Assembly (NCBI RefSeq): GCF_964204645.1
Contig: NC_134027.1
Coordinates: forward strand, 27,082,485 to 27,146,484
Length of the DNA stretch: 64,000 bases
DNA from: Tubulanus polymorphus
Lineage: Eukaryota > Nemertea > Palaeonemertea > Tubulaniformes > Tubulanidae
Direction: 5' to 3'
Shown here piece by piece: positions 1 through 64,000 of the stretch; the first letter of the stretch is position 1, and each line of letters opens with the position of its first letter. Both the position numbers and the translations under genes were made by a program. The notes below the pieces were generated by a model. That model did not search any database and had not been told where the DNA came from. It was given only the letters and a program-made list of their open reading frames with translations.

Positions 1-373
1 TATTTCTATACAAATCTATCTGATATTACTATATGAAATAGAACCTCGTAACAATGAACTTCAGGACACCAGAAAATCTGTTCACTAAAACCGATAGTTC
101 TATACACGGTGGTACCTTGTTACAACGAACTTCAGTAGTCCAATAAATCTGTAGGTATTAACTGATATTACTATATGAAATAGAACCTCGTTACAACGAA
201 CTTCAGGACACCAGAAAATCTGTTCGTTATAACCGATATATAAAATACATAAAGAGAACTCTTTATGTATTTTTGCCGATATACATAACAAACGCAGTTA
301 AAATCTATTCATTCTAATTGATAGTTAGTCGTGCCTGATCTTCCTAACGTTCTATTATGATTTATAATTTCAG

Positions 374-1241
374 GATTACCACGGAAATCACGTACACGAC
401 AGTCCCGATCATACCGGACGACCTCATAATTTATGTACACGTAATGGTTGTCAGAATATAGCAGTTGGTAATACAGGATGGGATAATGAATACTGTAGCA
501 ATGATTGTGTAGTTACGCATTGCAGGTGAGATATACTTTATTCACACCACACTAAACTCATTGTTTAAACAGGTGTAGGTCGACTTGTAATTGGTTGCAA
601 TGTGACACAATTGGTTACGAATGGCAACATAGGTTGACTGCAACGTGATCATCAGCAACAATGTGCAACTAGTCTCTCAGTTGCAAGAGTAGCTTCGCAA
701 AAAGAATAACATGTAGTTATTTTGCAAGACCATGTAGATTGATGGATATTTGCGATCCACGCTGACAGTCACAGTGAATCACATTGCAACAAGTCTGTGG
801 CAGTTACAAGACCGACCGACCCTCACCTTTAGTAGTCATTCTTAAAACATACACGAAACTTTGCTAATTTTTGCATACCGGGAAAGTGGCTAATTTTGTA
901 GCTCTTTTTCCTTTGAATACCTGTACTTTATGAATAACCAGGGTGGCTACTTAATCTGGTAATCAAAGAAAAGTGTGGGAATTTTCTTTTCCTGGGCCAT
1001 GGAAATTTGTTGAGATTGCCAGATCGAAGTCAAAGTTCTTGGATTCTGAGCAGATCTCGTCAGGGAAAACAAATCACATGTCAGGGAATAGCTGGGGAAT
1101 TGTTCACCCTGAAGACCTGTTACATGATATTAAACACTGTGTATTTGATATAGTTTGCGTGTGGTTTATTACAGAGATGTATTTACTGCGTGGGTCGTAT
1201 CCAGACAGCAGAGTACTAGTAACTACATGCAAGTCAGTTAG
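374..1241 (+). CDS. TOX: TOX-family HMG-box protein, last two coding exons (3' partial)
   Basis: Two exons can be read, 374-525 and 1175-1241 (stop TAG 1239-1241). Splice sites are cag/GATTAC, TGCAG/gtgag and ttacag/AGATG, and the phase-2 junction restores an Arg codon. The product ends in a small cysteine module: CTRNGC, then WDNEYCSNDC, VVTHCR and, after the intron, DVFTAWVVSR. This arrangement is what I recall of the conserved C-terminus of TOX-family HMG-box nuclear proteins, distal to the HMG box. The HMG box itself and the start lie upstream of the window. The last residues (QQSTSNYMQVS) are not typical of vertebrate members. Downstream AATAAA signals occur near 1300 and 1795. TOX proteins bind DNA in the nucleus and regulate transcription; that role is from the family, not from this fragment. 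Confidence 0.75.
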
Positions 1242-2481
1242 TTGTTGAGAGCAGTGAGATATAGATCAGTCCAGTCATCGTGAATCATGCGTCTTATATG
1301 AAATAAATTTGCTTTAAACGCGCGTAGAACAATGAAATATAAAAGCGATCATAAATATCTAAGTTTGAATGGTGTTTCAACTGTGTTAAACCTCACGCTT
1401 TTATTCTACTATTCGTATCTATCTCATTTTGTTCTTAAAATTTGTTACTTAATAATAATAATAATAATAATGATGCATTTTAACTGATGATACACTGAAT
1501 ACGCAGTGAACCTGTATTTGATACGGTATACGACGATGAAATGGATCCTGTCATATTACTGGTGTGATTATTGTCAACAGATGTTCGAACGTTTGAAATT
1601 ACACTCGTAAAATCACTATAGGACCTGTATATTACTGACAGTATCTAATGAAGGCTTTAATTGAATATATATGAATCCTGTATAATAATAAATGTATCGA
1701 CGATTCCTTTGTTATTATTCAATTTAAATGTACTGGAAACTGTGAGCGTTTTACGCTTCTCTTGTATAGTTGTCTTTCTTTCTGTATAAATCAAATAAAC
1801 TATCATGTCTCAAGAGTTTCAGTGTTGTTGCGATTTCCTCAGTATTTCCTTGAATTTAGACATTACACAGATTCTTGACTCAGTTCGCGAGTATTTCGTT
1901 GAATTTAGAGACCTAACCCTAATTACTCGGTTTCCTGACTCCGTTCTCCCTACAATTAGAAAGGAATTTTTGGATTGACGGTTGGTGCCTTCAGATTTCA
2001 TCCTCGGTTTTTGACATTCCATCTTTTGAGCCCAAGCGCGACCCACAGGTCAAGGTCAATGAATCCAGAGGATATGCATCGTAAGGACCTAGTCTCAGTT
2101 ATCTACAAACAATCAATGTCAAAATGCTAGCGTGGCCCATCAATAGGTCGAGCTTTTGAAGATGGTTAGCCACCAGGAACCAGTCACTCAAAAGTTTATT
2201 AAAGATAACCAGTGGATAGTTGGCGTACACTGGTTACAATGAGTTGCGTAGCAGCGCCGCGGTGCGGAATAGTACGCCAACTCCTCATTAAAAATCATTG
2301 CTACTGCAGTATTTATACACTGGGTATCGTTAACCAACCTTTCAGCAACTGACCCAGGAATTTCAATTCTCTTACGATAAATAAACTTAAAACAATACCG
2401 GTACTGATTAATTATTTCTACGGATGAATTTTATTCGAAAATATACGAATCTATAAAATCTAAATTTGATATCAAAAATAA
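1242..2481. other. 3' UTR of the TOX gene and intergenic gap
   Basis: No coding exon is seen. The left part is AT-rich with an (AAT)n run near 1452 and AATAAA signals, consistent with a 3' UTR on the plus strand. Around 2140-2280 there is a degraded palindromic repeat (CACTCAAAAGTTT and AAAGATAACCAGTGGATAG) of the same family as those at 38.3, 49.0, 53.1 and 58.0 kb. Confidence 0.5.
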
Positions 2482-5400
2482 TCAGTCGATATTTTGAAAT
2501 AATTTACTGATACTTCGGCTTAAAACGCATGGTGAGATTTTCATTTGTTTACCATCAATAAACATTGATTTATGTTGATAATGTTGTAATAAATTCGATA
2601 TTATCCAAATATTGATAAGAAAAAACATGATTCCAGCCAACCATATAAACATGAATGTGTTCATTCCTTTGAATTCGAGAAAATATGCAGGACACAACCA
2701 AACTCCCTACAAATAGAATAACATGACTATCATGAAAGAATTCATACTATGATTTACAGGATCTGTAATGAAATGATTTAGTATCTATACCTGACCAATA
2801 AACCACATCAGTAATAGATTCACAGCTTTCTTCCAGGTCATTGATAAGGATGGTAGTATAAGTGGTAACAAACACAAGTACCAGAGAAAATACTGAAAAA
2901 TTCAAAACAAACATTTCACGTTTATTTATACGGTCAAAACACAAACATCAGGGGCCAGTTGCATAGTCGTCCTGGGGCCCGTTGCACAGTCGTCCTCGGG
3001 CCGGTTGCACAGTTGTCCTCGGGCCGGTTGCACAGTCGTCCTCGGGCCGGTTGCATAGTCATGACTTAGACTCGAGACCAGTCTAAGACCAACTTAGTTC
3101 TATAACCAATCAAACAACTTAAGACCACTGTTAAGATTTTAGACATTTGGACTTATGTCACGACTGTGCAACTGGCGCCAGGGGCTGGTTCCATAGTGAT
3201 GATTTAGACTTCAGACCATCATAGTTCCATATCTATCAAATCTAAGCCCAGTCTTAAGATTTAAGACAAATTTTGGACTTAAGTCTGGACTATGGAACTC
3301 GCCCTAGGGCTGAGCTGCAAGTTATATAAACACTAACACTGGTCTTAGAATGACTATAGTAACCGAGATGGTCTTAAACAGGTTTAAAAATCTAATATAT
3401 GACTACACAGACTAGGCCCAAGGGCCAGTTACATAGTCAGGGCTCAGACTTAAGACCAGTCTAAGAACATCAGTTTTATAGCCTATGTAACAATTTGAGA
3501 CCAGTCCTAAGACCACTTCTGGTCTCAAGTCTTGTATATGGAATCGGCCCCAGGACTCAGTTCTGGGTTAAGTTCGATCTGAAGATAAGTTTCCAGCGTG
3601 TTATTTACCTGCGATGTACAAACTTTATTGAACGTAACAAAAACGATGGTGTGTAAAAACCAGCAGAACGACAAATCATCGTAGAACATCAATGAAATCG
3701 CGACTAACAGCAACAATTGAGGAATGAATACGACGAGCGAGAGCACGACTGAGTACGACGATTCAGCCGTCAGGTAAAACATGTAGAAATATACGGAGAA
3801 ATTATGTCTGATGTCTCGTCTAGTGATGTGATACAAATACGCTTCATTCAAAAACTCTTCACCATACCTACAAAAAACAAACATAAATAGAACTCCCACT
3901 ATTTACGCTTAACAACCGTCTCTTAAGAGAGTCTGAAACATTGTTTCTTATGTATTGATTTAGTAACCTTTCACAATTGTATATACAGTAAACCTCGTGC
4001 ATATTTGGACATGGCTATCTTGCCGACCCGTGACTAATTAGATCTTCATAACATATTTTCTTACCCTTAACTCGGACCAATTTACTGATCCCAGTTTGTA
4101 CCGTCCTCCCCCTGCAGGGATTCGAACCTGATGGCATCATTGAGAATGTCACAGCACGAAACCCTGCCACACTAGACCGAGTGCGCACAGTTACACGCGC
4201 AGCTTAGAAGATGTCATTGTTAACCAATCAGATATCCCGTTTTATTTTAGCCCGGGGTTTCCCATTTATAATACTTCCGTGAAATTTACCTCAGCGATTA
4301 TCGTAACGAGCAATCTGATTGGTGCCGCAAGTTTTCGTGCGGCAAAGCTGCGCATATACCTGCACACCCAGTCTACTGTGGCAGGGGTTCGTGCCGTGGC
4401 TGAGTGTAGCGATGCCATCAGGTTCGAATCCCTGCCGAAGGAGGAGAGAATGAATCCCTGCCGAGGGAGGATGAGTTTGTCGGGGTTAGGCTAGGTTTAC
4501 TGTAATGGGTTTTAATGAATCTTATCAAGAATTTCTATTTCATACTCACAAGATATATGAAATTCCAGTAAATGCGACGAACGTAATTCCGGCTGTAAAT
4601 ACAAATTTAAATCTCGTTCTATTCGGAAGCAGGATCGCTGTTAAACGATTCTCGGCGTTGTTCGCTCTCAGATAAACTCCGTCGCTCAATAACAGGTAGA
4701 TCGGTAAAGCGTACGTAACCGGGTAGATCTTCATATGAACGGAAACGGCGTAGAAAACGGCGGCGATTGTTGTACGTCGTACGAGGAGACAGTAAAGAGT
4801 TAACAGAACGAGTAACGTCACGATAGACTCGGCGTTTCCCCGACTCGACACAGCGATCGGTAGAGGGTTATATATCCATATACAAGCACATATTAAACAC
4901 ACCGATTTACAATTCTTCAATCTTAATTCTAATATTTTATAGATTAAATATCCGCACGTAACGTCACACGTAATGAATAATAGTTTCCCCCACAGCGCAC
5001 TGATATAGACATTCGGAGTTAGAATCAGCGCCAACAGCGGCGTGTATCGATACGTAGCTCTTTTATACGGAGATTCACCCTGAAAATAAATAAACAGTTT
5101 AGAAACTGGCCACAGGAGCCAGTTGCACATCTTAAGACTGGTCTTAAGTTGTTAGATTGGCTATAGAACTAAATTGGTAAGAGTAGACTGGTCCTAAGTC
5201 TAAGCCATGACAATGCAACCGGCCCCAGGAGCACGCCGATGGGCACAGGAAACAGTTTACTATCATCACAGTATCATCGAAATATCCTTCATATAGTCAC
5301 TGATTGTCGGGGTTCTTTAAGATTACTGGTTACTAAAAGACATTCCACAAATTGATAATTTCACAATTGGATGTAATTAAACTGTTAGGCCTATATCAAA

Positions 5401-5872
5401 AGTGAGTGTCACTACTCATATTAAAAGGTGAAGTTTGTTAGTATTTCCTGACATTGTTGTGTGGAGCCAGCAGCCATTATCTTTTTATCCATTATCGAAA
5501 GTGTATACATTCAGAAGCTGGCATTTTTTTCTCCACAAAAAACCATCCAAAATAGATTACCCCAGGAACTATCTCAAGCCCATATCGGCGAGCACCTGTG
5601 AACTGACAGACAGCGAAACAACCACAAAACGCTTGTGACATTATTGAATTAATTGAATTGTTATTATGACCCACAGTACACCACAGTGATGACTGACATA
5701 CAATACATACCTCAGTAATAAACTTAGCAGCATCAGAAAAAACGAAGTAATCAATGTCAGTGAATTTAACCGCCATCGTTCGATCCTGCCAGATTCCATA
5801 CAATACAAACACTATTCTAATAGCGAATCCTGACAATAAATGCAACCAAATATTCATCATTTTACCACACAT
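2482..5872 (-). CDS. PIGM: GPI mannosyltransferase 1 (PIG-M), complete, 5 exons
   Basis: Exons in transcript order are 5872-5711, 5079-4550, 3867-3609, 2892-2791 and 2706-2482. Every junction is GT-AG and the frame closes to a protein of about 425 residues, close to the usual family length. PIG-M adds the first mannose to the GPI anchor precursor from dolichol-phosphate-mannose on the lumenal side of the ER. Visible hallmarks are the lumenal acidic motif [14 protein letters not shown] near residue 40, [58 protein letters not shown] and [21 protein letters not shown], with many hydrophobic membrane segments. The start is the first Met of exon 1; a Met four codons later is also possible. Intron 2 holds an inverted pair of tRNA-like SINEs and introns 1 and 3 hold palindromic MITE-like repeats. 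Confidence 0.95.
2951..3305. repeat. Palindromic MITE-like elements with a tandemly amplified end
   Basis: Two adjacent copies of a short inverted-repeat element lie in PIGM intron 3. The first (about 2951-3180) starts with roughly five tandem copies of a 23-bp unit, GTCCTCGGGCCGGTTGCACAG, then a palindromic body rich in GTCTAAG/CTTAGAC words and the complementary end GACTGTGCAACTGGCGCC. The second copy (about 3180-3305) has the variant ends GGGGCTGGTTCCATAGT and ACTATGGAACTCGCCC. No coding capacity. Confidence 0.7.
3421..3552. repeat. Palindromic MITE-like element abutting PIGM exon 3
   Basis: Same family as 2951-3305: begins GGGCCAGTTACATAGTC and ends TGTATATGGAATCGGCCCC with an internal GACCAGTCTAAG/CTTAGGAC-type palindrome. 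It sits in intron 3 about 57 bp from the donor of the third exon. Confidence 0.6.
4104..4490. repeat. Inverted pair of tRNA-like SINE fragments
   Basis: In PIGM intron 2 two related segments face each other. The right one (about 4310-4450, plus) reads TGGCTGAGTG then GGTTCGAATCC, resembling tRNA A and B box promoter elements. The left one (about 4105-4250) is its reverse complement with GGATTCGAACC and the shared words AACCTGATGGCATC and CCAATCAGAT. Such head-to-head copies could fold into a long hairpin in the pre-mRNA. A similar GGATTCGAACCTGAT block occurs at about 60177. Confidence 0.55.
5111..5228. repeat. Palindromic MITE-like element in PIGM intron 1
   Basis: Starts GGAGCCAGTTGCACATCTTAA and ends GACAATGCAACCGGCCCC, with CTTAAGACTGGTCTTAAG inside. 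It is closely similar to the copy at 59128-59250, sharing the run GTTGTTAGATTGGCTATAG. Confidence 0.65.
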
Positions 5873-7207
5873 TTTGACATAAACAAGGAAGTAACTTTAT
5901 TTCCGGGTTAGTGTCAGATTTCACCAGTCAATGGCAGCACTCTATTACTCGCTTGCCACAGCGGGAACGGAGAGATCGACGATTCAAGATAAGATATTAA
6001 GATAATCATAAATTACGTGACCCCAACCAAAACTTTTGCGTACATAGAGGTTTTACACAAATTAAATCATCATATAAAAGAAAAATGGATACAAACTTGA
6101 ACAATATAAATATTGCGGGTGTGATACAACCATGTCATAGTCCATGGTTGGATAAGCACTTTTTGAGATGAGCAAGAGGACAGGCTCGGGCCCCCGGGTT
6201 GGGTTTGTGAAATATAGTAGCAAAAAATTTCTTCTACTGCAAGTTAATTCTAAAAAGAAAATGGAAAATGGAAAAGATTCATCACCCGCTGCCGGCGTCA
6301 GGTCCACTACTGAGTCCAGTCTCGCGGGCGGGACATGGACACACTCACTCTGAGCCGGGGTATGGCCTTATTAAAAAACGTCGCCGTATTCACGCCAAAC
6401 TCGACTGATCGGTAGGCCTGGTTCACGCAAGCTCTCATACGGAGCGCCGCGAACCGGCCAATCTCAGGACTGGGGGGCTGGGTGACCCCAGTGCCCCCCG
6501 GATCCGCCCTGATTTGATACGATTTGATACGGTGCACTCACAATTTCTTTTCGAAAAGCTGATGAAATGGTCAAAACTAAAATAGAAACTGAAACTCATA
6601 GGGAATAAAATGCGGGGGCCGCAGTATTTTCTTTCAGCCGATTGGAACAAGTCGTCAAATTCGATCCTGTGTTGTGGAAATCTTATTTGATTAGAGTTAC
6701 ACGTGACTCAAATGAATGATCAGGAAAATCAAATCTGATGTGATACTAAGATAAATTCGCCTGTATCCATGCCTGTCGGCCCGGCTAAAAAAATTTAAGT
6801 AAAGACCGGTCAGTCTATGACAGAAGCAGCTTTGCCAACCAGTTTAACGTTTAATCAAATTGACAAAACAACATTGAAAAATATGGCCCTAGCAACGCCC
6901 CTAGCAACTGAACGCTACTCTATGACTGGATTCCTCAATCTTCAGATGTTTGGCGGTATCGATTTGTGGCGGCGTCCGGGTCTAAGTCACTGCTCCGTTT
7001 AAAAGGTTTATTTAATTCTGTGTTTATTATTTGATTGTAACCATTTAAATCGAACTCGGTTTCATGTTTTTGTCATTTCAGCAGGCTAATTAGGACCAGA
7101 CGAACGATCAACTAACGCCCGAAGAGTGAGAATAGAATTAATAGATCTACTACAATGATATTATCTCATTCAGGTTTTACACGTCGTATCATGGACTCTT
7201 AAAACGT
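5873..7207. other. Intergenic, includes a GC-rich repeat-like block
   Basis: No gene is supported. 6170-6520 is much more GC-rich than its surroundings, with GGCTCGGGCCCCCGGG and GACTGGGGGGCTGGGTG; it may be a transposon fragment but I cannot name it. Open frames here lack splice context and homology I recognise. Confidence 0.4.
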
Positions 7208-7843
7208 GGTTCGTATCGTATCGTATCGTATCGTATCGTATCGTTTTCGCAGTCATTGAAGAAGGCCTATTGGCCTATAAATTTGATTGCCTCGGTGTTT
7301 CGCTTAAGTTGCCAGGTATTGCCAGCACTTTGGTAATAGCGGAAAACATAACAACATCCGTGAATTCCGATAACATTCAGGTCCAAGTTAGTAGTGCTCG
7401 ACCCGTAGTAGGAAATGCTTTTCTTGCCAGTGTTTATCGAGACGTAATTTGAAAGCATTTGTAGATGGAGCATTCACTATATCTTCCGTGAGCGAGTTCC
7501 AGTTGTTCACCACTCTGTGACGGAAGGAGTATTTCCTGATATCCTTCTTAGTTCTCTGTTTTTGGATCTTCAGAGAGTGTCCTCTTAGATTCACTCTTCG
7601 TTGATCTCGTGGCACTAAGGAGTCTCCAGCGCGGTAGTTGTTATGAACCAGATTGTAGACAGTTATCATATCTCCTCTTGCTCTTCGATAGCTCAACGAT
7701 GGAAGCTTTAGTTGTTTTAGTCTTTCGTGGTATGGTAAATCGTACAGATGTGGTACTAATTTGGTTGCTCGTCGCTGAATTTTTTCGTAATTGTCTACAT
7801 CTTTTAGTAGGTGTGGGTTGTATTGTTCGATCGACGCTAACAT
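7208..7843 (-). mobile_element. 5'-truncated non-LTR retrotransposon (CR1/L2-like) 3' end
   Basis: A minus-strand open frame at 7843-7388 encodes the C-terminal tail of a non-LTR retrotransposon reverse transcriptase polyprotein. Diagnostic words are YEKIQRRATKLVPHLYDLPY, HERLKQLKLPSLSYRRARGD, MITVYNLVHN and NNWNSLTEDIVNAPSTNAFK, which match the post-RT region of CR1/L2-type elements. The RT domain itself is absent, as expected for a 5'-truncated insertion. A short 3' region then runs into a (TACGA)n-type pentanucleotide run at 7208-7245, which on the element's strand sits exactly where a microsatellite-like 3' tail would be. Confidence 0.8.
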
Positions 7844-7892
7844 ATATTTTCGTTGCGCCTGTAGTATATACGCGTTTTACTCGGGGCTTGTG

Positions 7893-8560
7893 ACGATCGA
7901 TGATTCGAATACTAATACGAATACTAATGTTTATTACACTCCAACCATTCCCTTGGTATATGGAGGAAAAACAGTATTTACAACTATTTACAGAAACAGG
8001 AAATAAAAGTATTTTCAAACATAACAAACGTTATTTACAACATAATATTTACATACTACCGGAGGATCTATATACATCTAGACCTAATTTGATACATTTA
8101 GCTAGAATTGGATTCATCAAGGTTGAAGGTATTTGAACTTCAGTAATTTTTACAGAATTCGGTAAGTAATTTACAGTCAAAAATGAAATGTAGTTCGTCG
8201 CCTAAACGTTACAGGTGGGGCATAATCTATCGGTTCTGGGTAGATGGAGATATGACAATTTGTTATACAAGAGATTTAAGACCCAATCCCGAACTGGAAT
8301 AAACTGGTCTTTATACTGTCTGGTGCTGCCCCTATGTATTACGATAGCGGGAAAAACGTGAACTAACATATTACTCGCTTGCCAAAGTCCTCGAACGGCT
8401 GCACTGGATAAACTATTTACCGATTTGTACGAATACGAATACGAATACGAATACGAATACGAATACGAATATTTTATTACACTCCAACCATTCCCATGGT
8501 ATATGAAAGAAAAAACAGTATTTACAATTATTTACAAAAACAGTAGATAAAAGCACTTTT
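7893..8560 (+). repeat. Direct repeat pair with pentanucleotide-like runs
   Basis: Two direct copies, about 7893-8006 and 8423-8555, share TTATTACACTCCAACCATTCCC, then GGTATATG and AAAACAGTATTTACAA, each preceded by ACGAATA/ACTAATA simple repeats. Between them is GGTGCTGCCCCTATGTATTAC (8321), whose reverse complement recurs at about 41918, so a dispersed element is involved. No coding function is seen. Confidence 0.55.
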
Positions 8561-8706
8561 GTGGCTCGACTCAGAGCGCCATCTCCTGCTGAAACGTGAC
8601 ACTAACCCGGAAATAAAATTACTTCCTTGTTTCTGTCAAACTAATATAAATTACGACACTTATTACTGATGTGTTTGTAATACTCAGAGAAGCGGGGGTC
8701 GGAGAA

Positions 8707-11700
8707 ATGGATCGACCATTTACAGACTACGTTGAAGAGGCAAAAACCTGGCAAACAGAAAAAACACACTTCCATTTAAAATCGTCGGTTGCAAATGAAA
8801 ATCGTTTATATTTTGAGAGTACCACCAGTAGTGGCAGTACTCAGCCTGCTGCTGCTGATGCTGGTGCGGTGACATTCTTTATAGATTGTCCTGATGGTTC
8901 AACATCGTGGGTAAGTCATGACATAAAGTACTGCATCGGTATTGGTGCATGCTGAACAGCAACCTCCCCTAAACAAATCGTGGGCGATGTAGGCCTATTT
9001 ATTATTAGACCATGAAGGGTATGCAGCCATGGTTGGCATTGTAAATTTTATTGTTTGTTTTTCTCTCAACCTGTGTACATAGCCTGTCATGCTTTCTGTG
9101 AAATAAATTTGAACTTGAACTTGAACTGCATGAGCTGAGCAGAGGATTCCTGGCAAGCGAGGAGTGTGTACAGTCAGTGTTGGGAAGTCAGAAGAGAAGG
9201 CCCCGCTTAATCAGTTATATTTACTAAATTTAATCTCAAAGATATTCTTTATTCTACCTTTCAAATCCCCTCATGAGCCTTGAATGCTTATCCTCCTGCC
9301 TGCCGTCGATTTAGAGGATACCGCCACTGTGACTGACCGTAACAATTGATTGCATTCTATTTTTAGAATATCTGGAGCGATCAAGATCGAACTTTAGACG
9401 TTTTAAAGATGGAAATGTCGGATTTTTTACAATCTTCTCGTCCTAAAACTCTGACCGATATTTTAAACAAAGCTGATAAAGAATTGAAAACGGTAAGAAA
9501 CTTCAGTAAACATTAACACTGAACATATACCATACAGTGCTGCCCTCTAGCTGTGTGTACTTGTATTTCAGTTACTGGGAGCTACGTGTATAGATTGTAA
9601 GAATAGGGAAGATGAAAGTGAAGATGAAGAAGAAGATTATGATGAGGACGATGATGATTTTGATAGTTATTATAACAGTGGTGATCTAGATGAACAAGAT
9701 GATTCATTGAATGACCTCGATAAGTAAGCCATTCTAAAATCCCTTACTTTCTTGAATAGTTTTTTGAAATCTGCCCATGTCATACCCAGGTATATGATCA
9801 GAACAGGATACATGAGAGAAATCCCAAAAATTCAGCCAAACATGAAAAGTTATTGAGTAAAAGAGTAGATATTTTGAGCGACTTACTCTTAAAGAGCTTC
9901 TCATCTTTGGCTGAATCATTATGAGATTTCTCTCTTACATTCACCTTACACGGATAGTTTGTATTTTCTCAAATTATTATGAGTGGATACAGCGTATCCA
10001 CTCTGAGTGGATACATTTATACTAATGGCCATAGTCTAAACAGAACTAAATACTTTATATTAACTGACACAATCTGATAGCAGCTTTCTAGAGTATACGT
10101 ATGCCAATTAATGATTATGAAGTCACTCGATGTCTCATATACTACCTGTACTACTGATATATCGACGATACTCACTTGCAATATCTCACACTCACTTGCA
10201 ATATCTCACACTACCTGTACTACTGATATATCGACGATACTCACTTGCAATATCTCACACTACCTGTACTAGATATATCGATAGTCACTCAATATCTCAC
10301 ACTACCTGTACTACTGATATATCGACGATAGTCACTCGATATCTCACACTACATGTACTACTGATATATCGATAGTCACTCGATATCTCATACTACCTGT
10401 ACTACTGATATATCAATATTCACTCAATATCTCACACTACCTGTACTACTGATATATCGACGATAGTCACTCGATATCTCACACTACATGTACTACTGAT
10501 ATATCGATAGTCACTCGATATCTCATACTACCTGTACTACTGATATATCAATAGTCACTCAATATCTCACACTACCTGTACTACTGATATATCGATAGTC
10601 ACTCGATATCTCATACTACCTGTACTACTTATATATTGATAGTCACTCGATATCTGTTGATATATTGATATTGATGTTGTAGAGATATTGAAGAATCTGC
10701 GGCTGATCAACAGTTTATTGGACAAGGCTCCAGCACTGCTGTACATAGATTATTAAAAGGTAAAATCATTTCATCTTCCAAAACTGAATATTATCATCTT
10801 CATATGTCTATTCTAAATCGGTGGCTTCTTTCAGATTATAAAGCGTTACAAAAGTCCGATGGTAAATTTGGAATTGAAGGATCTCCTCAGGGTAATAATC
10901 TCTATATTTGGGTAATTATCGTTATGTTGTGATTGAACACTTGATACGACGGTGAAGTATGAATTTTAATGCATTTGATGATGTTATTTTTCAGGATGTA
11001 AAGTTGACAGATTTTCCACTTGATTCTCAGCTTGGAAAAGATTTAGTAGAATATGCAAAGCGCCACAAAAGAGAAGTATATGATTTTATCTCTTGTTTGA
11101 ACTTAATGAATTGAGAGTCACTTGCCAGCCTCCTGTTAGTCAGCTGTTTATATGTATTTTGTAGCCTGTGGTTTATATAGAAATGAAGTTTCCTAAAGAA
11201 TACCCAATGTCTCCACCTTTTGTCCGAGTTATTAGACCGAGATTCAAGTTTCTTACCGGTAATTATTTCATCATACAAGTCATGATGTTAAACACAAGAG
11301 TGTGATCTGATAAAACTGTTTTAACTGGTTATTTTCAGGTCATGTAACAATAGGAGGCAGTATTTGCATGCAGATGTTAACCCGGTCTGGATGGAGTCCC
11401 GGGAATGATATCGAGGTTAGTTGACTTCAGATACTCTAACCAGACTTGGTGACGATCTACCCACATACCAGGGGCGGATCTACAGGGCGCATGCGTTACT
11501 TAGATTATAGTGTAGTTTCTGGAACTAAAAAGATTTAGTGATTGACAGCGGAGTAGCAACCAAATAATTATTGGTCAGACATAAAGCTAAATCATTGCCT
11601 AAGCGCTGTGCGCTTAGAGTTCGGAGCGTGCACCAATTGGCGGCCGAAGGAATTGATGAATTGATGAACGCGTAGAGGCGGGGGAAGAGTGTGAGAAGGG

Positions 11701-12073
11701 GGCGGTTAATGCAAATTTGAACGAATCAGAAGAACCATCTTGGTAATTATTAACCGCACCGGTAGCTACGCCGCTGATTGATCAAAAGTAGGTTGCAATA
11801 TCTCGTTCTACACTAAAATCTGAACCCATCCACTATTTAGGATAGTACGGTCTGGATCGACCCCCGAGTAGCCTGCACTGCGTTCTAAGAGTAGATTGGG
11901 TCGTTTTGAGATGTTGTATATATGTATATTTGTAGAGTATATTGGTACAGATACGTTCAGAGATTATCAGCGATGGTAAAGCTCGTTTAGACTACAGCGT
12001 TGATCGTCCCTACGACGAGGCAGAGGCTAAACAAGCATTCGAAAGAATGTTACAGAGATACGACTGGAAATAA
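8707..12073 (+). CDS. UBE2Q: UBE2Q-type E2 ubiquitin-conjugating enzyme, complete, 9 exons
   Basis: Exons are 8707-8910, 9367-9492, 9572-9723, 10683-10759, 10835-10911, 10995-11075, 11165-11258, 11339-11415 and 11936-12073 (stop TAA). All junctions are GT-AG and the frame closes to about 341 residues. The C-terminal UBC fold shows MKFPKEYPMSPPFVRVI, then GHVTIGGSICMQMLTRSGW with the predicted catalytic Cys280, then ESILVQIRSEI. LYIWDVKL upstream is the UBE2Q-type strand. These features, notably the GGSICM context instead of HPN, place it in the UBE2Q group, which passes ubiquitin from E1 to substrates. Residues about 110-160 form a very acidic linker with a CIDC pair. An in-frame ATG at 8671 would add 12 residues; the 8707 start gives the more usual MDRPF beginning. 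Introns 3 and 8 carry a minisatellite and a hAT-like repeat. Confidence 0.92.
9808..9945. repeat. Inverted-repeat element in UBE2Q intron 3
   Basis: The segment starts GAGAGAAATCCCAAAAATTCAG and ends GGCTGAATCATTATGAGATTTC, so its ends are complementary. A related start occurs at 31904 (AGAGAAATCCCACAATAAG). It looks like a fragment of a dispersed repeat. Confidence 0.5.
10128..10665 (+). repeat. Minisatellite in UBE2Q intron 3
   Basis: About a dozen imperfect copies of a roughly 40-45-bp unit built from CTACCTGTACTACTGATATA, TCGACGATAGTCACT and CGATATCTCACA. Copies differ in length by loss of a CGA or of the TACTGATAT part. It lies between the third and fourth exons and does not disturb the gene model. 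Confidence 0.85.
11468..11779. mobile_element. Possible hAT-like non-autonomous element
   Basis: In UBE2Q intron 8 a segment starts CAGGGGCGGATCTAC and ends GGTAGCTACGCCGCTG, which are approximately complementary at the tips in the manner of short hAT terminal repeats. The same start word, CAGGGGCGGATTTAG, recurs at 59322. I cannot see a clear 8-bp target duplication, so this call is tentative. Confidence 0.4.
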
Positions 12074-13320
12074 ACTATAAATATCCCTGATGAAAACTAC
12101 AGTAACCTTCGCGTCACTCCGACGAACTGAGACTGGGAAAACTGGTCCAAGGCAAGCGATACGAAAAATTACTTCAGAATGTAAGAAATATTTTGCTAGC
12201 CATGTCCGAGTGAGGCGAGGTTTACTGTATTAGAAAAACTGGGATATCATAAGAGAGCATTTATCAAGTGCATCTAGTAAGTACAAAGTCAGCAACTAAC
12301 ATAAATCTACACAAAGAAGGCATGAAATTGTAGTTAATGAACAGCTTCAAACTAGTTTATATCCAGTTCGATGTACAGCTACTGCCTGGTGCAGTATGTT
12401 TGTTCTCTTGCATTTTATCATTCATTTATTTGAATCATGTTTATCATTTAATATCCGTGTATAAAATCAGCTGAAACATTGTTCTATTAGTCATGATATT
12501 TGCTGGTCAAATTTGACAAACCGTGTATGATACATTTATGACTCATGTTTTACTTATTACTGCATCTACTTAGATTCCTAATTTCTTTTTGTTCAATTTC
12601 TTATCTATTACTATACAAGAATGTCTCAATATTATTTTTATGAAATCTAGAGTTTTAATTTTGTAAAGGGCCTACTGTACATGGGGAAAGGCCTGCCCAA
12701 TTTCATTATTCCTTTTAATGAAACTGATCTCGTGGGTTGAATCTGGTCCTTCTGTCTCATTGAATTATTGATGATTAAAGAATCAAAGATATATTTGTAT
12801 CTGTGTTTATTGTTGTTGTGTCTCGTCTTGAAGTTTCTTTGAAACTGCATAATAAAATTATGAAATTATTAGTTTTTATTGAATTTTTGAGTTCCTTTTA
12901 AGCACCCTATTGGTGCACAAGGATTTTACCACTCTGATCTTGTTTGCATTTTCCAAAAGATTCTAACATTAAAATGGACACACGTGTGGGATGTACGTAG
13001 GATAGGGATACTGAAACAGGGTAACTTGAGAAGACTTTTTTTGTTGACTTTAAGCAGCAAAGGTGAGTTTCATCGGTAGTCAAGTTAGGTTAGGTTAGTT
13101 TCCCCAAGTCTAGTTATGTTAGTGACTAGCGGTGAATGGTCGCGTTGGGCGCCTAGTTTGGATTCGTAGTTCTGTTGAGTTAACACCTAAACTAGGACAC
13201 AGTTTCAACATGATATTGTGAGTTTAATCTTCCAACTTACCATAGTTAAACTTAGTCATCTGTTTGGAGAAAAAAAAATTTCGCAAGGAAAGAGTTAAAA
13301 GGGTTAAAAGGCCAACACTA
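12074..13320. other. 3' UTR of UBE2Q gene and intergenic
   Basis: AT-rich, no coding exon seen. AATAAA-type signals near 12850 (GCATAATAAAATTATG) probably end the UBE2Q transcript. The rest has no recognisable gene. Confidence 0.45.
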
Positions 13321-13520
13321 GGGTTATTACGTTTATTTAACAGTTTATTTTAGGCTTACACTAGGGTTACTGTATTTATTCACAAGGCCAACACTAGGGT
13401 TACAACGTTTATTTAACAGGCCAATACTAGGGTTATTACGTTTATTCTGCAGGCCAACACTAGGGTTACTGCGTTTTTTCACCAGGCCAACACTAGGGTT
13501 ACTACGTTTATCCAGCAGGA
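13310..13520. repeat. Minisatellite with CACTAGGGTTA core
   Basis: Six diverged copies of a roughly 33-bp unit, GGCCAACACTAGGGTTACTA then CGTTTATTCA. Open frames through it merely translate the repeat (NPSVGL words on the minus strand). The TAGGGTTA core resembles telomere repeat but the unit is not TTAGGG. Confidence 0.8.
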
Positions 13521-15418
13521 ACCTGCCTTTTAGAGGCAACAGCAGAAATGTCAAACTTACCATAATTCTGATGAAACGGCGTGGAGAACTCGGCGCGCTG
13601 CTGTGAGAATGTAAAAATAGTACAGCGTTGCCCAATAAATAAGTGAATTTTCATTCTATGTAACTAGCACTGTTCATATATGTGAAATAATAAAATATTG
13701 TAGAAAAGAATTGTATTTATTCATCATTGGCTATGTACGGATTATTCAAAGACTATTACGGAAGTGGCTGAATAGCCACTTTGAATAACAATTTGGGAAA
13801 CCAACAGTTCTGAATGAGTGAATAAACAAACGAACGAACAAAAATCTACTTCTATTTTGAATCATATATCATCACTTGCATCCCATACCGCATGATAAAT
13901 GACGTCACCTCTATATACCCGTCATATGGAATACTGAACTTGACCGATTACTAGCACTGCCTTTTCAAAGTAATAACAATTTACTGTCACTGCCGTCCTC
14001 TTCTGCACTACTAGTTTTAAGTTCATCTTATTCATTGCCTATATCATTTTCCCCTTGGAATGAAACAAAAATGATAACTTATTTCTCCTAATCATCAGCC
14101 AGCTGGTCGTTTTAATAGCAGTTGATTTCTATATCTGCCGGGTCTATTACAGTCATGGGACCGTCTGGGTCAACTTTCAAGCTCAGCAGAAATAAACACG
14201 GAATCAATTTTGTATCCTAATATTTCAAAAAGTCCTTTAAGAAATCCTCATTGTGAAACTGGGCCCCAGCTTATCCGCTATAGATGAACTCTTCAACAAA
14301 ATATAACGATTATAAACATTCATTTTATGGAGAATTGTATTTTATTAACGACATAATTAATACAATAATAGTGAATACTGTTTATGCATTTCGCTAGGAT
14401 TATACTAAAGTTATAGCACCAAAATTAGAATTGACAAATTATGAAAAACATTGTGAATATATAATATGAATAGAAATAAACATGAATAATGAATATCATA
14501 ATCATCATCGCAATCATCTCCATCCCCATATTAAATCCTGTTCATATTGATCATCTTAATCTTCCATTGGTTATTGCTGCTGTTGCTGTAAATAAAATTC
14601 ACATTTAAAGAAAAAGTTACAAAATATTTCTATACTGTTTTGGAAAGGATCTTCTCTTTTGTACAGAGAGCTGCAGTCGACTCTTGGTGTCAGTAGATCT
14701 ATTGGAGGTTTTTCACTATCATACGGACACTAATAAAACCAATCAGGAAACAAGTTCTTCAAACTTTAGGGCTGTGCCGGTTACTGACGAAATCAAGTTT
14801 ATCGACTCACATGGTTTTTGATAATTTCCCGATATGATTGTTTTTAGTAGGCTAAGCGTGACTCGTGCTTACATCTTCAGTCGAACAGATCATCACCATC
14901 GTGGCGTTCATTGTCTATTACCAAAAATACATGAAGCATGTAATAGTAAGTATGCACAGGAAATAATGGCCCTTAAGCGTCTCGTTGCACTCGTAAAAAC
15001 TTACTATTCGGCGTCTAGTGGCACTTCGTAGCCGACGCTTCCTCAGCTAAATTCTCTGCCATAAAACTTACTATTCTGCGTCTCGTTGCACTCCTCAACC
15101 TGAGTTTTATTGGCGTTCTTGCATTCTGTAAGAGAATTCAGGGATTTATGACAAAATTGCAGTCGTCGAATGATTTACACTAAAACTCATCCAGATATCC
15201 ATGGTTAGTTATGGAACTTGATTGACTTAAACAAATTAGATATTTAACCCCCCCCCCCCCCCCCCGGTGGGGAGAAACAAAACCTAGGATAGTCCCAATT
15301 CCATCAGAATGTGTCAATGCGTTTATCCTTGGTTTAAATGTTTGAAGATGACCCAGCACCAAAGACCTATAAATATCTTACTTCATTCTAATGAAATGAC
15401 CTGCTTGTGTTCATTTAC
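13521..15418. other. Gap at left edge of the RRM exon locus
   Basis: No complete gene. 14480-14690 contains a minus-strand segment that mirrors 18500-18640 on the plus strand (see the candidate exon pair). 15248-15266 is a long poly-C run. The GGCGTC / TCGTTGCACTCGTAAAAACTTACTATTC words are repeated at about 14975-15090. Confidence 0.4.
14626..14682 (-). CDS. Candidate short exon, RRM end-like (minus copy)
   Basis: On the minus strand this stretch reads AAAAGAGAAGATCC, CAAAACAGTATAG and AAATATTTTGTAAC, matching the plus-strand copy at 18525-18571. In the plus copy the translation is KRRSIPKQYIEIFCN, where YIEIF recalls the RYIEVF ending of hnRNP H/ESRP-type RRMs. In this minus copy the frame differs and the acceptor is unclear, so it may be degraded. 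It lies downstream, in minus orientation, of the minus-strand N- and C-half exons. Confidence 0.25.
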
Positions 15419-15488
15419 CGGTGCTGGTGCTGGTTCTTCCGGAGCTTGTATGGCCGCTGGTTCCGGAGCTTGTACCGGTATGGCTTAC

Positions 15489-15597
15489 CTTCGATATTTT
15501 TAAAGACACATCAGTGCCATTTATCCTGTGGGGATTTGCCTCTATGATGCTAATCCCCACAGCGGCTGATACCGTCACAAAACAGTACCTTAGTGAT
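15489..15597 (-). CDS. RRM C-half exon, minus cluster A (intact)
   Basis: 109 nt, acceptor cattgtag/ATCACT, donor TCGAAG/gtaagcc. After one base completing the upstream codon it encodes 36 residues: SLRYCFVTVS (RNP1/beta3), AAVGISIIEANPHRING (alpha2) and TDVSLKISK (beta4). It is nearly identical in sequence to the plus-strand exon at 22841-22949. Upstream on its strand lies a TGCAGTAACTCC element found before all C-half exons. If the 15488 donor is ignored the frame stays open to a second donor at 15418, see the separate finding. Confidence 0.65.
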
Positions 15598-15852
15598 CTA
15601 CAATGAAAATATACATTACTCAGGAGTTGTAGGAGTTACTGCAATATAGAAGTAAATGTCTTTGTATAAAAAGGAAACATCAAGTTTCCGATGGGTTTTA
15701 ATGGATCAGTTAATCAGGTAAACAACTCAGCTGTGACGTGAAATACTCAGTGTTTATGATCTGAACTTCCCTTTATAATTCCTACCAACGTCTATATTAC
15801 TTAATTATGAACATTAAACACATTTGAAATAAAGAAAAAATTATAAACTTAC

Positions 15853-15966
15853 TGCTGCTTTCTGTTTTTAATAATGTACGCTTTTTATTTTTCCAAATGG
15901 TTTCCATGTTGTTTTTTTTATTTTTCTAGTATTTGAACTACCACGGAAGTAGAGTTTTGCCTCCAT
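15853..15966 (-). pseudogene. RRM N-half exon A5, degraded
   Basis: Relative of the N-half exons with MEAKLYFRGSSNTRKI at its start. The acceptor is CACAA instead of CACAG, the exon is 114 nt instead of 113, and the frame reaches a stop in the beta2 part (KSVHY then TAA). It is the most downstream and most diverged copy of minus cluster A; its nearest relative is 21724-21836. Confidence 0.6.
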
Positions 15967-16182
15967 TTGTGGAGTAAAGATGAGAATTATAAAACACAGC
16001 ATCCGTTTGATAAACAGGTTGAATATAAAATCATTCATTAACTATGAGATTGGTTCATTAATCAGCTAAACAACTCAACTGTCATGTGAAACACTCAGTG
16101 TTTATGATCTGAACTTCCCTTTTTTTATTACTTTATTATGAACAATAAGCACATTTGAAATAAAGAAAGATTATAAACTTAC

Positions 16183-16289
16183 TGCCCCTTTTTGTTTTTA
16201 ATAAAATAAATTTTTTTTATTTTCCCATACTTTTTTAATTGTGTGAGAATTTTTCTTCGGTTGGCTAAACCTCTGAAGTACAGATTCAT
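16183..16289 (-). CDS. RRM N-half exon A4 (intact)
   Basis: 107 nt between ctccacag and gtaagttt. It encodes MNLYFRGLANRRK (beta1 with RNP2-like LYFRGL), ILTQLKKYGK (alpha1) and IKKIYFIKNKKG (beta2), leaving CA of the next codon (phase 2). Joining to any C-half exon gives GQS followed by the RNP1 strand. Nearly identical to 20747-20853 on the plus strand. Confidence 0.65.
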
Positions 16290-16525
16290 CTGTGGAGTAA
16301 AGAAGAGAATTATAAAACACAGCATCCGTTTGATAAACAGGTTGAATATAAAATCATTCATTAACTATGAGATTGATACATTAATCAGCTAAACAACTCA
16401 ACTGTCATGTGAAACACTCAGTGTTTATGATCTGAACTTCCCTTTATAATTCCTACCAACGCCTATATTACTTAATTATGAACATTAAACACATTTGAAA
16501 TAAAGAAAAAAGATTATAAACTTAC

Positions 16526-16633
16526 TGCCCCTTTTTGTTTTTGATGAAAAAAACTTATTTTTCCATACTTTTTTAATTTAGTTTGAATTTTTCTGTGGTT
16601 AGCTGTTCCTCTAAAGTACAGATTACAATTCAT
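16526..16633 (-). pseudogene. RRM N-half exon A3, frameshifted
   Basis: Acceptor and donor are intact, but the exon is 108 nt instead of 113: five A residues are missing from the A-run after GGAAAAATA. The translation changes from IKKVFFIKNKK to ISFFHQKQK and the exon would exit in the wrong phase. Otherwise it matches 17193-17305. Confidence 0.65.
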
Positions 16634-16849
16634 CTGTGGAGTAAAGAAGAGAATTATAAAACACAGCATCCGTTTGATAAACAGGTTGAATATAAAATCA
16701 TTCATTAACTATGAGATTGATACATTAATCAGCTAAACAACTCAACTGTCATATGAAACACTCAGTGTTTATGATCTGAACTTCCCTTTTTTTATTACTT
16801 TATTATGAACAATAAACACATTTGAAATAAAGAAAGATTATAAACTTAC

Positions 16850-16956
16850 TGCCCCTTTTTGTTTTTAATAAAATAAATTTTTTTTATTTTCCCATACTTT
16901 TTTAATTGTGTGAGAATTTTTCTTCGGTTGGCTAAACCTCTGAAGTACAGATTCAT
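16850..16956 (-). pseudogene. RRM N-half exon A2, acceptor lost
   Basis: The 107-nt coding part is intact and nearly identical to 16183-16289, but the acceptor reads CTCCACGG instead of CTCCACAG, so the AG is gone. It would be skipped unless a nearby AG is used. Confidence 0.6.
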
Positions 16957-17192
16957 CCGTGGAGTAAAGAAGAGAATTATAAAACACAGCATCCGTTTGA
17001 TAAACAGGTTGAATATAAAATCATTCATTAACTATGAGATTGATACATTAATCAGCTAAACAACTCAACTGTCATGTGAAACACTCAGTGTTTATGATCT
17101 GAACTTCCCTTTATAATTCCTACCAACGCCTATATTACTTAATTATGAACATTAAACACATTTGAAATAAAGAAAAAAGATTATAAACTTAC

Positions 17193-17305
17193 TGCCCCTT
17201 TTTGTTTTTGATGAAAAAAACTTTTTTTATTTTTCCATACTTTTTTAATTTAGTTTGAATTTTTCTGTGGTTAGCTGTTCCTCTAAAGTAGAGATTACAA
17301 TTCAT
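17193..17305 (-). CDS. RRM N-half exon A1 (intact)
   Basis: 113 nt, acceptor ctccacag, donor gtaagttt. Encodes MNCNLYFRGTANHRK (beta1), IQTKLKKYGK (alpha1) and IKKVFFIKNKKG (beta2). It differs from the 107-nt type by two extra codons (Cys-Asn) at the start, keeping the length class 2 mod 3. It is the most upstream exon of minus cluster A. Confidence 0.65.
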
Positions 17306-17589
17306 CTGTGGAGTAAAGAAGAGAATTATAAAACACAGCATCCGTTTGATAAACAGGTTGAATATAAAATCATTCATTAACTATGAGATAGGTAACACTG
17401 GGTTCTGGTATTAATTTTCAATTCTGACAGAAATATAACTTAGCGTCTGACCATTTCGAATTTGCGTATAGTAATTTATTATGAATTAATATCGCGTAAA
17501 AGAATGTCAGAAGAGCGAACAAGAATGTACGTAGGCGTGAATGTAATATCTCAGCTACATTAAGTTTTCTGATATAGCTCTACGAGCGG

Positions 17590-17685
17590 CCATAGAACTC
17601 GTTCTATGGAGCGCCGTAGTGGATTGACCCGATAGCACAGCGGGTAACCTCCCGGTCTGACGTGTAGTAGTTCGTGTCTTAGAAA
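17590..17685 (+). repeat. tRNA-derived SINE fragment
   Basis: The run TAGCACAGCGGGTAACCTCC followed by CCGGTCTGACGTGTAGTAG and TTCGTGTC resembles a tRNA A box, anticodon arm and B box. It lies between the minus-strand cluster A and the plus-strand exon at 17866. Confidence 0.5.
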
Positions 17686-17865
17686 CCAGTGTCTCCACTC
17701 ACATTTTAACATTCCTTCTTAGCTCTCGAGGAACGAGCGAGTTATTACGAGCCTGTCGACATCGTGTATTCAAATATTTCAATAAAATATTTCATGTCTT
17801 TTATCGAATTATCAGTGATATATTCCTATCTCTGTTATTTTCGTAGAATTTTAACAAAGTTGACC

Positions 17866-18000
17866 ATGTCATCGACGGATGTCTTCAATCGCATCGATTA
17901 TATGTCGTTTAACCCGAGAAACAATGAAACAAATGCTCACATAAACGTACCGCAATTTTACATGAATTGGCTCAATGCCAACTTCATATGGCTGACAATG
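17866..18000 (+). CDS. Candidate 5' coding exon of the plus-strand RRM gene
   Basis: An ATG-led open segment of 45 codons ends in phase 0 at ACAATG/gtaaacc. It begins MSSTDVFNRIDYMSF and ends YMNWLNANFIWLTM. Codon use is balanced and unlike the AT-rich repeats around it. The phase would match the phase-0 start of the N-half exons, so it may be the constant first exon of the plus-strand array; no homology is recognised. The ORF stays open upstream, so the real start could differ. Confidence 0.4.
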
Positions 18001-18524
18001 GTAAACCAAAAACTTACTTTCGACTAAAATCTGTTCCATCATGTTTTATCTTCTACTTCTCTCAGAATCCAGTTCTCTTCCTATTCTTCATATTCATCTG
18101 CAATTGAAGAAAAAAGAAACAGTTCTTCAATATACAGGCAACTCTGCTCCGCTATAGGTACCAATAAACTTGATACCAGTAGCAATTGCTGAAATTGTTA
18201 TGTCGATAAAGACAAGAAATTGATGAAGACAATAATGAAATGGCAGCACAACTGAGGCATCAGAGATTAGATTTCAGGAAGATGAAATTTCAAATTTCAA
18301 TTAGCTAAATTAATTAATTAGCATATCTGGACAAGAAATATTCATCTAAACAAATAGCCTGAGTTAACCAACTGGAAAAGCAAGGATTCACTTACGACAC
18401 ACAGAAATTAAGAAACTACTATCAGAGCATTGTTTAATTGACGATAAAAATCATAGATGCTAAACGTGATTGTTCCACAACTCTAATCATCATCAAACTC
18501 TGCTGCTCTCTGCACAGAAGAGAA

Positions 18525-18571
18525 GATCCATCCCAAAACAGTATATAGAAATATTTTGTAACAGGTTCTTG
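18525..18571 (+). CDS. Candidate short exon, RRM end-like (plus copy)
   Basis: Between ctctgcacag and gttcttgt lies a 47-nt segment reading KRRSIPKQYIEIFCN plus two bases. YIEIF resembles the last strand of hnRNP H/ESRP-type RRMs. Downstream, tttcag at about 18590 precedes a coding-like DQLFSNSRDDYGDNNN run. Both parts have a mirror image at 14480-14690. The order relative to the plus-strand N-half exons is wrong for a simple downstream exon, so its gene membership is open. Confidence 0.3.
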
Positions 18572-18992
18572 TGAACTTATTTGATTTTCAGTGATCAACT
18601 ATTCAGTAACAGTCGAGATGATTATGGTGATAATAATAATTGCGTTATCTTTTATTCATGTTGTTTTTTTTGTACATGCATTACTAAAATTTATTCAACT
18701 TCCATTTCTTTATAGCTTCATAATGTCCATTTGGTGCCATTGACTTGATTGCAACCCACAAAATTTATGTGTGACATTTTTATGTAAGAGTTTGGGTTCG
18801 ATTTAGATTTTGCGTTCTCATAGCATCAAACTATGGAATGTAAGTTTTTAAACATACAAATGAAGCTAAAACTTTGCAGTGCCACAAGTTCAAAGAAAAT
18901 TTATATGATAATTCTAGAAGTGTTTGCTTAAGCAGCCACTGAAGAGTGACATAGTTTGATATTATAAAGTGTGAACAAACTCATCTCAACAT

Positions 18993-19704
18993 TGCAATTC
19001 AACGGGATAGGTGTGCACACCAAATGCAATTCAACAGGATAGTCGTACACACCAAATGCAGTTCAACGGGATAGGTGTGCACACCAAATGCAATTCAACG
19101 GGATAGGTGTGCACACCAAATGCAATTCAACAGGATAGTCGTACACACCAAATGCAGTTCAACGGGATAGGTGTGCACACCAAATGCAATTCAACGGGAT
19201 AGGTGTGCACACCAAATGCAATTCAACGGGATAGGTGTGCACACCAAATGCAATTCAACGGGATAGTCGTGCACACCAAATGCAGTTCAACGGGATAGGT
19301 GTGCACACCAAATGCAATTCAACGGGATAGGTGTGCACACCAAATGCAATTCAACGGGATAGGTGTGCACACCAAATGCAATTCAACGGGATAGGTGTGC
19401 ACACCAAATGCAATTCAACGGGATAGGTGTGCACACCAAATGCAATTCAACGGGATAGGTGTGCACACCAAATGCAATTCAACGGGATAGGTGTGCACAC
19501 CAAATGCAATTCAACGGGATAGGTGTGCACACCAAATGCAATTCAACGGGATAGGTGTGCACACCAAATGCAATTCAACGGGATAGGTGTGCACACCAAA
19601 TGCAATTCAACGGGATAGGTGTGCACACCAAATGCAATTCAACGGGATAGGTGTGCACACCAAATGCAATTCAACGGGATAGGTGTGCACACCAAATGCA
19701 ATTC
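18993..19704 (+). repeat. 32-bp minisatellite, about 22 copies
   Basis: Highly homogeneous array of CAATTCAACGGGATAGG, TGTGCACACCAAATG. Each unit contains the perfect 12-bp palindrome GGTGTGCACACC. A minority variant (CAACAGGATAGTCGTACACA) occurs near the left end at regular spacing, showing a higher-order pattern. It sits in the plus-strand gap between the candidate first exon and the first N-half exon. Confidence 0.95.
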
Positions 19705-19859
19705 TCCGACATAAACATTCCATGTGTACAATTCGATCACCTCATCCAGCACGATTCCAAAAAAGATAGAATAATCAACGACAAGTTTAGTTCAATTATT
19801 AACTATGGCTCTTACTGAGGGTAGAGACCGGTATCCCAATCTACCAAAGATAAAGACCG

Positions 19860-20330
19860 GCAACTAGTCTAAATCCCGGTCAATGCAGATAGACGCCGAT
19901 TGGTTCCAAGAATAACCAGTTTTTGATTGGTCCAGTATTCTTGGCGCATTGAACGTTTCGTACGGTTCATAATTCACTACGACAATAGACTTTAAAATAG
20001 GAGAGATAGATCAAACACAAATAAAAGAAAGGACGAAATAGAAATAAACAACACTGAAAAGAACAGCCAGTTTTTGATTGGTCCAGTACTCTTGGCACAT
20101 TGAACGTTTCGTACGGTTCACAATTCACTCCGAGATCGATCATAAATAGACCCTAGGCTAAAAATAAAAGAAAGAAGACAACGTTAGATACGACTGTGAA
20201 ATGTAAGTTTAGTTTGATTTTTGTTTCAAGGCCGACTTTAATTGATAAATGGGATGCCCATTAATCAATGTATCCGTTCTCCAATGAAATGTCAAATTTG
20301 TTCCATCGTAATCAGCCGCCATGTTTGCTA
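19860..20330 (+). repeat. Repeated module upstream of plus cluster B
   Basis: Two copies of CCAGTTTTTGATTGGTCCAG with TTGAACGTTTCGTACGGTTC (about 19917-19970 and 20068-20122), then GCCGACTTTAATTGATAAATG and GAAATGTCAAATTTGTTCCATC. The same modules reappear at 24840-25930, so this block has been duplicated along with the exons. Confidence 0.6.
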
Positions 20331-20403
20331 ATTAACTGATTTTATATTCAACCTGTTTATCAAACGGATGCTGTGTTTTATAATTCTCTTCTTTACTCCA
20401 CAG

Positions 20404-20510
20404 ATGAATCTGTACTTCAGAGGTTTAGCCAACCACAGAAAAATTCTAACTAAATTAAAAAAGTATGGAAAAATAAAAAAAGTTTTTTTCATTAAAAACA
20501 AAAAGCGCCA
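20404..20510 (+). CDS. RRM N-half exon B1 (intact)
   Basis: 107 nt, acceptor ctccacag, donor gtaagttt. Encodes MNLYFRGLANHRK, ILTKLKKYGK and IKKVFFIKNKKR with a phase-2 exit. First of the plus-strand N block. The upstream intron carries TTTTATATTCAACCTGTTTA about 65 nt before the acceptor, as in all its relatives. Confidence 0.65.
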
Positions 20511-20746
20511 GTAAGTTTATAATCTTTTTTCTTTATTTAAAATGTTTTTAATGTTCATAATTAAGTAATATAAGCGTTGGTAGGAATTATAAAGGGAAGT
20601 TCAGATCATAAACACTGAGTGTTTCACATGACAGTTGAGTTGTTTAGCTGATTAATGTATCAATCTCATAGTTAATGAATGATTTTATATTCAACCTGTT
20701 TATCAAACGGATGCTGTGTTTTATAATTCTCTTCTTTACTCCACAG

Positions 20747-20853
20747 ATGAATCTGTACTTCAGAGGTTTAGCCAACCGAAGAAAAATTCTCACACAATTA
20801 AAAAAGTATGGGAAAATAAAAAAAATTTATTTTATTAAAAACAAAAAGGGGCA
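20747..20853 (+). CDS. RRM N-half exon B2 (intact)
   Basis: 107 nt, encodes MNLYFRGLANRRK, ILTQLKKYGK and IKKIYFIKNKKG, phase-2 exit. Spaced 343 bp from B1. The intron between has the palindrome AAACACTGAGTGTTT. Confidence 0.65.
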
Positions 20854-21069
20854 GTAAGTTTATAATCTTTCTTTATTTCAAATGTGTTTATTGTTCATAA
20901 TAAAGTAATAAAAAAAGGGAAGTTCAGATCATAAACACTGAGTGTTTCACATGACAGTTGAGTTGTTTAGCTGATTAATGTATCAATCTCATAGTTAATG
21001 AATGATTTTATATTCAACCTGTTTATCAAACGGATGCTGTGTTTTATAATTCTCTTCTTTACTCCACAG

Positions 21070-21176
21070 ATGAATCTGTACTTCAGAGGTTTAGCGAACA
21101 GAAGAAAAATTCAAACTAAATTAAAAAAGTATGGGAAAATAAAAAAAGTTTTTTTCATTAAAAACAAAAAGCGCCA
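21070..21176 (+). CDS. RRM N-half exon B3 (intact)
   Basis: 107 nt, encodes MNLYFRGLANRRK, IQTKLKKYGK and IKKVFFIKNKKR, phase-2 exit. Spaced 323 bp from B2; it combines the first part of B2 with the second part of B1, suggesting gene conversion or unequal exchange. Confidence 0.65.
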
Positions 21177-21412
21177 GTAAGTTTATAATCTTTTTTCTTT
21201 ATTTAAAATGTATTTAATGTTCATAATTAAGTAATATAAGCGTTGGTAGGAATTATAAAGGGAAGTTCAGATCATAAACACTGAGTGTTTCACATGACAG
21301 TTGAGTTGTTTAGCTGATTAATGTATCAATCTCATAGTTAATGAATGATTTTATATTCAACCTGTTTATCAAACGGATGCTGTGTTTTATAATTCTCTTC
21401 TTTACTCCACAG

Positions 21413-21525
21413 ATGAATTGTAATCTGTACTTTAGAGGTTCAGCTAACCACAGAAAAATTCTAACTAAATTGAAAAAGTATGGAAAAATAAAAAAAGTTT
21501 TTTTCATTAAAAACAAAAAGCGCCA
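21413..21525 (+). CDS. RRM N-half exon B4 (intact)
   Basis: 113-nt type with the extra Cys-Asn codons: MNCNLYFRGSANHRK, ILTKLKKYGK and IKKVFFIKNKKR, phase-2 exit. Spaced 343 bp from B3. Confidence 0.65.
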
Positions 21526-21723
21526 GTAAGTTTATAATCTTTTTTCTTTATTTAAAATGTGTTTAATGTTCATAATTAAGTAATATAGACGTTGGTAGGA
21601 ATTATAAAGGGAAGTTCAGATCATAAACACTGAGTGTTTCACATGACAGTTGAGTTGTTTAGCTGATTAATGAACCAATCTCATGTGTTGCTGTGTTTTA
21701 TAATTCTCTTCTTTATTTCACAG

Positions 21724-21836
21724 ATGGAGGCTAAACTCTACTTCAGGGGAAGATCGAATCCAAAAAAAATAAAAAATATTTTTTAAAAATTAGGAGAAAT
21801 AAAAAAAGTTTATTTCATTAAAAACAAAAAGGGGCA
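21724..21836 (+). pseudogene. RRM N-half exon B5 with stop codon
   Basis: 113 nt with good splice sites (tttcacag and gtaagttt). It begins MEAKLYFRGRSNPKKI but has an in-frame TAA in the alpha1 helix (KNIF then stop), after which the frame continues KLGEIKKVYFIKNKKG. One substitution away from an open exon. Confidence 0.6.
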
Positions 21837-22347
21837 GTAAGTTTAAAATCTTGATTTCAAATGTGTTTAATGTTCATAATAAAGTAATAGGTGTTGGTAG
21901 GAATTATAAACAACAAGACGCAGAATAGTAAGTTTTATGGTCGAGAATTTAAGAAATCAAAATCTCAATCAGTAATGTTTTTCTAGCCTGTTTGTGACCT
22001 CATATGGTGTATGAGGTGGTTAAATATGGAACCGAATCCCCCGTGTTCAGTGTCATTTTGTCTCGTTTAAACAAGTTCCCAAAGCCTCAAATAAAATCAA
22101 GAAATTACAGCCTCATAAAGAAGGCGCTTGGAATCAAAAATAAAAACAGGCAGACTTTTTACTCAAATCAATAGTTCAATTTACATGACATAAGAATAAA
22201 GGCATCGCCAGGAATGTTTAAAGAAGGTTCAGATTGTGAGATGTTGTGTCACACATGACACCATTTGCTAATTGACTGATTCTATATTCAACATGTTTAT
22301 CACATCCAGCTGTGTTTTATTTATAATTTTCTCATTCAATTCCACAG

Positions 22348-22469
22348 ATGGATTCGATTTTATTTGGAAAAAAAATATCAACTAAGACAACAGTGGCAAG
22401 TTAGAAAAAAAAATTAAAAAAATTTGGCCAAATCAAGAAGGCCGTAGTTATAAGGAATAAATACGGGCA
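22348..22469 (+). pseudogene. RRM N-half exon B6, diverged, with stop codon
   Basis: 122 nt (still 2 mod 3) between ttccacag and gtaaattt. Begins MDSILFGKKIS; an in-frame TAG occurs before the alpha1 end, and then KLKKFGQIKKAVVIRNKYG follows in frame. Old, decayed member whose flanking intron signals are still recognisable. Confidence 0.5.
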
Positions 22470-22840
22470 GTAAATTTATGACTTTTTACTGAAATTACTG
22501 TACATGAATAAAGGCATCGCCAGGAATGTTTAAAGGGGTTTCAGATTGTAAGCATTTGTGCTACATATAACAGTAGTTTATCAGGGGTTTACTAAAACGC
22601 ATAAATCCAGTGGAGTAAAATGGGTCCATCAAATCTTTCCTTTGAACCCTGCGTCCAAAACAGCAATTTTACAAGACAATGGCAAAAGGAAATTTCCTGG
22701 GCCCGGTTTTATAGACTGCCGGGTATAGTGATATACTTAAAACACTACCCATAATTGGTTATAATAAACAACTAGCCATTTACAACTCCTAAACTGCAGT
22801 AACTCCTACAACTCCTGAGCAATGTATATTTTCATTGTAG

Positions 22841-22949
22841 ATCACAAAGATATTGTTTTGTGACGGTATCAGCCGCTGTGGGGATTAGCATTATAGATGC
22901 AAATCCCCACAGGATAAATGGCACTGATGTGTCATTTAAATTATCGAAG
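22841..22949 (+). CDS. RRM C-half exon B-C1 (intact)
   Basis: 109 nt, acceptor cattgtag, donor gtaagtca. Encodes SQRYCFVTVS (RNP1), AAVGISIIDANPHRING and TDVSFKLSK. Near-twin of the minus-strand exon 15489-15597. Upstream element CTGCAGTAACTCC present. Confidence 0.65.
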
Positions 22950-23006
22950 GTAAGTCATCATGATTATTTGATAATTCTATCCAAGTCCTCATCATTATTA
23001 TTGTAG

Positions 23007-23116
23007 ATCACAGAGATATGGATTTATTCTATGTTCAGCGGTAACAGTTGAACAAATAATCTGCGAATCCCCATCACATTGATTGGGAAAATATAGTTTT
23101 TAAATTGTCTAAAGAG
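23007..23116 (+). pseudogene. RRM C-half exon B-C2, frameshifted
   Basis: 110 nt instead of 109. Begins SQRYGFILCSAVTVEQII, then one extra base throws the frame to a stop; in the shifted frame ANPHHIDWENIVFKLSKE follows. Splice sites attgtag and gtaagct are kept. Confidence 0.6.
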
Positions 23117-23324
23117 GTAAGCTATCATGAAATTTTATTCTTCAGTAATACCATCCAATCAGATGTATGGGATTCATTTGAAACATGTCTGGAATTTAAT
23201 ATCAATAAATACTCACTATGCCTAATACGTCAGACAATTAAAGGGATGCTGTACATTAATAAGAGACATTCCCTAAACTGCAGTAATTCATCCCGAGTTC
23301 TAAATGTATGTATTATTATTGTAG

Positions 23325-23436
23325 ATCAATGAAATACGGATTCATTGTCTGTGATACAGACACGGCAGAAAAAATTATCACTGCAAATCCCCATCAAATT
23401 GACGGGGATATCATCTATTTTAAATTGTCTAAAGAG
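23325..23436 (+). CDS. RRM C-half exon B-C3 (intact)
   Basis: 112 nt, encodes SMKYGFIVCDTD (RNP1 KYGFIV), TAEKIITANPHQIDGD (alpha2) and IIYFKLSKE (beta4), entering in phase 2 and leaving in phase 0 at GAG/gtaagct. Confidence 0.7.
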
Positions 23437-23585
23437 GTAAGCTATCATGTAGTTTTATTCTTCAGTAATACCATCCAAGGTATGTTCCATATTGAATACC
23501 GGTATTGTTCAAGTAATTACTTTCTAATTGGTATGGGGCCCAAAAGCAAGATATAGAAAAACAAATAATATCTGTTCCTTCTTCA

Positions 23586-23640
23586 TCAGCAAACGTGGTA
23601 GAAACCATAATTAGCGAAAACCAACATCATATAGATAGGT
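23586..23640 (+). pseudogene. Remnant of an RRM C-half exon
   Basis: A short piece reads VVETIISENQHHIDR directly before gtaagctatcata, the donor context of the C-half exons. The RNP1 part is missing. Confidence 0.4.
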
Positions 23641-23968
23641 AAGCTATCATAATATATTTAATGTTCATAATAAAGGAATATAGACGTTGGCAGAAGTTTT
23701 AAACTTGTGTCAGTTAAGTTTTGGCATTTACTGCATCAAAACTTGTTTAGCTGAAATATACCACTCATAGTTAATGAATGATTTTATATTCAACCTGTTT
23801 ATCAAGATTATAAATCTCGATTATATCAGCCTGCCTTCTGTGCACCAAACTGGGAAGATTTGTCACGTGAGACTTGATTTATCGGGGGTTTAATGACTGA
23901 TTTTATATTCAACTTGATTATTAAAAGGATGCTGTGTTTTATTTATAATTTTCTCCTTTCTTCCATAG

Positions 23969-24094
23969 ATGGATTATTGCAAAATGAGATTTTCGGATAT
24001 AACATTAAAAACAAGGGTAAAAGATATTAAAGAAAAAATAAAATCATTTGGGGAAATAAAAAAAAATTGTTATCATAAAAGACAAAAACGGACG
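23969..24094 (+). pseudogene. RRM N-half exon B7, diverged and frameshifted
   Basis: 126 nt between ttccatag and gttagtat. Begins MDYCKMRFSDITLKTRV, KDIKEKIKSFGEIKK, then an extra A in an A-run shifts the frame; the shifted frame continues IVIIKDKNGR, which is a good beta2 and loop. Without that base it would be 125 nt, the expected length class. Confidence 0.45.
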
Positions 24095-24554
24095 GTTAGT
24101 ATCGATGAATCATTTTTCTAAAGTTGTTTATAAGGTTGTAAAAATATAGGTGTTGGCAGGAACTTTTAAAAGGGGTTCAGATTGGTGTAGTAAGCACTTG
24201 TATCACACATGACGGCGTGGTGTGGTCAGGTCTGACTGTTCTTAAAACAGACGAATCCACGGGACTTGTGACGGAGAAAATTTGAAAAATTGAGGTTCTG
24301 AGATGCAATATGAAAGGTTACTAGTAGCTTCTAATACTAAAAATCAAAGTTTAGAAACTTAGAAATTAAGGCCAAGAATTTAATATACAAAATTTTCATC
24401 TTGTTCACCTTCCATGCATAGCAGAAATAGTCAACCTAATTCTACTTTCATCTCGATATCTTTTTCATCTTGATATCTTGTAGATATCTGGATAAGAACA
24501 AGTTTAGTGTAAACCATTCAAGGAATTGAATTTTCTCCTGAATTCTCTTACAGA

Positions 24555-24614
24555 TTCCACCAAGAAGAACACCCATGAAGCAGCGGCTACGAAGCGCGAC
24601 CCGCTTAAGGAATG
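24555..24614 (+). CDS. Candidate basic exon inside the RRM locus
   Basis: 60 nt bounded by ctcttacag and gtaagttt, reading IPPRRTPMKQRLRSATRLRN, twenty residues of which seven are Arg or Lys. Both ends are phase 0, compatible with the exits of C-half exons. It has richer GC than its surroundings. Could add a nuclear-localising basic tail after an RRM; no copy was found elsewhere in the window. Confidence 0.35.
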
Positions 24615-24699
24615 TAAGTTTAGAAATTTAGAAATTATGGCTGAGAATACATATTTTCTTGGGGAGTAGAAGGTGGTTTAATGAAGCTGGAGCAGAAAT

Positions 24700-25930
24700 A
24701 GTCAACCTAATTCTTCTTAGCAGGTTCTCTCAAAAACACACAAAACTTCTGACGATAATACGATAATCAACACTTGATCAAACGACAAAATATAACAAGA
24801 TATAAACGACAAAAACTTAAACTTTAAGTTCAATTTAATCTTTGCTTAGCACAAGTTTGCAGTAATCGGCTGGCCTATGCAAGATAGATGTTGATTGGTT
24901 CCAATATTAGGCAGTTTTTGATTTGTCTAGCCTCTTCTTAGTGGGTTCTCTCAAAAACACACAACTTCCGACAGACATACTAACTATACGTACAAGACTC
25001 ACTCTTGCGATAGAAAAAACTATTATTTAAAAAAAAAAGATTAACCTAAAAGTAAGTTCAATTTAATCTTTGCTTAGCACAAGTTTGCAGTAATCGGCTG
25101 GCTTATGCAAGATAGATGTTGATTGGTTCCTATATTAGGCAGTTTTTGATTTGTCTAGCCACTTCTTGGCGGGTTATCTCAAAAACACACAAATCTTCCG
25201 ATGAACATACCTACTAAACGCACTACTTACAGCTCTCGCGACGGAAAAAAACTATTTAAAAAAAAAAGATTTACTTAAAGTAATTTCAATTTAATCTTTG
25301 CTTAGCACAAGGCCGACTTCTAGAACATGAGAAGCCCATTAATCAATGGAGGTCTATATAAATTATAGGCCTATCCGGTCCCAACGAAATGTCAAGTTTG
25401 TTTCATCGTAACCAAACCAAGCGCCATATAGGAACATAAACAACCTGTATCGAGGTGCCGCCGAGCCAGAAGTTCACGGCTCATACTGAACTGAATCAAC
25501 TGAGTAAATCGATTTTAACGCTACCAAACTATAGATCTACAGTGCGTTCCATAAAAAATAAAAAAACAACCTCTCCAAAATCAACTAATTTATAAATTAT
25601 GGCTTTACAATGAAGTGAATTGGAATCCAATTACGTTGATAATCTTCAATAGTGTTTTTGTTAAAAATAAGAAATAATTGGGTCACCCATAAATGTTTCA
25701 GCGCACACGAATAAAATTTCTAGCTGAATTCTTAGCGGGTTCTCTCAAAAACACCTCGACCGTCGATTACTAGACTTAAATATACAGAAATACATATTTA
25801 ATTTTTCTATTATTAAAAAGATAAAAGACACTTAAAAGTAAGTTCAATTTAATCTTTGCTTCAAGGCAGACTAAAGCATGAGAAGCCTATTAATGGATAA
25901 AGGTCTATCCGTTCCCAACTGAACATACAA
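24700..25930 (+). repeat. Tandem/dispersed non-coding modules between the N and C blocks
   Basis: Three to four copies of AAGTTCAATTTAATCTTTGC, TTAGCACAAGTTTGCAGTAATC, GATGTTGATTGGTTCC and GGGTTCTCTCAAAAACAC at about 24713, 24940, 25170 and 25735, plus GAGAAGCCCATTAATCAATG at 25330 and 25890. No open coding potential is seen. They are homologous to 19860-20330. Confidence 0.65.
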
Positions 25931-26034
25931 CATTTTGGCTTTTTTCCTAACAGCCATTATCAGATATATGGGATTCATTTGAAATCAATAAATACCCATA
26001 TGCTGAGTTCTAAATGTGTGTATTATTATTGTAG

Positions 26035-26100
26035 ATCAAAGAAATACGGATTCGTAGTTGTGGCCCCAGGAACGGCACAAAAAATCATCATCGGAAAAGA
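26035..26100 (+). pseudogene. Truncated RRM C-half exon
   Basis: Starts after attgtag with SKKYGFVVVAPGTAQKIII, then breaks into unrelated sequence before the NPH part; no donor is present. Confidence 0.5.
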
Positions 26101-26271
26101 CTGCTCTCAATATACGTAGAGGTTGTGGTAGAAACAAAAGCATTCTAACACAAGCATCTCTCTTTTCATAGCCTCATCTCCTTCAGCTGAATGTATAAAT
26201 TAATCAAATATAAAAGGGAAAGCAGCAGAAACAGAAACAGCCCCTGTAGCAGAAACAGAAACAGCCCCTGT

Positions 26272-26272
<1 letters not shown>

Positions 26273-26355
<83 letters not shown>
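26273..26355 (+). repeat. (CAG)n trinucleotide repeat, about 27 copies
   Basis: Pure AGC/CAG run flanked by interrupted AGAAACAGAAACAGCCCCTG copies. The minus-strand poly-Leu frame across it has no support as a gene. A shorter CAG run follows at about 26560. Confidence 0.9.
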
Positions 26356-26718
26356 TGAACCTGGGCCAATATGCATACATCTCTATTTTCGTGGCCTCAT
26401 CTTCAGCTGAACGTATAAATCAATCAAATGCAATAGGGAAAGACCTACTCTCAATATTGAGGTTGATGGAAAAAAGTTAAGAATCCAAACAGAAACATCT
26501 TTTCATGGCCTCATCTCCTTCAGCAGAATGTTAAAATTATCATATGCAAAAAGGAAGGCAGCAGCAGCAGCAGCCGCCCTCATCAGGTGTATGGGGTTCA
26601 TTTGGAATCAATAAAACCTCAGTCAGGCAATTAAAGGGGTGCTGTATCATTATTAGAGGACATTCCCTAAACTGCAGTAATTCATCCTGAGTTCTAAATG
26701 TATGTATTATTATTGCAG

Positions 26719-26830
26719 ATCAATGAAATACGGATTCATTGTCTGTGATACAGACACGGCAGAAAAAGTAATCGCCGCAAATCCCCATCAGATTGATGGG
26801 GATATCATTTATTTTCAATTGTCGAAAGAG
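26719..26830 (+). CDS. RRM C-half exon B-C5 (intact)
   Basis: 112 nt, acceptor attgcag, donor gtaagct. Encodes SMKYGFIVCDTD, TAEKVIAANPHQIDGD and IIYFQLSKE. Confidence 0.68.
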
Positions 26831-27023
26831 GTAAGCTATCATATAGATTTAATATTCTTCTGTAATACCATCCAATCAGATGTATGGGATTCATTTGGGA
26901 TCAATAAATACTCACTATGCCTAATTGTCAGACAATTAAAGGGGTGCTGTATCATTATTAGAGGACATTACCTAAACTGCAGTAATTCATCCCGAGTTCT
27001 AAATGTATGTATTATTATCGTAG

Positions 27024-27143
27024 ATCAAAGAAATATGGATTTGTGGTTGTGTCCCCAGAAACGGCACAAAGAATGATAAATGGTAATATCCCCATCACAT
27101 TGATGGGGAAATTATTCATTTTGAATTGTCTAAAGTCAAAGAG
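27024..27143 (+). pseudogene. RRM C-half exon B-C6, frameshifted
   Basis: 120 nt. Begins SKKYGFVVVSPETAQRMI; two extra bases before CCCCATCACATTGATGGGG shift the frame, which then would read PHHIDGEIIHFELSKVKE in the ancestral phase. Splice sites kept. Confidence 0.6.
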
Positions 27144-27334
27144 GTAAGCTATCATGTAGTTTTATTCTTCTGTAATACCATCCAATCAGATCTATGGGAT
27201 TCATTTGGGATCAATAAATACTCACTATGCCTAATACGTCAGGCAATTAAAGGGGTGCAGTATCATTAATAAGAGACATTCCCTAAACTGCAGTAATTCA
27301 TCCAGAGATCTAAATGTATGTATTATTTTTGTAG

Positions 27335-27446
27335 ATCATTGAAATACGGATTTGTTGTTGTCGACGAAAAAACAGCAGAAATAATTATCGCTGCAAATCC
27401 CCATCACATTGATGGGGATATCATTTATTTTAAATTTTCTAATGAG
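27335..27446 (+). CDS. RRM C-half exon B-C7 (intact)
   Basis: 112 nt. Encodes SLKYGFVVVDEK, TAEIIIAANPHHIDGD and IIYFKFSNE. Differs from B-C3 and B-C5 chiefly in the RNP1 strand and the following loop (VVVDEK versus IVCDTD), the surface that would contact RNA. Confidence 0.68.
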
Positions 27447-27595
27447 GTAAGCTATCATGTAGATTGATTCTTCAGTAATACCATCCAATCAGATGTATGG
27501 GATTCAATTAAAGGGATGCTGTTTCATTAATAAGAGACATTCCCCAAACTGCAGTAATTCATCCTGAGATCTAAATGTATGTATTATTATTGTAG

Positions 27596-27738
27596 ATCAA
27601 TGAAATACGGATTTGCCATATGTGATGCAGACACTGCACAAAAAATTTTTATGTGATGCAGACACTGCACAAAAAATTTTTCAAGCAAATCCCCATCAAA
27701 TTGATGGGGAAAATGTCTATTTTGAATTATCTAAAGAG
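27596..27738 (+). pseudogene. RRM C-half exon B-C8 with 31-bp internal duplication
   Basis: 143 nt = 112 + 31. The segment TGTGATGCAGACACTGCACA followed by AAAAATTTTT is present twice in tandem, shifting the frame. In the second copy CDADTAQKIFQANPHQIDGE and NVYFELSKE are open. Confidence 0.65.
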
Positions 27739-28020
27739 GTAAGCTATCATGTAATTTTATTCTCTGGTAATACCATCCAAGGTGTATGTTTGTACAGTAG
27801 CCGTTCTTATGAGTCGGGGTACGTCAGAGGTAAGCTATCATGTAGATTGATTCTTCTGTAATACCATCCAATCAGATCTATGGGATTCATTTGGGATCAA
27901 TAAATACTCACTATGCCTAATACGTCAGGCAATTAAAGGGGTGCAGTATCATTAATAAGAGACATTCCCTAAACTGCAGTAATTCATCCTGAGTTCTAAA
28001 TGTATGTATTATTATTGTAG

Positions 28021-28132
28021 ATCAATGAAATATGGATTCATTGTATGTGCTGGAGACACGGCAGAAAAAATAATCGCCGCAAATCCCCATCAGATTGATG
28101 GGGATATCATTTATTTTCAATTGTCGAAAGAG
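28021..28132 (+). CDS. RRM C-half exon B-C9 (intact)
   Basis: 112 nt. Encodes SMKYGFIVCAGD, TAEKIIAANPHQIDGD and IIYFQLSKE. Virtually identical to 28648-28759, which lies 627 bp away in a two-exon higher-order repeat. Confidence 0.68.
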
Positions 28133-28326
28133 GTAAGCTTTCATATAGATTTAATATTCTTCTGTAATACCATCCAATCAGATCTATGGGATTCATTTGG
28201 GATCAATAAATACTCACTATGCCTAATACGTCAGACAATTAAAGGGGTGCAGTATCATTAATAAGAGACATTCCCTAAACTGCAGTAATTCATCCCGAGT
28301 TCTAAATGTATGTATTATTATTGTAG

Positions 28327-28438
28327 ATCATTGAAATACGGATTTGTTGTTGTCGACGAAAAAACAGCAGAAATAATTATCGCTGCAAATCCCCATCACA
28401 TTGATGGGGATATCATTTATTTTAAATTTTCTAATGAG
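28327..28438 (+). CDS. RRM C-half exon B-C10 (intact)
   Basis: 112 nt, same protein as 27335-27446 (SLKYGFVVVDEK type, ending FKFSNE). It is the alternating partner in the recent two-exon duplication. Confidence 0.68.
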
Positions 28439-28647
28439 GTAAGCTATCATGTAGATTGATTCTTCAGTAATACCACCCAATCAGATGTTTGGGATTCATT
28501 TGAAACATGTCTGGAATTTAATATCAATAAATACTCACTATGCCTAATACGTCAGACAATTAAAGGGGTGCTGTATCATTAATAAGAGACATTCCCTAAA
28601 CTGCAGTAATTCATCCCGAGTTCTAAATGTATGTATTATTATTGTAG

Positions 28648-28759
28648 ATCAATGAAATATGGATTCATTGTATGTGCTGGAGACACGGCAGAAAAAATAA
28701 TCGCCGCAAATCCCCATCAGATTGATGGGGATATCATTTATTTTCAATTGTCGAAAGAG
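28648..28759 (+). CDS. RRM C-half exon B-C11 (intact)
   Basis: 112 nt, same protein as 28021-28132 (SMKYGFIVCAGD type). Splice sites attgtag and gtaagct. Confidence 0.68.
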
Positions 28760-28955
28760 GTAAGCTATCATATAGATTTAATATTCTTCTGTAATACCAT
28801 CCAATCAGATCTATGGGATTCATTTGGGATCAATAAATACTCACTATGCCTAATACGTCAGGCAATTAAAGGGGTGCTGTATCATTAATAAGAGACATTC
28901 CCTAAACTGCAGTAATTCATCCTGAGTTCTAAATGTATGTGTATTGTTATTGTAG

Positions 28956-29064
28956 TTCATTAAAACATGGGTTAGTGATTGTATCCGCCGATGTGGCGGC
29001 AAAAATCATTGCCGCCAACCCGCATATTATTGACGGGAAGAATGTCCAGTTTAGATGGATGCAG
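28956..29064 (+). CDS. RRM C-half exon B-C12, diverged but intact
   Basis: 109 nt. Encodes SLKHGLVIVSAD, VAAKIIAANPHIIDGK and NVQFRWMQ, entering in phase 2 and leaving in phase 0. Codons are GC-richer than in the other copies (GCCGCC, GCGGCA), and no stop or indel is present despite clear divergence, suggesting long-standing constraint. It is the last plus-strand C-half exon. Confidence 0.65.
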
Positions 29065-29892
29065 GTAAGCTACCATGTAGTAATATTCTCTATCAGAGGT
29101 ATGCTTCATAAAGAATATATAACCATACAGTAGGGTACGGATAAGTCAGACACGTCCAACTCAGATATACACATATGTCGATGAATACACCAACCCAAAT
29201 CACAGAGATGGGAGGAATATTAAATCCCGCTATGCAAAACAGGGTTAAGGGTATAACAGCTATAGAGACATTCACAACTCCTAAACTGCAATAACTCATC
29301 CTCCTCCTAAATGTGTATCATGTAGATGGATTCACTGCTCTTCAAATGAATGAATAGTTGACAGCTATAACCCGAAATGCAGTGTCCATTTGATAGTAAT
29401 GGTGTTGGTTTGGAAGAGTGTCAAGATTGTAGCGATATCGGGAGTGGATCAGGAAAGTTATTTGAGGCAGAGCAATAAATGCGAACGCAAAGTATTCAAG
29501 AAGTACATCACTAGTTACTGCTGTCGTCAAAACCTTGATTCCGTAAACAGACAGATGCGATTACAAAGTGCAAATAAAATATTTTCTTACCTTCTTCATT
29601 TTCCAAGCAACCCCTGTTCCTCATTCTTTTGATTCTAGTTCATTCATTTTCTTTCGGAAGTTATCAATTGCTAAAATAAGACATGAAGTTGATCGTTTTT
29701 GTTCTCCCTCAAGGATTAAGAATTTAAGATTTAGTTGTTATCATTTACCTTGTACATGCTCCAAACTGCAAAAATGCCGATTGAGATTTCTACAGTTGAC
29801 CTAATTTCTGTGTCCTGTAAGAGAAATTCAGGAATTTGTGAGAAAATCGCGTACTTACTAGGATGCACAAACTCTGATAATAAATAGCTTAC
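29065..29892. other. Turning point between plus and minus C-half exons
   Basis: Remnants of C-half flanks (CTCCTAAACTGCAATAACTC at about 29279, ATCATGTAGATGGATTCACT at 29327) are seen but no intact exon. No other gene is recognised. After this stretch the C-half copies continue on the opposite strand. Confidence 0.4.
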
Positions 29893-30004
29893 CTCCTTTT
29901 GAAAGTTCAAATATTATATTTCCCCATCAATTTGATGGGGATTATCAGCAATTATATTGTGAGCTGTGTCTTTTGAACATACAATGAATCCACATTTCAA
30001 TGAT
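29893..30004 (-). pseudogene. RRM C-half exon M-C4 with stop
   Basis: 112 nt with good splice sites. Reads SLKCGFIVCSKDTAHNII then ADNPHQIDGEI and a TAA; compensating single-base insertions distort the beta4 part. Confidence 0.55.
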
Positions 30005-30210
30005 CTACAATAATAATACATTCACATGTTTAGAACTCAGGATGAATTACTGCAGTTTAGGGAATGTCTTTTATTAATGATACAGCACCCCTTTAATTGT
30101 CTGACGTATAGTGAGTATTTATTGATATTAAATTCCAGACATGTTTCAAATGAATCCCATACATCTGATTGGATGGTATTACTGAAGAATAAAACTACAT
30201 GATAGCTTAC

Positions 30211-30322
30211 CTTGTGAGCCAGTTCAAAAACTACATTATACCCATCAATGTGATGGGGATTTGCTTCTATAATTGCTTCAGCCGTTTCTGGTACCACAAC
30301 AACGAATCCGTAGTGTTGAGAT
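30211..30322 (-). CDS. RRM C-half exon M-C1 (intact)
   Basis: 112 nt. Encodes SQHYGFVVVVPE, TAEAIIEANPHHIDGY and NVVFELAHK. Distinct protein variant from the plus-strand copies, with open frame and intact sites. Confidence 0.65.
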
Positions 30323-30516
30323 CTACAATAATAATTCATACATTTAGAACTCAGTATGAATTACTGCAGTTTAGGGAATGTCTCTTATTAATGATACAGC
30401 ACCCCTTTAATTGCCTGACGTATTAGGCATAGTGAGTATTTATTGATCCCAAATGAATCCCATACATCTGATTGGATGGTATTACAGAAGAATATTAAAT
30501 CTACATGATAGCTTAC

Positions 30517-30628
30517 CTCTTTCGACAATTGAAAATAAATGATATCCCCATCAATCTGATGGGGATTTGCGGCGATTATTTTTTCTGCCGTGTCTGTATC
30601 ACAGACAATGAATCCGTATTTCATTGAT
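30517..30628 (-). CDS. RRM C-half exon M-C2 (intact)
   Basis: 112 nt. Encodes SMKYGFIVCDTD, TAEKIIAANPHQIDGD and IIYFQLSKE; nearly identical to plus-strand 26719-26830, so the two strands exchanged sequence recently. Confidence 0.65.
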
Positions 30629-30819
30629 CTACAATAATAATACATACATTTAGAACTCAGGATGAATTACTGCAGTTTAGGGAATGTCTCTTATTAATGA
30701 TACAGCACCCCTTTAATTGCCTGACGTATTAGGCATAGTGAGTATTTATTGATCCCAAATGAATCCCATAGATCTGATTGGATGGTATTACAGAAGAATA
30801 AATCTACATGATAGCTTAC

Positions 30820-30931
30820 CTCATTAGATAATTTAAAACGTTCATTTTCCCCATCAATCTGGTGGGGATTACCATTGATGATGTTTTGTGTCGTGTCTGG
30901 CGAACAGACAATGAATCAATGTTTCTTTGAT
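30820..30931 (-). pseudogene. RRM C-half exon M-C3 with stop in RNP1
   Basis: 112 nt, good splice sites. RNP1 reads SKKH-stop-FIVC: the glycine codon GGA has become TGA. The remainder, SPDTTQNIINGNPHQIDGEN, is open. Confidence 0.6.
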
Positions 30932-31419
30932 CTACAATAATAATAATACATACATTTAGAAATCAGGATGAGGACGATTAACTGCATCCTTAAGGGATTT
31001 TCTCGAAACTTGGTAAAATGAAGTCAACATTACAATATACACACATTTAGAACTCAGTCATGTGGAACACTCGGCTCTTATACAACATCTTATATCCTTA
31101 ACCCCTTTAAAATTCCTGATGATGCCTATATTCTTGTATAATGATCGAACACTGAACCCTCATTCAGGGTCTGATCTAAGCACTTCTCCGATTGCCCGGG
31201 ATAAGTATATTCTCATCAGGGCAAGTAGGTTATCATTACCCGGGCTAGTGCAATTTCACAAAGCTTTTTTTCCCCACTTGATACAACGGATGATAGTGCC
31301 ACCAATCGGACTGCCTGTGTAAGGCAAGCAGCTTTTGGAGGGGGCAAGCAAAATTCCTGATAATATTGATAATTTTGAGCATTAAACACATTTGATATAA
31401 AAAAAGATTATAAACTTAC

Positions 31420-31534
31420 TGCCCCTTTTTGTTCGTGATTATATAGGCCTTTTTTTATCTTCTTCCATATTATTTTTTATCGTTCTGCCAGTGGTTTTGA
31501 CATCCAAACCACTGGCGAATAACTTGCAAAACAC
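31420..31534 (-). pseudogene. RRM N-half-like exon, right minus cluster, degraded
   Basis: 115 nt between tttcacag and gtaagttt. Begins VFCKLFASGLDVKTTGRTI and ends in the familiar AACAAAAAGGGGCA, but an in-frame stop interrupts the beta2 part. The intron signals match those of the other N-half exons. Confidence 0.45.
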
Positions 31535-31756
31535 CTGTGAAATAAAGAGAATTATAAAACACAGCATCCGTTTGATAAACAGGTTGAATATAAAATCATT
31601 CATTAACTATGAGATTGATACATTAATCAGCTAAACAACTCAACTGTCATGTGAAACACTCAGTGCTTACGATCTGAACTTCCCTTTATAATTCCTACCA
31701 ACTTTATTATGAACATTAAATAGATTTGATATTTAAAAAAAAGATTATAAATTTCC

Positions 31757-31840
31757 TGCCCATTTTTGTTTTTAATAACATAGGCCTTTTTATCGATATT
31801 TTTTATTTGATATTCCCCGAAAGTAGAGTCTTGAATCCAT
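31757..31840 (-). pseudogene. RRM N-half exon, right minus cluster, donor lost
   Basis: 84 nt after ctccacag. Begins MDSRLYFRGISNKKYR and then a stop; part of alpha1 is deleted and the donor reads GCAGGAAAT instead of GCAGTAAGT. Confidence 0.5.
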
Positions 31841-31889
31841 CTGTGGAGTAGAGAAGAGAATTAAAAAAAACAGCATCCATTTGATAAAC

Positions 31890-33200
31890 AGGTTGAATAT
31901 AACAAGAGAAATCCCACAATAAGTTCAGCCAAAACGAGAAACTTGAGTAGAAGAGTTATATATATTTTTGCGCAACGTTTCGGCTAAAGACTATTAGCCA
32001 TCATCAGGCGTACTGAGTACAGGAGAATATTACAAGATATTTATACAAGACCAAAACAATAGAAGCAGAGTGAGTGATTAAAATATTGAAAGGGGAATAG
32101 ATTAAAGTAATGACATAACAACTAGAAAACAATGCTAAAGTAAGCAAGGCAAACTAGGGGCAATGTAGATTAAAGTAATTAATAAACAAAGACACAAGCT
32201 AAAGTGATTAAAACGGGAGGACAAGCTAAGGGGTAATCAAATAAAACAAAGAGAAGGAACATGAAAGGCGATAATCAGTGAGTGAGTGGAAACAAGCAAA
32301 CTATGATAAAGGCAAAACAATGGAGGGAATTAGTATAACGGGGGGGGGGGGGGGGGTACAAGAGAAGCGAGAAATTTGGAGATCAAAATGTTGTGGGGGG
32401 AGAAACCGTTATTCAAATTAACACAATTTTCCAAGTTTTCAATAATCAGGGCCGATTCCATAATGTGTCGTTTAATCTTTTCTGAACAGGTTGAATATAA
32501 AATCAGTTATTAAACCCCTGATAAACTATGTGACGCTTACAACACCTTACAATCCAAAAAACATCATTCACATAACATGGGCGTCCCCAGGATTTTTTAG
32601 TCTTCCCCAGTCCCCAGATAATTTGTGAATTTCGTGCAAGCAGGCGCGTTCTGGTGCAATCTGAGGGTGATGGGTAGACTGGTTCCCGTTTATAGGTAGA
32701 CTGGTTACCATTTACTTTGCATGTATCGATTTTATTTTGCTAATCTAGCAAATGCAGACCATGAACTGACGTTCGTCAACGTTTGGAAATTCACAAGCCC
32801 ATGAATAAATTATTGCCACAGCTTTTGCCACTGCACTTCCAATACCACTGATTTGAAATTAAAATAGCAACATTCACATACCTGTTTCCAAGCACGTTTT
32901 TAAACTGTCCATTCACTCATTCCTCAAGCATGTCAAGTTTGTCTCATCTCTTCTCTTTCTTGTAAGTTTGATATTCACCTGGTCAACGAATAAAGGTAAA
33001 GTATGAAACTAAATTGTACACTTACTACTTTCAGAAGCTCGCATTCATGACTGGCGAAAAATATCATTTCGCACGTGCGAGAATTTTGAATTTAGTCAGC
33101 TGACCATAGCGGACAATGGAAATGCTTACAATATACGCATGCGGTTTAATTTTCAAACTCGCTCGTTGAAGAATATCAATTGAATATACCTTTAGAACGT
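31890..33200. other. Repeat-rich intergenic stretch
   Basis: 31950-32030 contains CAACGTTTCGGCTAAAGAC and ATTAGCCATCATCAGGCG, words typical of dispersed retroelement ends; I cannot assign a family. 32341-32357 is a poly-G run. TTCTGAACAGGTTGAATATA at 32478 is a leftover of the N-half flanks. No gene seen. Confidence 0.4.
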
Positions 33201-33521
33201 TGTCTTGACTTTTTGAAATTTAATTCTAAACCCAATTTGAAGATGGAGACTGATTCAGAAACGTGTTCAACCCCAGGTGGTCGCCAACAGATATCAGCTA
33301 TCAGCTGTTGATATATCATCGCTGGCGCGCATGACTGATAATCAGTTTCCGTTCGGAATATGCTCCGGAACCGATTAAAGACTGCGACCCGGACTCACTG
33401 GCAGTCATGTGACCGTTCAAAATGGCTTCTGTCAAAACGAGGAAGTAACTGGCGAATAGTTCGGAATTTTCAATTTTCATGGAATTTTCGATACAGTTGC
33501 GCTTTCAATAACTCATACATA

Positions 33522-36386
33522 ATGTCTAGTCTCAAAGGTTTGAAGGAAACTTTACAGAAAGTTCAAGAGGACATAAAAGCAGGGTAAGATTGATAATGAA
33601 TTGTCCATGTCAACCACCTGAACTCGACAAAACAACCACAAACACTTAACCAGTAACACTTCATTTTCGCACAGAACCCCTGCGGTTGTTTCTCTGGTTT
33701 CAGTGATCTATTTGTCAAGGATTTGATTTGTTGAATTTTGAAATATGTTTTTTGTTTTTTTTTTAGAATCAAATCGATTGGCAGTCCAAAGAAGAAGGTA
33801 GTCGAGGGTTATGTTATATCGTCAAATGGAGATAGTTTAAACATCGACGCAGGGGCTGATCTCTTGAATAAGTAAACAAAAATTTGCAGTCCATCATCAT
33901 AGTAAATTATGAGAATTAAGAGACACAAACAGCGAAATCATAAAATTTATAAATATTCATATATTTTGTAGGTTTCAAACATCATGGGTTGAAATTCACG
34001 ATTCATCTGAGGAAAATGCTAAAAAGGCAGAAGTAAGGTTTATACAGAAGCAGTCTCTAGTACACAGGGGCCTGACACTAAAAGTTTTTGACCCCAGTAG
34101 GCCTATCCTAGGTATTATAAGTTTATATATGAAAAGTATATGTACCTAGGATACTGGGGTCAAAAACTTTTTGTGTCGGGTCCCTGTTCTCTAGTATCTA
34201 GTCTCCAGTTTACCTAAATTCAGACATGGTATAGATATATGATATTAAGTGAGTTGATTATTTATTTCAGAATATTGATGCAGTCATATCGGGATTGTTT
34301 TTAGATGTGGAACGCAGAGTAATCGGTTTGGAAAAATTGAATTGCGAATTGGCTCAATTACCGGGGCTTACAGAAACTTTACTCAACTTATCAAAACTTA
34401 TAGGTACAATTTTAGCCGTCAATAGCTAAATAGATTTTTCCTAATGGTAGTATGTGTTTTGAAAATACATTTTGAGATTTGATATTAGGAGAGTTGGATG
34501 AAGCTACTGAAACTATTGAAGCTGAACTAATTGCACTGGAAAACACATGCGAACAACAAGAATTAGTGAGAAATCGAGAGTCACATCTTTTACAACTTGC
34601 CACCTACGAGGAATCAAAGAAAGCTGAAGTCGACAGATTGAGAGGTTTGTATTTATATAAAAATCAATGTTCGGGGGTTTTATCCAGTTATGGTGTATGC
34701 AAATTTATTGTAGAATCTACCCACCCACCACAGCCCTGTACATATCTCTTACCCGGCCCTCGCCCCCCTCCAGTACCGTACTTATCATACTGCTTGTTCG
34801 TTATATCCCTTCACGCACCCAGCGTTCCAACTCTATGTCACTCCTCCATTTACAAACATTAAGGCACTCAAGTTTTGGCAGTCGTTCTTTTAAATACATT
34901 GCACCCCTCCTTTGGAACTCATTAGATGCAGAATAACGCAGTATCCACGACCTAGCAACCTTTAAGCGCTTGCTGAAACACTGGCTGTTCCAGTGTGCAT
35001 ATATGCAGTAAACGACGCCATATTTAGCACCAGTGAACATTAACTGTTTAGTGAAATAGGTGCTATACAAGTGTGACAATTATTATCATTATTCACTGTA
35101 AACGTTTAAAGACATACATCATTGGTATCTGTGTGATAATGTATTCACTGGATCTACGAAAATAAAAACGTAGTTCATTGATGAAAGTTCAACCGCACAC
35201 AAACACAAAACTATCTTCTGCATACGATAAAGATTTGATCGAATGAATTCTATATGTTTTAGTTATTCTTGCTCAAGAACACGCGGATAAAGTAGCCAAT
35301 CACGAACGCTGTCAACAGGTTAAAATGAAAGATCGTCAAGAAGCGTTTTCAATGGCGTTTGAAGAAGATATGCAACATTATATAAAAACTGGTAGAACGG
35401 AGAGTATGTATTCACTGTCTTATTATCACTTCACGCTCGATCATTTTGTGTTTTTGCAATAGTGATATTAGTCCCTATCTTTATACGCTTGTAGAAAAAT
35501 CATTGCTTTATTCGGTAAATAGAAATAATTTTAAAGCGAATTCTGCTGATTCTAAGGGTAAAACTTTTTTTAATTTTATGGAGAGTCAAAATGTTTTGGC
35601 TGTAAACAGCTATCTTCAGGTGGGGTGATCACAAACTTATAGATTGAGTTAGAACATTTGAACAGAAAACTTTAAATTTGTTGTAATCTATTTTCAGGGT
35701 TACCAAGTTTTAGCAGTGAAAATCAAGTTGATGTATCAGACATTCCTATAGATGAAGACCGAGCAGTTTTAGATGAATTTCTCTCCGATCCAGTCACATC
35801 CGTATCAGATGAAGCTGGTCAGTTGTAATAATCACACCTTACTCCATCAAAATGACACACTAAGAATGATGACAAATTTCAATCGAAAACTTTCTAAAGA
35901 TTAATTCAAGCTTTCGACTTCGTGCTAATAGTCATCTTCAGGAATACTAAGGGGTCATTCATTTATAACGTACGCATTAGGGGAGGGGGAGGGGACAGTG
36001 CAATTGCGTACTGTAATGTATATGAAAAAATGGCCGATTTTGCATACAGAGGGGGAGGGGGGTTGAAAAATTCAAATTTTATGCGTACGTAATAAATGAA
36101 TGATCCCTTATGTCGCTACACGGACTCAAATTCTATTTAAATGCTATTTACCGATTCTCAATTCATGAATAGGTGATGTTTAAAGTGAATGATAACTGTG
36201 ATTGTTTTTGTATTTTTGAAAGGAATGAAAAGAGAAGATTCGGACGCAGCGTTAATCGATACAGTTTTTCCGCCCGGAGCTGAAATCAAACCTGATGAAG
36301 ATATCGCCAGTGATAATGAAATATTAGATAAAGATGACAACATTCCTACGATTACCGATAAAACTGATGCAAAACCAATCGATTGA
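33522..36386 (+). CDS. DTNBP1: Dysbindin, complete, 8 exons
   Basis: Exons are 33522-33583, 33767-33871, 33972-34032, 34271-34403, 34489-34644, 35263-35403, 35698-35817 and 36223-36386. All junctions are GT-AG and in phase, giving about 313 residues. Dysbindin is a coiled-coil subunit of BLOC-1, which sorts cargo to lysosome-related organelles and acts at synapses. Matching features are GLKETLQKVQEDI near the start, AGADLLNKFQTSWVEIHD, SSEENAKKAE, the long helix EELIALENTCEQQELVR-like region with AQEHADKVANHERCQQVKMK, DRQEAFSMAFEEDMQHYIKT and the acidic IDEDRAVLDEFLSDP. The C-terminus is acidic and low-complexity. An upstream in-frame ATG at 33360 exists but lies in probable leader sequence. 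Introns carry a MITE (34064-34187) and a Tc1-type MITE (35951-36107). Confidence 0.93.
34064..34187. mobile_element. MITE in dysbindin intron 3
   Basis: Long terminal inverted repeats: ACAGGGGCCTGACACTAAAA with GTTTTTGACCCCAGTA at the left, and TACTGGGGTCAAAAAC with TTTTTGTGTCGGGTCCCTGT at the right, around a loop of about 50 bp. No coding capacity. Confidence 0.8.
35951..36107. mobile_element. MITE copy 1 (TCATTCATTTATWACGTACGCAT ends)
   Basis: Terminal inverted repeats GGGGTCATTCATTTATAACG at left and CGTAATAAATGAATGATCCC at right, with TA on each side of AGGGG...CCCT, fitting a Tc1/mariner-type target. Middle has GGGGAGGGGGA and GGGGGAGGGGG. A second copy lies at 36965-37125. Confidence 0.8.
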
Positions 36387-38655
36387 ATGAATACTTGCGT
36401 ATTCGTTTGAAATAATTTACTGCTCATGAATTTCTATAAATGAAACAATACCAACACCTGGCATGTGCTCCGACATACAGTTGATTGATTGAATTCTGGT
36501 GTAATGTTGAAGTCTGATTTATTACGACGAACTGCTTTTCAATGCTTTGATTCCTTCCATTCCTCAACGGTTGTGGGAAGGCGACATACGCTATTGCTAA
36601 CATACTGCGGCAATGTTTCTGTCAATTGGTCGATGATTCACTTGATTTTTTTTTGTAAATAAAACAAATATATTTTGAATAAAATGTTTATATTTTGAAC
36701 AAGAATTTGGATGTTACATGTATTTTAATTCTGACTCAATAGATTTCCACGGTTGACTGTGATTGCAACAAAGCAATAAGTAATTATGATTTGTCCTACT
36801 CCAATTCGTCCGAGACCGTAGTTGAATGATTGACCCATCTGGGAGTGGACTGACAGAGCTATATAGGCTTATAAAGGATGTTTATGCTGCTCCCTCAGTA
36901 GTTGAACTGATGAAATTCCGATAATTAACCCATCGGCCGGACTGTATCGGACAACATTCTACAGAGGGGTCATTCATTTATTACGTGCGCATTAGGGGAG
37001 GGGGGTCAGTGCAATTGCGTACTGTAATGCTTAATGTATATGATAAAATGGCCGATTTTGCGTACAGAGGGGGAGGGGGGTTGAAAAATTCAAATTTTAT
37101 GCGTACGTAATAAATGAATGATCCCATACCAGTCCCACGAGATCAGTCAGAAAATCTTTCCACAGTAATCAAGCGATGGAAGATGAAAGCTCCTTTAGAA
37201 TTAAATTCAAATTACTGTCAGTGTCTTATATACAAACTTTCCTTTATTTACTAAGAAACGTGTGTAAATGATCGTAGTTTGTTAAATGGAGGGACAAACC
37301 GGTTTATTAACATCTTCGATCAGAAATCATCTTTCAGAAAACGATAAGCGGAAATAATAATAAATACGGTATTTTATTATCAGTTTATTTACAATGATTG
37401 TGTTTTTTATTGATCATGTACGGATTTATTAATTCTCAATGTGATATCAACTAATCAAAATAGATTCGTTCTGCCAGTAGAAACTATTCATAAAACCAAT
37501 GAAAAGGTGGAAATTGGAAACAGAAACATGAACTAAAATACAGCTCAACTCAAGACTTGCACTCAGAAATGCTACTTTGGACTTGAAAATATTGACGCAT
37601 TCACTACGATGACCGATATCAAAATGATAACTTACAAGACGTGGTAAATTAAATTGCAAATACAAATCAGGACTCTAAAATATTGATGACTTCAGCTATG
37701 TGACGACTTAATGGAATTAGACTTAGTGTATGGAATTTCCTAAATTCATCGGATTAAATAAATGCAATTATTTACAAAATGACAAATGGTTTGATGAAAA
37801 TTCAACATGAATATCTGTACATGTTTTTATCATTCGCGCATTTAAAACATTTCCGTAAAATTTATTTGTATGAAATTCAATTAAAAATATACAGGCAAAT
37901 TAATGTTATGATGTTTCATTTCATATATAACGACTGAACTGACGATTGTTGTCAGAATTGCACAGTGAATTATAGTCGTTTGTAGAAATAGATTATTTTG
38001 AAGATAGATTTAAAAAAAAACAGTCCAGAAATAGAAATACTAAACAACCACGGAATAGTATCAAAAATATCAGTCTGTTTTTAAACAACACAACTCGGTT
38101 TCACTATCGTCTTCCTAAACCTGACAGACCGTTTATAAAGTACTTCTTGCCGATGTATATAGTGCAGAGGACCCCCAGAGGACTCAATGAAATGAAAAGG
38201 GCTTACTGTTAAAAAGGGGGTCTGACAAATTTAAAAATGGAAACTTTCAATATATTTTTTGATACCATTTCCAGATCAGGGACTGCAAATGCTCAGAACT
38301 TGGTCAAAGATAAATACCATAGTAACGATGAACTTTTAATTGTCAATATATCAACTATCCACTTGTTAACTCTAAACAACCTGAGCAACTGGCCCCAAAT
38401 TGTTAGGCACTTGACAATGTACGCACAAGAATTGTGCAGCAACTGTAGTGTTGCCTTGTTGTTTTTCAAAAAGGCACGGAAATATTGTGACAGGAGCACG
38501 TACGTCATGCTGCGTGCGTCCAATCAGGATCCACCCCTAATGAATACGTACTTTATAAATGGTCCTGCGTATAAATATAAACTCAGTACAGAAAACACTG
38601 TACAAAACAATCAGAGCTGCCTGTGTATCATTCATTAATACAACATCGATTTAAA
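36387..38655. other. Intergenic between convergent dysbindin and chromodomain genes
   Basis: Holds the dysbindin 3' UTR (AATAAA-type signals near 36660-36685) and probably the long minus-strand 3' UTR of the chromodomain gene. 36965-37125 is the second MITE copy. 38277-38395 is a palindromic repeat ending GAGCAACTGGCCCC. No further gene is supported. Confidence 0.5.
36965..37125. mobile_element. MITE copy 2 (TCATTCATTTATTACGTGCGCAT ends)
   Basis: Same element as 35951-36107 about 1 kb away: GGGGTCATTCATTTATTACG at left, ACGTAATAAATGAATGATCCC split at right, with the shared core GCAATTGCGTACTGTAATG. Confidence 0.8.
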
Positions 38656-39999
38656 TCATTGTTTGTGTTTGAGTTTAAACGATTGATTCTGATAATAATA
38701 GAAATAATAAGAGATGAATAAAGCTATTAAACTGGTTATTACTATAATAACCGGTATCGATTTACAACTCAGTTGTAGAAATCGCGGAACACTTTCATTA
38801 CTGTTACTGTTGTTGCTATCGGTGACCGTAACCGATTCAGTCGTCGTGATATTGTTGCCGTCGACAACGGTCGTCGTTGATCGAGTCACGCGACGTTTTT
38901 CGACGATCGTTTCCGCGGCGACGTCGTCGTCCGAGTCGAATTGAGACGATACCGGTAACGATTGTTTCTTTTCGACTTCTCGCGTTTCTTCAACCGGTGC
39001 CGTCGTCTGAAATTCAAAAATTCAAATTTGATTTTAAACGACAGTTGATGGAATCAAACTACTCGTACCGGCTTCCTATTGAGAAACAGATAGAGTTCAA
39101 ACCAGTCTCATCCGTTTAAGTTTAAATGGTATTTCTCCCCTGTACATCAAAGAAATGCCATTTCTCTCCGTAGACGTCAGACTCAATTCAACAGTTGTGA
39201 GTTAACTGCTGAGTTCATAAATAAATGTTATTACTATTATTACATACGTTTGATTGTGAAATTCTAGCGCTGGTTTTCATCCGTCCTCGCGTAGTTTTAC
39301 CGGTGGCGCCCCCTGCTTTATCCGCCTGCTTACGACCTCTCGACGTTGACCTAGACCTCGACGACGATCGCGAACGACTGCCCGATCGACGGGACCGACG
39401 ACCTCGACCTTTCGGAGACTAAAAATTAAGATTTTAACAAAATATTAATAAGTAAAATCGGGTGAAATTTATATTTTTGTTTCACTTTCAATTCTGTTTA
39501 TAAAATATTCAAGTTAATTTTTACCTCTATAGAGGCTAAATATTTATCAACTTCTTCCATGGAATTTTTGAGATGTCGGACTGGTTCCCAGGTATCATCT
39601 TCTTCACCCAATCCTTTCCATCTAATCAAATACTCGTAAAATCTGCCTCGCTTTCGTTGATCTAAGACTTTTTCGACCTGAAAATTATAATTTGTGTCAA
39701 AAATTAGGGATTCGACCTTTGTTTGCGAGATTTTGCTTATTGTTTCGCACTTCGCCGCTAGATGGCGCCAAAATCTGGCGTCGAAAACGAAAAGCGGCGG
39801 AGTCGGAAACGCTACATTTCAACACTGATTAACTCATTAATTGCATCAATTATCACTCGATCAATTAGCACATTCAAAATCACTACATTAAACTTTTACT
39901 GTTACATTAATCCCTTGTATAAAATGTGCGAGAATTAAGGAGAAATATGAATATAAAACTCGCCTCAAATTGATCTTCTTTCTTCACAACCTTCGCCAT
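38656..39999 (-). CDS. Chromodomain protein with RS-rich middle and C-terminal membrane anchor
   Basis: Exons in transcript order are 39999-39964, 39677-39525, 39418-39248 and 39006-38656, frame-closed at 236 residues. Residues about 10-62 are a chromodomain: FEVEKVLDQRKRGRF, YEYLIRWKGLGEEDDTWEP. Two aromatic cage positions (F11, W32) are present; the third is Leu35 where HP1 has an aromatic. Residues 64-120 are rich in Arg and Ser (RGRRSRRSGSRSRSSSRSRS). Residues about 204-225 (IPVIIVITSLIALFISYYFY) form a single hydrophobic segment followed by a short basic tail, so the protein looks tail-anchored. The first intron uses a GC donor (GAG/gcgagt), required to give the FEVEKV join. By analogy with other chromatin-reader membrane proteins it may tether methylated chromatin to the inner nuclear membrane; this is inference. 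It is divergently paired with the gene at 40211. Confidence 0.85.
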
Positions 40000-40210
40000 T
40001 TTGAATCGCGTATCCCGTCGTGCACTGCGCATGTGGATTGTTTACACTTCCGGCTGTCAGGTTAGTTTTTGTTTACGTATCAATATTTCTCTGATTTAGA
40101 CTGATTTAATCTGTGATCATCGTGTTTGAATGCTGTGTGTTCATCAATCTAATGTGTAACGATGTTTATTTGAAGGTTTTTGCCCAAATAGCGTTACACA
40201 GTTCGCCACA
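40000..40210. promoter_or_regulatory. Bidirectional promoter region
   Basis: The two start codons of the divergent genes are 211 bp apart (39999 minus, 40211 plus), so both promoters and 5' UTRs must lie here. It is locally GC-richer at the left end. No TATA box is evident. Confidence 0.55.
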
Positions 40211-41474
40211 ATGATGGCTTCCGCGAGTAGCGCTGAAAGTGAAAGTACAGTCAGAGAAAGAAGAGCCCGATATGAACCACCACCTGGTGATTGGAATCCA
40301 GATTTACCATACGGTGGAAAAGTGTACCTTGCCAGGAAAAAGAAACCGGATCCTTTATATATAAAAATCCTTGAGGTTAGTGACAGTGTCAGTGTTCAGT
40401 TTATTTTCACCAGTAGGTCAAACAGGTGTCGGACTGTCGTAAATGAATAACCCTGGTCTGATATTAATTTTGTATATTTCAGGTTGCTGTTATCTGTTTC
40501 ACAGTTTGGCTTTGTTATTACTCATATTATTACATCGATCATCTACAGTTCCATGTGACTCATGCTTACGCTCATCTGGGATTTGCAGAAGCGCAACATC
40601 AAACTGGACAGAGATACATGTTCGGTACGTATTAATCACTGCCACTGGCTAGATGATGGTAGTGATTGTATCCACAGTCATCTCTGTCGCTTTACAATCC
40701 TAGAACATCAGGGACTAAGATTTGGTGAACAAATTACCGGGTCATTCCTAGAGAAAATGTTCATTTTCAATAAAATTTTAACATGATTTTTAGATTCCAA
40801 AATCTGAAAATTATCAAAGAAATCATCAGATATATGATAGCAGAATCCTTGCTTGCCACAGTAGCTTTTCCTGTATCCCATACAAGCACAATTATGCTTC
40901 AGTTGAATATCGGGACTCTGAACAGTTCTGCTGACTTTTCTGTTGTAGATATTTGTCTCTATTGTTTAACAGTCATATGGTCCTAGCACTGACTCCTCGG
41001 TTCACATCCTTATTGTCATTACTCTAAAATAAGTTAATTTCCATTACTGATAATTTTATTTGTAATTTTCAGGATCAGGAGTTGAAAAACACACCGAAAA
41101 AGCGATAGATTGGTACAAGTAAGTATCGCGTCCTCCTTCTCCTTACAGCTTGAAATCTAGAAATTACACAAATATTCGATCACAGCTATCATAATTATAA
41201 TTTCAGGAAAGCTGCTGATCAAGGTCATCCAAGAGCGCAGTATGACCTTGCTGTTGGTCATATTAAAGGTCATGATACAGGATTGCCGGCCGGGTAGGTT
41301 GTTTGCTTGAAATTGTTCTCTTAAATGCGTCAAAGTTAAAAGATAACATATTTAATGATTATCTATTACAGACATGCTCATCATCTCCTACATCAAGCCG
41401 CGTCACAAGGCGTCAAAGAAGCGAGGGACGCTCTTCAAAATGTCTGTTCTAAAGGAAACACATGCGATATTTAA
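40211..41474 (+). CDS. Small single-pass membrane protein with SEL1-like repeats, 5 exons
   Basis: Exons are 40211-40375, 40483-40624, 41073-41118, 41207-41293 and 41372-41474, all GT-AG and in frame, giving 180 residues. The N-terminus is hydrophilic with YEPPPGDWNPDLPYGGKVYL, then a hydrophobic segment (VAVICFTVWLCYYSYYYI, residues about 56-73), then two SEL1-like repeats: AYAHLGFAEAQHQTGQRYMF with GSGVEKHTEKAIDWYKKAAD, and HPRAQYDLAVGHIKG with HHLLHQAASQGVKEAR. SEL1 repeats are alpha-alpha protein-binding units common in ER and mitochondrial quality-control proteins. I do not recognise a named orthologue. Two adjacent ATGs start it. Confidence 0.82.
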
Positions 41475-43211
41475 TCTCTTTAAATAACTTTTCTGTGGAT
41501 TGATTTTATCCAATGAAATCGTGTAATATTTTCGTTTATGCATTTATTAATATATCGTGCAATATTCTACAATAACTGCTGAATCTCACATCTACTGCCA
41601 CGGTCCACGATCTCTTTTTCGCGGTCCACGATCTCTTGTTCATCCGTCCTTATTTTACAGTTTTAAAAATAGGCAATAAAGTTGTTTTCATTTCAATATT
41701 AAAATGTGGTCTCATTGTTAATTGATTATAATCTCGAGTTGTTGGTTGATTAACCTGAAATAGGTATGAGAGTAAACCTCGACAAACAACGACAAATGAA
41801 ATAACAGTAGTTAAGGAAAATCAGAAGACTATTTACTTTTTATCTTGACGTTAGGTTGCGAGATAATAGAATTTGACCAGCCAGTACTATGTTAGTTCAC
41901 ATTTTTCCCGCTATCGTTGTACATAGGGGCAGCACTAGACGGTCGATATCGCTATTTTTACTTTTTAGATAAAATTCTCTTGATAAAGACTTTAATGTTA
42001 ATCTTTGGTAGAAATGATCCAAATATAAAAATATCCGATTTTTATTATGGTTATAAAGATAATGCCGTGCTAGATTTTCTGCAAATTGGCTATAGAAATC
42101 ACTAAGCCCTAGTTTTCTATATAATCGTAGACTTGAAGAAACCGATTCAGCTAAATACTCAATTTGATAATGATAAGTATAACCGATAGGGATTTAGCGG
42201 TATTGTTTGAGTGTGTATTGGGTCAATCCATCCATGAAGGTTTTTGTGACTAATGGTTTGACACAGACATGATGAGCGCAATTCACAACACGAAGTGCTA
42301 CTTTTTCTGAAGCGTTCAACTACAAACCAATGAGCTTTATTTGACTGAGTCAACTGCAAACCATTCAGTCCAGAAATATCAATTTCACCAAATTCTTTAG
42401 TTTATTTTTCTTCTTAGAAATGCTTTTTCATGATACCGTACGATATTGTTTACAAATTTTTACAAGTTTATAAATTTACTGTTTTATATCAGTAGCTCGG
42501 AGTAGACATAATGAAATAACGATTAACATGATTTCACAGAATCTGAATAAATATCTTTATATACAGAAAATAATTCTAATGATTTTATTTTTACCAGAAA
42601 GTTTAATTTCAGATACATACTTCTTTTTACATTAATTCTATACCTTCTCACGATCACGATGAAGAGAGATAAGATTACTGGAATATTACTAGATTCTGAT
42701 CAGGAAAATGACGATCATTATTTGACAAAACGGGAGAATTTCAACCTAAAACTTTTCACGAAGATATAACTTTTTCCGTCACGCAAATTAATAAGCTTGT
42801 ATTATATACAGCACAGTTTAAACTAACACCTTAATGAATGTTGAAAATAAATTAGATATTATGTTTAACACGCCAGGTTTAGGTGAATGTTCAGCGAGAC
42901 AGGTTTCTACTTTCCTGTAATCATTCTATAATAATAGAAATAAAACAATAAGAGGCCACAGATTATTGCATACTCAAAATATCGTTTAATTTTCAATGTT
43001 GCTAACAACATCTAAATGACCCCTGAAAGCATTTTACAATCGGTATTTTTGAAATCAACGCCAGTCAATGTGAATCCTTTCAGATTAACACGGTGCAAGT
43101 TTTACGTTCAGTTTTTGTCGACTAGTAACGATGCACATTGATTCCTGAGATCCACGCGTCATATGAAAAGAATTCTGGAAGATAAATCGCTATTATTTCT
43201 ATCGATCGCTA
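41475..43211. other. Intergenic between convergent genes
   Basis: Holds both 3' UTRs. About 41885-41940 is the reverse complement of the dispersed repeat at 8320-8375 (GCTGCCCCTATGTA). The plus open frame at 41917-42105 begins inside that repeat and has no other support. Confidence 0.45.
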
Positions 43212-46200
43212 TCAAGTGAATTTAGCACGTTTTTTAGCTATAGCGTCCTCTACTGCTTTCAATTGTTTAAGAAGTTCTTCGCGTCTCGAAACCGAACTCT
43301 TCTTTTTCTCTTTAGCCGGTGTAACTGTTTTCTGAGCAGCAGTAGCAGCAGCGGCGGCCGGTGCAGCTGTAGTTGCTGCTGCAGCTGCTGGTTCTGATTT
43401 AGTTTTAGTTTGTGATTTAGCCGTCGTAGCTGATGCAGTAGTCGTCGCTGGTGGCTTCATTTTTGGTATTGGAGACTTTGCTTTTTCTTTTTCCTTCACT
43501 TTATATTCTGCAAATGGAATAATTTCGGGCGTAAACAACAAAATCTAAGAAAACTCGCGTCGAATTTGTAGATGAATAAATAATTTACCTTTTTCAGTTT
43601 TCTGTTCGTTATCTTTGGCCATTTTCTTAGCAGACGGCGAATTTAATGGGTTTTCAGCCGGTCTCTTCATTGTCGATGGTTGCTATAAATTAATTGATTA
43701 TCATTCATTATCATTATTAGTCAGTCTACTTCATCTAACTCGGGACGACGGTAAGCAGAGTCCGAGTTAAGCATAGGAATAACAAGAATATTCTTTCTGG
43801 TTACATTGACTCAGACAAAAATAGAATCATATTCCAATTGAGTCGGAACTCAGAGATTTCTAAAATAAGAAAGACACTGTGAATGTAAAACGTACCTTTT
43901 TAATAAGAGTTAGTTTAATACTCGGTTTCGCTGTTGTTTTTTGCGTGTCTTTAGTTTGCGTTGATAAAACTCCAATTTTAACTCGATCGCTTGATTTAGA
44001 TAATACTTCATGCACTGGTTTAGGCTTCTGTTTAACTGGAGATATTTTAGCAGCTGCTGTGGTAGCTGTAGTTTTATCAGGTGCATTTAACGCTGGTGCT
44101 TTATCTTTATTCGTAAGTTTTTCTTTATCCTGATTAGCGGTCGATTTGCGTAGTTTCTCTTTAGCAGACGCTGTTTGTGGGGGAGGGGCGGTTCCTGCCG
44201 GTTTCCTTGTTTTATCTTTACCTACAAAAATGAAAATAAAATATCTCAAACTTGAAGCACACATTTTGCAGAAAATTAAAGTACGAATTTTGTAAGATAA
44301 TATCATCAGATAAGTAATAAACATCCATGAAGACTGATAGTTCCTTGTAGTAGGTATTGAGGATTACAAGATTTTGCTTCTGGTGCAGCTGTTTCATCAG
44401 ATAACTGAGTCTGCATCCATTCATTTACCTGATGAAACTACTATGTACTAGTAGTGAAAACTTGTATTTCGATATAAAATCAGTCTTGTTTTTTTTATCA
44501 CAAGTAAGCACTATGAAATCAGTCTAACGATGTCTCTCTTCACATTTAATTGTCTACAACTTTTATTGAGCGAAGTCATCTCTCTGTTTCTGAGTAAAAC
44601 TTCTTATTTCCCAGGTAAGCACTAACCTCGAGTTGATGGTTTTTTCTTCGGACTATAATCTGAATCGGACGAACTTCCGCTGCTAGATGTAAAACTACTA
44701 CGTGAGTCACTACTGCGCGACGATGATGACCCGCTACTAGAGCTAGACGCACTTGAACTTCTCTGTCGTTTCCTTCTACAACAAATCAATATTTAACCAT
44801 TTCATAAATACTTTCTTCGTTTAACAAGAATAATAGCGATATTTGAATCAGCGACTGACCTGCCACCAGGGGGAGCTTTCACATCTTTTCGACCTCGAGT
44901 TTTTGTTTTACGATCGTTTTTACTGATGAGCGTAGCTAACGCGGTTCCTACGCCGAATATCTCATTCCCGGTAGGTTTAGATTTCTTTTTCGATGCTAAT
45001 TTACTATCGGCTGCAGCAGACGCTGGCTTCGTCGCAGTAACAGATGCAACTGCAGCTGTTGAAACTTTATTGATAGATTTAGCAGTATCAGCGCTGTCAG
45101 GTGTAAGATGAAACATATATTAAAATAATGAAATACAAGTGTTCAATTGGGACTCGGTCCATAGTTGACTGTGGCAATCGAGGTGTCCCCTTGTGGATCC
45201 ACCAGGTGTCGCTAGTGCGCATTAGGACAACAATGCTAATTTCTTACATTCAATTTATAATTTCTCAAATTCTACAAAACATGAATAAGATGACACTGGT
45301 AATATATGAACCCTAAAAATCAATCCGAGTTTATCTAGATAAATCATTTGTTCTAATTTCTGATGCAGGACCCAGTTCCACAGTTCTGAGTTAAATTTGA
45401 CTCATATAAAACATTGAAAATGAACTGATTTTAACTCAGAGTTAACTCTAACTCACAACTGTGGAACAGGGTCCTGGAGTGTAAATAGATTTTGACAAGG
45501 TGATATTTGCCAATTGATACGCACACAATCTATTTGAATAGCTGAGACATACCTGACTGAACTAGTGATTTTAGCTGCTGTTGATTTAGGAATATTTTTC
45601 TGCGTAGGACCGACGTCTGGTTTTACCGCCGGTTGTTTACCGTTGTTCGTCGGTTGTTTTGCTCCGGCGATGTTCGGCTGTTTTAATTGTTTCGGCGGAA
45701 TTCGTGACGTCTGTTGCTGCGGCAACGGTCGACGAGTTTTACGTTTCAGAGGAGACGGAGATCTTCGAACAAAAAACAAATCAGTGAATCGTAGAATTCA
45801 ATTTGAATAATCAGCGATTAGACGTTGTTTTAACCCCTTCAGTGCATCTACACCGCAGTGCGGTGTATAAATCAGTGATAGATGTTGCTAGTACACCACA
45901 CTGCAGTGTATTGATGTAATTAGCAATTAGTTTTTATCTCCATTGAAGGATGGCAGCACCTGTCAAACATAGTGAAATACTAGTAACTAATGATACACTG
46001 CGCCGCGGTGTAGACGCACTATAGTGGTATTCCCGTTATTAAACACACTAGGGTGGAATTTAAAAAAATTTTCAAATCATCTCCAGCACTATAGGGTATT
46101 AATTAGTCAGCACTGAAAGGGTTTAAAGAAATACCTGGAACTCGCTGAAGATGAACTGTACGATGATGAGTATGACGATGATCTCGATGAACCGGAATAA

Positions 46201-49200
46201 CTATAAATAGATAAACACCAAACGATTAAATTACCGGTGTCAACAAACATCAATAATTACAACAAGGTCTGATCCAGTAGCAGACGAATGTCAATGGGAT
46301 ACCGGCAAGGCTACTGTGGGTAGCGAGGTTCAGCGATAATCCGCCAGGATCGCTAGTGGCACTGGGTTACCGCGCTTCAATTTCTTCTACATTTCAATAA
46401 ACTTCGAGTCAAATTTTCTGATTAGTAAATCAATTTTCAGTGAAATCAATACCATCGACTGTGTGAGAAAGGGATTCTTATATCTATCCGATAAGTCATT
46501 TAATAATTTCCTCATTTGTAAGCCTAAAAGTAAAGTTCAAATTTCATTGAAAATGAACTGAATTTCACTACGAATAACCCGGTGTTTTGTCGCGCCATCT
46601 GGTGTTGCCGGTATTCCATTACAAGGGGCAGGCTTTAAGAGGCGAACAAACATTATCAAAAGGGAGCGCCGTTAAAAAGGGTAGGTATATATAGAATCAA
46701 GGGTCTGGAAAATTTTGAACATTCAGCACATTTAAATGAGAGGCACTTCCGAGTTAAATTAAAGAAAAATCTATGAGAAAAATGTTTTTTTTTTCAAAAG
46801 GAAAGCGAAGTCAAGAGCAAGGAGTTGACCCTCGGAGTTACGCTCGGATGTGAATAATAGAAATATAAATGAACCTGGAAGATGAAGATGAATAACTGCC
46901 TCTCGAGTAAGATCTATATGGAGGACGACCTCGCGATCTATCGCGTGATAACGAACGTTTCTTTCTCATCATACCGGCGCTCGTCGGAGATTTAGATCTA
47001 TAAAACAAACATTAGTAATTTGAATATCGGTAATTTAAAACATAAACGATAAATACTCAACGTGAAACTAGTAAATACCTCCTCCACGGATCGTGCCATT
47101 CATCAGCTCGCTTACGTACTGGTAAAGCAGTTGAAACTATTTGAGGAGCAGCTGTAGCAGCGGCAGCTGCAGCAGCTGTCGGAGGTGGTGGAGACAAACG
47201 ATGCGATACTCGTCCATACCTATAAATAATAAACCGAGTCATTTGATTAAAGCTGTAGCTATTACTCGGATATCAATCTGCTAAAACCTTACAACTACCT
47301 CAAACATTGAGATTGATACGAAGATATGTGTATCAATATGATACGTAACAGTATGAAAATATAACGACAATCACTGTAGCGATAGATTATACGAGGAATT
47401 AGGAAAAGCTATAAGCTTACATACATCATTACAAATACTGGACATTTTATCAGTGCATTTTTATAACTAGGCTTCAAATTACATCGGTGAATATATGAGG
47501 TCGCTGGTTGATTGATACCTGTACCAGTTTAATATCTATAACTCTATAGCTGGACAGATTATAAATATGCGTATAACATAATGCATTGCACATTAAGCTG
47601 ATTGAATATAAGACAGCAAGCGATAATGATAACAATGATAACAACTCACTCCTCCGGAGTTATAGACCCAGTCTGTAGTAATCTATAATAGGAGTGACAA
47701 CAATAAAACCAAACTGAATCAACAATAAAAATGCTATCATAATTCTTAAGTTAAATAGTTTTTAATCTGTTAGTTTGTGAGGGGGGGGGGGTTTGAGTAA
47801 GTGAAAATGGTTCTTACCCAACTGTCAAATCAACAGGTCTTGATGGAACGGTCCTGTGTCAAACGAACATCAAATAATATTTTTACACAGCAAAACTAAT
47901 AATTAATTCATTACGAGAAATGAACACTAACCCGATAGTTGATCTATAACGTTCTTTTTGACGTTCATTTCTAGTTTTACGATCGATTTCATCAGTCGGT
48001 GCAGATAGTTCGTGACCTCTCGTGTATCTCACTTCAAAGTCTTCGTATTGACCGTCTCTGTAGGACTGTTTAACCTGATGAGTGTAATAATCTTCACCAT
48101 CGCTGTAACTATTCAAAAACACCGCACAATGAACACAGTGAACATGCACAATGAACACAGATAAGACCAGTGAATATAACTTAAGCGAGTTTGTTCTGGA
48201 CTCAGTTCCACAGATTTTGTTTTAAAGATTTGACTCAAACGTGTTTGAAATGCAGTTCATTTTAGAACGATGACCACACTCAAACGTCATGAACGGATAA
48301 TAAGATAAAAACCCACTATCTACAGATTAAAAGAATTTAAAAACAAGAATTTATTTATTCAAACAATCTAAAATATATAGAATACGACGTTTCGATCTCA
48401 CCCTAGAGATCATGGGTTTTTATCTTATTATCCGTCCGTTCATTTTGTGATTAATTTGACTGTTTTAATACATACTCCGCATCGTAATAAGGATCTTTAT
48501 AAACGCGTTCGTTTTCTTTATTATCATCCTTTTCTTCCTTGAACGTGATCGTCATTCTTTTCTCCTCCAAATTGGTCGTATTCAGTCGTCTCTGTTGAGC
48601 TTTCAGTCGTAGCTACGAAACGAAGACAAACCGATCATATTAAAACCTGTGACAAACCGAGTAATTGAAGCGCCACCTACTGCTGATAAAACGAACCTCT
48701 TTAGCTTGACGTAAACCTCTTTCCCACGCCGTCTCGACTCGAGGTTCCTCCGGTGGAGGTTCTAACGGTTCTTCCTCCGCCTCTTCCTCTTCTAGTATTT
48801 CTATCTGAGGTCTAGGAGGAGGTCCACGATTGACGTTTCGATTGAAGATACTCGGTGTGTCTAACAGAGTCCAGTTACCTAGAAACACAAAACAAACCAA
48901 TCAAATACATGGAAACTGGAATAGAGTTTATTCATCTTATTGCTTAATCAGTCTTTTTTTCTGGGACTGCAGTTGCTCAAAAGTTGGTTGGAGATAACCG
49001 GCAGTTAAATACCATAGTAACAATGAAATTTTAATTATCACTATGTCAACTATCAACTGGTTACACTTTTGAGCAACTGCAGCCCAAGGACTTTTGCTCA
49101 TTGGCTGTGAAATCAGTATTTCTGAAGTTGACTATTCGGATATAGATGAGTGAATCAACTCTAGTTCAAAAAACCATTCAAAGTGGTTTTTCTTGCAGGA

Positions 49201-51048
49201 TTTCATATCATTCATATACATATATAGAGTAGACTAACGTTTCATGAATCAGACGTTTCAGGACAAAGTTTGTTCGATAAATGATAATATCCGATTTTAC
49301 CTTTATCATTAACGCCTGGATGTAGAAATCGACAAGAACTGCCCCACGTACAGTGACCACGCATGAAGAATCGACAGGTCGGTCTGATGTACGGTTTACG
49401 ACCATCCGGGTCTTTTATTTCACCTTCCTCGCAATCATCATCCTAGAATTCAATCAATCGATCAATCAATCAATCAATCAATCAATCAATTTACTATTGG
49501 TCTATTATCATTCTATGTTAAACACCATTTGATTCTCATTAAACTTACATCATCCAATTCTCCTTCATCAGATTTTTCGCCCTGAAAATAATCAATATTC
49601 TCATTTCATCATCATCTCACAGTCACAATCAGCCTGCACTCCTCCAGCCACGTTTCCAGGACCCAGTTCCACAGTTGTGAGTTATAATTACTTTGTTCAT
49701 TTTCAATGAGTTAACACAAATCTGAACTCGGAACTGTTGAACTGGACCCAGGGAGGTGGCACGATGCTGAAGGAGTTGTTGTATATATTATTTACCTGTT
49801 TGTCTGGTAGTTGTTTCTCTGTATGATCAACAGCTCCGTCCTCTCTCGATACGGTTCTCTTTAATTCAGTTGATACCGGTTCAGCCTCGTCCTCGTCGTA
49901 ATCCAGTTCTCCGTGATCGTCCACGCTAGTTCTATTGATTATATCGATATCGATCTGATTTTTAACGTTATTTCGTGATTTCGACTCGGAGATATCGATA
50001 CTCTTACGCTTGCTCCTGTTACGATGATCGTCACTTGTTTCTACCGTTTCGCTGTCACTGTTATTTTGACTGCGAGATTGTTCTAATTTTTTCAAGAATA
50101 ATTTACCGACAGTTCGTAGATCTAAATTTCCTTGTTTTATATTCAAATTAGTTGGTTTCGGTGTAGTATTTTTAGCCTCCGTGTTTAGACGATGCGATTG
50201 CGATTCCTGAACTGGTGTTTCGTCAAACGCTGTTTCGTACTCATCACTAGCATATTCCGGTGACGCTATCATTTCAGTTGATAATGATAATTGTTTTTGC
50301 GGTGTTGAACAACGACTGGCAGCTCCTTGACTGAGAGCAGGAGATTTAGGTGCATCTCGCTCTGGAGATTTATTAGGAGATCGAGGTTCTTCTTCATCAG
50401 ATTGCTCCTGAACTTTTTCAAAGGGTCGACTTAGACCCTCCTCCTCCTCCCCAGGAGGCAAACTTTGAGGGGATTGAGGTTCCTCCCGAGGCAAATTTTG
50501 AGGGGATCGGGGTACCTCTTCAAGAGGCAAACTTTGGGGTGATTGAGGCTCTTTAGGAGACAAACTCTTAGGGGATTGAGGCTCCTCTGGAGGCAAACTT
50601 TGAGGGGATCGCGGTTCCTCCTCAGGAGGCAAACTTTGAGGGGATTGAGGCTCCTCTGGAGGCAAACTTTGAGGGGATTGAGGCTCCTCTGGAGGCAAAC
50701 TCTGAGGGGATTGAGGTTCCTCTGGAGAAAGACTTTGAGGGGATTGAGGTTCCTTTGGAGGAAAACTTTGAGGGGATTGAGGTTCCTGGGGAGTCAAACT
50801 TTGAGGGGATTGAGGTTCCTGGGGAGTCAAACTTTGAGGGGATCGAGGTTCCTGGGGAGTCAAACTTTGAGGGGATGACTGGGGCTCTGCAGCTGGTGAT
50901 TGAGGATTGTTAGCTACTAGTGTAGACTTTGTTTCTGGTGTTATGGATGATTGCGGGTTATCAGAGTCCTGACGTGGCACTGAACCTGGGGATAATTCAG
51001 GTTTTGGAGAAGAATGAGGAGTGTTGACCTCTTCGCTATCAGGTTTAC

Positions 51049-51079
<31 letters not shown>

Positions 51080-51337
51080 GTTTTCATCATCATTAGTATA
51101 ACTATGATCATCGGTAGTAGGTGTAACGCCGTTACTGATGTCTTCATGTTCCACTATCTGATCCTCGCTATCGGATTCGGATTCAATATTGATCAGATGA
51201 TTAGGGATAACGTCCTGTTCGTCGTACGGGTTCTCGTCGCCGGTCTGTCCCGTCATTGTATATGGTAAAGGTTCCCTCTCCTCGGGTGTGTCGCAACCGT
51301 CGATACACTGACGTTCATTACCAGCATCCTCCATCAC
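43212..51337 (-). CDS. ZC3H18: ZC3H18 (CCCH zinc-finger protein 18), complete coding region, 17 exons
   Basis: Coding exons in order: 51337-49796, 49581-49549, 49442-49301, 48878-48697, 48612-48476, 48108-47932, 47853-47818, 47682-47650, 47219-47079, 46997-46875, 46200-46135, 45762-45553, 45093-44860, 44775-44627, 44221-43896, 43682-43589, 43507-43212. All are GT-AG and sum to a closed frame of about 1306 residues. ZC3H18 links the nuclear cap-binding complex to the exosome targeting machinery and mRNA export. A single CCCH finger is complete (C548-x7-C556-x5-C562-x3-H566, CRFFMRGHCTWGSSCRFLH) followed by PGVNDKGNW. The middle has RS-rich segments (SLSRDRSRGRPPYRSYSRGS, SGSSSSRSSDSRSS) and the end is RREELLKQLKAVEDAIAKKR, matching the family C-terminus. 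The large first exon is acidic with a (D)9 run and an Ser-Pro-Gln repeat. A 5' UTR exon lies upstream, acceptor at about 51350. Confidence 0.92.
45366..45476. repeat. Palindromic MITE-like element (ACCCAGTTCCACAGTT family)
   Basis: In ZC3H18 intron 12: left end GGACCCAGTTCCACAGTTCT with GAGTTAAATTTGACTC, right end GAGTTAACTCTAACTCACAA with CTGTGGAACAGGGTCC. Related copies at 49657-49752 and partially at 48205-48265. Confidence 0.7.
45830..46126. mobile_element. MITE with TTAA flanks, piggyBac-like
   Basis: In ZC3H18 intron 11. Left end TTAACCCCTTCAGTGC and right end GCACTGAAAGGGTTTAA are inverted repeats with TTAA at both borders, the target site of piggyBac elements. Internal CACCGCAGTGCGGTGT and CACTGCGCCGCGGTGT palindromes. 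No transposase frame. Confidence 0.65.
48291..48441. mobile_element. MITE with GGATAATAAGATAAAAACCC ends
   Basis: In ZC3H18 intron 5: GAACGGATAATAAGATAAAA at left is the reverse complement of TTTTATCTTATTATCCG...GTTC at right. The centre has ATACGACGTTTCGATCTCAC. Non-coding. Confidence 0.75.
48962..49088. repeat. Palindromic repeat (GCAGTTGCTCAAAAG family)
   Basis: In ZC3H18 intron 3: GGACTGCAGTTGCTCAAAAG at left and CTTTTGAGCAACTGCAGCCC at right, with AACCATAGTAACAATG-like centre. Other copies at 38277-38395, 53111-53218 and 57955-58087. Confidence 0.7.
49449..49491. repeat. (AATC)n microsatellite
   Basis: About ten copies of AATC/TCAA beside the third ZC3H18 exon, just outside its acceptor. 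Confidence 0.9.
49657..49752. repeat. Palindromic MITE-like element (ACCCAGTTCCACAG family)
   Basis: AGGACCCAGTTCCACAGTTG at left and CGGAACTGTTGAACTGGACC at right, GAGTT words between. Lies in ZC3H18 intron 1 next to the large first exon. Confidence 0.65.
50430..50885 (-). repeat. Coding minisatellite in ZC3H18 exon 1 (Ser-Pro-Gln-Ser-Leu repeat)
   Basis: About fourteen copies of a 30-33-bp unit encode EEPQSPQSLPP and variants (QEPRSPQSLT, KEPQSPQSFP, EVPRSPQNLP), roughly residues 150-300. Units stay in frame although they vary between 10 and 12 codons. SP and SPQ steps make it a dense potential proline-directed kinase or cyclin/CDK site array. The plus-strand frame through it is an artefact. 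Confidence 0.85.
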
Positions 51338-51349
51338 AACCTGTCAATT

Positions 51350-53539
51350 CAATATTACTGATTGAGAAACAGAACCATCAACCAGAAAGTCAGATATAAA
51401 AAGAAAATGAATCTAGCGCATCATGAATTTCTTGTGCGTAATTGTGTGTAATTATGATGGGTAAAGATTTTGAAGGCACTATTTCCACTATCTGCAGTGT
51501 AGTAGGCCACTTAACCTTATTGTAAAATAAGGTCTGGGCCCAGTTTCACAGGTTTAACCCTTAAATCGATTTGTTTTCTTCATTAATTCAGTTTATCTTA
51601 AATCGATTTAGGCCTTAATCCTTTTTGCGAAACTGGGACCTGGTGTCTGATGCAGTCCAATAATGGCAATATTTTAATATCAAAGTAGTATCTGTGGTTG
51701 GGCAATAATATGAACATGACTGTGATTTGCAGTGAATGTAGCCACATTGATTCGCTACAGTTGAATGATGACCGTCGGTCAAAATACGAACACAATTGAA
51801 TCGATACAATTTACGATTGTCTCCGTTCTTTCTTGAACAACAAATATAATTGAATTGTATTGATGAAAATTTTCAAGGTGATATGAGCTAATTGAGACCG
51901 ATGTTGATTGTTAGAATCACAAAAATCACTCACTTGATGATTCAGAGAATAGAACCAGCCACAAAGAGAATATCCTTTCAAAGATCTATCGATAAGTCGG
52001 TGTTGATTTTTATTAGGAATCTCAATCTATATTTCAGATTTTTTCTGGAAAGCAGCCATGTCTGAACCGGTGATCTGTGATTGGTCGAAATGTTGGTCAC
52101 ATGGCCTGTAGGTTCGGAGGAAAACGCGTATTCAGATCTGGAAACACGGAAAGTAAAATATGGAGTTGGATTCGTATAGATTGAATCGAACGTCCGTCGG
52201 CCGAAATGACAGATTCACTAGTCTCCTCTCATCCCTTTTAATTTCCACTTGTTCATTGACAGCTTCGTAAACTTTGAATCTGGGCGACATGAACTTGAGG
52301 CTTAACGATGAGATTACAACACTGTTGACCTGCATTATTAGCAGGCAGCCGCTCTCACTACCCCAACCGTACGGCGGGTCACTGTCTAGTACTGACCGGG
52401 GAAGTGTGACCGATTACCACACTAATCACACCATGGACGTATATATAAACTAGAAATACGTAAAAACTAGTTTGGCGTCCATGATCACACCAACTACCAC
52501 ATAGCTCCATCAATCACTGGGGGACCCAGTGCAAGCCAGAGAGTGGTTCAGACTTGAACTGTACGATCCCAATACTTAAGGAATAAGTAACTAAATAAGT
52601 TAAATAATAAGTTTATTACTATATTACAATGTGGGATAGCTTCAAAAAATCAACTTTATTTACAAAACCATTTTTAGGTATTACGCACTTGTAATTATTC
52701 ATTCTTTTGATGAATCAAACATAGCTTTGAAAGTTTTAGCCTCACGTGAAAACAAAACCTTGAATATACAATGCAAGAATTCTACAGTTCACAACATAAT
52801 TAACTTTACATGAATTCATATTGAAGACTAATGAATTATATCTATACAATAAACATTTAATAATGTAGCATTTCTTTTACAAAATAATAATCTAGACATT
52901 TACATCAATATCCACTAACTCTTTTCAATAAATGAGAAACGCATTCTATTCTACATTTATTAAGAGCTTTTTAATCGTGTATATACTGGGTAAGTTCTTC
53001 TCTATATGACTCATATCACATGACTATGTAAATAGAGGAAATAAACGATATTGTGATTACTTAAACAAGCTGTATTTTTGAACCATTATAATTCCCTCTT
53101 TAAACAACAACAGGGGCAGCAGTTGCTCACACAGTTAACCAGTTGATAGCTGACATGGGTGACAATTAAGGAGTCCATTGGTACCATGCTATTACAGCTT
53201 TTGAGCAACTGGCCCCGGAGTTGCCACCAGGGTTTGAACCCATAAACCCTGATTTATACCTATGGTACACAGCTATCCACAGTTCATACCAAACACTAAT
53301 AAAGACTGACGAATAACTGTGGGCCTCGAGGCAGTTCAATATAGTTAGCCTCGATACATGTACGAATTGATAACTTTAACAAAAAATGTCAAGGCAGATT
53401 ATCATTTTAATTATTTTGCTTACGATGAAGCTTTGTGTCGTCAAATGAACAAACTGAATGAGATGATTTAAACGCTCTTCCTAAATTCGAGAAATATTTC
53501 AGGGTTACGACGAGACGTATGATACACACCGATCAGAGA
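51350..53539. other. Upstream region of ZC3H18 and 3' flank of VPS4
   Basis: 51537-51645 is a palindromic element (GGGCCCAGTTTCACAGG / GCGAAACTGGGACC). 52020-52130 contains a CCAAT-type ATTGGT and is the probable ZC3H18 promoter and first non-coding exon. 52600-53110 is AT-rich, probably the VPS4 3' UTR. 53111-53218 is a GCAGTTGCTCA-family repeat. No other gene. Confidence 0.45.
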
Positions 53540-59914
<6,375 letters not shown>

Positions 59915-60466
59915 TATCAATGTATGAACGCCCGAACCTTTAACTTCTAAATGATGTGTGTATTTTCGATTTCTTGCCAAATAGAACAAATGGCCGATCG
60001 CTGGTTCGAGTATAAAACCCGGATTCGGACTCAAAAAAATAATAGGCGGCAGTGGATATATTTTTCTCATTTTTCTCATCCACATAAGGCAAATTAGTTG
60101 CGCATTTTTAATGTATCTGTTCCTAGAAAGATGAAATTTTAGTCTACCATTTTTATATTGCACCAACTTCGACCGGGATTCGAACCTGATTGTGATCACG
60201 GGATTGTAAAGATGGCACCACACACACTAGCATCTGAATTCTGCAATCTTATTAAATATCCTCGGCAAAAATAACAAATAACTTTACCATCTACCAGTTT
60301 TTCTATATATTTACTTATGATAAATTCTTATTGATAATAATATCGAAGTCTTGACTTATAGCAAATGAAATCATAGATTTAAAGTTTATTTGGTATTTAA
60401 AAAAAACACCGGTTTGGTAGTAGAGGTAGTTTTTGTATATATTCTCAGAGGCCACGTTACATAAGC
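59915..60466. promoter_or_regulatory. VPS4 upstream region and U1 promoter
   Basis: Between VPS4 (minus) and the U1 gene (plus). The left part has a GGATTCGAACCTGATTG SINE-like word at about 60177. The ~60 bp before U1 should hold its proximal sequence element, but I cannot identify it with certainty. Confidence 0.4.
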
Positions 60467-60633
60467 ATACTTACCTGGCACAGGGGTACACCATGATCTG
60501 CAAGGTGGTGCCCCCAGATCGAGGCCTTTTCATTGCACTATACGATTAGGCTGACGTCTGCGATCTCCCCAAATGTGGGAGACTCGGGTGTACAATTTCT
60601 GGTAGTGGGGGTCTGCGTTCGCGCTAACCCCTG
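60467..60633 (+). ncRNA. RNU1: U1 spliceosomal snRNA
   Basis: Starts ATACTTACCTGGCACAGG, the 5' splice-site recognition sequence, then stem-loop I with GATCTGCAAGGTGGTGCC, loop II word ATTGCAC with GCTGACGTCTGCGATCTCC, the conserved CCCAAATGTGGGAGACTCGG, an Sm-like site (AATTTCTGGTAGTGG) and the terminal stem GGGGGTCTGCGTTCGCGCTA with ACCCCTG. Length 167 nt against 164 in human. Downstream AAATCAAATTCAAGTTAGAC may act as the 3' box. The ACTTACCTG element is perfect, so the copy looks functional. Confidence 0.95.
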
Positions 60634-61406
60634 AAAATCAAATTCAAGTTAGACTATCTCTACCTCTATTATACGGAGCTTCGAAGTTGGCACTAGTGAC
60701 GAGATGAATGCGCTTTGGCCTGTTAGGCTACCATGGGTAGCGGTCAAAAGATTTCCCCATCTTTCGACTAAATTGCTGTTAGATACATGGTCAATTATTT
60801 ATTCATCTTCCACTCATTCATATTGATACGTACATTCAATTCCATTCATAATTTTATTGTACGATATAACATGGGCATACTTACTATTGTTTATCGAAAT
60901 TAGAAAATACTAATTTTAAGAATTTATCGCAACGAAAGAGTTCATTATAATATAAGTTTTATTTCAAATGAATAATAGAATTGGATTGAGCCCCTTCGCT
61001 TTGAAGTTCTTGAAAAATCGTCTCACCCACAGATTGCACGGAATTATGGAAGTTACAACACTTATTTTTTAATATGAAAACTGTCATCGCCAAAATAATC
61101 TTTAGAACCCGTTTAATGATTTATAACTTTGAATCATTCACCGCGCGTTCCGTGGGGAATAAACATGTCTCAAATAGTATGAGGTTGAATTACTTTTCAA
61201 AACCAGCTTTTTACTTCTGACGAGCGTTTTTTGGAGAATGATGATTTATAACCTACATAAAAATAACTTAATAAGGTACCCTATTATCATGCAGATAGCG
61301 CGTGTGTTGTTAAAATGGGGCTCAATGCAATAGTGCACAGCTGTGTGTTCAGCGGTATAGTCGCATGTAGAATTCTATAGTGCTGGTGACATTAGCTGTA
61401 GCTATC
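60634..61406. other. Intergenic, upstream of the ankyrin gene
   Basis: AT-rich with no coding exon; the last 100 bp should include the promoter and leader of the ASB-like gene. Confidence 0.4.
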
Positions 61407-62528
61407 ATGAGTCTGGAGGACAAACTTCAAGAGGCCGTTAGCGCAAACGACATCTCAAAAATCCAACAGTTGATCGCATCGGGAGTAAATATAAACGAGG
61501 ACAGCGGCGCGAGTTATATGTTTTATCCGCCGGTGTTATTGGCTGTGATGAAACAGTCGTGGGACGCGTTGAATTTACTCATATCAACCGGAGCTGATCT
61601 CAACTGTATAAAACATCGTACAACACCGCTGATATGCGCCGCTAAAACTGGAAACATTCAAATATGTCGATTATTAGTCGAAAATGGCGCCGATATCAAT
61701 CAAACCGATGATTGGGGTGAAGAGACAGCTCTCAGATCGGCAATATCGTGTGGTAATATCGATCTAATCAGGTATCTCATTCAGAATGGCAGTGACTTGT
61801 CAACCATGGATGAGGCAGGTAGAACTATAATTTACCACGCGGTCAAATGTGAAAATATCGAAGTCATCGAAACTTTGTTGAGTTTTACATCGGAAATAAA
61901 TGGAATTAATTTGAATAACTGTTTCTCGGGGTATTCGGTATTGTTTCCTCTTGTAAGCGCTAATAAAACTGAAATGATTTGTAAACTCGTTCGTATCGGC
62001 GCTGATTTGAATGCGTTGAATAGATTTGGATACAATCTGTTGCACGAAGCAACTGATTTCGTCGTCAAACCTGAAACAATGCGACAGATACTAAAACTTG
62101 GTGTATCGGTGAACTATGCCACCTCATCTGATCACGTTACGCCGTTACATATGGCTGTTTGCAAGGGTAATTTGGAGAAAGTATATTTACTGGTTAATCA
62201 CGGGGCTAATTGTAACGTTCTGACGAATGCGGGCGAATCGCCTCTCTATCAAGCTGTTTATAGAAATTATAAACAAATTGCCGAATTCTTGATCAGATGT
62301 GGCGCGGAAACCGACCCAAATAATTGGCATTTCCCGAAAGACGGGATTAACAGAAATGAATTATTAGAATTCATATATGAACAGAAACTTCGTGTTGTAA
62401 AATCATTAAAACATACAACTCGATTAGTGATTAGATCTTGTATAACTGATGATATCAATAAGAAAGTTTATCTACTTCAATTACCGAAATTACTCAAAGA
62501 TTATCTCATGTTCACTAATGAATGTTAA
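61407..62528 (+). CDS. Ankyrin-repeat and SOCS-box protein (ASB-like), single coding exon
   Basis: An uninterrupted 373-residue frame. Starts MSLEDKLQEAVSANDISKIQ; an upstream in-frame ATG at 61380 would add nine residues. About eight ankyrin repeats are visible (for example TTPLICAAKTGNIQICRLLV, ETALRSAISCGNIDLIRYLI, VTPLHMAVCKGNLEKVYLLV, ESPLYQAVYRNYKQIAEFLI). The C-terminal SLKHTTRLVIRSCI and LPKLLKDYLMF match a SOCS box, which recruits elongin B/C and cullin-5. Such proteins act as substrate receptors of cullin-RING ubiquitin ligases; the substrate is unknown. No introns, so it may be a retrogene or an ancestral single-exon form. AATAAA occurs at about 62650. Confidence 0.85.
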   Translation: MSLEDKLQEAVSANDISKIQQLIASGVNINEDSGASYMFYPPVLLAVMKQSWDALNLLISTGADLNCIKHRTTPLICAAKTGNIQICRLLVENGADINQTDDWGEETALRSAISCGNIDLIRYLIQNGSDLSTMDEAGRTIIYHAVKCENIEVIETLLSFTSEINGINLNNCFSGYSVLFPLVSANKTEMICKLVRIGADLNALNRFGYNLLHEATDFVVKPETMRQILKLGVSVNYATSSDHVTPLHMAVCKGNLEKVYLLVNHGANCNVLTNAGESPLYQAVYRNYKQIAEFLIRCGAETDPNNWHFPKDGINRNELLEFIYEQKLRVVKSLKHTTRLVIRSCITDDINKKVYLLQLPKLLKDYLMFTNEC

Positions 62529-63280
62529 TTGTGGATTAATTACAAGATTAACTTTAAAATCGAAATATAACCGTTGTGATATTCGATATGGTGCCTTCAT
62601 GTCAGAAGAAATATTTTATCAATTATGTTATGGAATGTTATGACGAAAGAATAAAATTATTTTAATCCCTGAAACACATTCATGATTCGTTTGCTCTAAC
62701 TGTGGTTTTAATAGTTTCACTATTATCCGCTAGGTTCTCTGCTGAGGATAGTATGTATCACATGACAGTCATGTGTACAGGTCACATGAATGATTGCCCG
62801 GTGGTTGTCAAAAGTTGTACTGCTCGTTCTTGTGAAGAGACTGAACGAATGCAAAATGCTTCAAATTCACATATTTGCGGTATGTAAACCTACTCTATTT
62901 ATCAGTTATAATCAATTTCATATAAGTATCTAACTTAGAATACCAAACATTGATTGCAAATTAAGATGAACTCATTCATTTAGGCTTATGACAATAAATA
63001 AATGTGCAAACACTAAAACAGCTAAAGCTATAAAAGCATGTGTGTATTCATTACCAGGTAATATTTCTATGAGACTAGATTTTTTGTGAAATTTTGCTGA
63101 ATTTTGGGGTAAATATTCAGGTCCGATCGACCTGACCACAAAAATTAAGCTAAATATTGCAAAACAATTTTTAACTGACCCGTAATGCCATTGCTGGTCA
63201 TTGATACTTAATTCATACTGTTACAATTCCCTATGAGATAAAGTAAGGTTAAACCTATTTTATTACGTTGTTTTTTGTAG
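62529..63280. other. Intergenic between the ASB-like and carboxypeptidase genes
   Basis: Contains the ASB 3' UTR. 62745-62880 has a Cys-rich open stretch (CTGHMNDCPVVVKSC, TARSCEE) ending at a possible donor ATTTGCG/gtatgt; too weak to call a gene. The first exon of the carboxypeptidase must lie here or be very short, but I could not fix it. Confidence 0.4.
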
Positions 63281-63775
63281 ATATTTCTCGTCATTTTGTT
63301 ACCGACAATTATATATTGTGCCGTCGAAAATGACCGTGTGACATATCTACCTGGGTTAAAACCACCCCCTAAATTCCGTCATTATTCCGGATACCTGAAG
63401 GCTAGCGGTGGACGTTTGTTACATTACTGGTAAGTTGACTGCAAACAGAGCAGCGTTTTAACAATGTATGTTTCTAAGTTATTTCTTAAATTCTATAACC
63501 AGTGATTTATATTGAACTTTTGTCTAGGTTTATGGAAGCGTCAAAGGACTCTGCTAAAGCGCCGGTTGTATTGTGGTTAAATGGTGGACCGGGATGTAGC
63601 TCATTAGGAGGTCTCCTCACTGAGCACGGACCATTCCTGGTATACCTAGTTATACACCTCTATAGAACCTATTGAATATCAGTTTAATTGAATCCTATTT
63701 TTCAGTTTTCTATTATTATTTCAGATAAACAAGGATGGAAAACATTTGAATTATAATCCGTATAGCTGGAATCTC
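63281..63775 (+). CDS. CTSA: Cathepsin A-type serine carboxypeptidase, first visible exons (3' truncated by window)
   Basis: Exons 63281-63429, 63528-63639 and 63725-63775 join in frame (GT-AG, phases 2, 0, 0). The first carries the end of a signal peptide ([17 protein letters not shown]) then [20 protein letters not shown]. The second has the peptidase S10 oxyanion-hole motif [16 protein letters not shown] and [10 protein letters not shown], and the third [12 protein letters not shown]. Family members are secretory-pathway or lysosomal carboxypeptidases; lysosomal cathepsin A also protects beta-galactosidase and neuraminidase. The Ser nucleophile and the rest of the triad lie beyond the window. 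The initiating Met exon upstream is not identified. Confidence 0.88.
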
Positions 63776-63817
63776 GTACGTATAAAAGACTTGTCATGAT
63801 TTATAGAATGAATAAAA

Positions 63818-64000
63818 CCAGTATCAATGACCAACCCCAGTATCAATGACCAACCGCAGTATCAATGACCAACCGCAGTATCAATGACCAACCCCAGTAT
63901 CAAAGACCAACCCCAGTATCAATGACCAACCCCAGTATCAATGACCAACCGCAGTATCAATGACCAACCCCAGTATCAATGACCAACCCCAGTATCAACG
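63818..64000 (+). repeat. 19-bp minisatellite in carboxypeptidase intron
   Basis: At least nine copies of AGTATCAATGACCAACCCC with CCC/CGC variants, running off the window end. Confidence 0.95.

Follow-up and report, generated by a model that had tools for sequence, protein, structure and literature searches.

The 64,000-nucleotide stretch of Tubulanus polymorphus DNA analysed here (the window) contains many exons, each coding for one half of an RNA recognition motif (RRM). This raises the question of whether one of several N-half exons is joined to one of several C-half exons, generating a family of RRMs with different RNA faces, as the first-pass annotation proposed.

Layout of the half-RRM exon array

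The array is real and spans 15.4–31.9 kb of the window, with copies on both strands. It consists of 14 N-half copies, as first counted, and 18 C-half copies or pieces, one more than the initial 17, two of them short pieces. The first-pass annotation described separate blocks within one array; the blocks are indeed separate, but there are three, spread over both strands, inverted and partly scrambled in order. Open copies have AG/GT splice sites (6 of 14 N-half and 11 of 18 C-half exons), in agreement with the canonical sites reported for intact copies; however, 8 of 14 N-half and 7 of 18 C-half copies carry a defect (missing acceptor, stop, frameshift or truncation), and dead copies and pieces together make up 15 of 32. 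The exon boundary lies, as placed earlier, in the loop between beta2 and beta3, immediately ahead of RNP1. The features are as follows.

14350..14585 (end approximate), minus: terminal exon of copy A (QQQQ stop) and 3' UTR, from acceptor and joined frame
15072..15125, minus: basic linker exon of copy A (NARTPIKLRLRSATRRRI), phase 0-0
15489..15597, minus: C-half exon, open
15854..15966, minus: N-half exon, dead (acceptor AA, stop)
16183..16289, minus: N-half exon, open
16526..16633, minus: N-half exon, dead (5-nt deletion)
16850..16956, minus: N-half exon, acceptor lost (GG)
17193..17305, minus: N-half exon, open
19883..20202, plus: inferred promoter/leader-like stretch ahead of plus-strand N block, GATTGGT boxes, donor GTAAGTT at 20203
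20404..20510, plus: N-half exon, open
20747..20853, plus: N-half exon, open
21070..21176, plus: N-half exon, open
21413..21525, plus: N-half exon, open
21724..21836, plus: N-half exon, one in-frame stop
22348..22469, plus: N-half exon, in-frame stop (frame judged by eye)
22841..22949, plus: C-half exon, open
23007..23116, plus: C-half exon, frameshift
23325..23436, plus: C-half exon, open
23586..23640, plus: C-half piece
23969..24094, plus: N-half exon, open, wrong end phase (0, not 2)
24554..24613, plus: basic linker exon (IPPRRTPMKQRLRSATRLRN), phase 0-0
24712..25861, plus: inferred tandem promoter/leader-like repeats ahead of main C block, donors GTAAGTT at 25052 and 25838
26036..26120, plus: C-half piece
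26719..26830, plus: C-half exon, open
27024..27143, plus: C-half exon, frameshift
27335..27446, plus: C-half exon, open
27596..27738, plus: C-half exon, broken by 31-nt internal duplication
28021..28132, plus: C-half exon, open
28327..28438, plus: C-half exon, open, protein same as 27335
28648..28759, plus: C-half exon, open, protein same as 28021
28956..29064, plus: C-half exon, open
29326..29349, plus: possible terminal exon (MDSLLFK stop), inferred, read by eye
29600..29670 (end approximate), minus: terminal exon of minus-strand block (QLITSERK stop)
29749..29814, minus: exon with linker-type acceptor (DTEIRSTVEISIGIFAVWSMYK)
29893..30004, minus: C-half exon, stop
30211..30322, minus: C-half exon, open
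30517..30628, minus: C-half exon, open
30820..30931, minus: C-half exon, stop
31419..31533, minus: N-half remnant, dead
31758..31840, minus: N-half remnant, dead (internal deletion, donor lost)

The repeats are many and long, with units of 300 nt and inverted arms of 669 nt (98%) and 724 nt (92%). The basic linker exon, the short terminal exons and the promoter-like repeats seem to be parts of the same units as the half-exons. Open N exons encode five kinds of protein that differ little, and open C exons nine kinds that differ more; identical exons recur (N16183=N16850=N20747, C27335=C28327 and C28021=C28648). The stretch just upstream of the copy A terminal exon has a homologue at 18500-18570.

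RRM identity, likely origin and coding evolution

Pfam RRM_1 was matched by all 26 N-C joins at E ≤ 1 (best 1.1e-4) and by one of ten misjoined controls, with scores straddling the curated cut-off of 20.7 bits (22.5 for N20747+C22841, 19.7 for N20404+C23325). The search of joined pairs with an RRM profile had been set beforehand as a refuting test, and the RRM reading was not refuted. Neither array was among the 127 matches listed by a genome-wide RRM_1 search at E ≤ 0.001, because single half exons are too weak to match. The nearest solved relatives of the joined halves are hnRNP A2/B1 and A1. RNP2 carries the aromatics of LYF and RNP1 those of YGF, in alignment with RRM1 of human hnRNP A1; exceptions, judged by eye, are C28956 with H and L in RNP1, C15489 and C22841 with YCF, and the second locus, which lacks the RNP2 aromatic.

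The genome's own hnRNP A/B-like gene (C6:8.754-8.756 Mb), whose exon ends were inferred from sequence, has RRM1 exon ends and phases equal to those of the array: the N-half starts with ATG directly after the ag, the N/C junction lies in phase 2 before RNP1, and the C-half, with its PHxIDG motif, ends in phase 0 after Glu. Unlike in the array, each half is single-copy and a second RRM follows downstream. RRM1 of this gene is the likely source of the array. Neither a single join nor the alignment of the 26 joins found a relative in protein databases at E ≤ 0.01.

The same contig carries a second, diverged array 25 Mb from the window array. It holds open N and open C exons in the same design, with most copies on one strand and linkers ahead of the downstream C block; of eight C copies identified there by motif, four finish out of frame. 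RRM_1 was the best family for its joins, with 3 of 3 below the cut-off. Genome searches revealed no third half-exon site and no intronless copy of an N-C join, all matches being half exons at the two loci. Of the other half-match clusters in the genome-wide RRM_1 search, two were examined and rejected as further arrays: C8:11.65 Mb is PABP-like by its sequence, and C2:5.33 Mb is a further RRM gene whose intron lies elsewhere. In trees of C exons and upstream introns, the exons of the second locus group together, with weakly supported deep nodes.

N-half exons have phases 0-2 and C-half exons 2-0, and the frame is kept in 66/66 joins of open N with open C. Chains of the type N-N-C (36/36, one C used) and N-C-C (121/121, one N used) all stop, N-N right past the junction codon. 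The phases therefore force one N and one C per join, and the array has the tandem homologous exons and the phases forbidding double inclusion that mark a Dscam-type cluster. The potential cis repertoire would be 24 domains on the plus strand (4 N x 6 distinct C) and 2 from the minus-strand copy spanning 14.5-17.4 kb, far fewer than the 14 x 17 scale of the first-pass annotation.

Evolution of the window exons as coding sequence is supported, with a synonymous excess among N exons (16/29, P 3e-4) and C exons (32/76, P 6e-4, omitting two saturated C branches). In five N pairs the upstream introns differ at 0/150 positions against a synonymous divergence of 0.18-0.33; across 12 chosen exon pairs, intron identity is 91-100%, and 11 of these pairs diverge significantly more at synonymous sites. 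The exons therefore stayed diverse while the introns homogenised. The intron pattern is not universal, as C15489 and C22841 differ by 7% in the exon, below their flanks (13% and 56%), and flank and exon differences are equal for N21724. Positive selection was rejected as the driver of window exon divergence, as nonsynonymous divergence is lower than synonymous divergence. For C exons, pN/pS was 0.46-0.59 between dead and intact copies, 0.63 between two dead and 0.45 among intact copies, and at the second locus pN exceeded pS in 2/6 open pairs. Since dead C copies hardly exceed intact ones, and given the second-locus values, selection on the half-exons may be past or relaxed.

Possible use of the array

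Combinatorial N+C splicing from a small hnRNP-derived gene fits these data best, and we hold this reading with moderate confidence. A small gene derived from RRM1 of an hnRNP A/B-type gene would have been copied at the locus as a unit of leader, N-half exon, C-half exon, basic linker and short tail, and N-half and C-half exons would have duplicated apart from each other into blocks. One transcript would most likely join a single N to a single C. The product would be a small RRM protein (94-96 residues in copy A), with an RNA face set mostly by the choice of C exon. This reading is favoured because N-C joins stay in frame and double inclusions stop, the joins match RRM_1, the exon ends and phases equal those of the hnRNP A/B-like gene, the exons evolve as coding sequence beside near-identical introns, and the second locus repeats the design. 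It is weakened by the many dead copies and pieces, selection that may be past or relaxed, the exceptions to the intron pattern, the absence of both arrays from the listed genome-wide RRM_1 matches, the linkers ahead of the downstream C block at the second locus, the lack of a docking site in the search described below, the partly scrambled order, N-half proteins that barely differ, and a main C block that follows promoter-like repeats with zero open N exons between. The RRM match, phase rule, coding evolution and second locus uphold part of the original proposal; we infer that several exons are used as mutually exclusive alternatives whose products would bind different RNAs. Only tentatively do we extend this to a two-block system that builds both RRM halves from exon libraries at two loci, possibly in trans, selection keeping the libraries diverse while introns homogenise; if true, an animal would possess a programmable RNA-binding repertoire.

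A limited search for docking sites in scanned stretches gave one of 12 target/query pairs that beat all its 12 shuffles, which is the chance rate. A 10-bp pairing between CTGCAGTAAY and C-exon 3' splice sites forms in 96.7% of cells (18 distinct sequences). It shows one covarying pair between loci, as also seen in 463/500 shuffles; its folds are clearly above shuffles in 1/8, and in 3/8 the best fold is the full helix, with C22841 and C15489 not outstanding. This pairing is a lead only. No Rfam match at gathering score was obtained in 13-34 kb, no tRNA was found in the window, and the intron pattern was not found in viral contigs.

The strongest rival, possible although we rate it below combinatorial splicing, is birth-and-death turnover of clustered copies of a small gene derived from an hnRNP, in which each gene copy uses one N and one C and the extra exons are by-products of unequal exchange, passengers or dying. 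The broken copies, recurring identical exons, inverted and scrambled blocks, shifted-frame C copies of the second locus and nearly equal constraint on dead and live copies are consistent with it. However, open N and C exons of several types share one strand block, keep their splice sites and show synonymous excess, the exchange that homogenised introns did not spread a single exon type, and arrays were kept at the second locus too.

Protocadherin-like choice, in which alternative promoters pick N or C blocks rather than exons within one pre-mRNA, is improbable. The first codon of the open N exons is ATG, the N block and the main C block each lie behind promoter-like repeats, and at the second locus both plus-strand C blocks follow a 286-nt repeat with a TATA-like stretch; yet promoter-like repeats stand before blocks, not single exons, and every open exon, whether N (6) or C (11), retains a 3' splice acceptor, needless in first exons. 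Trans-splicing, known from mod(mdg4) in Drosophila, could join N and C from different transcripts, opposite strands included. Two open C exons (C30211 and C30517) but zero open N occur in the minus-strand block at 29.6-31.9 kb, and C blocks have their own promoter-like repeats, but recent N loss accounts equally well for these two exons and we consider trans-splicing very unlikely. Least probable of all is a source of double-stranded and small RNA with residual coding potential, which the inverted arms would suit, but the synonymous excess and phase rule indicate protein and the second locus has most copies on one strand.

Comparison with known systems

In gibbon L/M opsin genes, gene conversion homogenises introns while exons remain different (PMC3213168). 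Primate L/M opsins resemble the array in this respect, but are two whole genes without an exon array. The intron-identical, exon-diverse pattern offers a natural test of selection holding an exon library apart versus gene conversion.

The U2AF1 exons Ab and 3, like those of the array, are duplicates within an RRM-like fold (UHM); they are mutually exclusive, and transcripts with both or neither acquire stops and undergo NMD (PMC5224494). The array differs in multiplying both halves into blocks, where U2AF1 has a single exon in two variants.

In Drosophila Dscam, a single gene groups its alternative exons, which code for portions of Ig domains, into separate tandem blocks, and the candidate alternative exons of the array are laid out likewise. 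Mutually exclusive exons of this type commonly have conserved introns beside them, and Dscam exon choice relies on docking/selector RNA pairing (PMC6071210). Unlike Dscam, the array yielded no docking site in our limited search and multiplies both halves of one small RNA-binding domain. Should its exons serve as alternatives, the diversity generated by exon arrays would reach beyond cell-surface receptors to an RNA-binding domain whose two halves could each be selected.

Architecture of the half-RRM array

We searched the window (C3:27082485-27146484; genome 267.8 Mb, 77 contigs) by tblastn, using probes for either half, and inspected the matches. The N half occurs in 14 and the C half in 18 copies or pieces; the first-pass annotation had the same number of N halves, and its count of 17 C halves is raised by one. 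The copies are arranged as inverted blocks, and 15 of the 32 are dead or fragmentary. Open N exons (ag/ATG ... CA/gtaag) measure 107 or 113 nt and run from phase 0 to 2, while open C exons (tag/A TCA ... GAG/gtaagc) measure 109 or 112 nt and run from phase 2 to 0, C28956 being exceptional in having T as its first base.

Open half-RRM exons with both splice sites (window start positions), and ordinary genes of the window
16183, 17193 (minus): N exons
20404, 20747, 21070, 21413 (plus): N exons
15489 (minus): C exon
22841, 23325, 26719, 27335, 28021, 28327, 28648, 28956 (plus): C exons
30211, 30517 (minus): C exons
4549-5151: PIG-M-like gene
39501-39818: chromodomain (Chromo) gene
53769-58905: Vps4-like gene (pieces AAA, MIT, Vps4_C)
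61371-62522: ankyrin/SOCS box gene

The divergently oriented copies A (minus) and B (plus) are separated by a minisatellite at 18993-19704 (32-bp unit, 22 copies). A GCA/CAG run at 26221-26360 could code for an Ala/Pro/Glu/Thr tract. In the minus-strand block with two open C exons (30211-30628), both upstream N copies are dead. The ankyrin gene, used as a query, had high-identity matches in this genome alone, the next ones reaching no more than 33%.

Joining the halves in silico left all 66 N-C combinations (6 open N x 11 open C) open and finishing in phase 0, whereas N-N-C chains (36/36, one C used) hit a stop directly past the junction codon and N-C-C chains (121/121, one N used) also hit a stop; therefore, a full product is predicted only from one N and one C. 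For minus-strand copy A, one complete reading is N17193, C15489, a basic linker, QQQQ and a stop.

Domain identity and relation to an hnRNP A/B-like gene

At E<=1, Pfam RRM_1 matched all 26 joins tested, namely 24 plus-strand cis pairs and two copy A joins that included the linker and tail; the best match was at 1.1e-4 and scores lay around the curated cut-off. Of 10 misjoined controls, one matched (E 0.0055). This agrees with the earlier proposal that joined halves form RRMs. Weak matches to other families also occurred, e.g., TerL_ATPase in 4 of the 26. Neither this array nor the second one described below is among the 127 genome-wide RRM_1 matches listed at E<=0.001; a lone half exon is therefore too weak for detection. 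The closest solved structures were hnRNP A2/B1 (E 7e-5 with one join, 5e-6 with the profile) and hnRNP A1. Against hnRNP A1 RRM1, three joins aligned globally at z 4.8 to 7.9, and LYFRGL falls on RNP2 and YGF on RNP1.

T. polymorphus has its own hnRNP A/B-like gene (C6:8.754-8.756 Mb, minus strand; exon ends read from sequence), whose RRM1 is split at the same place in phase 2. Its N-half exon likewise starts ag/ATG and its C half finishes in phase 0, after Glu, so the array exons match the two RRM1 exons one by one. The simplest explanation is descent. Elsewhere, two similar genes lie in tandem (C8:11.655-11.668 Mb), which we take to be PABP-like.

Exons of this type (C half, N half and basic linker) recur at a second locus, C3:1548.2-1560.7 kb, where the C halves are 43-58% identical to those of the window. 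In one 10-kb piece, scanning for motifs recovered 8 copies of each half, of which 5 N and 4 C are open; additional copies lie on the minus strand. RRM_1 was the top family for 3/3 joins from this locus, with scores under the cut-off. DNA and protein probes across the genome revealed no third array among the best-scoring candidates. By eye, we noted a minus-strand Ala-rich exon-like stretch between a C exon and the basic linker, and, next to the locus, a TTAGGG-type interstitial telomere-like repeat (L047:5780-5850). Repeats 98% identical to each other (L046:2343-2628 and 7301-7586), with TATA-like and TGACGT motifs, each precede a C block.

Divergence of exons and introns

We counted substitutions on minimum spanning trees built from the open exons of the window. 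The synonymous share was 16/29 in N exons (expected fraction 0.237, P 2.6e-4) and 32/76 in C exons (expected 0.247, P 6.5e-4), the latter omitting two branches with 44-45 differences, considered saturated. Among 12 analyst-picked pairs, the five N pairs showed 0/150 upstream intron differences at a synonymous divergence of 0.18-0.33; introns of the seven C pairs differed by 2.7-8.7% against synonymous values of 0.30-0.46 in six, the seventh being without contrast. The contrast weakened in wider sets and with flanks reaching the array ends (third positions versus introns in four wider sets, Fisher P 5e-6, 0.009, 3e-4 and 0.02), and was absent for C15489/C22841 and for N21724. When exons selected from the two loci (6 x 4) were compared, the stretch upstream of C exons differed at 9.6% of ~95 aligned sites, gaps excluded, and downstream the figure was 17% over 50 nt, compared with 56% at third codon positions.

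This intron-alike, exon-diverse pattern resembles that of primate L/M opsins, in which selection in exons counters intronic gene conversion (PMC3213168). However, a selection reading is opposed by pN/pS of dead versus intact C copies (0.46-0.59, close to 0.45 of intact copies), by that of N21724 (0.63) and by pN > pS in 2/6 open pairs of the second locus. Splicing-element constraint may contribute to the pattern as well, given the unusual conservation of introns that flank mutually exclusive exons (PMC6071210).

Proposed exon choice and the nearest known case

Exon choice inside one pre-mRNA is most likely the mode of use. The stretches that were scanned yielded no docking site; a candidate 10-bp hairpin across the C-exon acceptor, with mixed support, is a lead. 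Three leader donors (20203, 25052 and 25838) flag repeats that resemble promoters, and putatively act as such, ahead of the N block and main C block.

Full-text literature searches on RRMs and arrayed or mutually exclusive exons, viewed as titles and abstract starts and covering few subscription papers, revealed no comparable system. The closest known case is U2AF1, whose exons Ab/3 are two alternatives within an RRM-like fold and follow a similar NMD logic (PMC5224494).
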